Part shown: in pieces, positions 1-64,000 of the stretch | How the letters are laid out: every line of letters begins with the position of its first letter | Position numbering within the stretch: the first letter of the stretch is position 1 | Assembly (NCBI GenBank): GCA_006386115.1 | Contig: VFIW01000028.1 | Span: forward strand, 404,512-468,511 | Reading direction: 5' to 3' | Origin: Globisporangium splendens | Lineage: Eukaryota; Oomycota; Peronosporomycetes; Pythiales; Pythiaceae | DNA length: 64,000 bases | Notes under the pieces: generated by a model | Database searches by the model: none | Told to the model about the DNA's origin: nothing | What the model saw: the letters and a program-made list of their open reading frames with translations, nothing else | Translations under genes and position numbers: made by a program

Positions 1-28
1 TGTCGCCCAGTCACACCAGCAGACAACG

Positions 29-1742
29 ATGCTCACTACCGATTCCGCCATGCAGACCGCAACCGCAACGTCCGCACTGCCGCCGACGTTCCCCAACGAC
101 AAGTTCCCTCCCGCGCGCCTGCTGAATGTGCACAACGAGCACCTCAACAGAGACTTTAAGCCGAGCTTTAGCATCCCGTCCCCGTCGATCCGACCTGCCG
201 CTTCAGCGACTGCTACAGGTCAACCCCGACTGCTGCCGCGGATCCTGCCGCTGATACCGACAAACGATACAACAGCGTATGGAGCTACGCAGCAGCCACT
301 CGCGCATTCGTTTGCGAACTTTACAGCAACAGGAGACCATACAGGGGTGTTTGTACCGCAGAGACAGGATGCGCTGTCGTGCGATCCAGTGCAGTCGCTG
401 CTGTCGCTCCTCCAGGGGACACAGGGTCTCCCACAGAGTCATCACAAGCGAAGCTATTCGTCCGAAGACGACGAAGAGGATGGCGAGGGCTCGCCGTACG
501 GCGGTCCGTGGGCACCCGAGCGCAAGCGCAAGAAGACGAAATCCAGGAAACCGACGTACCTCGTGCGGAAAGAAGAGAAGGATTTGCTGCTCGAACAGGT
601 CGAGAAGCTCACAGCACAGGTCAGTTTCCTGCGTCAGCGCAGCGGCATCACCGAATGGCAGGGCAAAGACCAGCAGCTTCTGCAGAAGGAGATCGCCAAC
701 AACATGCTGCGAGAAGCTGTGCGCAACCAGCAGTTCGCGTTCCTCAGTGCCCAATCTGCCGTCTCCGAGCTCATGGTACGGTTTGCTTGTGTAGCTCCTG
801 GCACAGACCTTAAGACTAACTTTGATTTCTTGATGACAGACTGCACCAGAACGATGTCCACTTGACACATATATCCACCTGGGCAAGGACTGGACCAAGC
901 GCCGAGAGACGCTCGTGGCCATGAAGGCGCAGAAGATCCACGACGCGCGCAAGCTGCTGGAGAAGCGCGTGCAGTTCATGGACTCAACGAAGGAGTTCAC
1001 GGAGGACACGTGCTTCTCGACGGAAGCGGGCGACTTTTGCCAAGTGAGCTTCCAGACGATCCCGCTGCCCGGCGCCACGAGCGTGCGGCAGGTGTATGAC
1101 ACGCTGCATTTCCTCACGCAAAACATGGAGCGCACGATGAGCGCGGCCGTCGGCACGGTGCTCACGAGCGACGGCGACGACAACTGGGACAAGACGATCC
1201 TCCACCGCCGCATGGTGCACTCGAACGTGCGCGACGTGCTTACCGAGTCCAACTTTGTCGTGTTCACCGATTTCATCAACGATCCGAACCAGTGGACCAA
1301 GGCCAATGGCAATGGCAGTAGCGCTGTCAATGGCCGCTGCGGGTCCAGCAAGGAGCTCGGCGTGGTCGTGCTCGACTACGTCAACGAGGACGAGCTGTAC
1401 CCATACTGCTCGCGACAGTGCATCCGGCAGGACGTGACCAGCGTCATGACGCTGCGCTCTGTGCCCTGCAAACCCAAAGTCGGCAGCGACGGCCAGCAGC
1501 AGCAGGAGCACGTCGTGGTGATCACCAAGTGGATCATGCTCAAGCTGCGCCACAACAGCGAGATCGAGATCTCGAGCTTGAAGATGCAGGAGCTCAAGGA
1601 CCGCGCCGCCGAAATCGCCAACGCGCTCATCCGCGCCGTGAAAGCGTCGCTGATCGCTCCCGTGAGCTCTACTAGTAGCGCTAGCAGTAGCAGCAGTTCG
1701 ACCACAAGTGAGCACGAGCAGCACGACAATTCCCGGGCATGA
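29..1742 (+). CDS. M96/START-like family protein, 2 exons
   Basis: Exons 29-775 and 840-1742 join through a 64-nt GT-AG intron to give 549 residues. The intron falls right after Ser-Glu-Leu-Met, and exon 2 resumes in frame with TAPERCPLDTYIHLGKDW. The N-terminal ~140 residues are low complexity. A basic stretch (ERKRKKTKSRK, about 168-178) then leads through YLVRKEEKDLLLEQVEKL into a coiled coil, the bZIP-like arrangement of this oomycete family. The C-terminal ~280 residues form the START-like region, with VLDYVNEDELYPYCSR as its most typical block. Homologues in Phytophthora genomes are annotated M96 mating-specific or START-domain proteins; the biochemical role is unknown to me. ATG 29 is the first ATG but lies only 28 nt from the window edge, so more upstream exon sequence is possible. 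It converges with the next gene, with 232 bp between stops. Confidence 0.8.
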
Positions 1743-1974
1743 GAGAAGTAAAGTAATAGGAGTAATAGGGCATTAAGAAGCAGATAGCTTCGATGTTTTG
1801 GTGCTAAGACCCCACCAGCTCAATGCTTGAGCTTGGAGGACAAGAAATGTATAATAGGATCTCAGCTACCACGAAACAAAGAGCAGTGTGTACCAAATGC
1901 TCTCTATATTCATTCATTTACCCTTCCAACAGTACCAGGTGTGCTCAGGCACGGCTATACCGAAACCATTGGTC

Positions 1975-3638
1975 TCATGTCGTCGTCGTTGTGGACGTGT
2001 ACACGGCTTGCCGCACGGTGGTGATGATCGCGTCGGCCACGTGCTCGATGCTGTGGCGGATGCGCTGCTGGATCTCCTCAGGAATGTAAAAGTCTGTGCG
2101 GTGCACTTTGAGCAGCGACCAGCGCATCATCACGACCACGAGCTCGTCTTCTTCGAGCAGCACACTGTTGTGGAAACTGTTGGGTGCCTTGCGCGGGTCG
2201 TTCTGGAACTTCTTGCGCTTGAACGACGTGACCATGACGAGCGACGTCACGTCCTGGCGCACGCGGTCGTTCGGGAAGTACGGATACCGCTCGTCGTCGT
2301 CCACAAAGTCAAACACGAGCACGCCCATCTCGCTCGTCGTCTGTGTCGACTCGGTCGTGTGCAGATCCGTCGCGCGGTCCTCGAAAAACTGCGAAAACAT
2401 GACATTGTTGATGTCGAGCTCGACAATGTTCGAGATCCGGGACATGAGCCGATTGTGCGCGATACCGTCGTGGCTGAACAAATGGCTCACGTCGTCGTCC
2501 TCGCGGATCGTGATGTCGCCCAGTGTCTCGCTGATGCTGATCTCCAGGTTGAACGCAAAGTCCAGGTACTTGTCGAACACCTGGCGCGCGCTCTGAAGAC
2601 CCTCAAAGGGAGTGAGGTCGAACCGCACCGAGCAGTAGTCGCCCTGCGCGTTCTCGAACCGCTGCGTGTCCACGAACGACTTGGATGGGTCCAGGAACCG
2701 CCCGCGCTCCGTCAGGAACGTGATCGCTTCCTCGAGCTTCTCCTGCTTGAGCGCGAGCAGCGATGCGCGCCGCTGCATCGGGTCCAACCCGAGTTTAATG
2801 TACGTCTCAAACGGCGTGTTATCATGTGTTTGCTGTAGAGATGAACAAGCGACAACACGATGATTAGAATGCGCGTATTTCAACCAAATGGCAAAGAGAA
2901 GCAGAGCATATTCACCATGAATTGTGTCATCATGCAGTGCGCGTTGGCGAACCCGAGGCGCTGCGAGCGGATGGCGTTGCGCAGCGCGCGGTTGTCGTGC
3001 TGCCGCTGCCGTATCCGCTTCCACTGCTCGATGAGGTCCTCCTTCTCGTGATAGTACGCCATGCGCGTCTCCAGCGCATGCAGCTCCTTCAACAAGATTT
3101 CCTTCTCTTCCTGCATATTCGGACAAACACAGGTGACTTAGCGTTGCGCTATACCAAATGCACCGCTATACACGCACAGTGCTCGTATCATCTCAATACT
3201 GCGTACCTTGCGCATATAGTACGTGCGTTTACGCACTTTCTTTGGCTTCTTGGTCTTCTGGTTCTCTGCTGACGTCTCAGCAGCGTCCGGTTCGGTCTCC
3301 GAGGACGGCACGCTCACTGGCTGTTGCTGCGTCTCTACTGACACCGGCACAGCATCAGCGCCGCGTACAAAACCATTGAGAGCGCGGAGCTGAGTGTCCT
3401 TCTCGTCTGGACGACGCGTGTTGTGTCCAGAAGATTCGCTGCTCCATGCGTTCGCTCCTTCTCCACGCGCGACGGCGAGCGGCGACGGCGGAAACGCCAC
3501 ATCGGACGCAGCGAGTCCGCTGGATGGCGACGCCATGAGCGACAAGAGCGCGTCTGCCGTCGCAGGCGCTGAGGATGCACTGGAGGCGGCCGCAGTCGCC
3601 ATCGTCTGGCGCTTCTCGTGTGGCGTATTCGACAGCAT
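1975..3638 (-). CDS. M96/START-like family protein, 3 exons
   Basis: Exons, in coding order: 3638-3207, 3110-2916 and 2832-1975, joined by GT-AG introns of 96 and 83 nt; 494 residues. The start is the ATG at 3638; the frame extends upstream only through non-ATG codons. Residues ~1-125 are Ala/Ser/Pro-rich. The basic block KTKKPKKVRKRTYYMRK is split from the following EEKEILLKELHALE coiled coil by intron 1. The neighbouring gene 29-1742 has no intron there, but both genes share the second intron position (after ...TQFM here, ...SELM there). The START-like part contains VLVFDFVDDDERYPYFPN. The protein ends in a Thr run. The two genes look like diverged paralogues placed tail to tail. Role unknown; nuclear location is only inferred from the basic region. 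Confidence 0.8.
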
Positions 3639-5923
3639 GCCTGTGATTAGACACTGACGAGGAGAGCAAAGGGGGAGGGGCACTATTTATTGATTACTAC
3701 CACCCAAAGTAACACCCGCGCGTGTGATGATGGCACCGACTACGATCACGATGTTTGGGTGGAAGTGGGTGAAAAATCTGGGTGGCAGATGGAACATCAA
3801 TCTAAGATGGAGTAAGTGGAAAAGTCGACTGCTCGTAAAGATGGTTCACAACGTCGACTTTGGAGCTAATTGCCAAAATCGACGGTGGGACCTTACAGTG
3901 AATATCGCTCGTTAGAGCAACAACAGTTGGGGAGCATTCTGAAGGAAGCGAAATCGCGAGCAGGAGCTTTTGTGTTGTGTCTCTCTCTTTCCCTTCGAAC
4001 TTGATGAAACGACCAAGAATTCAACTGCTGATGGGTGCTGTCTCCTATATAAGAAACGCAAGATGCACAAGGTTGGAGGCAAGCTCACGCACCTAGGCTG
4101 CCTTGTGTTCCGGCATGACTTGAGCAAGCGCTGACTCTGCGAGAGCAACAGCTTTTCTTTCATGCGTAAAAGATGTCTCCAGATTGAGGAACCCGATCAG
4201 CACCGAGGCTTTGAGAAGCTCGTGTCACAACAGCAAGAGAGCGTTCCATGACATCACCTGTGACAGCAAGAAGAGCCACAGTGTCCTCCTGACAGACGAA
4301 TCACGCCTGAACCACTTGAACATTCGAGGTGGATACTGTGCACCTGGCACATAAGGTAGATTATGAGTGAAGCTGCTCATTAAAATCGCGACGAATCAAG
4401 GAGGGATACGGAGAATGTTTTGCTGCATCCTTGGATATTAGAGACACCCGAGCCCCAAAAGCAGAAAGCCACAAGTGAGATCGGAAGATGAGAGTAAGAG
4501 TAGAGCGTCCATAACATAGACAAGGGAGCCATTACATTTCGCTCTTTGTTACTTTTTGGCTCACAACGAGGCACAGAGGCACACTAAGAAGGATTTGCTG
4601 CGTACTGCACGCTGAGAAGCGCCACGCTGCACTGAATCTTCGGTGTTCCCTCGGCAAAGATGCCTTAACTTATCAGGAAGTGTTGGTCCGATTTGTTTAG
4701 TCTTTTTTTCTTCTTCTTATTTCATTCTTTCAATCGGACACGCGAGGAGAGATGGTCTTGGAGTGTGGAAAGAGGGACTCGAACCTTGAGCTGGTCAAAC
4801 TACTGATGCCAGTCGCAATTTGTTGTTGTAGTAGCCGGAATCGTTTTATCCACGCGCTCGCTCCGCAGGAGATAAGAAGATTTGCCAAAGGCAGTGGAAA
4901 GAAATTAAGGAGCTGCAACCCTCTAAGTGCTGAGTCACGGTATTTTCGTTCGCCGCTGTTCACTGTTCCCGCGACGTTGCCCACGTAAACAACAGCGTGT
5001 TTCCGCTCCGATGCGAGTGGCCGTAGTCGTAAACGATTACACGCCAGTGCGCGACACGGTCGACGTGATCCAATCTGCGCGGCTTTTCTGTCGCAAGATG
5101 AAGTGATGAAAAGTGGACCAACTTGCGGGGTTTCTTCCATATTTTTATTTCTCCTCGCGTGCTGTTTGCAGAGAGCAAATGACAAAGAGCGAACAGCAAA
5201 AGCCCACGGCGACTGCTTTCTCACATGTGGAGAACCAGAGCAAAAGCCGAAACCATTGACAAATGTGTTGATCTTCTTCTCTGCGGATGGCCCAAATGTG
5301 GGCCAGCAGCCGCACGATTACTTGCTTGCCGGTCATCCCTTCCTCGACTCCTGAGCTGCTGCTGTCCAGCGGCTCTTCTTCGTGCATGCAATCGTTTCGA
5401 GATCTTACCAGTTTGGTTCGACGTCTGTCGGATGTTCCCTTCATAATTCGATATGCTAGTGTAAGTGATACATTTCAGTCATCTAGTAACTATTTAATCG
5501 TATACTTGAGTGATTGCAGAAATTCACACTGAGACTTTGTTGCTCACCAGCGGAGCGACTGGAAAGCAGGACTCAGCTGGCTTCCTAGCATCGTCCCACT
5601 CCTTTGCCATAATCAAAGCGCACATAAACAGCGCAGATCCACTCTTCTTTTCGCCAAGAGCTCGGCTCTTCTCTCTCCCAGTCAATCGCGCTCCGCAGCA
5701 CGAGGAAGGCGAGTCGCGCCAACTCGATCGCGTGGCAACTGCCAGAGAACGAAGCACACGCTAAACGTCAACGGTGTCAAGGTACGGACGGGTCGCCAGG
5801 CACATGCAGCCAACCGCTTGGACAAACCAATGTACGGACGGTGGGAATCTTGCTCATATTCTCTTGCTTGTCGTCGTCTCGCCGTGTACGTAGGTTCTCC
5901 CTCTGGCGCAGGCAGGCAGTTTA
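3639..5923. other. intergenic, no gene recognised
   Basis: This 2.3-kb stretch separates two divergent M96/START-like genes. Short frames on both strands lack homology, consistent codon bias or splice continuation. A frame at 5103-5354 (+) begins with a hydrophobic segment but is not convincing. I see no tRNA and no repeat. Confidence 0.5.
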
Positions 5924-5940
5924 TCATTTCAGCACTTGAT
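5924..5940 (+). promoter_or_regulatory. oomycete Inr-like core promoter
   Basis: TCATTTC at 5924-5930 fits the oomycete initiator YCAYTYY, followed by AGCACTTG as a weak flanking element. The putative start A at 5926 lies 43 nt before the ATG at 5969, the usual short leader distance in oomycetes. The assignment rests on motif and position only. Confidence 0.45.
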
Positions 5941-5968
5941 CTCCACAAGCAAACGAAAGAGCAGCGCA

Positions 5969-7435
5969 ATGGTGGACACGAGCGGCCGCGAACAGTGCTA
6001 CCCGCCTCACTACTTCGGGGCAGGAGCCGTGGTTGAATGCTTCCCCGTGCTGCCGACTCCCCCCGCGCTCGCCATAGCGTACGTGCCGTCGTCGCCGATC
6101 CACTCGTCGACGTCCTCGTCCTCGTCCACGAAGAAGCGCAAGCACAACGCGCGACACGGATCCGGCGAGTCCAGCGCAGCGCTGGTGCACCCGTCGCAGC
6201 AAGCGTCTATTGGGAATTCCAACACCCATGACGAAGAAGATATGTTTATCACCGGAGCATACCGTGGCTCTCGCAAGCTCGCGCAAAACGCAACGGTACG
6301 CCCACGCTAGAGACGATTCTAGTGGTGATTGTCTGTGCGCTAATTGTTTTTGTGTGCCCATTTGCTTTGATATGCGCAGCACGAGCTCCGAGATCTTCGT
6401 CAGCAGGCTGTTCAGATGGAGAACGAGATCACGAGACTCCGCGCACGATGGAAGCACGAGCTCCCGGATCCACGCGTGCTCTTGAGCGCGTGTGAGACCG
6501 CCAAGAGCAAGTGGATCACGTCCAAGGCCGAAGAGCTCAACCGGCAGCTGAAGGAGCAGCTGCTGCAGCAGCAGCTCTACCTCGCATCGCTCCAGAACCT
6601 GGTGCTCCAGTCGCCGTTCCTCGAAGCCTCACGCAGCAAAGAAGTGTTCGAAGCGCTGCACACGGTCACGAAGTTGAACGCTGCGATGACGGACGCGCAG
6701 CGCCGAGAGCGCTTGGACGCGCATTGCGATATGGGGCTGCGCATGGTGCCGACCGTCACGAGTCGGTTCCTGAACCGCCATATCGAGAAAGCCACGATGG
6801 AGACGCCGTTCTCGCACACGAGCATCATGTGCGACGGCAACTTCACGTACGTGTCGAACCTGCTCGTGTGCCGTATCCCGCACCCGTCTCTGCAAGCCGT
6901 GACCGATGCTGTGCGGACGTATTTCGCGACCATGCACGCCGAGTTGAAGCGCCATGTTGGGATCACAGGCCAGTTCACGCACATTGAGCAGCTCAGTGGC
7001 AACAAGCACTATGCGCAGATCCGGTACGAGAACGGTCCCAATATCGTGTCCACAGTCAACACGACGCTCGGGTCGCGCGTGAGCGACGACCAAGTGATCT
7101 TCTCGACCGACTTCATCGACGAGGATCCGCTGCACCCTGTGCGCACGTCGGGCGATGGCTCGATCATGCGCGACACGGGGCTGGCGCTCGTGATGGATCC
7201 GGTCATCGACCAAGCCACGGGTCAGCACCAGATCCTGCTGCAGCGGATAGCCATGACGCGGTACAGCCTCCCGCCCAGCTCGAGTGTGCTGCACTACGAC
7301 ATCCAGAGCACGCTGCAGTGGCTGAACGGCGACCTGCTACTGAAAGTGATCTGCCAACACCTCGAACAACTACAGAATCAGCAGCACCCCCAACTCACGC
7401 ACGACGACGCCATGAAGCGGTCGCGCCACCAGTAA
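5969..7435 (+). CDS. M96/START-like family protein, 2 exons
   Basis: Exons 5969-6295 and 6380-7435, 84-nt intron, 460 residues. The frame is open upstream to a TTG at 5936, but 5969 is the first ATG and follows an Inr-like element. Exon 1 is low complexity with a basic patch (STKKRKHNARHG, about 54-65). Exon 2 opens with HELRDLRQQAVQMENEITRL, a coiled coil, then RWKHELPDPRVLLSACETAK and the START-like region with FIDEDPLHPV. This subtype (intron directly before His-Glu-Leu/Val, then LPDPR) is shared with the genes at 8659-10185 and 21602-23335, whereas the two genes at 29-3638 have the RK-EEK subtype. This copy lacks the later introns of its two relatives. Function unknown. Confidence 0.8.
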
Positions 7436-8658
7436 ATAAATGTACGAGTATGAAGTAGACCCAATCTAAAAAGTTAATGAGTTTTGCTGTTCATCCGCCT
7501 CACTTTCTCAAGCATCTACTTCAAATGGAAGGATTCCTTCAACGCAATAGCTGTTGGTGAACTGCAGAGCATGCGCAGCTCATTCACGGAGAAGCAGCAA
7601 AGAACGAATTCGAGAACGAAATTCATCATTTCAAGTGCCATTGGCTCTGTTTAGGCACACCTGAAATCTCAAATCAGGTAGGTATCCCAGAATGCCTAAG
7701 ACCAGGCTTCCAGGTCCTGAGCACGACTCGAGCTGCACCTGCAGCATTCTGCCATTGGGAAATCAAATTTACCCTCCTGTTCATAAACACCGCGGAAGAC
7801 TCATCCTCAACTGCTGGACGAAACCAGGAGCTCCATATGGTTTCCATCCAGTTTTGGGCTCTTGGACAAAGGAGCTCTTTGCCGTCGCTTTCTCAAGAGC
7901 TGATACATATATCCGCTATTTGAGGTTTCAGAAGTTATCAGAGCAGCACAGAGCACTAAATGATGGAGGTCTCAAGGTTCAAAACGACCGAGTACTTTCA
8001 AATACCCCTCTAATATGTATCGAACATCTGATCGACTTCAACAGGGTATGAAGTAACTACCGTTGAGCCGCCACGTTTAGTCGCACACCTGGAGCTCATC
8101 CATCTCGAGTAAACATTCCTGCGACGCCACGACGTGATCGCGCGCTTCTCGCTGCCTCTCGAAAAAGAATCATGTGGGCTATGGATGTTTCTCATCACAG
8201 CGTGAATGAGTGAGTGTGATCAGTCTGAAGGTACAGTAGGCGGCAGTCTCTGCACCACGCACGCTCTGGGGATGCTTCGTCAAGTATCATCATCATGTTG
8301 CATGTGCAGAAGGGGGAGGGGCAGGGTGTAATCAAGTGCTGGGCCAACTGCAGCGAATTACGCAGCGGCCCAGCCCAACGCGCGAAGCCTCGACTTTTTC
8401 TTTGTCAAGCTGCAGTATCCTGTCAACAATGGCTCAGGACTTGGAGGCACCCATGGCCTAGCAAGGCAGCCTTTGAGTGAAGTTGATTTAAATACGATGG
8501 TGGAACTGACCTGGGTCACTTAGCTTCTTTTTCTAGTGGTCCAGGAGACGCTCTGGCGGTGGTTTGCAATGGAATCTTTTGGGATCCTCCTTCAAGCTCG
8601 TCTGCTGTCGCGTGTCGCTCGTTTTAAATACTAAGAAGTAACAAAGTCGGGACTGTTT
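7436..8658. other. intergenic between convergent genes, nothing recognised
   Basis: This 1.2-kb stretch lies between the stop codons of two convergent M96/START-like genes. Only short frames without recognisable content were found, with no repeat or RNA gene. Confidence 0.5.
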
Positions 8659-10185
8659 TTATGCAGAGCGTGCAGCATGAGACTGCAAGGCTTCGCAGAG
8701 CAGCGCCATGGGTAGGTCGCCGTTGATGTACGGTAGCATCGTGTTGAGTTCGTTGAACAGCACAGCCGAGTTGGCCAGTAGGTTGTACCGGTGCACCTGG
8801 ATGCGCCGCAGGAGCACGTAGGGCTGGCCGTGCACGGGATCCACGTGGCGCGTGAGCACCATGCTATGACCAACCAAAGGCAAAGCAAGAATATGGTCAG
8901 TAAACATGGGTCATAATCAAACAAGGTGCAACTAGGTCGCCACGTACATGCTGCAGGCGTCCACCATGAGGTTGTCGCTGGAGCGGCGAGTTGGATAGAG
9001 CTCGTCGTTGTCCGTAAAGTCCGTCGTGATCACGGCAAAGTCGTTGCTGACCATCTTGGCAGCGATCGCGCGGTTCGTGCGCAAGCCGTCAAACGCGCCG
9101 TCGAAGCGTTGGACCTGCGAGTAAAAACGAGTGGGACCCATGTCGTGGATGACCTTCAGATCCAACTCCACGCCAAGACGCTTCTGCATCTCGAAATGCA
9201 TGGCTGTGTGCACGTCGTAGGCCGCTTCCAGGACGCTCTGCAACGACGTGTTGGGCAGTTTGCAAATAAAGATATTGGAGACCAACGTGTCATTGTCGAC
9301 GCCCGTGGCGCACGTCCTGGAGAACGGGACCATGGTAGAGACCGTGGCCGTGAGGTCGTTCGTGAACGAGTCGACGATGGGCCGCGCGAGTCGGAACGAG
9401 ACCTCGAATCGGTCCTCGAGTTGCTTGATGCGCGCTCGCACGTCCGTGCCGAGACTCAGGTAGCCGTGAATACGCTCAAACATGGCTTGACTGGTTGCCG
9501 CCATGGTGCTCAGTGGCGCCTCAAGGAGCGTGCGCTGCAGCGACGCGTAGAAGAGCTGCTGCACGAGCAGTTGTTCCTTCAGGTCGGCGTTTACCTTCTC
9601 GACTTGGCTCGTGATGACACGCTGCTTGGCAGCCTCGCACGCCATGAGTCGCGTGCGCGGATCTGGCAGCGCCGTGTTCCATTTCACGCACAGAGACTGC
9701 AGTTCGTGCTGCAACCGCTGGTACTCCTCACGCAGGTACCGGACCTCGTGCTGTTGCATTTACAAACCAGAGTTCATAATAGTCGTCAATGAGGGCGTGC
9801 AGGCAGATTAGAAAGAAGCGGTGCATGTGGTTCGTACCGCTGGTAGAAGTGGCATCTTCCGCTCGGTCTGATGGCGTTTCGAGAATGCGCGAAAGACGTC
9901 GTCCTCGGCGTCCATGGCGTCGTCGTGCTGTCTCGCTGCACCATTGGCGGCGTCCATGGGCGAATAGTCGATTTTCGAGTGCAGTCGTTTGTTTGACTTT
10001 GGTGTCTGTAAATGGAGCGAGTGCTTGTATTGCGGGACCATGCTCGTGTCGCGTGGCTGTGGGCGTGCTTGTCGGACGTGATGTGACGTCGGTGACGTGG
10101 TCGGCAATGCAGCGTTGGACGAGGCGGCGAACGTCGCGAACGGAGCGAGGCAGAAATGGGGGAGTGCTGAGGCCGACTGCGCCAT
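8659..10185 (-). CDS. M96/START-like family protein, 3 exons
   Basis: Exons in coding order: 10185-9838, 9750-8948 and 8863-8659, with GT-AG introns of 87 and 84 nt; 451 residues. The ATG at 10185 is 20 nt downstream of a near-perfect oomycete core promoter. Exon 1 is low complexity. Exon 2 starts with HEVRYLREEYQRLQHELQSL (coiled coil), then LPDPRTRLMACEAAK, and carries the START-like region with FTDNDELYPTRR. Exon 3 codes the last 68 residues. The second intron splits a codon after Ala-Cys-Ser, exactly as in the paralogue at 21602-23335. The spliced C terminus aligns without gaps over 26 residues with the gene at 5969-7435, which supports the exon model. Cellular role unknown. Confidence 0.8.
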
Positions 10186-10193
10186 TCGAAAGC

Positions 10194-10207
10194 AAATTGT
10201 AAAGTGG
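10194..10207 (-). promoter_or_regulatory. oomycete Inr+FPR core promoter
   Basis: On the minus strand CCACTTTACAATTT matches YCAYTYY-N-CAWTTT at every position. The predicted start is at 10205, about 20 nt before the ATG of the M96/START-like gene. Confidence 0.6.
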
Positions 10208-12523
10208 ACCAGTGCAAAAGTCGTGGGCAGACCTGGTTAACGGAGAGCTACCTACTTTACTGATAGGACGACACTGCGGCTGAGGATAGCGAGGAATGGA
10301 CCGGACGAAACATGGAGGGAGACGGGGGAAAACCTTACAAGCGCCGAGAAAGTGCGACATCGTAAGCACGCGTCGTAAAAATGTTTATCACGAAACTCGT
10401 GGACCGTTTCTGGCCACATGAGAGAGCCCGATAGAGCTCCGTTTCTCGTTTGCGCACAGTTGATGATTGCTGGGCATCAAACTGGATCGTAAACCACTGA
10501 CCAGTCCAGCTGGTCGATTCCACAGGCGCAAATCAAGGCGGTTCTCATGGTAAACCCTACCTTTTGAAAAGAAAATTCTGCTAAAATTGCATAAAATGGA
10601 CAATTCTTACTTTTTGGAGTAAAATGTTAGTCAAAAAGTATCATGGCTGAAGATGGTGCAATTTTCAATCGAACCTAACAACAAGCGCAAATTATTGAGC
10701 TGGCGAGACTGAGCGGAGTTCAATAGCCCTAAGCAAAATAGATTGTTTCAGTAATATCATGGCACTTGTGTGCTAATTCTTGGATGCTCTGCTATTAATT
10801 CGTTCGGGATGGTCCATACTTAGCATTGAAAACCGCTTTTTCTGGTTCGGAAAAACAACCCCCTCCAGTGATACGGCATGCCGGATTACTGGATAAACAT
10901 TTTGGACGCAGCGTGCGACGCAGGGGACTGCAACGGATTACGACCCGGATTGGTCGTGGCGTTGTCAATCGCCTTTGTCGCCAACGCTGTTTCAATTCGT
11001 TGTTGCATGGAAATCGATTTATAGAACGACTTGACTTCTGAAGCGTGCGATGGTGAACGTTGAGCTCTGCACGTCAGCTCTGCATGTCGGCTCTGTCGAA
11101 AGATTGGCAGCCACTATTATCACTGGGCTGTTTGAACACACCAGATCAGGCATCCAGTTTGACCAACAAAAGAATCACTCACCGACATTCGAGTTCAGTT
11201 CTGATTGGCTAAAAAGGCAAGCAGAACTGAACTCAGCGAACCCCTCATTTTGTCATTTCCGCTCATGAACAAAATGTGATCACGTTAGGATCGCGAGGAG
11301 CAGCACATGTCAGCGGCAGCTCACGCCACCAAAACACATCCGCAAAACTTCTGGATACAGTCAACTGAACGACGCCGTCTCATTTCCGATGTGCATGCAA
11401 TCTTCGGTCAAAGGCTCTGTGCGCAGATGGTTGGACACCCACACTCTGTTTTGTCGACATTTTCCTTCCTTTTTATTTGTTTTATTTTCATTGTTTGTGT
11501 CATTTTCATTTGCACCTATTCTCGTACATCCACGCAGTTTATCTCGGCCATTCATCGAATGCTGCGCCGCTGAAGCAGGTGGATTCCGTTTTTGCTGTGA
11601 ATCGTATCGCGTCCACACTTTGCTTAGCCTTCTTCGCCAGAGAGATTCCACTGGCCAGTGAGTGTTGTATGTGTCGGTGATTATTCAACCGACATGATCT
11701 GATATCCGGTCAGATATTTTACAAAAGGTGAGTGGAGAAGCTGAGGGAGTGAAGCAAGACAGGGGTGGCAAGCGGCATGGCGGCGCCCCCAAGCGAGCGA
11801 AGAGAGCAAAGAGAGGGCTGGCACAGCGACCGAAGCTTACTGAGTGGAGTACGCAACACCCGCCAGAATTCATGCATTGTACTGCATCCCCAGCTCGACG
11901 GACCGAAAGGGTCGAGAGTGAGAGTCATACAAACTTCTATATAAATTTGTCTGATCGGAAACCAGATCACGTCTGTACATGGTCTGTAAAATAGTTTATC
12001 ACATGTGCTGCATTAGTCGCAGTTTACTTTTTCTTCGAGTTGTCATTGGCTTCCAGGACCACAGGATGTAGTGCTCTCGTTTGAAGTTCCAGTAGACATT
12101 CATTCACGTTCCTAATTCGTCCGAGCCATCTCCAGCTAATCTTCCCAGTCGGCTTCGACCGTTTGGCTTTGTTTTGCCGCTATTTTTACGTGAAATCCGG
12201 CACTTGATTCATTGCCAACTATTATAGTTGTCAATGAATAGTTACTATCCTATCCTCGTTTCGCATCTCACGATTTGAGCCTGAAACAGCCCAACTCTCT
12301 TGCCATCTCATGCCACACCGCAACGTCCAACTGACAGCATGCGGCCAATAAATAGTTTAGGAGAGTAATCTTAGCTCCAGAGGCGACTCGACAGAGACGA
12401 GGAACGACCAGGACGCTTCAAAATGTTTCGGTGTGTATTCTGCAGTCTCTGCAACCTCAAATTCACTTGGCGCGTCGTTGGTTTGATCGCGACGGCGATG
12501 TCGTTATATGTACAGATAAATGG
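10208..12523. other. intergenic, no gene recognised
   Basis: This is AT-richer sequence with only short uninformative frames. A small inverted repeat at about 12210-12236 (attg-caact / agttg-caat arms) is the only structure noticed. It may include the unrecognised 5' flank of the LINE fragment that follows. Confidence 0.45.
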
Positions 12524-14300
12524 ACTTCTTCGTGCATGGCATCTGCACACCAGTGAAGCAACTCTGACCCACGTCGACACGACCCTAGTCAAAGCTACGC
12601 ATACAGTTCACTCCGCAACGGACTGTGACATCATGGCAACAAGAGACTTGAACGGGCAGAAGGTGTCGTTCCATGCACATCCACGTTTCACAAGAATCGT
12701 GCAACTATGGGGTGGCAACGGACGATACAATACGACCAGATCTTTCTATCGGCAACAAGTTGCAGCAACGATGACACAAATTGGCAAAGATACTCGAGAT
12801 GCAGCAGTCAACAAAGCTGTCCATACAGCAGGATCTCTGTGGCCAGGACTACAATTAATCCAGTGGAGCGAATTACACACCATCCCAGGGATTACTGCTT
12901 ATACGGCTCAGACTCTTCTCCGGCTGAAAGCCAACCGACTCTCCATGTGGAACTAGGAGAAAGCTGATCTATCCTGCTCGAATCCCGAATGTTTCCCAAG
13001 TTGTCCAATCTTCTGTTCAACATCTATTCTGGGAGTGTCCGAAAGCCAAACTGGTGTGGAACTACTTTTATGCGCTATGGCGAAGATCGGAATCACTCCT
13101 GGTCACGACCCCGCAATCTGGATCTTCAGTCTGGATCTACCAGATACTCCAAGGCATGCATGGACCACGATCAAGAGACACATTATCGGACACAAGTGCT
13201 CCAATGAACATCTCCAAGATCATCTCTATCCCGTCGCACACATGCTGTGGCGATATATGAGCGCGTCGCTCATACATGCCATTTGGTGTGCGCATCTGCG
13301 ACGCATGGATTCGGATCCAATCGAATCGACTGCTGAGATGGCGATCATGATGACCAGATTAGAGGCAGGAATGCGAAACCTCACACGACTCGCTGAAGCG
13401 CAAGCTGGAGACTCGACGGTCACACGGTTGCAGCAGTTCTCAAGGCATATGTCGACTGCTTTCTCAGCCAAACCGACGCCATCCCCTTGATTCCAAGTGA
13501 TACTCGCGGCGTTTACCTGTTGTTTTTTCGGATGGTGGATCACGCGGCAATCCAGGACCAGAGGGACTGGATCCATTATCGTGCGTGTCCATAAGGACTC
13601 GCACACAGCCAGTTTAATTTGGGCTGCCAGCATGGCCTGTAGCAGGAAGCCACGACCAACAACTTTGCCGAGTACTGGGGTCCCTCATACACGGACTCCG
13701 AGAAGCCCAACACAGTCACTTCGAACTTTTGTACTGATTGGGACAGTGCACTCATTATCTCCCAACAGCGAATGCATCGGTCCACTCGACAGCACCGATT
13801 GGCACGTTTATACCAGACAAGTCGACGACTCGCGGATTGCATCGACATCCTAGGATGGTACCATCACTACCGTGCCTTCAACAAGATGGCGGACTCAGCC
13901 GCCAACCTAGCCATGGACACCAGAACCTCAACGCAGGTTCACTTCCCAACTCCTCGAGCTGCTTTCAACAATCTCACTCAGGATCTTGACAACGACGTCA
14001 TGCATTGGCTTATGCGAAGTTCGGATGACCCAAGGTCATTGGACAACACAAGGCAGCCTCACATAGGACCAAGAGAACATGCCATCCTGGTTAAAGATTA
14101 TTTAGCATTCAGAAGTGATCTAGTGCAATCCGCGCTATAGACACATTTACACTCCTAGATGAAATTCGTAATGAAGATTAGGTAGGAGAATGGATATTGT
14201 AGGTCACGAAGATGAACCTAAATATACCTCACCCTATATAAAAAAAAAAAATATACCTCACCTATAAAGATAAATATACCTCACCTTATAAAGAATTACT
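12524..14300 (+). mobile_element. 5'-truncated, decayed L1-type LINE fragment (copy 1)
   Basis: The sequence matches the C-terminal half of the LINE ORF2 at 31117-32830 nearly base for base from about 12530 on. It carries stops and indels: a TAG in the Met-Trp-Asn block near 12955, a frame change at the zinc-finger region, and further indels in the RNase H block (around 13520, 13650 and 13680). The coding remnant ends at about 14140. The 3' end has degenerate copies of a short unit, TATACCTCACC plus TATAAAGA, interrupted by an A-run (about 14215-14300). It is a dead copy, 5'-truncated as is usual for LINEs. It lies tail to tail with copy 2. Confidence 0.85.
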
Positions 14301-14867
14301 ATTTCACAGCGTCAGCCGCACGCATGCTTGCAAAAAGCCTAAATGAGAAATACGCCATGCCCAACACCACACATTATTCGTTTGCCGCCACAAACAAAAC
14401 AACGAGCCAGCAAGCGCAGTGCACTCCTGACAGCAAAGGCAAATACTGATGAGATCAGAACGCGATGGACGTGTCGGCATGCACAACATATTAACGTGAC
14501 CTGGCGATCGCCTCGGCCTGAACGCGACAGGCGAGTGCGTGCACGCGCGGATCCGTCCTTTTGCTTTGGTGTTTAATTTATAATCTGGCTTTCTGGTGTG
14601 TGCATATCCTGCTGCAAGGAGGTTTGAGGCACAAGAACAAGAAATGAGTCCAATATGTTTGGTGTCGCCACCCGCTGGCTCTTGCCATCGAGATCGTGAG
14701 TACAGACGACGAGCAGAAGAAATCGCGCGGGTTGCGGTGATTCGGCTTATGTGACACCCATTTCGAAGTCCAATGCAGTAACTGAGCAGCGAAACAAGGC
14801 CACACACATTGGCTGCATGTTCCAAGGCAAATAGTGGTGCTTGCAGATGTGATCCTCATTGTCTTTA
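14301..14867. other. spacer between two LINE 3' ends
   Basis: This 570-bp stretch lies between the 3' ends of LINE copies 1 and 2. A 173-codon minus-strand frame (14304-14825) has no recognisable family or typical codon bias. I see nothing else. Confidence 0.4.
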
Positions 14868-14969
14868 TCTTTATAAGGTGAGGTATATTTAGGTTCATCG
14901 TCGTGACCTACAATATCCATTCTCCTACCTAATCTTCATTGCGAATTTCATCTAGGAGTGTAAATGTGT

Positions 14970-17900
14970 CTACAGCGCGGATTGCAATAGATCACTTCTG
15001 AATGCTAAATAATCTTTGACCAGGATGGCATGTTCTCTTGGTCCTATGTGAAGCTGCCTTGTGTTGTCCAATGACCATGGATCTTCCGAACTTCGCATGA
15101 GCCAATGCATGACGTCGTTGTCAAGATCCTGGGTGAGATTGTTGAAAGCAACTCGTTGGGTTGGGAAGTGGACCTGCGTTGAGGTTCTGGTGTCCATGGC
15201 TAGGTTGGCGGCTGAGTCCGCCATCTTGTTGAAGGCACGGTAGTGATGGTACAATCCTCGGATGTCGATGCAATCCGCGAGTCGTCGACTTGTCTGGTAT
15301 AAACGTGCCAATCGGTGCTGTCGAGGGGACCGATGCATTCGCTGTTGGGAGATAATCAGTGCACTGTCTCCAATCACGTACAACGGTTCGAAGTGACTGC
15401 GTTGGGCTTCTCGGAGTCCATGTATGAGACCCCAGTACTCGGCAAAGTTGTTGGTCATGTCCTTCCTGCTATACGCCAGGCTGGCGACCCAAATTAAACT
15501 GGCTGTGTGCGAGTCCTTATGGACACGCACGATAATGGATCCAGTCCCTCCTGGTCCTGGATTGCCGCGTGATCCACCATCGAAAAACAACAGGTAAACG
15601 CCGCGAGTATCACTTGGAGTCAAGGGGATGGCGTCAATTTGGCTGAGAAAGCAGTCGACATATGCCTTGAGAACTGTTGCAACCGTGTGACCGTCCGAGT
15701 CTCCAGCTTGCGCTCCAGCGAGTCGTGTGAGGTTTCGCATTCCTGCCTCTAATCTGGTCATCATGATCGCCATCTCAGAAGTCGATTCGATTGGATCCGA
15801 ATCCATGCGTCTCAGATGCGCACACCAAATGGCATGTATGAGCGACGCGCTCATATATCGCCACAGCATGTGTGCGACGGGATAGAGATGATCTTGGAGA
15901 TGTTCATTGGAGAACTTGTGTCCGATAATGTGTCTCTTGATCGTGGTCCATGCATGCCTTGGAGTATCTTGTAGATCCAGACTGAAGATCCAGATTGCGG
16001 GGTCGTGACCAGGAGTGATTCCGATCTTCGCCCATAGCGCATAAAAGTAGTTCCACACCAGTTTGGCTTTCGGACACTCCCAGAATAGATGTTGAACAGA
16101 AGATTGGACAACTTGGGAACATTCGGGGTTCGAGCCAGTTGTCCACATGTTATCACGAAGCTGGAGTGGCCGCCTTGGAATTGCATCGAGCGGCGTGATG
16201 TACGTCGAAGAAGTCCTTGTGTTGTGCAGCAAGATTTCCCCGATGACCTGAGCGATGTGAGAGGTTGTGATTGCCCATTTGGAGACTGCTGTGGCACTCA
16301 TCGTCATCAGCTCAGTTCTGATGTTGGGTACTGACAAGCCTCCATTCATTTTTTTGAGTTCAGCTTGTTCTTCCTTCGTCCACGGTTTCGCAGGCTTACC
16401 ATTCCTTGAGCCCCAGACAAATTGTTTCACTAGGTCGTGTAGCTGATTGACAATAGCCGTAGAGGGCCAGGAGTGCCTGGCCACATAAAGCACTTTGGGT
16501 ATGATGACGGCACTGGCAATTGCTGCGCGTTGGGCGCCAGAGTGAGTTTTGAGACGCGCAAGTCGAAGTCTGACACGTAAGGTTTGGATGCACTTGGACC
16601 AGTTACTTGCATTCGAAGGCGTTTGTCCGACTTGGATGCCGAGGTAGCGGTAATGTTCCTCACGTTGTAGCACATGAATGTCACTGACTGACTCTTCGGT
16701 GGAGCTATATTCCTTGTTTAGCGGTAATACTGCAGATTTGTGCCGATTGACTCGAAGCCCAGAAGCTGCTCCATATTTGTCCAGGATTGCAAACACGGCA
16801 CTAATATCCTTGGGATCGCTAAGATAAATGGTCGTGTCGTCTGCGTATCCTCCAAGTCTGACTTCAGTTGCGCATCCTGCTGCCTGGAGTTCAACGCCGT
16901 GTATTTCGTCACTCGCTTCGATTTTCCGATAAAGAACCTCTAACGCCAAGATGAAGAGAAGAGGGACCAGCGGACATCCTTGACGAATCCCGGATGTTAC
17001 GTTGTACTTTCTCGACAGGAAACCGTTGACAATGAACTTGTAAGTGGTTTGAGAGTGTAACACCTTCACTAAGTGTACGAACTTCAATGGGAATCCAAGA
17101 TGCTGGAGCGCTTGTGCCAGAAAGCTGCGATCGAGTGAATCATAGGCTTTAGCAAAATCAAGGAGCAACGCGATCGCTCTGGACATGGCGGGGTCGCTCG
17201 TGACCCGCTGTTGCGCAGCCAATAACACATCGATCGTAGTCGGGATTGCTCGCCCTGGAACGAAACCAGCTTGCATGTGATGGATAAGCCAAGGGAGCAC
17301 AGTTCGTAATCTGGTTGCAAATATCCGTGTGAATATTTTGTAATCAGAGTTGAGGAGTGCAATTGGTCTGTAGTCCAGCGGCGACGCAGCAGAGACGGAC
17401 TTTTTTATGCAGTGAATATGTGCTTCACTGAACGAACTTGGTAGAACGCATTCGGGTATCCACAAGTTGAAAAGTCGCTCGAATAGACCGGTAATCTCGT
17501 CACAGTGGTCTCTGTACCAGTCGTTGCCGAGTTCGTCAGGACCGTGAGCTTTGCCTCTCTTGCATTTCTTCACAGCCTGTTTAATTTCACTCGAATCGAT
17601 CGGTTTGAGCAGGAAGCCTAATCTGTCCGACGGAGGAACAGCTGTTCCTGGATCAAGGATTTGATCGATGTCAGTTTGCAGAGTGGGCGCCTGTTGCATG
17701 ATTGATTTCCATCCTTCTCCCATGTCGTCAGCAAGTTCTCGTGAACGCATGGGTCCGTAAGTCGCTGTGCCACCGAGTGTGAAGATAGTGTTGTCAAGGA
17801 ACTTGGTCGAGATACGCTTGTAGAAGGATTTACTCGTTTTTCGTTCATGATGCATGTGCTCCCGAAAAATGCGGTCCCGTTTCGAAGCCTGCCACTTCGA

Positions 17901-18071
17901 TTTGCATTCTGCAATGGCACGACGAATACTCGTGGCGGTGGTAAGGAACTCTTGCGACAACTCCACGCTATGATCACCCACTGCTCCACCAGAGTGATCG
18001 AGCATCTGCAATTCCGATTCTGAGAGGCGTCGTTGCAACCTCTGGATTTTCTTCTTGTATCCTTGATTCAA
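14970..18071 (-). CDS. LINE ORF2 part: reverse transcriptase + RNase H
   Basis: This is a continuous 1033-codon frame (the first Met at 18071 is not the native start, since ORF2 begins further upstream in other frames). RT motifs are clear: PDELGNDWY, LLDFAKAYDSLDR, SGIRQGCPL and the catalytic block GGYADDTTIYL. Next comes WTTGSNPECSQVVQSSVQHL, an RVT-type zinc-binding motif fused by an internal deletion to upstream RT thumb sequence. The C-terminal RNase H domain starts with LLFFDGGSRGNPGPGGTG and continues with NNFAEYWGLIHGL and VIGDSALI. The G-rich DGGSRGNPGPGG style is that of archaeal-like RNase HI, as known from plant L1 elements. The product would prime and copy LINE RNA; this copy lacks an intact endonuclease in cis. 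Confidence 0.85.
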   Translation of the reverse strand: MNQGYKKKIQRLQRRLSESELQMLDHSGGAVGDHSVELSQEFLTTATSIRRAIAECKSKWQASKRDRIFREHMHHERKTSKSFYKRISTKFLDNTIFTLGGTATYGPMRSRELADDMGEGWKSIMQQAPTLQTDIDQILDPGTAVPPSDRLGFLLKPIDSSEIKQAVKKCKRGKAHGPDELGNDWYRDHCDEITGLFERLFNLWIPECVLPSSFSEAHIHCIKKSVSAASPLDYRPIALLNSDYKIFTRIFATRLRTVLPWLIHHMQAGFVPGRAIPTTIDVLLAAQQRVTSDPAMSRAIALLLDFAKAYDSLDRSFLAQALQHLGFPLKFVHLVKVLHSQTTYKFIVNGFLSRKYNVTSGIRQGCPLVPLLFILALEVLYRKIEASDEIHGVELQAAGCATEVRLGGYADDTTIYLSDPKDISAVFAILDKYGAASGLRVNRHKSAVLPLNKEYSSTEESVSDIHVLQREEHYRYLGIQVGQTPSNASNWSKCIQTLRVRLRLARLKTHSGAQRAAIASAVIIPKVLYVARHSWPSTAIVNQLHDLVKQFVWGSRNGKPAKPWTKEEQAELKKMNGGLSVPNIRTELMTMSATAVSKWAITTSHIAQVIGEILLHNTRTSSTYITPLDAIPRRPLQLRDNMWTTGSNPECSQVVQSSVQHLFWECPKAKLVWNYFYALWAKIGITPGHDPAIWIFSLDLQDTPRHAWTTIKRHIIGHKFSNEHLQDHLYPVAHMLWRYMSASLIHAIWCAHLRRMDSDPIESTSEMAIMMTRLEAGMRNLTRLAGAQAGDSDGHTVATVLKAYVDCFLSQIDAIPLTPSDTRGVYLLFFDGGSRGNPGPGGTGSIIVRVHKDSHTASLIWVASLAYSRKDMTNNFAEYWGLIHGLREAQRSHFEPLYVIGDSALIISQQRMHRSPRQHRLARLYQTSRRLADCIDIRGLYHHYRAFNKMADSAANLAMDTRTSTQVHFPTQRVAFNNLTQDLDNDVMHWLMRSSEDPWSLDNTRQLHIGPREHAILVKDYLAFRSDLLQSAL

Positions 18072-18289
18072 TCTGGCGAAGTACGATTTTTTAGCTTCAA
18101 GGTACCCGATCCTGAGCGCGATCTTTGCTTCATCCCACCAATTTGCTGTGGCCAGAGCATAATCACGAGGCGAAGAGTAACGTCCACGTAATTCATCAAG
18201 TTGATCATGAGCTTTTTCGAAGAAATCTTTTCCAATACTCGCCGCATGCGCCGCTGCATTCTTCGGAAGTGGATAGACAACATCGAGGT

Positions 18290-19330
18290 TTCTTGCTTTG
18301 GATCACCTTGTCAGGAGCAGCTACCCGGATCGTGACTCCATTGTGATCGGAGAATGGACCAGCTACGCTTTGGTAGACGCTGCGAACCCAGTCGAGATGG
18401 TCATTGCTGCAGTACCATCGGTCGAGCCTACTGCTGGCACTGTCACTGAAGGCAGTGTATAGTAGTAGGTGTGATGCTGCCGATGGAATGCTTTGACGTC
18501 TCGTGTGTCCGTGGCGCGAAGAGCATCATCCTCGAGGGTATCAACAAGATTCAATTTCTGGAGCAGTTTCTTCAATTCCCTGGAATCGTGCACTTTGTTG
18601 TGGTTGTTGTGAGACCTGTCTGCCATCTGGTTGAGAGTGCAATTAAAGTCTCCACCGCACAGAATGGGTCCATCATGTGACGAGAGGAGACCTGATAGTG
18701 CTCTGTAGAAAGCTCCCCTTGCAAATACGGTAGAAGGAGCGTAGATGTTGAGAAGTAACACCGTTTCACCACGCAACGTCACCGTAGCTGCCATCCAGTG
18801 CGCATTCCACTGATCCTGCTTATATGGAGCCAGTGTAGGTATGCACGAATAGGGATTCAACAAGATCGCCACTCCTCCTTTGCGCTCGGTGGAAGCTGAC
18901 CAGAGAGAGAGAGTCTGGGATCCGACTCTTCCGATGGTTCCTGAAAAATCCAACTTCGACGAAATCTGGATTGCATTGATGCCACTTCGGTCTCCAGGAC
19001 GTGCGTTTCTTGGAGAAAGACAATGTCCAATGATTCTGAGTCATCAGTCTGTCGAAAATGTGAAAACCACGCGTTCAGATTGGCGTCGGATTTGGAGAAC
19101 CCCATCACATTCTGTGTGTGGAATCCAACAGTTAGCTCATGGCGAGCACTGACTGTCGCACTGCGCCTTCTTGGTCGGTGGTTGTCACGACGAGCTTGGG
19201 TTGTGGGTTGATATGGTCGCAACGGTAGTCCATCGCCGGAATACGTTGATATGCCTTGTATTCCACGCTGTACTTCCGCCGGAGAGACAGTTGAGCCATC
19301 TCCCCCTGCTCGCACTGAACTGCCACCAAG
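18290..19330 (-). pseudogene. LINE ORF2 endonuclease (EEP/APE type), frameshifted
   Basis: Endonuclease pieces lie in different frames. The start, GFHTQNVMGFSKSDANLN followed by DIVFLQETHV, is in the frame of 18857-19516. Next come GGVAILLN, VLLLNIYAPS and ILCGGDFNC in the frame of 18363-18953. The final SSRLDRWYCSNDHLDWV and FSDHNGVTI lie in a third frame (about 18440-18330). The catalytic Glu of LQET, the Asp/Asn of GDFN and the His of SDHN are all still encoded, but at least two frameshifts separate them. Confidence 0.75.
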
Positions 19331-20684
19331 TACAGTGCGAGTTGAGGCACCATGGGTGCCTTTGGTTCTGATTGTGCCGCTGTTGGGCCTCCAGCTCATG
19401 CTGGTGCGCCAATAGCGACCATGACGTCGTCGTGCCCACAATCGCATCAATTGCTGATTGAAGAGAAGACGAACGCCAATATTCTTCAGCTCGGGTTTCA
19501 GGCATAACGTGACCAACGGCTTCGTGCTTGGGGAACATGCTGGGCAGTAGAAGACTTATCACATTGAGAATTGCCCATTTGTCTGGGTCGATGGGTCGCG
19601 AGACGGTCGCGGTCAATAGGCTATCATCTAGCTTTTCAAGTCTGTTCCACTGCTTGATGTTGTCAGTCATGGACCAACGAGCGGAGCCTTGCGGACAGGC
19701 GTCAACAGCCGTGGTCCATTTCTTACAAAAAGCTCGCACTTGTGCGCTAACTGCACCGTCAGCTGAGTGATGCCGGATTAATGCGCGTTGAGCTTGACTG
19801 TTTATGCTGTGCCCAAAATCAAGGAGCTTTTTCACTGGGAACATGCGCAAGACCTCCAGTGGAAAAGGCAGTGCGCAAATGAGCGCACTTAGAGCATCCA
19901 CGTGACTGGGAATCCATCCAGTCAATTTGGAGACGTCGCTTGGATCAACTGAAGGCAAGCTGAATCTTCGATTTTGTCGAGTCGCCGTGGTCCAGTCGTG
20001 CATGGCTTTGTTGTTTGCACGAAAATGCTGTCTTCGAAGGGCTTGTTCAGCAGCCGTCAATTGTTCGAGCTCCTCTTTCGATCCAATCAATCGTCCAACC
20101 AGAGACTTGCGTACTTGCCCATCGTCCTGGACAGAGTGAGACGGTGAGGAAGGAGGCGTCTCAAATTCGCCGCTTTCACTGTCATTGGAAAAGGTTGACT
20201 CTTGACTGGCCTCGGATTGACCTGGTGTCGTTGAAGCCGCTGCTTTTAAAACTGAGGACGCAAGTTCTGGGATCTTTCGTGCCCGTGGCCGATTTAACGT
20301 ATGAGAGTGGGAATCTGGTTCTCACTCCGGTTCCTGGAATCGATGTTCATCATCCGTCGACCCTGTACCTAGTCCACTACCCATCGCCGCATTGATTTCT
20401 GGCCCGGAGCCAAAGACACTCGTTGGGTCTGCATCTCGAGATTCAGCAGGGTCAATGTGTCCAGTATCTTGGTCAGCGCTACCTGGAGTTGGCTGGTTCA
20501 TCGAGGGAGGACCATTGCCTGCATCCTCGGTACCATTTTGACTGCGCATTTCCTGGTGAAAGGCTTTAGTCACCTCTGCTGGCAGAGGGAGAGTGGCTTG
20601 ACCATTTGGCGGGGTCACAGCACCTCCCGTCAGATCTTGCAGGTGCATCGTGGAATCCATCGACGTGGAATCTGCCAAGGACAT
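19185..20684 (-). pseudogene. LINE ORF1-like frame with internal stop
   Basis: From the ATG at 20684 the frame runs to a stop at 20322-20324 and continues, in the same frame, from there to 19185. The first part is Ser/Pro/Thr-rich. The second contains GSKEELEQLTAAEQALRRQH and a Trp-containing helical region. No zinc knuckle or RRM is obvious. It precedes and overlaps the endonuclease frame, the place expected for LINE ORF1, whose product would bind LINE RNA. The stop could be a real lesion or reflect a split ORF1. Confidence 0.5.
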
Positions 20685-20900
20685 CGTGACATCGAAGTGC
20701 GAGGGATCTTCAGAGTACCCAGAGGTGGTATCAGCTGATGGCTCCGATGATGGTTGCTGGTTTACCGATCCATTATCTCTAGACGCTGAGGGAAATGACT
20801 TCGAGCCGGGCTGGCTCGTTCTTGATTGCTCCTCGTCTTGAGTCTGCGCAGTGGGAGACGCTGTGAAATAGTGGTCATTTACTGCTTACGCAATGGTTTG

Positions 20901-21601
20901 ATCAAGTCGGAATCTGTATCGTGCTGTACCGCCTGTCCCCGTTCCACAGCTAAGGCATGTGTGCTGGGCGAAGATAACGAAGAGAGTTTTTGCAGTAGTG
21001 GTGTCAACTTTCTAAGACCGCGTTTGGTAACGCGAATTCTGCCAGAAGGCGGACAAAAACAGCCAAAGCTGCACTCCCGCGATAATGGCCATTATCGTGG
21101 AGTGTTTGGCGAGCCATTATTGCGTTTCGTATGGGTGAAATTGCTACTGCATATTGTAGTATGAGTGTCCTTGAAGAATTGCAGTTCGACAAGGCTCACT
21201 GGCGTGTCGAGAACGAAGGTGCGGTGCCAGAATGGCGATCACAGAGACCACTTCGTCGTCGCTGCTGGAACCTGAACTCGAACTGCTTGACGATGAGCCT
21301 CGATGGTTTGCGCTCATCTTGATTAAAGTGTTTGTGGCGCCTCCGAGACAAGACAGTACCCGGTGGCGGTCACAGCTCGTCTCCTCACACTACACACATG
21401 TTGTGTTGCGGCAGCAAGTCTGTTGATGCCCTGAAACTCCATAAATGGATACCTTCTTATATTTATGACTACATCTTTGAACACGATATAGAGGGGTTAC
21501 ACAGACTGCATCGACAGAATGGTGCTGCCAAACACTCCATAACACAATAATGCTCAATCTGCCAGTTGGCTCCAATCCACGACAATCTGCGTTCTGTCAG
21601 A
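20901..21601. other. intergenic with an 18-bp perfect palindrome
   Basis: No gene was seen here. At 21080-21097 there is a perfect palindrome (CGATAATGGCCATTATCG), flanked by CACTCC and its complement GGAGTG, giving an inverted repeat over 21072-21104. It may be the joined ends of a small inverted-repeat transposon. The LINE 5' end lies somewhere to its left. Confidence 0.5.
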
Positions 21602-23335
21602 TCATTCTGTCAGATTTGCCAAACGACCCCCTAAATAATGATGCATGGGTTGTGTTGTCATTTGCTGTTGCTGCTTCTGCTGGAGGAAGCGCACGACGGT
21701 GGCGATGAGCAAGTCGCCGTTGGCGATCGGCGTGCAGAGCTTCGTGTTTTCCTGGACAGCGGCTGTCTCGGGCGACAAGTTGTATCGCGCCACGAGCACG
21801 CGACGCAGCACCATTTTGCGGGCGCCAGTCGCTTCGTCGGTTGTCGGCGTGATCGTGAGGCTGTTGCGGCAGCCAGATACACAGAAAAAGAGAGCACAAG
21901 CAGTGTGATCAGGCACTTTGTCAACAAGTCCCGATTTGCTCGCAAGGGATAGGAAAACATGCACACCACGTACGCGCTGCATGCAGTGGTGACGGATTCC
22001 TCGCTCGAGCTTGGGTACAGCTCGTCGTGGTCGATCACGTCGACAAAGAAGACGCCGACCCCATCGACGACGGAGACGCCCGTTGCATAGTTGCTGGTGG
22101 ACTCAATCGCCTTGCTCGTGTACCGGATGCGAGAGTAATCGAGGTAATCCCCAAAGTGCTGCAGTTCCTGGTTTTTGCAATTCCAAAGCAGGTACATAAG
22201 CATCGTGAGTGGCGAGTATTACTCTCTGATATTGCATTTTGACAAGGCAAAGTGCGAGAAAGCATCGTGCGTTCAGTCCGTACCGTGGCGTGCATGCTCG
22301 TGCCGGTGTGGCGCTCCATTTCAACCGGGAGCGCCGCAAAGTACGACAGCGTGGCGTCAAACACGTCTTGGAACGACGCGTGCGGGATCTCCGCGACAAA
22401 GATGCTCGACACCAACGTGTGGTCCCTGGCGCCGGTGACACGGGTCTGTGAGTGTGGATTCGCGCTTGGAACAACCCCACGCGTGGCGTTTGTAAGAGCG
22501 CTCGGTAGTTTGCGAGTGGCGCGCTGAAACAAGCCTTCGAGCGCCGCCGCGCGCTCAGCAGGATCTCGACCCAATTGGATCCGTTCATGAACGCTGCTGT
22601 AAAGCTGCTGGTCGTCCGAAAACAACGGCGACTGGAGCAACCTCGTCTGCAGCGACGCGACCACAAACTGCTGGTACGAGAGCTCGCTGTGGAGCTGTGC
22701 GCTCAGCTGCTCGACTTGGTTGGCTTGCCACTTCTCCTTCACTGCTCGGCGCGCGGTGCGGAGCGTCAACGGGTCTGGAATCTGCTCTTCCCATTTGGAG
22801 TTCAGCTCGAGGAGCTCGTCCTCCAGCTGCGCGACTTCGCATCGAAGCAAACGGAGCTCATGCTGTAAAATTCAGCATAGAAGAAAGCATGTCAACTCAA
22901 TCCTCCAGTAATGTCCGACGTCATGCCGATTCTCATGATTTTTCTAGTTCGTACCGTTGCGGTAAGTGGCACCTTGCGCTGCGGGTCAGAATCTGACGCT
23001 TTGGCTGGTGGGGGTGGCGCGATTCGGTGGGGACTTCCCGCTGTCGCCGCGTTGTCCGATCGCGGTCGTTTCTTAGTGGTCGGAGTGTCTGGAAGTGAGA
23101 GCGCGGCCAGCGCCTCCGGGAGCTTCCGGGTCGGTGGGGAGGCAGTCTCCACTGGGATCGGGGTTCCGAACGACGGCGTCGAGGCTGGAGGGCTCGCTGG
23201 ACGCAACGGAGGCGGGGAAACCGCAGACGACGACGAAGAGGACGGGAAACGAGCCCGACGGAAGTCTGGATGGACTTCGTTCTTGGCGTAGTGCCGCTCT
23301 TCGTCCCCCGTTGTGCCTCGACTGCGCGCGAGCAT
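21602..23335 (-). CDS. M96/START-like family protein, 4 exons
   Basis: Exons in coding order: 23335-22955, 22862-22284, 22167-21974 and 21860-21602; 470 residues. All introns are GT-AG (92, 116 and 113 nt). The frame is open far upstream to 23599 from a non-ATG codon; the ATG at 23335 gives the low-complexity N terminus typical of the family. Exon 2 begins HELRLLRCEVAQLEDELLEL (coiled coil) and contains IPDPLTLRTARRAVKEKW. The START-like part contains FFVDVIDHDELYPSSS. Splicing exon 2 to exon 3 restores a gap-free alignment with the gene at 5969-7435 across 25 residues, ending in Ile-Arg-Tyr. Intron 3 splits a codon after Ala-Cys-Ser at the same place as in 8659-10185. Biochemical function unknown. 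Confidence 0.8.
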
Positions 23336-26223
23336 ATTTACAACCTGGAGCCTTGAGCAGAAGTTGAGGCGTGAGGGAGGCGAGCGAACAAACAGGGGAG
23401 CGCGCGTCTGGCGTGGGATTTGACTCAAGGGAGAGTTCGCCGCGCTCTCGACTCGAAAAAACGTAGAATGAGCGGCGACAAGATCACGGGGCGACAGAGC
23501 GCACCAAACAATCAAAAGTGCACATGCCGCAGGATGAGGAGGAACGCAGGTGAAGACACGCTCACCCCGCATAATGCGTTTAGCTAGACCATTATGCAAT
23601 TTAAAATAGCTTTTATTGTAGCAATCTTAAAGGATAAGACGCTTTAGGGAAGTTGTAGTGGATATGGGCAGGGTGCAGAAAGTAAGTGAGCTGTTCAATG
23701 TTTGTGGCCACTGCTGCATAAACGGTCCGTGATTATCGCCAAAACGTGGGACTCGACCGTGAACACAGAACAACACCCGCTCACGACGAACACTTGGTGC
23801 TTCACGTAAACGTTGGTGTTGTCTCTGCGCTATTTAGATGTTACAAGCGACAATATGAAGAATAAAAAATGAATACAAATGCCCAAATAAGCTCTGATTA
23901 TAAGCAAGAGCAAACAAGTTGTAGACAGAGAAACTCCTGCGGATCAAGACTTTCCCCACTAGAGACTGAAAGCCCAGAAACACTGCTCTGTTCTTCAGAA
24001 GTCCTTTTTTTAGATTCCACCATGTTGATCTGCTCCAGCAATCAGCGACTTCAAGTTTCCGAGTTGTTTGACAGAAACTCTATTACAGTGCAGACTTTGG
24101 TTTTGTTCTGTTGATATAAAATGAATGATTTTGCTTCTTTTTCTGTTCATGTTTCGCAACGTGAGAAATAAGCTATCCGATAGAACTCGTAGGACCCGGT
24201 CTCGCATTGTTGGCGCAAACCAGTATTTTCGATCATAACACTCTGGAGCACTGCCCACAAACATCGATATTGTGGTCGTGAAGCTTGCAAGCAATCTCTG
24301 GATGTCGTGAACTTGTATGTACCGAATAGGTATTCACTGCCTTCAGTTTCATCATTTGCTGGTACACGTGTGAGATTCAGTATGCTGCATTAATAGCGAA
24401 GAGATGCAAACAAACAGCAAATATTCAGTGTCTGAGTTTTTCTTCGCACGAATCAGTTGCATGCGGTCCAAACGTACAAAGCTTAACGTGATTCACACTG
24501 CCATTCTCATGGATTGCCATCACCGCCATACGATAATGGAAAGGGACTAATCAACTCCAGAAAGTGATCAGTGTTCATTTCTCACATGTAAGTGGAAGTT
24601 CCCTCACTCGGTTACGACTGAGTCGCTCAACTTTCATCGGCAAAGGCAGCAATTTGACCACTTGCGAGGATGTTGTCAGACTCTGAGCTGCCTCTTCTTT
24701 CACCAAGACGGAGCGCTTTGCACTGAGCAAGTGGCGTGCTGTTGGCAGCGGGTCCATTTGAAAGTTGCCTGAACTTGAGGGTTGATCTGCAAGTGTCGTC
24801 TATCTATAAAATGCCCTGGTGGATTTCTACTTACGTTGTGACAAACGACCCCATGTCCACCGGTCAGAATTAGTGGTTGTATCGTGTCTATTTCAGATCC
24901 GCTGTTGACGATCGCTGTTTCACCCAGTGGCCATCAACCTTGGCACAGTTGGACACTCAGCTAGGGTTCTGGCTGTTCGGTGGCCACAATTGTCACCGTT
25001 GTCTCTCTCTCTCTCATCGAGAGAGAGTCTCCAGTACATTTGGAGCTGGTGGGTGGTCGCACCCCATCCCGTGCGAACGATTACGCCCCGCCTACGTGAT
25101 CTCTTTCGAAATCATCAAATCCTGGTGCATGTCGCTCGTTTTGTTCGGTTTGAGAGTGACTATTGTGACCGAACAGAGCATCCTCCTGATATGTCTCGTC
25201 TGAGTCCACTATTTGTGTGCGGAGAGGGATGACAGTGAAGAGTTTCGCAGGGAGAACCCAAACGCACCATGCCAAGGTCGCGAAGCACCGGAGCATGAAG
25301 AGTGCGGGGTGCCCTCCGGAGAAATCCTCGAGCGAACCCACGAAGCATACACAGACCCAGATCGCCCAATCTATTGTCTCCCCCTTGAGGGGAACATGCA
25401 CAGCGCTGCCGTTGTGCGCAGTGGAGTGAAATACAGTCACGAGCGACCGAGCGGTGCGAGGGGAGAGCCCTCGATTTGCATCTGTGGAGATGCTTCGGGG
25501 ATGCTTCACTTTGTTTTGCTACTTTTTATTCGGCTTCAGTCTGTCGTCGTATTCGGTTGCAGCAACTCATCAAAGCGTGTCAGAAGGATGCTCCATCACA
25601 ATAGCACGTGCCTTTCTGTTTTCTTCGCCTAGTCTTTGAGCTGGTGTACGTGGGAAAAGCAAGAGAGCGGCGTTGTTGCCTGCTCTTGAACACCCATTGA
25701 TTGGAAGGTAAGCTGGGAACGCGACACAGAACGCTGAGGGGGCTCATGGCTGCCCAGCAAAGCCATTCTGTGCCTGGGTGTTCAGCTCGTCAATTCCTAT
25801 TCCAAGTCATCTGTTGAATTTCGCTTTTTTTGTTGGAGCACAGCTCAAAAAACGATCAGGGTCATACAAATGCCGTGATTAACTTGTCCCACTTGGTGGT
25901 GCATGGATGCGATTGCAGTTGAATCCGGATTCTGTTGGTCCCACCCACCCGAGCCCGTAGACGAAAGATTGCAGCCTTCGACTTTGCAATTTGGTTGGTG
26001 GGTACCGACGACACTCAAAGCCTCGGCCAATGAAGGTCTCGGCTCTCATCTAATCAGCAAACGTTTGAATCTCATCCTCTTGTTGCAGCCTCTTGTTGCA
26101 GCCTCTTGTTGCAGCTTTCACAACTTTGCCTTCCTTCTATAAGCCACGCACCAGGTTTTGCGATTCCCCACAGCACTTTCATCTAATATGGTTACTCAGC
26201 TGATCTCTCCAGAGCGGCTAAGT
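23336..26223. other. intergenic, no gene recognised
   Basis: This 2.9-kb stretch lies upstream of the M96/START-like gene and downstream of the PHD-protein gene. It holds a short TC/GA mirror at 25001-25029 (CTCTCTCTCTCTC ATC GAGAGAGAG) and a CTTGTTGCAGC unit repeated three times at 26081-26117. Frames of up to 142 codons show no known family. Confidence 0.45.
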
Positions 26224-29200
26224 TTATACGCCGTCCAATATGACAACTTCTCGCTGGACCTGCTCCGACTCAGTGCTCTGTCCTGCTGCTGTTGTTGGTG
26301 CTGTTATTGGCGCTGCTGGTCCTGTGCTGGAGAGATCTAAGGTCGTTGTAGCACGAGGAACCGCGTTGTTCTCGCTGATGCCCCCGCCCGCCACCGCATC
26401 ACTAGCCGACGCGACACTATCTGTACCGGCAGCATCCTCTCCTGTAGTGGCCGTTCCACGTGGCTTATCTCGTGACTCGCGGTCCAGTTGGTCCTGTAGC
26501 TCGGCATAATTGTCGAGCACCTCGGAAATCGCTGCCTGGAAACTCTCCGGAGTCGTGAATCCGCGCGAATACTTGGACTTTTGCTCATTCGAGAGCAACT
26601 CCTCGGTGATTCTCTTGGTCACCTCCTGGAACGATTTATCCACCGTGGCCGTACTGACATCCAAAAACGCTTTCCATCGCTGCATGGACTTCGTCGAAGC
26701 GCCAGTGAGCAGTGGATTGCTCTCGCTGGTCTCGTTTTCGTCGTCGCTGTCGCTCTCATCAGCCGAGTCGTCGTTCTCCTCACCCTTCGATTCCTCTACG
26801 TCTCGAGACGAGTCCGCATCGTCGTCCATGGTTTCGCTTCGCTTTCTTTTACGTTTATCAGCTTTCGATGATCGCAAAGCACTGAGCATATCGACCACTT
26901 CGTCGCGTGCGGTTTCCGTGAGTTCACTGTCGTCGATCATCCCATCGAGCTCACAATTCCAGCAGATCTTCTCGTCGCCATACTCCTTTGCACACTTTTT
27001 GTGATAGTATTTATTGCACTCGTTGCAGTGAGTCAGTGTTTTCACCCACTTCTTCTCTTCACACAGCACGCAGGGCTCCAATTGCCTTGCCATCCGACGG
27101 CGGTCAAGCTTTACTACACCAACAGGACCGGTCGCGTCATGCTGTGGATGTTGGGCTGACACTGAACCATTTCCGACCTGGTTCCTTCCATGAAGCGGTT
27201 CTGAGAGCTCACTTGATAACGATACTGTTCCATGCGTCTGGACGTTTCTCAAGACTAGGGCAGTTGGCGTTGGTGGCTCACTGATATCGTCGCCATCGCT
27301 GCTGTGGTCGTCCGAGTCCGAGTCGCTGAGATTCGTCAAATCCACCACTTCCAGAAGCTGCTGCTGGAGCTGGAGCGTCACGTCTTCGTCATTTATTGGC
27401 TCATCTTCGTCGCCTTCGACAAAATCCTTCATAAATATCATGAAATCCGCATTGCAATCACCCAACGCAGCAGGCTTCGTCATCTTCTTGACTAAAACGA
27501 TGGCGTGTGTTTGCATTTTCTCTTTCACAGAGGCGTTGCCAACACCAGTGTCGATATCTTGTTTCATGGACTGAGGCTCGTTGGAAAGCGACACGATAGC
27601 AACTGGGGTAATTTTCTTTCTCGGTTGCAACGTCGTGGCCTGCTTTGATTCGTTCAACCCCGGAGCACTGCTTATCGTTGCATCACTAGGCTGCTGCACA
27701 GTCGTAGTGCTCGCTGCTGGCACTGAACTTGGCACAGTCGTCGTCGATCCTGTCGAAGATGGTGGTAGCTGGCTTGTCGCGATACTTGCTGTAGAAGAAG
27801 GATGCGCGGTGGCGACCTGAGGCTCTTTTGGGGCTTGATCTGACAAACTTGCTGGTTGAGATGCAACTGGTGCAGATCTCAACAGATTTGACTCGGTGCC
27901 TTGAGTCTGCTGTGACGATGATTTTCGACCATTAGCGATTTCAGCATTCGCTGGTGTTCTTGATGCATTGGAAGCAGCTGCTTGAGACGGTAAACTTGCT
28001 GGTGCGCTTGATCGCTCTGAAACAACCGGTTGCACATTAGAAGGCGTTGATTGAGGTGCTGGTATCCTCGACCGCTCGACAACAGTTTCTTCAGGCAGCG
28101 TACTTGGAGGTAGTACGTTTGCTTTATTTGCGTGCACTGGTTGTGGTGGATCACTTGTGAGCGCGGCGCTAGGCTGATTCGGAGGTTTGGACGAAGTATT
28201 CTCTGCTGATGGTCTAGGTTGCTGCGGAGCAGCAGTAGAGACTCTTGGAGGTACACTTGTTGGTACATTCAATCGCTCGGCCACAACTGGTTGTGACGGA
28301 GCAGTTGCTGGAACACTAGGCTGAGTTAGTGGACCTGAGACACTAGGTGCATCTCCAGAGACTACACTTTGTCCTCGGCTAGCAGCTCCAGGATCTGATC
28401 CGCCGCTAGATCTCGTGGCGGGACCCACATCAGATGCACCAGTGCGGGGTGGCAAATCGTTTTGCGTCGCCGTGGCTTTGCTTCTTCTGGCGACATGGAG
28501 ACCATCTTGCACCGTCGAGAAATCTCGCGGGTTAAACTCGATCGATTGGAAGATCCGAGACTGGAAAAGACCGTCGCACATCGAGATTTGCTCTTGGCTG
28601 TCTTCGTCGTCGCCAAGTTCAATCGCTTGGTCTTCGCAGACCCCCGACGCTGTTCTCTTCAACGTACCAGACCGTCTCGGGAGCACCGTACTCGCTACAA
28701 CTGACGGTTGGACTACAGACGGAGTCGCCGGAACGGGATTGCGACCTGCTACCACTGACGGAGTTTCTTGCCTCACAGGTACATCAGCTCGTTGCGGCTC
28801 AGGAATTGGCCGTGAGTTCGATTGAGCCCCTGGAAGAGATGGCGTTGCCGTCCCCACAGTAGGAACAACCGTTTGGTTTACAGAAGATGATGACGACGTA
28901 CCCGCTGCTCCTGCAGACGAAGGTCGATTCGCTCGCGCAGTTCGAGTTGCGTGAGCCGCATCACCTGGCGCAAAATCGGATGGGTCGAATTCGATCACAG
29001 GAAAACAGCGACTTAAAAACGGCAATCTTCCATCGTAACCCAGCGTTGGTTCGCTACTTTGGGGTGACGCAGCAGTCTCTGGAATGGAGACTCGGGGTGC
29101 TGGAGCTACAGTAGTAGCGCTACCTTGTGCGGCTCCTGCTATCTGTTTTGCGACTGGTTCGCTCGAAGTAGGTGGCTTGGTGGTGGTCTCTGACTGTGGC

Positions 29201-30060
29201 TTTGACGCGGTCTTTCCATTGTCGACCGGTTTGACCTCAGCATCGTCTTCTTCTTCATCGGACGATATTAGATCAATGATCTCGCGCGTCTGCACCGGCC
29301 GGAGCCGCTTGTTCAGTCGCGACGCAGCAGGAGTAGTCGAAGAGATCACTGACACCCCGCCGTTGTTTCCCACCAGCGTCGCCAGACTGCCCTTCTCATC
29401 GTCAGCTGTAGTACTGGAACTACTCACTGTTGTTGCTGTTGCTGAGCTCTCGGTGGCGCGCTGTCGTTCTTGGATTCGCTCACGTAAGACCGTGACCTGC
29501 TGCTCTTGCTGAGAGCTACTGCCATTGGACTGAGACGACCCCATTGCCTGTGAAGAACTCGCAGCCTCTGTAAGCGAACTGGACCGCTGCAACGAACCTG
29601 TCGGTCTACTATCGGGGACGATCACAGGCAACGAATTGGCGCGCGCTACCGTGCGTCTCGCGGTTTGCTGGGAGTTCCCGGACGTCGAGGTTGCTGACTG
29701 CTGGCTGCTGCTGGCATTCGTTTTACGATACGAGTCAATCGGGAGACCGTGACGCAAACCCTTGGCGATCCCCGTACGCGGCGGCGGCTGCTGCGCTTTC
29801 AGGATCGCAGTCGTTCTCGGCGACGTAGACGATGCTGCTGCTGTCGTCGACTTGCTACTGCTTGTGCTTCCGCTCGCAGCTGGACGACAGGACTCGCACG
29901 TCGCCTCCTGGCTGAAGTTCAGTCGCCCGCACACCGAGCACGTGATGTCCGCCGACCTCGCGCTTGCGGATTTACTTGCTGCTGCTGCTGTCGGTGCTGG
30001 CGGTGGACGCGACTGGGATTTGCTGTTGCTGCTGCGATTGTGATGTGCGCGGCCACTCAT
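26224..30060 (-). CDS. large disordered protein with RanBP2-type and PHD zinc fingers
   Basis: This is a single uninterrupted exon from ATG 30060, 1278 residues; upstream open frame lacks an ATG. A RanBP2-type finger lies at residues 41-58 (CSVCGRLNFSQEATCESC). A PHD-like Cys/His finger lies at about 995-1040 (LEPCVLCEEKKW..., HCNECNKYYHKKCAKEYG, ICWNCELDG). Most of the rest is Ser/Pro/Thr/Gln-rich and disordered. Two blocks share the pattern R-x-F-x-x-IEF-(D/N)-P-x-DF (near 345 and 500). SUMO-interaction-like motifs are EIIDLISSDEEEDD (about 260) and EVVDLTNLSDSDSDD (about 905); the C terminus REVVILDGV resembles a third. KADKRKRKRSE after the PHD looks like a nuclear signal. A chromatin role is inferred from the PHD finger only; I do not recognise an orthologue. 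Confidence 0.75.
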   Translation of the reverse strand: MSGRAHHNRSSNSKSQSRPPPAPTAAAASKSASARSADITCSVCGRLNFSQEATCESCRPAASGSTSSSKSTTAAASSTSPRTTAILKAQQPPPRTGIAKGLRHGLPIDSYRKTNASSSQQSATSTSGNSQQTARRTVARANSLPVIVPDSRPTGSLQRSSSLTEAASSSQAMGSSQSNGSSSQQEQQVTVLRERIQERQRATESSATATTVSSSSTTADDEKGSLATLVGNNGGVSVISSTTPAASRLNKRLRPVQTREIIDLISSDEEEDDAEVKPVDNGKTASKPQSETTTKPPTSSEPVAKQIAGAAQGSATTVAPAPRVSIPETAASPQSSEPTLGYDGRLPFLSRCFPVIEFDPSDFAPGDAAHATRTARANRPSSAGAAGTSSSSSVNQTVVPTVGTATPSLPGAQSNSRPIPEPQRADVPVRQETPSVVAGRNPVPATPSVVQPSVVASTVLPRRSGTLKRTASGVCEDQAIELGDDEDSQEQISMCDGLFQSRIFQSIEFNPRDFSTVQDGLHVARRSKATATQNDLPPRTGASDVGPATRSSGGSDPGAASRGQSVVSGDAPSVSGPLTQPSVPATAPSQPVVAERLNVPTSVPPRVSTAAPQQPRPSAENTSSKPPNQPSAALTSDPPQPVHANKANVLPPSTLPEETVVERSRIPAPQSTPSNVQPVVSERSSAPASLPSQAAASNASRTPANAEIANGRKSSSQQTQGTESNLLRSAPVASQPASLSDQAPKEPQVATAHPSSTASIATSQLPPSSTGSTTTVPSSVPAASTTTVQQPSDATISSAPGLNESKQATTLQPRKKITPVAIVSLSNEPQSMKQDIDTGVGNASVKEKMQTHAIVLVKKMTKPAALGDCNADFMIFMKDFVEGDEDEPINDEDVTLQLQQQLLEVVDLTNLSDSDSDDHSSDGDDISEPPTPTALVLRNVQTHGTVSLSSELSEPLHGRNQVGNGSVSAQHPQHDATGPVGVVKLDRRRMARQLEPCVLCEEKKWVKTLTHCNECNKYYHKKCAKEYGDEKICWNCELDGMIDDSELTETARDEVVDMLSALRSSKADKRKRKRSETMDDDADSSRDVEESKGEENDDSADESDSDDENETSESNPLLTGASTKSMQRWKAFLDVSTATVDKSFQEVTKRITEELLSNEQKSKYSRGFTTPESFQAAISEVLDNYAELQDQLDRESRDKPRGTATTGEDAAGTDSVASASDAVAGGGISENNAVPRATTTLDLSSTGPAAPITAPTTAAGQSTESEQVQREVVILDGV

Positions 30061-30725
30061 TCTGCGCTTTGCATGGACGGCGGACACTCGAGATGGAGAC
30101 ACGCACACACGCGATACACACACACCGCAGTCTCGTACACAGGAGACTGACGGCCGCAGGGAAGACACGCGAGAGCTCTGGTGGTGGATCAAGCGCCACC
30201 GATGGCTTCGACCAGCAGATTAGCGCGCGTTAGCTGCTCCAATTGGAGACGAGGAACCGAGGGAAGGGCAGGGTTTTGCTTGGCAGGAAGGCACTGTTCA
30301 TTGCCCTTGATGAATACTGCGTCGTAATACGAATATATAGAATCTGAACGAGTTAGTTGTAGGTCTGATTGAGCTAAAGTGCTACTATTATATTTGAGCA
30401 GTGTACGAAGTGTTGCAGTGACATTGTTAGAAGGTTTCAGCTTCCAATCGATTAAGTACGAAATACCGGTTTATCTGCGGTATGTGACTGAAATGATGAA
30501 ATAGAAGACCGAGTTGAGCAAGGATTTGTATCACCACACAAACCGCCGAGTGCCCATTCCAGACAAACTTGAGTAAACGTGCACGACAAACTTGCATGCT
30601 CCTCTACGATCAAGGCCGGTTGGGCGATACTCTGCGCCGTGCTGGGGACAGTGCGGTGGTCATTCGACAGCAAAAGCGTCACATGCCTCTAGGGTTTCTG
30701 TACCCACAATCTAAACACTTGGTCG
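30061..30725. other. intergenic, no gene recognised
   Basis: This is upstream sequence of the PHD-finger gene and 5' flank of LINE copy 3. No clear Inr+FPR element or coding frame was seen. Confidence 0.4.
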
Positions 30726-32729
30726 ATGATCAATCTCAGCTCTAAAATGTCTGACAGGCTTCCAGGTATCATCGCTGAAGGACGAAAGCTACGTGGGACA
30801 TTCTGTGCAGAATGGCTGTCATACATGACCTCGACTGCAGATGGGTGGCTTCTTGATTCCAATGGCTCCCCTTACAAGCTTGCTCACACATCATTATCAG
30901 TTGGAACAGCACAACTGGGCGACATACTTCGATGGGAATGGATAAGACCAGGAGTGCTTAACTTCATCCCAACATGTGGAATCTCCGGATCCTCCCGGCC
31001 GTCTATTCGAGCGCTCGAGCGGTTATGTGCTACGTTGGTATCCAACTTCCCACAGCTTCTGTATCGACCACAGCAAGCAAATGTGCTTCGGCTGTACAAC
31101 GGGCAACGTCATTACAACCACGAATGGCATCTGCACACCAGCGAAGCAACTCTGACCCACATCGACACGACCCTAGTCAAAGCTACGCATACAGTTCACT
31201 CCGCAATGGACTGTGACGTCATGGCAACAAGAGACTTGAACGGGCAGAAGGTCTCGTTCCATGCACATCCACGTTTCACAAGAATCGTACAACTATGGGG
31301 TGGCAACGGACGATATAATACGACCAGATCTTTCTATCGGCAACAAGTTGCAGCAACGAGGACACAAATTGGCAAAGATACTCGAGATGCAACAGTCAAC
31401 AAAGCTGTCCATACAGCAGGATCTCTGTGGCCAGGACTGCAATTAATCCAGTGGAGCGAATTACACACCATCCCAGGGATTACTGTTTATACGGCTCAGA
31501 CTCTTCTCCGGCTGAAAGCCAACCGACTCTCCATGTGGAACTATGAGAAAGCTGATCTATCCTGCTCGAATCCCGAATGCTCCCAAGTTGTCCAATCTTC
31601 TGTTCAACATCTATTCTTGGAGTGTCCGAAAGCCAAACTGGTGTGGAACTACTTTTGTGCGCTATGGGCGAAGATCGGAATCGCTCCTGGTCACGACCCC
31701 GCAATCTGGATCTTCAGTCTGGATCTACCAGATACTCCAAGGCATGCATGGACCTCGATCAAGAGACACATTATCGGACACAAGTTCTCCAATGAACATC
31801 TCCAAGATCATCTCTATTCCGTCGCACACATGCTGTGGCGATATATGAGCGCGTCGCTCATACATGCCATTTGGTGTGCGCATCTGCGACGCATGGATTC
31901 GGATCCAATCAAATCGACTGCTGAGATGGCTATCATGATGACCAGATTAGAGGCAGGAATGCGAAACCTCACACGACTCGCTGAAGCGCAAGCTGGAGAC
32001 TCGGACGGTCACACGATTGCAGCAGTTCTCAAGGCATATGTCGACTGCTTTCTCAGCCAAACCGACGCCATCCCCTTGACTCCAAGTGATACTCGCGGCG
32101 TTTACCTGTTGTTTTTCGATGGCGGATCACGCGGCAATCCAGGACCAGGAGGGACTGGATCCATTATCGTGCGTATCCACAAGGACTCGCACACAGCCAG
32201 TTTAATTTGGGCCGCGAGCATGGCGTATAGCAGGAAGGACACGACCAACAACTTTGCCGAGTACTGGGGTCTCATACATGGACTCCGAGAAGCCCAACAC
32301 AGTCACTTCGAACCGTTGTACGTGATTGGAGACAGTGCACTCATTATCTCCCAACAGAGAATGCATCGGTCCCCTCGACAGCACCGATTGGCACGTTTAT
32401 ACCAGACAAGTCGACGACTCGCGGATTGCATCGACATCCGAGGATGGTACTATCACTACCGTGGCTTCAACAAGATGGCGGACTCAGTCGCCAACCTAGC
32501 CATGGACACCAGAACCTCAACGCAGGTTCACTTCCCAACTCATCGAGCTGCTTTCAACAATCTCACTCAGGATCTTGACAACGACGTCATGCATTGGCTT
32601 ATGCGAAGTTCGGAAGACCCAAGGTCATTGGACAACACAAGGCAGCCTCACATAGGACCAAGAGAACATGCCATCCCGGTCAAAGATTATTTAGCATTCA
32701 GAAGTGATCTATTGCAATCCGCGCTGTAG
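30726..32729 (+). CDS. LINE ORF2 C-terminal part with zinc-binding and RNase H domains
   Basis: This is 667 codons from an internal ATG that is not a native start. The first ~270 residues are LINE ORF2 sequence absent from copy 2. A zinc-binding block CSNPECSQVVQSSVQHLFLE followed by C-P-K-A-K lies at about 280-303. The RNase H domain (about 455-600) has DGGSRGNPGPGGTG with the first catalytic Asp, NNFAEYWGLIHGLREA with the catalytic Glu, and VIGDSALI with the third acidic residue; the full DED set is present. As an isolated 5'-truncated copy it is probably untranslated. Confidence 0.7.
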   Translation: MINLSSKMSDRLPGIIAEGRKLRGTFCAEWLSYMTSTADGWLLDSNGSPYKLAHTSLSVGTAQLGDILRWEWIRPGVLNFIPTCGISGSSRPSIRALERLCATLVSNFPQLLYRPQQANVLRLYNGQRHYNHEWHLHTSEATLTHIDTTLVKATHTVHSAMDCDVMATRDLNGQKVSFHAHPRFTRIVQLWGGNGRYNTTRSFYRQQVAATRTQIGKDTRDATVNKAVHTAGSLWPGLQLIQWSELHTIPGITVYTAQTLLRLKANRLSMWNYEKADLSCSNPECSQVVQSSVQHLFLECPKAKLVWNYFCALWAKIGIAPGHDPAIWIFSLDLPDTPRHAWTSIKRHIIGHKFSNEHLQDHLYSVAHMLWRYMSASLIHAIWCAHLRRMDSDPIKSTAEMAIMMTRLEAGMRNLTRLAEAQAGDSDGHTIAAVLKAYVDCFLSQTDAIPLTPSDTRGVYLLFFDGGSRGNPGPGGTGSIIVRIHKDSHTASLIWAASMAYSRKDTTNNFAEYWGLIHGLREAQHSHFEPLYVIGDSALIISQQRMHRSPRQHRLARLYQTSRRLADCIDIRGWYYHYRGFNKMADSVANLAMDTRTSTQVHFPTHRAAFNNLTQDLDNDVMHWLMRSSEDPRSLDNTRQPHIGPREHAIPVKDYLAFRSDLLQSAL

Positions 32730-32830
32730 ACACATTTACACTCCGATATGAAATTCGTAATGAAGATTAGGTAGGAGAATGGATATTGCAGGTCACGACG
32801 ATGAACCTAAACATACCTCACCTTATAAAG
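30726..32830 (+). mobile_element. 5'-truncated L1-type LINE (copy 3) with open frame
   Basis: This copy corresponds to the 3' third of the LINE. One frame stays open from about 30726 to 32729, followed by a 3' UTR ending in CCTAAACATACCTCACCTTA at about 32825. It is in the same orientation as copy 1 and opposite to copy 2. The left edge is approximate because copy 2 has lost the matching sequence. It is the best preserved of the three copies over the zinc-binding and RNase H domains. Confidence 0.8.
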
Positions 32831-33104
32831 GATACAAGATGCAAACAAGCTCAGTGGCTGGACCTTTTCGCATCAGAATTTACGAGTGGTTCTGACGATC
32901 CGGATATCGCACTGAATGGATCTCCGCTATCCGGCATGGTAAACTGAACTGCTCTTTTTGCCAGGACCCACTGAAATGAACAGACCAGGGTTTTTGCAAG
33001 CCGAAAAGCAGGTTTTTATTCATTTGTGAGGTTAAAAAGTCATCGACCCAAATGAAAATGAACTGCGGATGAGTTGCACCAAATCAAATGAACAGAAAAG
33101 AGAA
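32831..33104. other. short intergenic stretch, nothing recognised
   Basis: This sequence lies between the LINE 3' end and the stop of a small minus-strand gene. It is AT-richer and holds no frame of note. Confidence 0.4.
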
Positions 33105-33233
33105 TCACTGCCCCAAAACCATGTCGTCGTCGCTGGCGCGGAAGGCATAGAGGACGCGTCTCTTGGCGGTCTCCCTCTCGAAGCGCTTCGCCTCGCGCAG
33201 TGTGGCGCGGTCTTGCGCAGTGCCTTGGGTCAT
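33105..33233 (-). CDS. small protein of 42 residues, unknown
   Basis: ATG 33233 to TGA 33105, 43 codons. Two things set it apart from random frames. Its codons are strongly C/G-ending, like the clear genes here, and a core promoter matching the oomycete Inr+FPR consensus sits about 38 nt upstream. The product is very charged (TLREAKRFERETAKRRVLYA, then FRASDDDMVLGQ): a basic helix followed by an acidic tail, with no signal peptide and no membrane segment. I do not recognise a family. It could be a complete small protein or the only exon I can see of a longer gene. No intron signals are obvious within it. Confidence 0.5.
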   Translation of the reverse strand: MTQGTAQDRATLREAKRFERETAKRRVLYAFRASDDDMVLGQ

Positions 33234-33254
33234 CGACGCTTCAGTGTGTGGTCA

Positions 33255-33273
33255 GGGTGAAATGCGAAGTGAG
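33255..33273 (-). promoter_or_regulatory. oomycete Inr+FPR core promoter
   Basis: On the minus strand CTCACTTCGCATTTCACCC contains TCACTTC (Inr, YCAYTYY), then G, then CATTT (FPR, CAWTTT in five of six positions). It lies about 38 nt before the ATG of the 42-residue gene. Confidence 0.55.
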
Positions 33274-34091
33274 AATAGCAGAACTGTGCGCTCACGCAGA
33301 AGCAAGTGCGAGGAACGCGCGAAAGCAAGACACCCTGAGCTCCCGCCTTTGTGTTCATCGTGGCATTCCCGCCTCCGCATGTGTGCATTGGATTTCCCGT
33401 CTGGTTCATTTTACATGGGATAAATACCGGTGTGACCAAAATAGTTTGGGACAAATGCCGCATGCTGACCTGTGAAGTGCCTGGCAAAAGGTGTATTGGC
33501 TGTCCGATTGTGACGGTTTATGAACCACATCAAATGGCTCCTCCCTCCCTCAACGAATTGAGTGTTGGATGCCGCGCCATTTGACCCTGTGCGTGTGAGT
33601 AACGCACCCCATTGACATGATAGGGTAGCTGTTTACTGTCGGCTCACCTGACAAAACGCGACTGGCACTTCGCAATACAGTGCGAGAATAATGGAATGGC
33701 GTGCATTTCTGTGTACTGCACGACAGGGCAACGCCCATATCGAAACGGCGGCTGGGGCATGTTGCACGCTGACATGCCACGCATCTGCTGTTTCGCATCC
33801 CCCTCGTGGTAGCAGAGTAGCGTGGTACTGTGTGTAGTGATTCATCGATGGGGGTCCAAGTGATGCGAGTTTTTTCGGCGAGGCGTTTGTATCCCACAAG
33901 CTGCTTTCCTACCCCAGCTTGGGACCAAACCAGTGCGACGTTCCCTTTCTTTGCCCCCGCAATAAATCATTACACGACTCGGCAACAAGTTCACGTTTAC
34001 AGACGTGAGTGTGTATCTCTCGAGCTGTACGTTTCCTCTTCCAATCATATGCCTATTCGTTTGCATGTGCTTTCAGTCAGCGCGGCATAGC
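33274..34091. other. intergenic between divergent genes
   Basis: This is a shared upstream region of the small gene and the protease at 34177. Several short frames are without recognisable content. Confidence 0.4.
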
Positions 34092-34108
34092 TTCATTCCC
34101 ACTTTTGC
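34092..34108 (+). promoter_or_regulatory. oomycete Inr+FPR-like core promoter
   Basis: TTCATTCCCACTTTTGC contains TCATTCC (perfect Inr) followed by CACTTTTGC, close to the FPR. The predicted start near 34095 gives an ~80-nt leader before the ATG at 34177. Confidence 0.5.
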
Positions 34109-34176
34109 CGAGTGACGCACACACCACAGCACGCCGAGCACCAGACGCTGCACAACCAAGAAATTAACTGACGAAG

Positions 34177-35631
34177 ATGACGACGACTTCCAAGATCCCA
34201 TTGACGCGCCAGAACCCGGCGTGGACGGTGCTCAAGGACCCAGCACGTCGACTGGACGACGACAAGAGCTCTGTGAAGAGCGTGATCCCGCTCACCAACT
34301 ACAAGAGTTCGACGTACCTGGCTGAGCTCCTGGTCGACGGTGACAAGCACGTCGTGCTCGTGGACACGGGCTCGTCGGACTTTTGGCTCTCGTGCGCCTA
34401 CGTCGGCGACAAGAGCTGTGCACGGACATGCCCATACAGTGCCACAGTGATCTCGTACGGGTCTGGTGATGTGTGCGTGGAAAAGTCCACGGCTACTGTG
34501 CAAGTCGGCGACCTCAAGATCAAGGACTACGTGGTCTCGACTGCCCAAGGCCGCAACATGATCCCCAACACAGACTACAGCATCCTCTCGTCGGGCACCG
34601 AGGGACTCTTCGGTCTCGGCTACGCGTCGCTCGCGGCGATCCCCAACACTAAGGCGGGCCAGTTCATCGACCACCTCGACAGCTTCTCGATCTACTTGAC
34701 GGACGAGACCAACAGCACGGGCTCGTTCCTGCAGCTCAACGGCGTCGACAACGAGCTCATCGCGCGCGAAAACATGAAGCCGTACACGATCCCGCTGCTG
34801 GCCAACCCAAGCCACTGGTCCATCGGCATGACGGCGTTCCAGGTCGGCAACGAGACGGCGCAGTTCCCGTGCGACTCGATCCTCAACATCCTCGAGGACG
34901 ACTCCACACGCTGCAAGAGCATCGTCGACACGGGCACAACGCTGCTGTTCATGCCGGACGATCTGTTCACGAGTTTCGCGCGCAAGTATCTCACGCCCCA
35001 GGGCTGCGAGGACGCGAGCAACTACGTTGCTGGCATCTCGGACTCGCTCTACGTGTGTGAGAAGAGCGTCAAGCTCCCGCAGCTGAGCTTCACCTTCGAC
35101 GACTTTACGTTCTACCTCAACGGCGAGGACTACACGATGCCGCTGGATGACACGGAGCTCGTGGTCATCGAGCTGCAATCGAGTGGGTACACGGCCAACT
35201 CGTGGATCATCGGCGACACGTTCCTCAAGCGCTTCTACACATCCTACGAGGTGAATCAGTCAGTCACGTTCTACTGCCGCGAGGGCGACTGCGCTCAAAA
35301 CGTCGTGACGAACCCCATCGAGCCTGCACCGCGTACACCAGCACCTTCGTCGGCCAAGAAGTCGGGACTCGGCTCCAGTGGCAGCTCCGTGTCAGACAGC
35401 AGCTCTGTCTCCGAGAGCAATTCCAGCAACAGCGGCGCGGTCGTGATTCTCGCTGTTGCGCTCGCAATTGCGGGCGTCGTCCTGCTCGTCGGTGCGTTCC
35501 TGTTCGTGCGCCAGCGGAAGCGCAAAGCCGTGGCTGCCACCTTGGAGCTTGCCAATGATGTCGACGGCAGCTCTACACCCGTGACCGACTACCCAGCACC
35601 GCTGCCTCCCACGCCAACGGACCGCGTGTAA
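34177..35631 (+). CDS. pepsin-like (A1) aspartic protease with C-terminal membrane anchor
   Basis: Single exon, 484 residues. Residues 1-40 start with SKIPLTRQ, resembling the start of an A1 propeptide. The catalytic motifs are VLVDTGSSDFW (Asp63) and SIVDTGTTLLF (Asp251), both intact. Paired Cys residues follow the first motif (CAYVGDKSCARTCPY). Conserved SWIIGDTFLKRFYTSYE closes the catalytic domain. A Ser-rich stalk follows, then one hydrophobic segment of ~23 residues at about 419-442 ending in RQRKRK, then a short Pro-rich tail. This predicts a type I membrane protein with the protease outside, yet no N-terminal signal peptide is visible from this ATG, so an upstream exon or unusual targeting is possible. 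The gene is paralogous to the two proteases at 37888 and 60155. Confidence 0.88.
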   Translation: MTTTSKIPLTRQNPAWTVLKDPARRLDDDKSSVKSVIPLTNYKSSTYLAELLVDGDKHVVLVDTGSSDFWLSCAYVGDKSCARTCPYSATVISYGSGDVCVEKSTATVQVGDLKIKDYVVSTAQGRNMIPNTDYSILSSGTEGLFGLGYASLAAIPNTKAGQFIDHLDSFSIYLTDETNSTGSFLQLNGVDNELIARENMKPYTIPLLANPSHWSIGMTAFQVGNETAQFPCDSILNILEDDSTRCKSIVDTGTTLLFMPDDLFTSFARKYLTPQGCEDASNYVAGISDSLYVCEKSVKLPQLSFTFDDFTFYLNGEDYTMPLDDTELVVIELQSSGYTANSWIIGDTFLKRFYTSYEVNQSVTFYCREGDCAQNVVTNPIEPAPRTPAPSSAKKSGLGSSGSSVSDSSSVSESNSSNSGAVVILAVALAIAGVVLLVGAFLFVRQRKRKAVAATLELANDVDGSSTPVTDYPAPLPPTPTDRV

Positions 35632-35958
35632 TCATGCATATAGCAGCTTTAGTCGAATCTAGTAGTTCATACATATGTATGTGCAAGCGAAGACTTCTCA
35701 GCTGCCAGGACGCAATGGCAGCATGCCTTCACATCCAATACAAGTAATAATGTCTCGAACGTGCACCAATGCATCTTCTATCATATATGCAAAATACCTC
35801 AGCGTTTTCGGTGATTGAATTTAGATTATGTACATAGCGTCAATCAATTAGGAGGAGAGAGAAGATATCTAATGTATAAATTGCATATGTGCAACTGGCT
35901 GGACTGGCATATCTCAATTGAAGATTTCGCACCCCGGAAGCATCCATTGTTCTTTATT
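35632..35958. other. 3' flanks of convergent genes
   Basis: AT-rich sequence between the stops of the protease and the Nudix gene; presumed 3' UTRs and nothing else. Confidence 0.4.
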
Positions 35959-37225
35959 TTATTCGCCGACGACGAGCACTTCTTGCAGGCAGATGTCGAG
36001 CAGGTACGCCGTGAGCCCCCAGATGACGTGCGGGCAGCCCGTGAACACGGGTGTGGCGTTGCTGCGGCGGATCCAGTTGCTTGGCTCCGTCAGATCTCGC
36101 AGCGAGACCGTGAAAAGCGACTCCACCTCAGCCTCGTTGATCACGACCGACTGGTCGCTCATCTCGCCAATAAAGCCAACGACGGGCGTCACGGCGATGC
36201 CCGTGATGGACGTCACGCTCGACCAGTCACACCGCAGCACACCGAGCACCTGCACGACCTCAGGTGCGAGCCCCACTTCTTCGTTCATTTCTCGGAGACA
36301 CGTGGCTTCAATGCACGAGTCGTTGGCGTCCACCATGCCACCCGGGAAGCACACCTCACCCTTGTGCTTGCCAACCGTCAGCGACCGCACAGTGAACAAA
36401 ACTGACGGTTCGCCCTCAAACGTGCACAATGGAATCACCACGGACGCGCGCTGTGTGTACGCCTTGGTGATCTGTCGCGGCAATCGGCTCAAACGTTTTC
36501 GGATCCGCTCCAGATGTCGCGCCGCGAACGCGTGCGAGAACGGCGTCACGGTCTTCGCATGCTTCTCCAGCGAAAAGTCTACGATTCACACACATAATCC
36601 AACGAGCATGATTAAATAACGCCTCACATGTCAGAGGGCTATACGACAGAGAGAAGCGATAATGAACAACCGACTCACCTTGATAAGGCTGCAGAACGCG
36701 CTGGAGCTCGTCCAGTTTACCCTGGTTCAGCAACTCCGCGCACAACCGAAGCGTGTATTCTCTACCGACACAAGCAACAACAGAAGCGCGCCGTTCAGAT
36801 CACTCCTTCCCACCTTCATAGCCTATCCCATATCAGTACGAGTACCTGTCCTGGTACGCGGCTGCGAGCGCCGGCGCCGTGTAGTTGTCCACGAGGAACG
36901 TGGCATCCATGTGCGGCTTGGCGAACTCCTGCGCAAACGAGAGGCGGCGGTCGGTCTCCTTCTTGTCGGCATCAGCGTCTCCCTTCGGCTCGTACATCTT
37001 CTGGTCATTGCTCGTAGACTCGGCGTTGTGTGGCCGTGACTGAGGAGCTACGGGTGTCTGGGGATTCCGCATGCTGGTCACATTGCTGTCGTCATGGCGC
37101 TCGTCTTCGTAGCGAGCGGTCGAGATGCCGCGCGGCGCGCACTGGAGCGAGCAGCGAGCGGCGCGGAGCACGCGCTGGGCGTCGCTTGCGCGCTTCACGC
37201 AACGGCGCAGCGGAGCAGCGAGCAT
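35959..37225 (-). CDS. Nudix hydrolase, NUDT7/8-like CoA diphosphatase, likely mitochondrial; 3 exons
   Basis: Exons in coding order: 37225-36846, 36761-36679 and 36578-35959, 360 residues. Both introns are GT-AG (84 and 100 nt) and the codon phases match at each junction. Residues 1-35 (LAAPLRRCVKRASDAQRVLR...) are Arg-rich, lack acidic residues and look like a mitochondrial presequence. The Nudix box lies at about 234-258: CFPGG, a D-x-S-C-I-E-A-T-C spacing, then REMNEEVGL with the metal-binding Glu residues. The T/C-x-L-R-E-M-N-E-E arrangement and the upstream basic LERIRKRLSRL are typical of the CoA-pyrophosphatase branch. It would hydrolyse CoA or acyl-CoA to phosphopantetheine and 3',5'-ADP; the substrate is inferred from the branch only. 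It lies tail to tail with the protease at 34177. Confidence 0.82.
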
Positions 37226-37887
37226 CTTGACGAGGAGCGAAAGAGTGCGATGCGCGCTTGCTTGGTCTTGTGTGTGCGTTTTTTCTGCCTGGGACTTGTT
37301 CGCGCATCGATGTGGCAGGGATGGATTAGTGTGGCCCACCTCGTATGAGTCACCTAAATTGCGTGGCCCACGTTGTTTGTGGATGCTGTTGGTTGATTGG
37401 TTGGAAATCAGAGAGATCAACAAAACTGAGACAAGTTACTCATGTGAGTGATGCTCATATGCTCTGCTAGTACCTTTGAAACTCGGATAAGAGAGGACCA
37501 TCATCGTTCGCTGTTCGTGGATGTGCTTGAAGTTGGCGAGCAGCTCATTTTGCCAGTGCGAGTGCAATGGAAATGGTTCCTGTGCAATACTTGTAGGCAC
37601 ATCAACTGTAGAATTGACCAGAGTTTCCTTTCACTCGCTCACAGGGCTTTAAGAATTGTTCGCACCTGAAGCGACTCATCCTTCCAAGGACTTCGTCTGT
37701 CAGACCACTGCAATACCAGTCCAAGTTGCCGTTCGAGAAAAAAAAACTTTACCAAATCATAGCCTGGAAAAATGTTCGACAAAGGAGCAACACGCATCAA
37801 TTAAATAAGAAACATCTTTTTTGTCAGAATACAGGCATATTGTTAATCTGTTGGGACCTCTCCTCTCGAGTATCCACATTCGTTTCA
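37226..37887. other. intergenic, nothing recognised
   Basis: This is upstream sequence of the Nudix gene and 3' flank of the protease. The part next to the protease stop (about 37850-37887) resembles the sequence at 60106-60154, so the duplication that made the two proteases includes some 3' flank. Confidence 0.45.
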
Positions 37888-39366
37888 TCAATGCGTCTGT
37901 GGCGTGAGTTGCGCAGGGTAGTACGCGCCGTTCACCGCTGGCGGAGCCTCCTGGCCGTAGGCAGAGCGGTTTGCTCGGCGTCTGCGCGATCGCACGCAGC
38001 AGAATGCACAAATGAGAAGGAGAATGGCACCAAGCACACTGACAACGATGATCAGGACCGTCTCGGTTGTGCTGAGGCCGCTGCCGTTGCTGTCGCTCGT
38101 CGATGCGCCTCCCGAGTTGCTGCCTCCGAACAACGGACTCACAGGACTGCTGGAGCCACTGCTCGATGGGAAACTCGTCGTGGCAACAGCGCCTTCCGCG
38201 CACGAGCCTTCTGGGCAGTAGAACGTGACGGACTGGTTCGTCGCGTACGACGAGTAGTACATCTTGAGGAACGTATCGCCGATGATCCACGTGCTACCGA
38301 GACTTCCGGTTGACCCCGTTGGGAGCAGCTCCACAATTACGTACTGCGAACCTGGGATCGAAATCACGTAGTCCTCGCCCTCGAGGTAGAACGTGTAGTC
38401 GTCAAACGTGAGCCCCAAGCGCGGCAACGACACGCTGCTTGGACACACGTACACGGCGCTGCTCGCTGCTTCCGTCTCGTCAGCGACAACACACCCATTT
38501 GGCGTCAGATACGATGACACAAACGAATTAAAGATCGCTGTTGGCATGTACAGCAGCGAGGTGCCCGTGTCAACGATGGCGCGGCAACTCGATGTGCCCC
38601 CCGATGTGTAGGTCGCGCTGCTGCACGGGAACACGGCGGTCTCGTTGCCGACTTGGAACGCCGTCATGCCGATCGACCAGTGTGTCTCCTCCTTCAGCGA
38701 AAGGATGTACGGCTTCAGGTTGTTCTTGGAAATGTAATCCTCGTCGACGCCATTGAGCATGAGGAACGAGCCGTCCGAGTTGGCTTCTTCCGTAAGGAAC
38801 ACCGAGAAGCTCGTCAAGTAATCGATGAACTGACCTCCGGGCGATGGAATCGTTGCGAGCGATTGATATGCGAGTCCCAGCAGACCTTGCGACCCACCTG
38901 GCAGCAGACTCGATGACGACGTTCGCAATACGTTGCTTCCCTGCGCGATGCCGACGACGTAGTTGTCCACGGAGACTTCGCCGATTTGCACAGTTGCATA
39001 TGCGCCTTGGATGCACACCGTGCCGGAACCGTACGTGATCGAAACGGATTTCGACGGACACGTGGACGAGCAGCTCGTGCCACTCACGTACGAGCACGAG
39101 ACCCAGAGGTCTGACGAGCCCGTGTCGACCAGGACCGTGTACGTCGAGCCGTCGATCTTGATGTCCGCAAAGTAGATGACGCCGTTGTAGTTCACGAGCG
39201 GGATCTCATTCGAGCTGCTGCCGGTGCTGGCGCTCTTCTTGAGCCGCCGCGCACCAGACTTGATCGAGAGCGCGCGCTGGCGTGTCAGCGGGATCTTGCC
39301 GTTAGACGCGATGATCGCCGCTGCTGCGCTGGATGACGAGAAAGACGAGGAGCTGCTGGTGCTCAT
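37888..39366 (-). CDS. pepsin-like (A1) aspartic protease with C-terminal membrane anchor
   Basis: 492 residues from ATG 39366; the frame is open further upstream through a non-ATG codon, but the start is fixed by the paralogue at 61627, which begins with the same Met-Ser-Thr-Ser run. A Ser/Ala-rich N terminus leads to GKIPLTRQRALS (propeptide-like). Catalytic motifs are VLVDTGSSDLW (Asp81) and AIVDTGTSLLYMP. The domain ends with STWIIGDTFLKMYYSSY. A Ser/Gly-rich stalk and one membrane segment follow (TVLIIVVSVLGAILLLICAF, then C-C-V-R-S-R-R-R-R), then a short cytosolic tail ending TPQTH. As with its relatives no classical signal peptide is seen. Sequence identity with 60155-61627 is very high, including flanks. 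Likely a cell-surface or endosomal protease. Confidence 0.88.
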   Translation of the reverse strand: MSTSSSSSFSSSSAAAAIIASNGKIPLTRQRALSIKSGARRLKKSASTGSSSNEIPLVNYNGVIYFADIKIDGSTYTVLVDTGSSDLWVSCSYVSGTSCSSTCPSKSVSITYGSGTVCIQGAYATVQIGEVSVDNYVVGIAQGSNVLRTSSSSLLPGGSQGLLGLAYQSLATIPSPGGQFIDYLTSFSVFLTEEANSDGSFLMLNGVDEDYISKNNLKPYILSLKEETHWSIGMTAFQVGNETAVFPCSSATYTSGGTSSCRAIVDTGTSLLYMPTAIFNSFVSSYLTPNGCVVADETEAASSAVYVCPSSVSLPRLGLTFDDYTFYLEGEDYVISIPGSQYVIVELLPTGSTGSLGSTWIIGDTFLKMYYSSYATNQSVTFYCPEGSCAEGAVATTSFPSSSGSSSPVSPLFGGSNSGGASTSDSNGSGLSTTETVLIIVVSVLGAILLLICAFCCVRSRRRRANRSAYGQEAPPAVNGAYYPAQLTPQTH

Positions 39367-40132
39367 GGCTGCTCGGAACACGAGGAACTCTTTACTCACG
39401 GTCTCACTTGGCGCCGTACCGTAGAAAAGAAGAATGCAATGTGAGACTTGAGCAAGTCGCACTTGGTGCAGTGCAAGTCGCGACTGGTAGCTGGTCGGTC
39501 GACGAAAAAGAACAGAAGCGAATCTCGTTCAGCAGAGCGAGGAGGGTATAACTGGCACCAGCGAGGCGGGCAATATATCCACTCGACGCCAGATGGATTG
39601 CACCCTACCGACCGAAGCAGACGCGTGGGCTGTGCTGAGTTGGGGCACTTTTTCCAAATGCTCCTTCCTCCCCGCCGCAATCGCACAGAGAAGACAGACG
39701 CGCCACCGTGTCATGTGTCCACGAAGGAGGGAACAACAGGGTGTAGGACACATATCCAGTACCCCATGTCACAGAGTTGCGGCTTTTCGTAAATATTAGT
39801 AAACATTTGTGTCTATAGTCGTAAATTACCTGTTTTCATTCAGTCAAAAAGAAGAATAGAAAACACAAAAACACATGGGTACCGCAAAGTTCGGTTAGAT
39901 GAGCCACCCAAAAGTGTTGGGTTTTTGCTGCTGAGCCCTCAAAACAGTGGGTCTCAAACGCAGAAGCTTGAATGCAGACACACCAGGCACTACCATTGAT
40001 CGAAAGTCAACAAAAATCGTTTGCTTGCGTGACAATCACCAAATTTGGTGAACGTCGGGATACCATCGTATCTCCGACTTCGCTTGCATTTTGCATCGCC
40101 GCGTGCAGCCAACAGCAATCGCGTATCATATA
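39367..40132. other. upstream region of the protease, duplicated at 61628-62165
   Basis: Parts are shared with the region upstream of the third protease: GTGCTGAG-TTGGGGCAC (39638 and 61926), and CCCATGTCACAGAGTT followed by TTTTCGTAAATATTA (about 39766 and 62131). On the minus strand CTCACATTGCATTCTT (about 39430-39447) is a weak Inr+FPR candidate ~65 nt before the ATG. Confidence 0.5.
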
Positions 40133-40309
40133 TGTAATGAAATGGGGTTTTCCATTACACGGGTTCTTGAGTACAAAGAATGTGGGTCATACCCACACGG
40201 GTTCTACCACTCTCTACAAACCCACACGCTAACCCATCAACACTCTGTGTAGCCAGTTTCATTTTTAGCCAATAAGAACACTCCATTAAAGTTTGATCTC
40301 ATTGGATGA
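40133..40309 (+). repeat. family-2 LTR, left part (interrupted by element A)
   Basis: It begins TGTAATG and contains paired GTGGGT...ACCCACA blocks, as does the LTR at 58436. It ends in CATTGGATGA, the insertion point of element A; the other half resumes at 47960 with GATGATAGTCGG. The uninterrupted relative reads CATTGGACGATAGTCGG, confirming the join. Confidence 0.75.
40305..40309 (+). repeat. target-site duplication of element A, left copy
   Basis: GATGA here and again at 47960-47964, directly flanking the LTRs of element A. Confidence 0.85.
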
Positions 40310-40959
40310 TGTAATGCACCATAACCAGCCATTACATGAAGGTGGATCTGTCCCCAGATCTAGTGTGTCACACACCACCTTCAGCGTGCATTGTGGAGAC
40401 ACAAATAACAAAGGGATTACGGTAATACAGTCCCCACATGCACGTGTGATGTCATTCGATGACGTCACGAGTGTTCTCTGTGCTGATCAGTGCAGAATGT
40501 TGTTCTCATGTACTAATCAGTACAGAGTGATAACATCCATATACTAATCAAGTACTGAGTGATGGTTCCTGCTTGGGAAACTGGGCTGGCGACGAGACCG
40601 ACGTGTCTCTGCCACCTGGAGTGAGTGGCGCGAGTCAATCACTTTGCAGGGATTTTATACAAGACTTGAAGTTCAAGCTTCTAGAAGATCCCGTAGGTTC
40701 AACCTCAGTGTACCCAAGGTTTTATATATCATATTCATAGGTTTTATTGTGTATATTTAGGTTTTAGTTATAAAACGTGTAGGAGCCCTTGGGGTTCATT
40801 TGTAAGTAGCGACAGGAACCATAACCTTTTCAATTCAGTTGCAAATTTTCCTCCAAGCCCTCAAGTCTTCGTTCCTCCCTCCAAGTCGGGAGATCGCTTC
40901 CTCTGGCACAAGCGTGTGTGCCGTGTTTGAGGGACTGTTGTAAACAGCGCCCTCTTACA
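40310..40959 (+). repeat. 5' LTR of element A
   Basis: 650 bp, TG...CA ends with TGTAA/TTACA inverted termini. It holds a CRE-like TGACGTCA-type block (TGATGTCATTCGATGACGTCA, about 40447-40468) and TATA-like TTTTATATATCAT near 40722. Confidence 0.9.
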
Positions 40960-41078
40960 CCTGGTAGCACTTCGAGCGGTCCTTCCAACGACCCAGTGAA
41001 GTGAAGAGGTTTGACGACGTGGCTTTAAGCACGTCGCGCATTCCTGTCCAAGACCCTGCGAGCATCCTTGTTCGGAAC

Positions 41079-44000
41079 ATGGATGCTACAGGAACCCCAC
41101 TCGGTCCAGCAGTACCGGAAACTGTCGAGTTGACTATTGAGGGTTTCCCTCATTTGTCTTCTCATGAGTGGATGGCGCTTGAGCGCATGCGAGATGTCAT
41201 CGGAGAGGCTGCCGTGGTCAGTCTGCTTCGATCGGCATCTCCGGAGGACCAGAAGAGTGCGGTGGTCAGCTTCATGCACCACGAGATCATGTCCTCCCGG
41301 AAGCAGGTCGCAACCCCTGTTTCCTCACTCAGGACGGTGCCGCTGAAGCTTGACGTCTCTCCGTATCGCGGCGGAGAGAACGAACCCCTCTCACGATGGT
41401 TCGTCGAGTTGGATGCAGCCATCGCTGCAAGGCAACTGCGGGACCCTTCGCAGCAAGTGTTGTTCGCGATGTCCAACCTTGCGGGTCGTGCGAAGAGCTG
41501 GGCGTATGGTAAGCGTTTAGTCGATCTAAACTGCTTCCCCAGCTACGATCATTTCAAGACCGAACTCAAGAAGGCGTTTGAACCTCCACAGAGTGAGTTC
41601 CGTGCGCGCGCCGAGTTCCTCAAGCTTCGCCAAGGCCGTTTCGACCTTCACTCGTATGCACAACGTGCTCGCTACTTGGTGTCGAGTATCGTTGACGAGC
41701 CGATTGACGTTCCGACGCAAGTCGTGACGTTCATGACGGGTCTGAACGATGGTCCGATTCGGAACCAACTGTTCCGCGAGTATCCGAAGACGCTGGACGA
41801 AGCCATTGAACGTGCGATGCAAGAAGAGTTCAGCATCAAGCAAGCGAAATTCCATGGGTTCGCGTCGAGACCAATGCGGCAATCAAATGTCGTGTATGAC
41901 GGTCCCGAGCCCATGGACATCTCGTACATTTCCACGCCTGGAAATGAGCGTCCTCGCAACGATGGGAAGTGTTTCCGTTGCGGGAAGCCGGGTCACATTG
42001 CTCGGAACTGCAAGGTGTCTTTGCCGGGTCGGCAAACGACACAGGTGCTCGTTCGAACACCCACGATCGTTCTTACGATCGTCGGTTCGAGCGGTCACCT
42101 GGGCCAAAAAACGGGAATGGACAGTAGGGGCGGGGCCTCCTACTGACCCGGAAAAGAGGACTGTGGACGTTGTGGAGACACAGGACTCTGGCCCCTATGT
42201 GCATCAAGCACATGCAGTTTCCACAGTGAGTGAGAAGAGTGTCAGTCAAACGTCAAGTTTGATCGTTCACAAAGTTCATGTAGACGGTATTGCAACGCCT
42301 CTACGAGCTTTGGTTGACACTGGTGCGTCGAACAACTTTGTTCGAAATGAAGTGATCGTCAGACATGGTGTCTTCGTGCCTGATGCGAATGAAGAGAAGG
42401 CTATGATCGTCCGGTTGGCAAACGGGTCAACTGTGAAGATGCCGAAGCGCGTGGTGCGCTTGGCAATCAAGTGTGGAGATTTCCGAGGTGAAGACGAGTT
42501 CATTTTACTCGACCTCGATGGCAAGTTTGATATCATCCTTGGCATGCCGTGGTTGAAGCGTTACCAACCTAGCATTGACTGGATGAATATGAAGATCTCC
42601 GTTGGCAAGTCACGCGATGTTGACTTGTGCTGCACAACAACGGATGAAGTGGTGTGGGTGTACACATCTGTGGAAGAGATCCCAGATGACCCTTGTGATA
42701 TTGCGGTGTGCGATGGCCCCCCATGTTCACAAGTGGTACCCATTTTGAAGACGACGAACGGAGGTGGAGCAGTCAGGCGCCAGAAAAAGACTGTCTCCTT
42801 TGCCATCGACGACGACAAGGTTCGTGATGGCGTTGACAAGATTGGATGGAAGAGGAACAGACACCCTTCCCAAGACAAGAAGACCAGCAAGAGAAGTTTT
42901 TCGTCAAGAGTTTTGAGTACCCCTGATCAAGGTACAAGTGGTGATGGCGAAGGGAGTGTCCAAGCACAAGACACTCCAAGCGAGTTTGTGAATATCGCGG
43001 TCTACAATGAAGAAGGTGACGTGGATGTAATCCGCCACGTGAAGATTGAAAATCCTCCAAGTTCAGTCCAAGAGTTGATTTCCTTGCCACCGATGAGCAA
43101 GAAGACACTGGAGCGCAGCCTAGTGAGAGGCGATATTGCGCAGGTGTGTGTGATCGTCGAAATGGTCGACGAAGGCCTCGTCAACACAGCATCGAGTGCG
43201 GATGCAGATGTGTTGGACGAAAAGACACGGAAGGAAAGGTTCGAGGAGCAGTCGTGGGACGCCCTCAAGAAGAACCCCGTGTATGCGCTTGCCAGGGAAT
43301 ATGAAGACATCTTCCCTGACAAGGTGCCGGACGAATTGCCATTCAATAGAGGCATTCGTCATGAGATTGATGTACTTCCTGGCACGAAGTACTGCATCAC
43401 AAGACAGTGGCCGTTGCCAAAGGAACAAGTCGAGGCAATCGACGAGTTCCTTGCACAACGTGCTAAGGCTGGTCATGTGCGGGAGAGCAAGTCTCCGCAT
43501 TGCAGCCCCACTTTCTGTGTGAAGAAGGCAACTGGAGGTTGGCGCATTGTTCACGCTTTCAACAAGCTGAACGACGCGACAATTCCAGCACAGACTCCGG
43601 TTCCACGCAAGGACATGATCCTTGACGGAATGGCTGGCAGCACCGTCTTTAGTGCTATCGATCTGAAAGATGGGTTCTATCAGATTCGAATGCGCGAAGA
43701 CGATGTCCCACTAACCGCAGTGAGTACCCCGAGTGGTATGCTGTGGGAATGATTAGTGATGCCACAGGGACTGAAGAATGCTCCTGCGACCTTCAATCGA
43801 ATGGTCACGAACGTTCTTCGTCCTTTGCGAACATTTGCACCAAGTTACTTTGACGATATTTTCGTTCATAGTAAGGCCACGAATGGGAAGTCTGATGTCG
43901 ATGTTCATCTCGATCATCTTCGTCAAGTCTTCCAGGTCATGCGTGAGAACAAACTCTACGCAAACTTGAAGAAGTGCATGTTCATCGCCCCCGAGATCCC

Positions 44001-46890
44001 TGTTCTCGGTTGTTTTGTGGGCAAGAGCGGTGTTCGAGTCGATCCGGAGAAGGTCAAAGCTATTGACGATTGGCCAGTGCCAAAGAATGTCAAACAGCTA
44101 CGACAATGGTTGGGTTTAGCCAACTACTTGCACAAGTACACGCGCAATTACGCAGCGTTGGTGCAACCCCTCACACAGCTCTTGAAGAAAGACGTTGAGT
44201 GGAAGTGGTCGAAAGACCATGAGACGGCATTCGAAGAAGTCAAGAGAGGTCTTCGAGAAGCTCCCGTGTTGGCTCTGCCAAACCACGACAAGCCGTTCCA
44301 CGTCGTCTGTGATGCGAGCGACTATGCCATCGGTTGCGCCTTAATGCAACACAATGATGAGGGTCACGAGCGAGTTGTGTCGTATCAGTCACGACAACTC
44401 CGACCCGCAGAACGGAACTACCCAGTTCACGACAAGGAACTTCTGGCGATGAAGTATTCTTTGGTCAAGTTCCGTGTGTATCTGCTTGGCGAGGAACGCT
44501 TTGCTATCTACACTGATCACGCATCTCTGCGTACGGCAGTGAAAACTCCTCATTTGTCACAAAGAATGGCGAGATGGTTCTCCTTCTTTGCAGAGTACAA
44601 CTTCGTTGTACACTACAAGCCAGGCAAGACGAACATCTTAGCCGATGCGCTGTCAAGACGTCCGGATTACGATCCGAAGACCAAGAGTGAAGGCACGGAC
44701 GGAGCGTGTCGACTCTGTGAAGATGTTCAAGCGATCGCGGTGCGAGCTGCGACTACAGTGCGAGAAGAGATCGTCGAAGGGTACAAGTCTGACGAAACAT
44801 GTCGGGACTTGTTGAAGTACTTCAAGGACCCTTCCGACAAAGCACTGCAAGGTCTTCCGTCGCGCACAAGATCGCGAGTTCACCGCTTTCGAGTACACAA
44901 TAGGTTGTTGTACTATGCGGTCGAACAAGGGGATACAGCAAGGGTTGTTGTTCCCAACGACGAAGGTCTGCGTCATCGACTCTTGTATGAGTACCATGAC
45001 AGTCCTTCGGGTGGCCATCTCGGACGTGAGAAAACATTTCTCAGTCTTTCCCGAGATTACTACTGGCCACACATGTACAAGTGGGTTCGCAAGTATGTGA
45101 GGACTTGCGAGATCTGCCAACGAGTGAAACCCTCTGGTTCCACGCAGGCACCACTTCGTTCATTGGCTGTCCCATCGGACAGTTGGAAGTCTGTGAGTAT
45201 GGATTTCATATTCGGACTTCCAAGAGACACACATGGACGCAACGGCATCCTTGTGTTTGTGGACCGATTCAGCAAGATGGTCCATCTTGCGTCTGTTTCG
45301 GACAAGATCTCAGCGGAAAAGACTGCCAAGGTCTTTGTAGACGTCGTATTCCGTCTGCACGGACTACCAGTCGAGATCGTGTCTGACCGTGACACCCGTT
45401 TCACGTCCAAGTTCTGGCGTGCACTCTTCGGACTTCTGGACACCAAGTTGTCCATGTCAACAGCAGCACACCCTGAAACGGACGGTCAAACAGAGCGAGT
45501 GAATCGAGTCCTTGAAGACGTGTTGCGCAGCTACGCAATGTCTTTCAAAGAGTGGAGTGAGTTTCTCCCTCTTGCCGAGTTTGCGTTGAACAACTCCACG
45601 CATGTCTCGACAGGTCACTCTCCCTTTTATGTGAACTATGGCATTCACCCTCGAGTGCCTGCTTCCATAATGGGCGAGGTCTCTACCTTAAGTGGGGGAG
45701 GGACTCCGGCTCATGGTAACAAGCCGAAGTCGCCTTACGACCTGAATGCTGCTTCCGAGTTGAAAGCCAATTTTGACTCGATGAAACCCCTCGACGACCT
45801 AACAAGTCGTGAAGGGCAGCAAGTCGATGACTTTGTTGTGAGGAGACAAGCCGTTGTGAGGTTTGTTCGAGACGCAATCGCAAAGGCTCAGGATCTGCAA
45901 AAGGAACAAGCAGACAAGAGCGGAAGGAAGAACAAGCAAGTTTATAAGATCAATGATCTTGTATTGCTTAGTACGGCGAACCTGCCTGAACATGCAGTGT
46001 CCAACTTGGGAAGCTCCAAGCTTCTGCCAAGGTTCATTGGACCGTTCAAGGTAGTGAAATGCAATGGCGATGCCTACACGCTAGACATACCTACACGCAT
46101 GCGTCTACACCCAACATTTTATGTGGGTAGACTGAAGCCTTACCTTCCAAGTGGATCTGCGGATCCTACGAGATCTTCTGCAAACGATCGAGCTGATCGT
46201 GAAGCTTCTCCACTTGATTGCGAAGAGCAAACAGCTCATCGCTCTGGAGATTCTTCTCGACGTACAGGAGTTGCAGGACGTCGAAGGATTGGTCCTTCAC
46301 TGCCTCCAACGCTTGAAGACGAGAATGGTACTCACCACGAAGTACCTCGAGTGCCGAACCTGCCTCTTCCACAGAGCGCAACAGGCGATCGTGAGCCAAC
46401 TCACGAGACTTCTCGTTCTTCCGGAGTCGAACAAGTTCGTCCTGAACCTGTTGGAACCGTTCCTCGAAACGGGACTCCAAAGCTGAACACTGGGCAGAAC
46501 CTTCTGTCAGGACGTCGATCTTCGACTCATGATCGGCGACAAGGTTCTCGAGACTCTCGCAGCGTTCCTCAAGCGTCGAACAACGATGCTGCAAAGCCTC
46601 GATTTGCCCACGATGAGCACTCTTCCACTTCCAGAGTCGCTCAATCGTTTTCTCGTTCAGCCCCACCCCCGTTGTTAGACTCTCAGGGAGAGCATCGCTG
46701 GGTGGTTGAGTCGATTGTTGATCACGAAGATCGACCGACTCATCGTCGAGGAAAGAAGCGGTTGAACCACCAACGCTTCTACAGAGTTCGGTGGCGTGGA
46801 TATCCACCGAGCTCGGACACGTGGGAGCCTCGTCAGACATTGGAGTCTGATGTTCCCGACGTGGTCCGCACCTATGAGAACTGCTTGTAG
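41079..46890 (+). pseudogene. element A gag-pol, one frameshift and one stop
   Basis: Gag begins at ATG 41079 and holds a retrotransposon capsid region and a CCHC knuckle (CFRCGKPGHIARNC). A single G missing near 42043, judged against element B, shifts the frame to 42146. Pol follows: protease VDTGASNNFV, RT with KDGFYQIRM and YFDDIFVHS, RNase H FHVVCDASDYAIG, integrase with an HHCC finger (HDSPSGGHLG... CEICQRVK) and DDE core (SMDFIFGLP, SDRDTRF, HPETDGQTERVNR), GPY-type IGPFKVVKCNGDAYTL, and a C-terminal chromodomain (RVRWRGYPPSSDTWEP). A TGA at 43750-43752 replaces the Trp codon found in B. Apart from these two changes the polyprotein is open, so decay is slight. The chromodomain would direct insertion to marked chromatin. 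Confidence 0.9.
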
Positions 46891-47233
46891 CGTCGCCAGG
46901 GGTGACACTACGACGACCAGAGCTACGGTTCGCTCTGTCGTCAGCAGGAGTTCTTCTTTCGGCACGAGCATTGCCACGACGAAGAAGACGCTCCATCTTG
47001 TTCTCATTCTCAAGACGAACAAATGTTCGCCATGAGTCTCTCTGGGCTGCGACGTGTTGGTTCGGATCATCGCGATCGTTGATCCGACGCCAACTGAAGA
47101 ACCGCTCCTTGTAGAACTCGAGCTTCCCCTTCTTCTTCAGAATGGGAGAAATGTCGAAGAGTTCTGGAGCTGTCCGCTGTCGCTTGGACGACGGACGTTC
47201 TTCACGGTTCACTTGGTCACTTGGTCGCTTCAT
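46166..47233 (-). CDS. antisense ORF of element A, coiled-coil protein
   Basis: 355 residues from ATG 47233, on the strand opposite gag-pol, starting 77 bp inside the 3' LTR boundary and running back over the chromodomain and the linker before it. The frame also stays open 38 codons upstream, into the LTR, to another ATG at 47347. N terminus: SSKRQR (nuclear-signal-like), then FYKERFFSWRRINDRDD and WRTFVRLENENKMERLLRR. C terminus (~170 residues): heptad-rich coiled coil (ERLWKWKSAHRGQIEAL ... FALRNQVEKLHDQLDRL). Element B has the same frame, intact, at 50800-51861. Between the copies the antisense frame is ~71% identical over 147 residues of the linker, against ~50% in the sense frame, which suggests selection on this protein. 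An Inr/FPR-like site lies just upstream. No known family recognised; function unknown. Confidence 0.7.
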   Translation of the reverse strand: MKRPSDQVNREERPSSKRQRTAPELFDISPILKKKGKLEFYKERFFSWRRINDRDDPNQHVAAQRDSWRTFVRLENENKMERLLRRGNARAERRTPADDRANRSSGRRSVTPGDATSSSHRCGPRREHQTPMSDEAPTCPSSVDIHATELCRSVGGSTASFLDDESVDLRDQQSTQPPSDALPESLTTGVGLNEKTIERLWKWKSAHRGQIEALQHRCSTLEERCESLENLVADHESKIDVLTEGSAQCSALESRFEERFQQVQDELVRLRKNEKSRELAHDRLLRSVEEAGSALEVLRGEYHSRLQALEAVKDQSFDVLQLLYVEKNLQSDELFALRNQVEKLHDQLDRLQKIS

Positions 47234-47237
47234 TGCC

Positions 47238-47251
47238 GAATGGAAAGTGAA
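47238..47251 (-). promoter_or_regulatory. Inr/FPR-like core promoter for the antisense ORF of element A
   Basis: On the minus strand TTCACTTTCCATTC has a perfect Inr TCACTTT and a partial FPR (CATT of CAWTTT), with a predicted start 15 nt before the ATG at 47233. The same site, with one base changed, precedes the antisense ATG of element B. Confidence 0.45.
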
Positions 47252-47309
47252 CTGCTCCGAAAGGTCTGCAAAAGTACGCAAGGTACTTGTGACTTTAAGG
47301 AGGGGATGA

Positions 47310-47959
47310 TGAAATGGGCCACAACCAGCCATTACATGAAGGTGCATCTGTCCACAGATCTAGTGTGGCACACACCACCTTCAACGTGCATTGTGGAGAC
47401 ACAAATAACAAAGGGATTACAGTAATACAGTCCCCACATGCACGTGTGACGTCAGAAGATGACGTCACGAGTGTTCTCTGTGCTGATCAGTGCAGAATGT
47501 TGTTCTCATGTACTAATCAGTACAGAGTGATAACATCCATGTACTAATCAAGTACTGAGTGATGGTTCCTGCTTGGGAAACTGGACTGGCGACGAGACAG
47601 ACGTGTCTCTGCCACCTGGAGTGAGTGGCGCGAGCCAATCACTTTGCAGGGATTTATACAAGACTTGAAGTTCAAGCTTCTAGAAGATCCCGTAGGTTCA
47701 ACGTCAGTGTACCCAAGGTTTTATATATCAGATTCATAGGTTTTATTGTGTATGTTTAGGTTTTAGTTATAAAACGTGTAGGATCCCTTGGGGTTCATCA
47801 GTAAGTAGCGACAGGAACCATAACCATTTTTAATTCAGTTGCAAATTTTCCTCCAAGTACTCAAGTCTTCGTTCCTCCCTCCAAGTCGGGAGATCGCTTC
47901 CTCTGGCACAATCGTGTGTGCCGTGTTTGAGGGACTGTTGTGAACAGCGCCCTCTTACA
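47310..47959 (+). repeat. 3' LTR of element A
   Basis: 650 bp, preceded by the polypurine tract TAAGGAGGGGATGA and followed by the TSD GATGA (47960-47964). The first bases read TGAAATG rather than TGTAATG. Confidence 0.9.
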
Positions 47960-48126
47960 GATGATAGTCGGATTAGACACCCGACTATCTACCAATCGAA
48001 GACGCCGTAGAAAAAACCCATCAGATTTGCATTTCAAACCTTAAGATTTCAATTCACTTCTCTTTTTGCACGTTATCGCGCAAAGCTCCCTTCCTTCTTT
48101 TGGACACAGCATTACCGCTGTGCCCT
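47960..48126 (+). repeat. family-2 LTR, right part, cut by the N
   Basis: It starts with the TSD copy GATGA, then TAGTCGG...CCGACTATCTACCAAT and GCACGTTATCGCGCAAAGC, all matching the LTR at 58436. It stops abruptly at the N at 48127, at CCGCTGTGCCCT. Confidence 0.75.
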
Positions 48127-48127
48127 N
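48127..48127. other. ambiguous base N at a repeat junction
   Basis: This is the only N in the window. It joins a family-2 LTR on the left to the middle of a family-1-like LTR on the right, with no homologous arrangement elsewhere here. It probably represents a collapsed or guessed assembly join. Confidence 0.7.
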
Positions 48128-48468
48128 GTGAGTGGCTGTAGCCAGTCACTTTGCAGGGAATTTTCCACGGGACTTCAAGTTCAAGCTTCTCGAAGATCTC
48201 GTGTGTTCAACCTCAGTGTACCCAATGTTTTATATATCAGATTCATAGGTTTTATTGTGCATGTTTAGGTTTTAGTTATAAAACCTGTAGGATCCCTTGG
48301 GGTTCATTTACAAGTAGCGACAGGAACCATAAGCATTTCAATTCAGTTGCAATTTTACCCTCAAGTACTCAAGTCGTCTTCTCTCCCTCCAAGTCGGGAG
48401 ATCGCTTCCTCGTCGCACAAGCGTGTGTGCCGTGTTTTGGGGACTGTTGTGAACAGCGCCCCATTACA
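48128..48468 (+). repeat. partial family-1-like LTR (right half)
   Basis: GTGAGTGGCTGTAGCCAGTC onward matches the second half of the family-1 LTRs, closest to those of element B, and ends GCGCCCCATTACA at 48468. What follows is not the primer-binding site but family-2 pol sequence, so this is the end of a solo LTR or a mis-joined fragment. Confidence 0.7.
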
Positions 48469-49450
48469 GGCAGACGCCTTCCTACGTGAACGCCCTCAGG
48501 CACCCACGTGTTCCCTCCATCCTCGGTGGGATGTCCCCTCCGTCGGTGACATCTCCCTTGAGTGGGGGAGGAGTCCGCGAAGCAGCTGCTTCGGAACAAG
48601 CGAAGAGCGCGGAGATCTCGCACCATCATGGGTAGGCAACTGCTCATGCGGCGATCGTCGACAAAGACATCGTTGCAACAGTGTTGCAGCGGCAAGCTGT
48701 CATCCGCTTCGTCCGCGATTCAATCGCCGACGCAGTGGATGGCCAGAAAGAACAAGCGGACAAGAGTGGCCGCAAAAACACGAACGAGTTTCAACGAAAT
48801 TCGTTTGTTTTATTATCGACTGCTAACCTACCTAACAGAGTGGTGAGCAGTGACAGCAACAAGTTGCTGCCAAGATACATTGGTCCTTTCAAGGTACTTG
48901 AAAGGATTGGGGACGCATACACGTTGGAGCTTCCTCCAACGATGCGTCTACACCCGACGTTCTACGTCGGGCGTCTCAAGGCGTATCATCGCCACGATGA
49001 CTCGCTGGTCTCTTCCTCTTCAGGAGACCATGACCGCGAAGGATCCCAAGCACAAGCTTGTGATCACCCTCGAGTCTCGAAAGCCGTCCCTCGAGCCGCT
49101 CGTGCTTCGCGGTCATCTCGCTTAGCTCGACCCGAAGTCGGAGGACCTCGTTCTCCCGCTCAGCGTACTTCAGCCGATCAAGCAGACGCTGATCACTCGA
49201 GAATGAACCTCAGAGTCACGAGCAGATCTTCCCTCCTCCAGCTCCACCATTGCGAGACTACGAGGGGAACCAACGCTGGATCGTGGAGAAGATACTTGCT
49301 CATCGCGATCGATTGTCGCGGGGGAAGAAGGAGCGCGTCTACCGCATTTGTTGGCTTGGTTACCCCCCAGATCGAGATACCTGGGAGCCGGCCGCGATGC
49401 TCCAAGCTGATGTTCCTGGCTTGGTGCAGCAGTACGAGAGTCGACATTAA
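48469..49450 (+). pseudogene. family-2 pol 3' end: integrase C terminus and chromodomain
   Basis: The first recognisable block (about 48480-48570) encodes the HPRVPSI and SPLSGGG region that in element A follows the integrase core. In the frame of 48681-49793 come QAVIRFVRDSIADAVDGQKE, KLLPRYIGPFKVLERIGDAY and LHPTFYVGRLKAY. The chromodomain (RVYRICWLGYPPDRDTWEP) lies in another frame at 49250-49450 and ends at a stop at 49448-49450, so at least one frameshift lies in the linker. The protein is clearly diverged from family 1. The rest of gag-pol is absent from the window. Confidence 0.75.
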
Positions 49451-50076
49451 TCGACTCTCGCTTCCACAGCTCGCGGATTCGATCTTGCAATCCGCGAGGA
49501 AGCATCACGCCGTTATAACCCCGCAGTTGCTCCTCAGTCAGCTGAGGATCACCGCTGGTGCAGATGCGGCAACCCCTCGGTGTGGTCTTGACCCCACACG
49601 GAACTCCAAGATCCATGCATTCTTCGTGGATCGCCAACAACTTTCCAACGGCATTGTGCCGAAGGAACTTCTCCCGATTATCTCGCATTCGAGAGATACA
49701 CTTCGCAGCGTCTTCGCTGAAATTCGCAACGAAGGCACTCCACGCTTGCGAAAGGAACAGCGCTTGTTTCTCAGCGCTGTGAGACTTCTTTGACTTCGAT
49801 CGACCATCGAAGTACCGCATCGAATGGAAAAGGTCGATGTAAAACTCCTCGCGCGCCTTGGGATGGAAGTTCTGTCGAAGGCCGAAGTTATCGTCCTTGA
49901 TGGCACCAACATCGTACAGCGCGTGAGTCCCAGCACGTTGAGTGCCACGATGCGCACGAATCCAATTGGGTTTGGGTGTCCACAAGTAGCTCCAGCCAGA
50001 AGGAATGAAATCCTTCCCTTCAGAAGGACCCGTCGCCGGATCCTTCGGTTTCGCCGGTAAGGCAAGATAGCGAGGC
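49170..50076 (-). pseudogene. family-2 antisense ORF, C-terminal part
   Basis: A minus-strand frame open from the element B insertion site to a stop at 49170. It continues in phase the frame at 57727-58226 once element B and one TSD copy are left out; the total would be 468 codons. It contains SGWSYLWTPKPNWIRAHRG, EEFYIDLFHSMRYFDG, QAWSAFVANFSEDAAKC and Cys-rich CGVKTTPRGCRICTSGD. The last ~90 residues overlap the sense chromodomain and linker. The EFY...F-S-x-R...W-x-x-FV pattern resembles the antisense protein of family 1 (LEFYKERFFSWRR ... WRTFV). No known family. It is interrupted by a 7.6-kb insertion and therefore broken in this genome copy. Confidence 0.55.
50072..50076 (+). repeat. 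target-site duplication of element B, left copy
   Basis: GAGGC here and at 57722-57726, directly outside the two LTRs of element B. Confidence 0.85.
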
Positions 50077-50723
50077 TGTAAAAGGGCGCTGTTCCAAACA
50101 GTCCCTTAAACACGGCACACACGCTTGTGCCAGAGGAAGCGTCTCCCGACTTGGAGGGAGAGAAGACGACTTGAGTACTTGAGGGTAAAATTGCAACTGA
50201 ATTAAAAATGCTTATGGTTCCTGTCGCTACATGTAAATGAACCCCAAGGGCTCCTAGAGGTTTTATAACTAAAACCTAAACATACACAATAAAACCTATG
50301 AATCTGATAAAACCTTGGGTACACTGAGGTTGAACCCACGAGATCTTCGAGAAGCTTGAACTTGAAGTCCCGTGGAAAATTCCCTGCAAAGTGATTGGCT
50401 ACAGCCACTCACTTTAGGTGGCATAGACACGTTGGTCTCATCACCAGTGCAGTTTCCCAAGTAGGAACCATCACTCAGTACTTGATTAGTACATGAATGT
50501 CATCACTCTGTACTGATTAGTACATGTGAACAACATTCTGGACTGATCAGCACAGAGAACGCTCGTGACGTCATGGGATGACGTCACATGTGCATGTGGG
50601 GACTGTCGTACCGTAATCCCTTTGTTGTTTGTCTCTCCACAATGCACACTGAAGGTGGTGTGCGGCACACTAAATCTGGGAACAGATCTACCTTCATGTA
50701 ATGGCTAGGTATAGCCCATTACA
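50077..50723 (-). repeat. 3' LTR of element B
   Basis: 647 bp, ends TGTAA...TTACA; next to the polypurine tract (TCATCCCCTCCTTA on +, 50724-50737). Confidence 0.88.
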
Positions 50724-50782
50724 TCATCCCCTCCTTAAAGTCACAAGTACCTTGCGTACTTTTGCAGACCTTTCGGAGCAGT

Positions 50783-50796
50783 TCACTTTCCAATCG
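50783..50796 (+). promoter_or_regulatory. Inr/FPR-like core promoter for the antisense ORF of element B
   Basis: TCACTTTCCAATCG: a perfect Inr TCACTTT, then C, then CAATCG (FPR-like). The predicted start A at 50785 is 15 nt before ATG 50800, the same spacing as in element A. Confidence 0.45.
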
Positions 50797-50799
50797 GCC

Positions 50800-51861
50800 A
50801 TGAAGCGACCAAGTGACCAAGTAAACCGTGAAGAACGTCCGTTGTCCAAGCGACAGCAGACAGCTCCAGAACTCTTCGACATATCTCCCGTTCTGAAGAA
50901 GAAGGGGGATCTCGAGTTCTACAAGGAGCGGTTCTTCAGTTGGCGTCGGATCAACGATCGCGATGATCCGAACCAACACATCGCAGCCCAGAGAGACTCA
51001 TGGCGAACATTCGTTCGTCTTGAGAACGAGAACAAGATGGAGCGTCTTCTTCGTCGTGGCAATGCTCGTGCCCAAAGAAGAACTCCTGCTGACGACAGAG
51101 CGAATCCCAGCTCTGGTCGTCGTAGTGTCACCCCTGGCGACGCTACAAGTGGTTCTCGTAGCTGCGGACCACGTCGGGAACATCAGACTCCATCGTCTGA
51201 CGTGGTTCCCACGTGTCCGAGCTCGGTGGATATCCACGCCACCGAACTCTGTAGAAGCGTTGAGGGCTCAACCGCTTCTTCCCACGAGTCTGTCGATCCT
51301 CATGATCAACAATCGACTCAACCACCCAGCGATGATCTCCCTGAGAGTCTATCAATGGGGGTGGGGCTGAACGCGAAAACGATTGAGCGACTCTGGAAGT
51401 GGAAGAGTGCTCATCGCGCTCAGATCGAGACACTGGAAGTTCGCGATGCGATCCTTTCGGATCGGTGCGAGAGCCTCGAGGACCAAGTGAAGGAGCAGGA
51501 GTCGCGGATCGACTCGCTGACCTTTGGTCCCGCCCAGTATCGGGCTTTGGAGTCCCGTTTCGAGCAACGGTTCGAGCAAGTCCAGGGCGAACTTGAGCGA
51601 CTCCAAAAGGCTGAGAAGGCTCGTGAAATGCATCACGAACGTCTACTGCGCTCTGTGGAAGAGGCAGGGACGGCTCTTGAGGTACTCCGCAAGGAGTATA
51701 ACTCGCGCCTTCTCGTGCTGGGAGCTGTGAAGGAGGAGTCCTTCGATGTGCTTCAGCGCCTTTACGCCGAGAAGAATCTCCAAAGCGATGAGCTGTTTGC
51801 TCTTCGCAATCAAGTGGAGAGTCTTCAAGATCAGCTTGATCGTCTACAAAAGGCTTCGTAG
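50800..51861 (+). CDS. antisense ORF of element B, coiled-coil protein
   Basis: 353 residues from ATG 50800 (frame open upstream into the LTR to an ATG at 50701, as in element A). It has SKRQQT near the N terminus, LEFYKERFFSWRRINDRDD, then an S/T-rich middle that overlaps the chromodomain, then a long coiled coil from ERLWKWKSAHRAQIETL to the stop. Length and start context match the antisense frame of element A. There is no stop or frameshift, although the gag-pol of the same element carries three lesions. The protein could act in trans, for instance as a regulator or nucleic-acid-associated factor, but nothing in the sequence identifies an activity. Plant Tat-type Gypsy elements are known to carry extra antisense ORFs between pol and the 3' LTR; no similarity to those can be claimed from here. 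Confidence 0.7.
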   Translation: MKRPSDQVNREERPLSKRQQTAPELFDISPVLKKKGDLEFYKERFFSWRRINDRDDPNQHIAAQRDSWRTFVRLENENKMERLLRRGNARAQRRTPADDRANPSSGRRSVTPGDATSGSRSCGPRREHQTPSSDVVPTCPSSVDIHATELCRSVEGSTASSHESVDPHDQQSTQPPSDDLPESLSMGVGLNAKTIERLWKWKSAHRAQIETLEVRDAILSDRCESLEDQVKEQESRIDSLTFGPAQYRALESRFEQRFEQVQGELERLQKAEKAREMHHERLLRSVEEAGTALEVLRKEYNSRLLVLGAVKEESFDVLQRLYAEKNLQSDELFALRNQVESLQDQLDRLQKAS

Positions 51862-54800
51862 GATCAGCTGATCCGCTTGGAAGGTAAGGCTTTAGTCTAC
51901 CCACATAAAATGTAGGGTGTAGACGCATGCGTGTAGGTATGTCTAGCGTGTAGGCATCACCATTGCATTTAACCACCTTGAACGGTCCAATGAACCTTGG
52001 CAGAAGCTTCGAGCTTCCCAAGTTGGACACTGCATGTTCAGGCAGATTTGCCGCACTAAGCAATACAAGATCATTGATCTTATACACTTGCTTGTTCTTC
52101 CTTCCGCTCTTGTCTGCTTGTTCCTTTTGCAGATCCTGAGCCTTCGCGATTGCGTCTCGAACAAACCTCACAACGGCTTGTCTCCTCACAACAAAGTCAT
52201 CGACTTGCTGCACCTCACGACTAGTGATGTCGTTGAGGGGTTTCATCGAGTCAAAGTTCGCTTTCAACTCGGCAACAGCATTCAGGTCATACGACGACTG
52301 CGGCTTATTGCCTTTAGCCGTAGTCCCTCCCCCACTTAAGGTAGAAACCTCACCCATTATGGAAGCAGGCACTCGGGGATGAATGCCATAGTTCACATAA
52401 AATGGAGAGTGACCTGTCGAGACATGCGTGGAGTTGTTCAACGCAAACTCGGCAAGAGGGAGAAACTCACTCCACTCTTTGAAAGACGTCGCATAACTGC
52501 GCAACACGTCTTCAAGGACACGATTCACTCGTTCAGTTTGACCGTCCGTTTCAGGATGTGCCGCTGTTGACATGGACAACCTGGTGTCCAGAAGTCCGAA
52601 CAGTGCACGCCAAAACTTGGACGTAAACCGAGTGTCACGGTCAGACACGATCTCAACGGGCAGGCCATGCAGACGGAATACGACGTCTACAAAGACCTTG
52701 GCCGTCATTTCGGCTGAGATCTTGTCCGAAACCGGCGCAAGATGGACCATCTTGCTGAATCGGTCCACAAACACAAGGATGCCATTGCGTCCGTGTTTGT
52801 CACGTGGAAGTCCGAATATGAAATCCATACTCACAGACTTCCAACTGTCCTGAGGGACAGCCAATGAACGAAGTGGCGCCTGAGTGGAACCAGAAGGTTT
52901 CACTCGTTGGCAGATCTCGCAAGTCCTCACATACTTGCGAACCCACTTGTACATGTGTGGCCAGTAGTAATCCCGGGAAAGACTGAGAAACGTCTTCTCA
53001 CGTCCGAGATGGCCACCCGAAGGACTGTCATGGTACTCATACAAGAGTCGATGACGCAGACCTTCGTCGTTGGGAACAACAACCCTTGCTGTATCCCCTT
53101 GTTCAACCGCATAGTACAACAATCCATTGTGTACTCGGAAGCGGTGAACTCGCGACCTTGTGCGCGACGGAAGACCTTGCAGTGCTTTGTCCGAAGGGTC
53201 CTTGAAGTACTTCAACAAGTCCTGACATGTTTCGTCAGACTTGTACCTTTCGACGATCTCTTCTCGCACTGTAGTCGCAGCTCGCACCGCGATCGCTTGA
53301 ACATCTTCACAGAGTCGACACGCTCCGTCCGTGTCTTCACTCTTGGTCTTCGGATCGTAATCCGGACGTCTTGAAAGCGCATCGGCTAAGATGTTCGTCT
53401 TGCCTGGCTTGTAGTGTACAACAAAGTTGTACTCTGCAAAGAAGGAGAACCATCTCGCCATTCTTTGCGACAAATGAGGAGTCTTTACCGCTGTACGCAG
53501 CGGCGCATGATCTGTGTAGATCGCAAAGCGCTCCTCGCCAAGCAGGTAGACACGGAACTTGACCAAAGAATACTTCATCGCAAGAAGTTCTTTGTCATGA
53601 ACTGGGTAGTTCCGTTCTGCGGGTCGGAGTTGTCGTGACTGATACGACACAACTCGCTCATGACCCTCATCATCGTGTTGCATCAACGCGCAACCGATGG
53701 CATAGTCGCTTGCATCGCAAACCACATGAAAAGGCTTGTCGTGGTTTGCAATTGCCAGCACGGGAGCTTCTCGCAAACTCCTCTTGACTTCGGCAAATGC
53801 CATTTGGTGGTCACTGGACCACTCCCACTCAATGTCCTTCTTCAGGAGCTGTGTGAGCGGTTGCACCAACGCTGCATAATTGCGCGTGTACTTGTGCAAG
53901 TAGTTGGCCAGACCCAGCCATTGTCTCAGCTGTTTGACGTTCTGAGGCACAGGCCAATCGTCAATAGCTTTGACCTTCTCCGGATCAACTCGAACGCCAT
54001 GCTTTCCCACAAAGCAACCGAGAACGGGGATCTCTGGTGCAAAGAATATGCACTTCTTCAAGTTTGCGTAGAGCTTGTTCTCTCGCATGACCTGAAAGAC
54101 TTGACGGAGATGGTCAAGATGAACATCAACGTCAGACTTTTCACCCGTGGTTTTACTATGAACGAAAATATCGTCAAAGTAACTAGGTGCAAACCCTCTC
54201 AATGGACGAAGTAGATTCGTGACCATCCTATTGAAAGTCGCAGGAGCGTTCTTCAAACCCTGTGGCATCACTAACCATTCCCACAGCATACCACTCGGGG
54301 TACTCACTGCGGTTAGTGGAACATCGTCTTCGCGCATTCGAATCTAATAGGACCCATCTTTCAGATCGGTAGCACTAAAGATGGCGCTGCCAACCATTCC
54401 ATCAAGGATCATGTCCTTGCGTGGAACCGGAGTCTGGGCTGGAATTGTCGCGTCGTTCAGCTTGTTGAAAGCGTGAACAATGCGCCAACCTCCAGTTGCC
54501 TTCTTCACACAGAAGGTTGGGCTACAATGTGGAGACTTGCTCTCTCGCACATGCCCAGCCTTAGCACGTTGCGCAAAGAACTCGTCGATCGCAACTACTT
54601 GTTCTCTTGGCAACGGCCACTGCCGTGTGATACAATACTTCGTGCCAGGAAGTATGTCAATCTCATGACGAATGCCTCTATCGAATGGCAGTTCGTCCGG
54701 CACCTTGTCTGGGAATATGTCCTCATATTCCTTGACAAGTTCATACACGGGGTTCGTCTTGAGGGCGTCCCACGACTGCTCCTCGAACCTCTCCTTCCGT

Positions 54801-56957
54801 GTCTTCTCATCGAACACTTCAGCCTCCGTTGCTGATACCGTGTTGATGTCTTCTGCATCGTCAACATCGACGATCATGCAGACCTGCGAAATTTCGCCTT
54901 TCGCTAGGCTACGCTTCAGCGTCTTCTTGCTCATCCACGGCAAGGAAATCAACTCTTCGACTGAGCTTGGAGGATTTTCGACTTCAATGTGACGCATTAC
55001 GTTGCTGTCACCATCTTCATTGTAGACCAAGACGTTCACGTATTCACTCGAAGTGACTCTTGCTTGGACACTTCCTTCGTCATCTTGACTTGTACCTTGA
55101 TCAGGGGCACACGTTGCGCTTGCAACACTTGACGATAATTGCTTCTTTTTCTTGGTCATCTTGTCTCGGGATGGCTCTTCGGCTCTTTTCCCATTCATTT
55201 CTTCCACGCACATCGCCTCACTCTTAGGGTCGATGGCAAAGGAGACAGTCTTTTGTTGGCGCCTGACTGCTCCACCTCCAGTAGTCTTCTTCAAGATGGG
55301 TACCGCTCGTGAACATGGGGGGCCATCGCACACCGCAATATCACGAGGGTCATCTGGGATCTCTTCCACAGATGTGTAAACCCACACCACTTCGTCCGTT
55401 GTTGTGCAGCACAAGTCAACATCACGTGACTTGTCAACAGAGATCTTCATCTTCATCCAGTCAATGCCGGGTTGGTAACCTTCAACCACAGCATGCCCAG
55501 GATGATGTCGAACTTGTTATCGAGGTCGAGTAAAATGAACTCGTCTTCACCTCGGAAATCTTCACACTCCATCGCCAAGCGCACCACGCGCTTCGGCATC
55601 TTCACAGCCGACCCGTTGGCCAACCGGACGATCATCGTCTTCTCTTCATTCGCACCAGGCACGAAGACACCATGCCTGACGATCACTTCATTTCGAACAA
55701 AGTTGTTCGACGCACCAGTGTCAACCAAAGCACGTAGAGGCGTTGCAATACCGTCTACATGAACTTTGAGAACGATCAAACTTGACGTTTGACTGACACT
55801 GTTCTCACTCGTGGAAACTGCATGTGCATCATGCACATTGGGGCCAGAGTCCTGTGTTTCCACAACATCCACAGTCCTCTTTTCCGGGCCAGTAGGAGGC
55901 CCCGCCCCTACTGTCCATTCCCGTTTTTTTGGCCCAGGTGACCGATCGAACCGACGACCGTAAGAACGATCGTGGTTGTTCGAACGAGCACCCTGTGTCG
56001 TTTGCCGACCCGGCAAAGACACCTTGCAGTTCCGAGCGAAGTGACCTGACTTCCCGCAACGGAAACACTTCCCATCGTTGCAAGGACGCTCACTTCCAGG
56101 TGTGAAAATGTACGAGATATCCATCGGTTCTGGACCATCATGCGCAACATTCGATTGCCGCATTGGTCTCGACGCAAACCCTTGGAACTTCGCTTGCTTC
56201 ATGCTGAACTCTTCTTGCATGGCACGTTCAATGGCTTCGTCCAGCGTCTTGGGATACTCGCGGAACAGTTGGTTCCGAATCGGACCATCGCTCAGACCCG
56301 CCATGAACGTCACAACTTGCGTCGAAACGTCAATCGGCTCGTCAACGATGCTCGACACCAAGTAGCGAGCACGTTGTGCATACGAGTGAAGTCGAAACGG
56401 CCTTGACGAAGCTTGAGGAACTCGGCGCGCGCACGGAACTCGCTCTGCGGAGGTTCAAACGCCTTCTTGAGTTCGGTCTTGAAGTCTTCGTAGCTGGGGA
56501 AGCAGTTTAGATCCGACAAACGCTTGCCATACGCCCAGCTCTTCGCACGACCCGCAAGGTTGGACATCGCGAACAACACTTGCTGCGAAGGGTCTCGCAG
56601 TTGTCTTGCAGTGATGGCTGCATTCAACTCGACGAACCATCGTGAGAGGGGTTCGTTCTCTCCACCGCGATACGGAGAGACGTCAAGCTTCAGTGGCACC
56701 GTCCTGAGTGAGGAAACAGGGGTTGCGACCTGCTTCCGGGAGGACATGATCTCGTGGTGCATGAAGCTGACCACCGCGCTCTTCTGGTCTTCCGGAGACG
56801 CCGATCGAAGCAGACTGACCACAGCAGCCTCTCCGATGACATCTCGCATGCGCTCAAGTGCCATCCACTCATGAGAAGACAAGTGAGGGAAACCCTCAAT
56901 AGTCAACTCGACAGTTTCCGGTACTGCTGGACCGAGTGGGGTTCCTGTAGCATCCAT
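51143..56957 (-). pseudogene. element B gag-pol, two frameshifts and one stop
   Basis: Gag starts at ATG 56957. A single-base loss near 56395 (against A) breaks the capsid frame. The next frame (from 56361) has the CCHC knuckle CFRCGKSGHFARNC and runs on in frame into protease (VDTGASNNFV), showing that gag and pol are one reading frame in this family. A second one-base loss near 55475 and a TAG at 54342-54344 (the Gln codon of the YQIRM block) interrupt the protease-RT region. From 54337 to 51143 the frame is intact: RT (YFDDIFVHS), RNase H, HHCC-DDE integrase, IGPFKVVKCNGDAYTL and chromodomain RVRWRGYPPSSDTWEP. Confidence 0.9.
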
Positions 56958-57083
56958 GTCCCAGACAAGGATGCTCGCAGGGTCTTCGGTCTTGGACAGG
57001 AATGCGCGACGTGCTCAAAGCCGCGTCGTCAAACCTTTTCGCTTCACTGGGTCGCTAGAAGGACCGCTCGAAGTGCTACCAGG

Positions 57084-57721
57084 TGTAGAAGGGCGCTGTT
57101 CCAAACAGTCCCTTAAACACGGCACACACGCTTGTGCCAGAGGAAGCGTCTCCCGACTTGGAGGGAGGAAGGAAGACTTGAGGGCTTGGTGGTAAAATTG
57201 CAACTGAATTAAAAATGCTTATGGTTCCAGTCGCTACTTACGAATGAACCCCAAGGGATCCTACAGGTTTTATAACTAAAACCTAAACATGCACAATAAA
57301 ACCTATGAATATGATATATAAAACCTTGGGTACACTGAGGTTGAACCTACGGGATCTTCGAGAAGCTTGAACTTGAAGTCCCGTGGAAAATTCCCTGCAA
57401 AGTGATTGGCTACAGCCACTCACTTTAGGTGGCAGAGACACGTTGATCTCATCACCAGTGCAGTTTCCCAAGTAGGAACCATCACTCAGTACTTGATTAG
57501 TACATGGATGTCATCACTCTGTACTGATTAGTACATGTGAACAATATTCTGCACTGATCAGCACAGAGAGCGCTCGTGACGTCACATGTGCATGTGGGGA
57601 CTGTCGTACCGTAATCCCTTTGTTAATTGTCTCTCCACAATGCACAGTGAAGGTGGTGTGTGGCACACTAAATCTGGGAACAGATCCACCTTCATGTAAT
57701 GGCTAGGTATAGCCCATTACA
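57084..57721 (-). repeat. 5' LTR of element B
   Basis: 638 bp, shorter than the 3' LTR partly because a short TGACGTCA-containing segment (about 50569-50577) is missing. Its right edge abuts the TSD GAGGC at 57722. Confidence 0.88.
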
Positions 57722-58226
57722 GAGGCAACTCGCTATTTCCCGATGATGCAGACACCTGCGCATCAGACTCGGAATCCACATCGAAGAGTAAGTCTTCGAG
57801 GGGATCAACAGCTTCCAGTTCACAATTGGGCGCGTCCAGCGAGAGAAGGATGTTTCTCGCTGCATTCACCAGGTCGGGGTTAGCGGACGCTAAACCTCCT
57901 CGACCGAGAACCTCCACCGTTGCCACGCTTTCCGACGCTCCATCGTCGAAAATAGCAACCGCCACGGTGCTTCCGCTCGTTTCTCCGTGAGGAGATCCCT
58001 CCTCACGACGCTTCTTCCGTGAAGGCTCATTCAAGAGGACCGCGGACGACGAACGATTCGCTTCGTTTCGCTTGAGATTCGAACGGTAAACGGAAGAAGA
58101 CTCGGCTTCTTCCTCGCGATCGTCACACACGACATTTGTCGTGGTGCTACTCGCAGGACTGTTGCAAGGAGTCACCTCCTCGCTACTCGACTCATAGTCA
58201 ACAGCATCGCTGTCGATCGAAGACAT
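57722..58226 (-). pseudogene. family-2 antisense ORF, N-terminal part
   Basis: It starts at ATG 58226 and runs to the element B insertion; the first five bases on the left (57722-57726) are the TSD. Ser/Glu/Asp-rich: SSIDSDAVDYESSSEE, then a basic SRKKRREE that resembles a nuclear signal, then acidic EAVDPLEDLLFDVDSESD. The frame continues at 50076 on the other side of element B. On the + strand this region is the 3' internal end of the family-2 element, just before its polypurine tract at about 58424-58435, so the frame is antisense to the element, as in family 1. Confidence 0.55.
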
Positions 58227-58435
58227 TTGTACGAGGCTCACCTCGCACAGCTTGCAGCGTCTGAATAGCTCTCTGTTGGGTACGACGCACACTGAGAACT
58301 GAGCCCGCCAGACTCAGTGCTCTGCCTTCTGTGGCCAGTTCCTCCGAACATGGAAGAACACCAAAGAACACAGAAAGGCACAGAATGATTGGTCGTGAGC
58401 GTTTCCACGTGACCAATCACTTTACGGGGGGATGA

Positions 58436-58845
58436 TGTAATGGGGCTCCCCATTACATGGGTTCCCGGGTCAGGAGAGTGTGGGTTTTCACCCACATGGG
58501 TTTTACCACCTCTCCCAAACCCACCCACCACGTACAGTTGGTGACACATTAACATGTGTCACTCATGAACACTGTACATAGCCATTTGCATATTAGCCAA
58601 TAGGACTAAGCCATCAGGATTTAATCCCATTGGACGATAGTCGGACTGGACACCCGACTATCTACCAATGAGAGACACCGTAGGTTTCAGTCACCAGGAC
58701 TGCATATTAGCACTTTAACAATTCAATTCACTTCTCAATTTGCACGTTAGCGCGCAAAGCTTCCTCCTCTCTCTCTAGACACAGCGTTACCGCTGTGCCC
58801 TTCCTCCCACCTGCGCTTCCTCAACGCACGTGCACGCCGTGTAAC
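58436..58845 (+). repeat. family-2 LTR, right copy
   Basis: It starts TGTAATGGGG-CT-CCCCATTACA (a terminal palindrome) after a G-rich polypurine tract. It contains GTGGGTTTTCACCCACATGG, ATAGTCGG...CCGACTAT and GCACGTTAGCGCGCAAAGC shared with the left copy. The right end is uncertain by tens of bases. Confidence 0.65.
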
Positions 58846-58983
58846 GACTCCCGTCTGAGGTGGGGTGAAGAATGACGGTTGTTGATGCTGTTGTGCAAAA
58901 TGTAGAGTGAGGAGATTGGATTGAGTTTTATCGGAGGGGAAAAGCTCGAGGCTGACAAACCCAGCACACATCTCAGTTCGCAC

Positions 58984-60061
58984 TTATGAGAAATTCGTAT
59001 TTAGTATGACAGTTAATGTAGTTCCTCGAGCAAGTGTGGACCTGCAAAAGCTTGGGTGCTTCTTGATGGCAGTCACGAGACCTTTGAAGTTGTCTTCGGG
59101 GAGTACACCAGGGTGGAAAAAGCAGCTTCTCCAGAGACACTCGTCAAGCACCGCAGCGACCTGCTTCACGCTGATGGTGCCTCGCATTGCCTGCAAGCAA
59201 GTAGTGTCAGAGAGTGTTTTACCCAAGCGGTAAAAAGTCTTCACTTACCTTGATTTTGGATTTGAGTATCGCTTCCCAGCGTCCTTCGATGCTGTCCGCC
59301 CCGGTCTTTGGATCCACAAGATTCTTGGAATGATTCGCCCATGTATGTTTGTACCGTTTCTGCGATAAGAGCCGTCAACGTCGGCTTCGTTCGGTCCGAC
59401 AAAGTGATAGCGGCAAACCATTTGCGGCTGTTCCTGTTGTAGCCACCAAACACCCAACACTCCGCATAGCGCTTTCCGCGTCCGCACCTCGCTTTCTTTG
59501 CGAGTGGCATTTCGTCTATCTCCACCACACGACCAGGACCCCACCTAGCAAATAGAAATTAACGACACAAAAATTAGCTTCATCCTCACACGCACCGAGT
59601 AAAACAACATACCTTCATGCCTATGGTGAGTAGTTCTTTCGAGCAGTACCCACGACAAATATCGAACCATTCGGTAGCAGCTCTAGGACTGACCTTCACG
59701 TACTGGACAACCTTAGTCGCAGACTCGCCGGCGGCCAAGTAGAATAGGAGCATTGCAAGTTTCGCAAGAGGCAGCTTCGAATGCTGAAAAGCGTACCTGT
59801 GTAGAGAGGTGTGTTTGGTTTTAAAGCAGTGAATAGCCACACGCTCGCTACAAAAGTAAACAAATCTGATCTTCTGTAGGAATTTGTTCTTAACGAATGC
59901 AAATTTGGTTGCTCTACATCATCTGCTGTTGGATACACTCGTGACGCGAACGCGTCTCGCAATAGCTTGCTGTTGCAGAAGTGTGAAATATCAGGCGTCA
60001 ATCGCATTTCGTCGTTGTCGTCGCCAGTGTGTGTAGATGTACCAGTAGGCGACATCTGCAT
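58984..60061 (-). pseudogene. ISXO2/Merlin-like DDE transposase gene, decayed
   Basis: Segments in order on the minus strand: SKLPLAKLAMLLFYLAAGES and SPRAATEWFDICR (about 59790-59600); after a GT-AG intron, VVEIDEMPLAKKARCGRGKR with the first catalytic Asp, then YAECWVFGGYNR; then, in another frame, ANHSKNLVDPKTGADSIEGR with the third acidic residue; then, after a second intron (gtaagt...cag), AMRGTISVKQVAAVLDECLW. These match the N-to-C order of ISXO2-type transposases. The stretch with the second catalytic Asp is deleted between VQTYMG and ANHS, with a frame change, and the first intron joins out of frame. Terminal repeats were not found. Catalytically dead. Confidence 0.65.
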
Positions 60062-60154
60062 AGCTCGTTTCTCAAAAACAGGGCAATGATATTATAATAG
60101 TTGGGGTGTTGGGACCTTTCCTCACGAATGTCCGTCCCATCCGCATTATTTGCA

Positions 60155-61627
60155 TCAATGTGTCTGTGGCGTGAGTTGCGCAGGGTAGTACGCGCCGTTC
60201 ACCACTGGCGGAGTCTCCTGGCCGTATGCAGAGCGGCTCGCTCGGCGCCTATGCAATCTCATGCCGCAGAATGCGCAAATGAGAAGGAGAATGACACCAA
60301 GCACACTGACAACGACAATCAGGACCGTCTCGGTCGTGCTGAGGCCGTTGCCGTTGCTGTCGCTCGATGCGCTTCCCGAGTCACTGCCTCCGAACAACGG
60401 ACTCGCCGGACTGGTGGAACCACTGCTCGATGGGTAAGCCGTCGTGGACACAGCGCCTTCCGCGCACGAGCCCTCTGGACAGTAGAACGTGACGGACTGG
60501 TTCGTCGCGTAGGAAGTGTAATACGTCTTGAGGAACGTGTCGCCGATGATCCACGCGCCACCGAGGTCTCCGCTGGAGCCCGTTGGGAGCAGCCCGACCA
60601 CCACATATTGCGAATCTGGGACCGAGATCACGTAGTCCTTGCCCTCGAGGTAGAACGTGTAGTCGTCAAACGTGAGCCCCAAGCGCGGTAGCGACACGGT
60701 GCGTGGGCACAAGTACACGCTGCTCGCTTCGTTCGTCTCGTCGGAGATGCCGCACCCGTTCGGCGTCAAGTATGACGACACAAACGAATTAAAGATCGCC
60801 GTTGGCATGTACAGCAGCGAGGTGCCCGTGTCGACGATGGCGCGGCAACTCGATGTGCCCCCCGATGTGTAGGTTGCGCTGCTGCACGGGAACACGGCGG
60901 TCTCGTTGCCGACTTGGAACGCCGTCATGCCAACCGTCCAGTGTGTCTCCTCCTTCAGCGAAAGGCTGTGCGGTTTCAGGTTGTTCTTGGAAATGTAATC
61001 CTCGTCGACGCCATTGAGCATGAGGAACGAGCCGTCCGAGTTGGCTTCTTCCGTAAGGAACACCGAGAAGCTCGTCAAGTAGTCGATGAACTGACCTCCG
61101 GGCGTTGGAATTGTCGCGAGCGATTGATATGCGAGTCCCAGCAGACCTTGCGACCCACCTGGCAGCAGACTTGATGACGACGTCCGCAATACGTTGCTTC
61201 CCTGCGCGATGCCGACGACGTAGTTGTCCACGGAGACTTCGCCGATTTGCACCGTTGCATATGCGCCTTGGATGCACACCGTGCCGGAACCGTACGTGAT
61301 CGAAACGGATTTCGACGGACACGTGGACGAGCAGCTCGTGCCACTCACGTACGAGCACGAGACCCAGAGGTCTGACGAGCCCGTGTCGACCAGGACCGTG
61401 TACGTCGAGCCGTCGATCTTGATGTTCGCAAAGTAGCTGTCGCCTTCGTAATTCACGAGCGGGATCTCATTCGAGCTGCTGCCGGTGCTGGCGCTCTTCT
61501 TGAGCCGTCGCGACCCAGACTTGACCGAGAGCGCGCGCTGGCGTGTCAGCGGGATCTTGCCGTTAGACGCGATGATCGCCGCTGCGGCGCTGGACGCTGA
61601 GGACGAAGAAGAGCTGCTGGTGCTCAT
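60155..61627 (-). CDS. pepsin-like (A1) aspartic protease with C-terminal membrane anchor
   Basis: 490 residues from ATG 61627, single exon. Layout as in 37888-39366: Ser/Ala-rich start, GKIPLTRQRALS, VLVDTGSSDLW (Asp81), AIVDTGTSLLYMP, GAWIIGDTFLKTYYTSY, Ser-rich stalk, membrane segment TVLIVVVSVLGVILLLICAF with CGMRLHRRRAS after it, tail ending TPQTH. It is nearly identical to 37888-39366 through the catalytic domain; differences cluster in the Cys loop before the last third (GCGISDETNEASSVYLC here, GCVVADETEAASSAVYVC there) and in the stalk. No signal peptide is visible. The two genes were probably a tandem pair before the transposon nest grew between them. Confidence 0.88.
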   Translation of the reverse strand: MSTSSSSSSSASSAAAAIIASNGKIPLTRQRALSVKSGSRRLKKSASTGSSSNEIPLVNYEGDSYFANIKIDGSTYTVLVDTGSSDLWVSCSYVSGTSCSSTCPSKSVSITYGSGTVCIQGAYATVQIGEVSVDNYVVGIAQGSNVLRTSSSSLLPGGSQGLLGLAYQSLATIPTPGGQFIDYLTSFSVFLTEEANSDGSFLMLNGVDEDYISKNNLKPHSLSLKEETHWTVGMTAFQVGNETAVFPCSSATYTSGGTSSCRAIVDTGTSLLYMPTAIFNSFVSSYLTPNGCGISDETNEASSVYLCPRTVSLPRLGLTFDDYTFYLEGKDYVISVPDSQYVVVGLLPTGSSGDLGGAWIIGDTFLKTYYTSYATNQSVTFYCPEGSCAEGAVSTTAYPSSSGSTSPASPLFGGSDSGSASSDSNGNGLSTTETVLIVVVSVLGVILLLICAFCGMRLHRRRASRSAYGQETPPVVNGAYYPAQLTPQTH

Positions 61628-63566
61628 GGCTGTAGTTCTTCTTTGTCAGTGAGACGAGCGCTTGAGTGGGTAGATTGTAAAATGGGGTCCGACGAGCTCT
61701 TCAACCTGGGTGAACAGTCTCACTTGGTGCCGTACCGTAAAAAGAAGAATGCAAGGGTGGACTTGGTCCGAGTCTCACGTGGCGCCGTTTACGCAAGTGT
61801 AAGTCGCCGTCGTCAATTGGAAGATAATCGCGAGTCGTGTCTCTTCTCAAGAGAACAAGAGGGTGCAACTGGTCATAATGCCCACACGTGTCTCGCTGTC
61901 GGATCGAATGTACCTATTCTGACGCCGTGCTGAGCTGGGGCACCTTTTCAAAATGCTCCTTCTTTCCTGCTATCTCTTGGATTTCTCTGCAGATGCGACG
62001 GCCGCAATCACCTACAGAGGCAGGAGCCCGGTGTCATGTGACAAAGGAGGAACGAAAGGAGAAAAGAAACAAGAAATCAAAGCACTCATAAAACAGCGGA
62101 TAGAAAAAGCACAGACGCATGTGCGCTGTCCCATGTCACAGAGTTACGCCTTTTTCGTAAATATTATCTAACACACAGTCCGTTTCCGTGATAAAAAGTA
62201 AAGAACAAGGGTGATTGATTCATTCACCCAGACACTGAGGGTTGTTCATAACCGCCTGCATTGTGCACTGTGATGCTATTGGTTACTTTTGGGGAATGCT
62301 TTTCTACAACGAAAGAACATGTCTTGCTTTTCTTGCACAGTATCTGCCAATCAGACAAAAAATGTTTTATTGCACAAATTTCACCAATCACAATGAACTT
62401 GCGTTATTTCAGTCAAACCTCTCTCGACTCCACACTCATCAGTCTACACGAAGCAGCACACAGCAAAACGTGATGCATTTTGCGGAGTTGAGCAATACGC
62501 TCCACAGAGAGATGGACGGCGACATGTTTTTGATAATGGTCCCGCTTGCGGTGGCAATTTCTACGACAAAGCGAGTAAAAAACGAATAAAAAAGTGACCC
62601 GAGATCGACTGTCGTGGAATCTGCACGAGGGTTTTCTTCAGCAGGAATCATAGTTTAAGCAACACTACCGAATGGGTCGCGGCTGCCTCGAGAGACTCCT
62701 CCAGACTGTGGCCCCCGCCTGACCGTCGATCGTCTGCAGTCTGTTCGAAGAGGCGCCAGTCATGAACCCTTGTCGCTTGATGGAACGCTCCAGTTATGTG
62801 CTCGCTGGCTTGCAGTGGGCACCTATCACCACGTGCACCTTATTGCTGAGACCAGTCGCTTTGCTCTTTTCTTCGAACTGTTTATCGCGTGTTGGATGCG
62901 ATAAACAAGTCGGTGGAGCTTCAAATGATATTTCCAATGGTGTCATTGACAGTCGGACTTTGGGTAAGAAAAACCCTTCAATAATGGACTATCTGGACCG
63001 AGAATCTCCGTATCTAGAGTAACACTCGTTTTGGACTTGTAGGAGAGATTGTGCGTGCTCTCGGGGCGAATGCTGACTGCTGCTATTCAAGCGGTGCGAT
63101 GAGGCTCTCGAGATATTCTCTGTGGATCCGACCTGGAAAGTCCCATACATTTCATTTTATCCAATCAGTGTCTGACAACAAACTCGCAGATTTTGAGTAA
63201 TTCTATTGGCCAAATTGGAATCTTTTTACAGCAAATCATAGCATTCGATGGCAACTGGGGTTGTGGCTGCTGCTATTGGCCCCAATTGGGTAGTTTGATC
63301 TGGGTGAAGCGAGTTGGGTCCTTGCTGGTCTTTGCATTTATTGCATATATAGACACAATCCTATTTATTTGTGTTCGTTGGGTGACAAACATCAAACTGG
63401 TGGCGTATTATGCGCCTCTCTCTCATCTGTCACGCATCACCACACCATCCGTACACAGACTGTGGCAGCAGCACGAGAGCACAATTGGCTGGCTGCAGTA
63501 CGAAGGGAGGGGAGAATTGAGACCACTCGAGCAGATCCAAAGCAGCATATCGAAGAGAGAACAGCG
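61628..63566. other. intergenic, partly duplicated protease upstream region
   Basis: The first ~540 bp resemble the region upstream of the protease at 37888-39366. The rest (62170-63566) holds only short frames without homology and no clear Inr+FPR site for eIF3d. Confidence 0.45.
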
Positions 63567-64000
63567 ATGGCGTCGTACCAGACCCCGCACGTGGACGTGA
63601 ACGGCAATGGCTGGGGTCCCACCACGCTCCCGGAGCAGTTCCTGAACGTGCCGTACGCGCCGTTCAACAAGGGCGATAAGCTCGGCAAAGCCGCCGACTT
63701 CGTGTCCAACTACGCGCCGCGCGGTCCGCGCTTCACGCGTGACCCGTCGGGTGTGAACGCCGAGTTCCAGTACAAGCACGACGCCGAGGAAGACGCGACG
63801 TTCCAGTTGGTGGACACGGCCAAGGCTACGCGGCCAAAGAACAACGACCGTCTGCGTCCAACGTGGAACCAGCAGCGCTTCGGTGGCCGCGGTGGCAGCT
63901 TTGCTGCGCGCCGGTTTGGACCTGGCGCTGCGGGTGCCCCTGATGCGAACGCGCCTGGCGGTTCGTCGGCGCAGTTGCGTATGAAGGGCCAGCAGAAGCA
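63567..64000 (+). CDS. eIF3d: eukaryotic translation initiation factor 3 subunit d, 5' part
   Basis: Open from ATG 63567 to the window edge (144 codons, no stop). The N terminus has the conserved eIF3d pattern: NGWGPTTLPEQFLNVPYAPF, then NKGDKLGKAADF, later the acidic-aromatic EEDATFQLVDTAK and a basic Gly/Arg-rich stretch (RFGGRGGSFAARRFGPG). eIF3d is a peripheral eIF3 subunit that binds the 40S ribosome and, in animals, the mRNA cap on selected mRNAs; this N-terminal part docks to the eIF3 core. No intron is visible in the part seen. The strongly C/G-ending codons mark it as a well-expressed host gene and give the local standard of codon use. Confidence 0.93.
   Translation, partial: MASYQTPHVDVNGNGWGPTTLPEQFLNVPYAPFNKGDKLGKAADFVSNYAPRGPRFTRDPSGVNAEFQYKHDAEEDATFQLVDTAKATRPKNNDRLRPTWNQQRFGGRGGSFAARRFGPGAAGAPDANAPGGSSAQLRMKGQQK

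Follow-up and report, generated by a model that had tools for sequence, protein, structure and literature searches.

Evidence for a conserved antisense protein gene opposite the pol chromodomain and linker of a Ty3/Gypsy retrotransposon family in Globisporangium splendens

Does a long open frame on the strand opposite gag-pol encode a protein of the retrotransposon, or is it a by-product of the gene that it faces? This question is raised by element A, which lies in the window, the whole 64,000-nucleotide stretch analyzed here from a genome of 53.3 Mb. An earlier note, made from the letters alone, had proposed an antisense accessory gene in an oomycete element; the assignment to oomycetes agrees with the database proteins, which carry the name Globisporangium splendens, and the accessory-gene reading is supported as more than chance by codon-level tests of selection.

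Layout of element A and its antisense frame

Element A is bounded by a 5' LTR (40304..40959) and a 3' LTR (47304..47959), both on the plus strand with limits taken from their alignment, the latter possibly including the end of the polypurine tract; 627 of the 655 aligned bases are identical. Pfam scans recognize Retrotrans_gag and a zinc knuckle in the gag frame, and protease, reverse transcriptase, RNase H, integrase, an SH3-like domain and a chromodomain in pol, which is interrupted by a stop at 43750-43752 and ends with a stop at 46888-46890, about 0.4 kb from the 3' LTR. The chromodomain (PF00385; 46699..46878, plus strand) is C-terminal in pol after the integrase, as in chromodomain (chromovirus-like) Ty3/Gypsy elements. 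The linker that joins it to the SH3-like domain (46144..46698, plus strand) is unconstrained in the pol frame where tested.

The antisense gene (46166..47233, minus strand, stop included) counts 355 codons from a conserved inner ATG at 47233, which is the start of most of 22 aligned homologues and lies 71 bases from the beginning of the 3' LTR alignment (47304). Presence, strand, length and a start adjoining the 3' LTR were thus given correctly in the earlier note, whose upper coordinate of 47251 is too high by 18 bases. Counted from its first ATG, the open frame spans 393 codons (47347-46166, minus strand); its 5' extension into the 3' LTR (47234..47347, minus strand) is probably untranslated, the inner ATG being the start in most of the aligned homologues. 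As had been claimed, the frame covers the chromodomain and nearly all of the preceding linker, but about a third of it (46891-47233, roughly 114 codons) extends beyond the pol stop. Its situation, antisense to gag-pol near the 3' LTR, is that of the antisense ORFs (aORFs) of Ty3/Gypsy elements, with an overlap with pol besides. Since the longest open antisense run elsewhere opposite gag-pol (41001-46165) reaches 196 codons, the length of the frame is suggestive only, and the weight of the argument is carried by the tests of selection.

Conservation and selection along the frame

Far from being closed by stops in most copies of its family (family 1), the frame is free of them at 85 of the 105 places scored in a protein search of the same genome, which are 88-100% identical; these places were found by similarity to the antisense frame itself, which favors open copies and leaves elements without the frame uncounted, and some of the matches are partial. 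Like all genome match counts given here, this number is a lower bound. With a query from a second subfamily, 114 matches were obtained, some of them shared with the first list. Element B, 81% identical to element A, belongs to a third subfamily; its homologous antisense gene (50800..51861, plus strand) starts with the same ATG (50800), as had been pointed out from the letters. Among 73 copies that were fetched, 64 lack a stop before codon 340 and 72 show, on the opposite strand and in the register expected, the chromodomain motif of pol. Homologues were found down to 42% identity, metagenome proteins included. Such frames stand as hypothetical proteins in the annotation of this genome, the public gene models of which were made by AUGUSTUS with transcriptome hints (PMC7163027) and lend weak support to the antisense gene. 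Four database proteins (P0013, P0043, P0049 and P0079) join parts of the antisense frame to gag, Copia, integrase or unrelated sequence, and are probably gene-model fusions or nested insertions.

The codon tests excluded the 9 of 73 copies in which a stop precedes codon 340; six of the 64 kept were used in pairwise tests and ten in a likelihood test, on gap-free codon columns, and columns containing stops were removed in the non-antisense frames. Over the 114 codons outside pol, the codon model with ten copies returned an omega of 0.321 (lnL -1234.80). Fixing omega at 1 lowered the lnL to -1254.44 at the best of the six kappa values tried, which amounts to a ratio statistic of 39.3. In the five remaining frames of this region, omega was 1.02, 1.69, 1.27, 0.64 and 1.90. 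In all 15 pairs of the six copies, dN/dS of the antisense frame outside pol fell between 0.23 and 0.44. Values were also lowered in the reverse frame whose third base is that of the antisense frame (0.44-0.65 in pairs, 0.64 outside pol and 0.46 opposite the linker by the codon model), and the remaining frames scatter widely in close pairs. Strong constraint is therefore found in the antisense frame by pairwise and likelihood tests alike, that is, the conservation as a protein expected of a Ty3/Gypsy aORF, and element A and its family very likely carry a conserved antisense protein gene under purifying selection.

Within the overlap, the first base of an antisense codon faces the first base of a pol codon, the second faces the third and the third faces the second. 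Opposite the chromodomain the base that changes fastest is pol base 3, with 0.230 differences per codon versus 0.132 and 0.114 at the other two; opposite the linker it is antisense base 3, the second base of pol, with 0.318 versus 0.165 and 0.152. Codon models follow the same division, with 0.227 for pol and 2.18 for the antisense frame in the chromodomain, and 0.314 for the antisense frame and 1.60 for pol in the linker. Amino-acid identity opposite the linker, in six pairs, is 0.62-0.74 in the antisense frame and 0.45-0.63 in the sense frame. Overlapping genes bias the single-frame values of dN/dS, but a bias in one direction would not be expected to produce a swap from one stretch to the next. 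Selection is split along the overlap: the chromodomain is kept by pol, and the linker stretch is kept by the antisense coiled coil described below. The linker being less conserved in pol than in the antisense frame, its pol version looks like the coiled-coil gene read passively from the other strand, with stops kept out. The locus is a clear case of two opposite-strand proteins with selection measurably divided along their shared DNA, and a warning that an antisense gene can shape a pol linker.

Two of the copies, L069 and L070, are mosaics. Their match is L033, of subfamily F2, in the chromodomain and beyond pol (0.96-0.99), and L001, of subfamily F1, in the linker (0.945), a pattern that points to recombination between subfamilies. 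The pair L001/L069 has a dN/dS of 0.91 over the whole overlap, to be read with the mosaic nature of L069, the linker of which is 94.5% identical to that of L001.

Predicted product, start site and proposed role

The antisense protein was modeled by AlphaFold2 from 30 sequences (mean pLDDT 73.8, pTM 0.30). A four-helix domain is predicted at residues 29-93, outside pol (46955..47149, minus strand; block means 70-88 over residues 31-90), followed by a predicted disordered stretch at residues 94-179, mostly opposite the chromodomain (46697..46954, minus strand), and by a long predicted helix at residues 184-354, opposite the pol linker (46172..46684, minus strand; block means 90-98 over residues 191-350). 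This helix is most likely a coiled coil, in line with the coiled-coil C terminus that had been read from the translation. The N-terminal stretch (47174..47233, minus strand) holds two basic clusters, by pattern a possible bipartite nuclear signal. The bipartite pattern occurs within the first 40 residues in nine of ten family-1 type proteins, 4-48% of shuffles with the same residues matching as well, and within the first 130 residues in all ten, counted without a shuffle control; in family 2 it occurs in none of three proteins within 40 residues and in two of three within 130. As a nuclear signal, this pattern is only suggestive. Searches of Pfam, of PDB sequences and of folds with the antisense protein yielded no significant match, making it a protein without a relative found in Pfam or PDB.

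Upstream of the ATG, the promoter-like site noticed earlier corresponds to a conserved initiator-like element (47244..47250, minus strand), which matches the oomycete initiator motif YCAYTYY as described in part of one source (PMC3599244) and would place A+1 at 47248, 15 bases before the ATG. An initiator A at -15 is found in 72 of the 73 fetched family-1 copies, although the sequence around it varies greatly from one subfamily to another; on the other strand, the 140 bases examined contain no YCAYTYY in any of the 73 copies, and one copy has a second match at -82. The element is placed between the gene and the LTR, outside the LTR alignment. It recurs at the same distance in the one family-5 copy examined, which was covered for 70 bases ahead of its first ATG, and a strict initiator is absent within 150 bases from four of four family-2 copies. 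The leader implied by this site is only 15 bases long, which counts against a start of its own.

The explanation that we consider probable is that the chromodomain Ty3/Gypsy retrotransposons to which element A belongs encode an additional protein opposite gag-pol, with the proposed role of a nuclear, self-associating regulator. Transcription of its gene would begin at a separate start site just inside the 3' LTR; the protein would enter the nucleus, self-associate via its coiled coil and act on the chromatin or nuclear complexes of the element, tuning its expression or integration, a role like those proposed for maize Grande gene23 and reported for HTLV-1 HBZ. With many open copies of the frame in a single genome, a role in the life cycle of the element is testable.

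The same real protein could instead be a structural or import factor, serving particles or the pre-integration complex rather than transcription or chromatin, which we regard as somewhat unlikely. The long coiled coil, like the basic N-terminal stretch, would fit a scaffold or import role equally well, and import is raised for the plant cases in passages of a review (PMC7264820); there is no direct counter-evidence, and what speaks for the regulator is that a start site distinct from the promoter of the LTR would point to a timing of its own. That the element merely captured a host gene that hitch-hikes along with it is a very unlikely explanation. No Pfam family reached the cut-off, so a lost or unlisted host parent is conceivable, but the frame recurs in subfamilies separated by a dS above 1 and is constrained as a protein over that long term, similar frames occur in other Ty3/Gypsy families, and the chromodomain motif faces it in register in nearly every copy fetched.

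Antisense transcripts of retroelements can act as RNA, according to passages of two sources (PMC7264820, PMC10186651), and double-stranded RNA silencing or transcriptional interference might be all that matters here, the open frame being a by-product. A function of the RNA alone would not preserve amino acids while third bases change, and the amino-acid constraint outside pol (omega 0.32, and 0.29 in one second-family pair) makes this reading highly improbable. A chance frame maintained on the other strand by pol codon bias, for which the open antisense runs elsewhere opposite gag-pol might be cited, is scarcely tenable, being contradicted by the third of the frame that is outside pol and itself constrained, and by the linker, where pol is the less conserved frame.

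Other families and known systems

The proposed antisense protein gene of family 1 has possible counterparts in other Ty3/Gypsy families of the genome. A fragment beside element A (48681-49985) belongs to another such family with an antisense frame of its own, and contains a piece of a longer antisense frame (49170..49985, minus strand) that is probably distantly related, judging from sequence and profile comparison. Of 106 candidates from a genome search with this piece, 95 were matches, often fragments, and many of the long matches sit in open frames of 565 codons. In four family-2 copies (L074-L077), pol ends inside the antisense gene, and the register in L075 is the same as in family 1. The L074/L075 pair has a dN/dS of 0.29 outside pol (Fisher P 7.5e-8, counts rounded). 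Family 2 does not show the base swap opposite the linker: 8 differences fall on antisense base 2 and 8 on base 3, low counts that come from the four full-match copies of seven. A family-5 pair has a dN/dS of 0.54 over its whole shared length. More distant frames (L078-L080), about 30% identical to family 2, have the family-2 core in common; a chromodomain lies on the other strand of L080, where the coordinates give the same register, and no pol domain was seen beside L078 and L079. The register to the chromodomain is hence the same in the three families where both strands were seen.

A whole-length profile match of family 1 to families 2, 5 and 6 (61 columns, E 0.00017) lies only opposite the chromodomain, and was counted as a shadow of pol. 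Compared core to core, the profiles score 29.7, whereas 40 column shuffles averaged 11.0 and reached at most 18.9, so that a common origin of the family-1 core and that of families 2, 5 and 6 is likely, not proven. The structure model of family 2 is poor (mean pLDDT 35.7), and its helix order, which is like that of family 1, was given little weight. A profile search with families 2, 5 and 6 retrieved 18 proteins, 17 from G. splendens and one from ENA. A broader reading would make these genes an old antisense family spread across several oomycete Ty3/Gypsy lineages, the pol linker being mainly the reverse complement of the coiled coil, and the product a self-encoded nuclear regulator that evolved independently as the equivalent of HBZ in an element confined to the cell; we hold this reading tentatively and judge it, as a whole, rather unlikely.

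Antisense genes near the 3' LTR are known from the plant elements Grande, RIRE2 and Retand and from the fungal element Boty, and the plant and fungal antisense accessory genes of Ty3/Gypsy elements are of unknown function, as described in parts of the sources cited (PMC7264820, PMC11963269, PMC8365987 for the former, PMC7264820 for the latter). The analogy drawn in the earlier note with the antisense ORFs of plant Tat elements stands for position and strand, but no relation appears to TRP28 (PF04195), the sole plant domain with a Pfam model, for which hmmscan returned no row in the antisense proteins at E 0.1 or 1. The antisense gene of maize Grande, gene23 (aORF-3R), has its own promoter and a nuclear product; compared by description, the present gene differs in its oomycete host, its chromodomain element and its overlap with pol. 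Retand likewise has an antisense gene near the 3' LTR, with Smc-type hits in some elements according to passages of one source (PMC11963269), yet it carries TRP28, belongs to a non-chromovirus lineage and has 2.9-6.6 kb between pol and LTR, in contrast to the short gap of element A. Boty of Botrytis cinerea, as portrayed in parts of two sources (PMC7264820, PMC8365987), provides with brtn an additional antisense gene of a Ty3/Gypsy element outside plants, which is fungal and is likened here by description.

Outside Ty3/Gypsy elements, HTLV-1 HBZ is an antisense bZIP protein from the 3' end of a retroelement (PMC10186651) and is nuclear (PMC11963269), in the passages cited. Its promoter is in the 3' LTR, whereas the conserved initiator described here is outside the LTR alignment, although a start within the LTR is conceivable here too, and no significant bZIP match was obtained: hmmscan gave no bZIP row at E 0.1 for the antisense protein of element A, and sub-threshold bZIP_1 rows on the relatives L080 and P0074 only (E 0.17 and 0.13). 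Chronos is an oomycete Ty3/Gypsy element with a chromodomain after the integrase, and, according to the portion of its description cited, a second, plant-type RNase H (PMC5348765); in the pol of element A and the scanned part of that of element B, the Pfam scan lists only PF17917 and PF17919 as RNase H domains. The word "antisense" is absent from the main text of the Chronos paper (PMC5348765), and the matches listed from the open-licence literature, by titles and the beginnings of abstracts, report no antisense genes of oomycete retrotransposons. The gene of element A would extend Ty3/Gypsy antisense accessory genes from plants and fungi to oomycetes.

Other features of the window deserve mention in their own right. 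A frame of 1322 codons (26227-30192, minus strand) has no Pfam match at E 0.1. Pfam recognizes reverse transcriptase and RVT_3 RNase H in a frame at 14973-18071 (minus strand) and RVT_3 RNase H alone in one at 30726-32726 (plus strand), domains which we take to be as in non-LTR elements. Finally, three genes for pepsin-like aspartyl proteases (PF00026) are found near the retroelements, at 34177-35628 (plus strand), 37891-39462 (minus strand) and 60158-61627 (minus strand).
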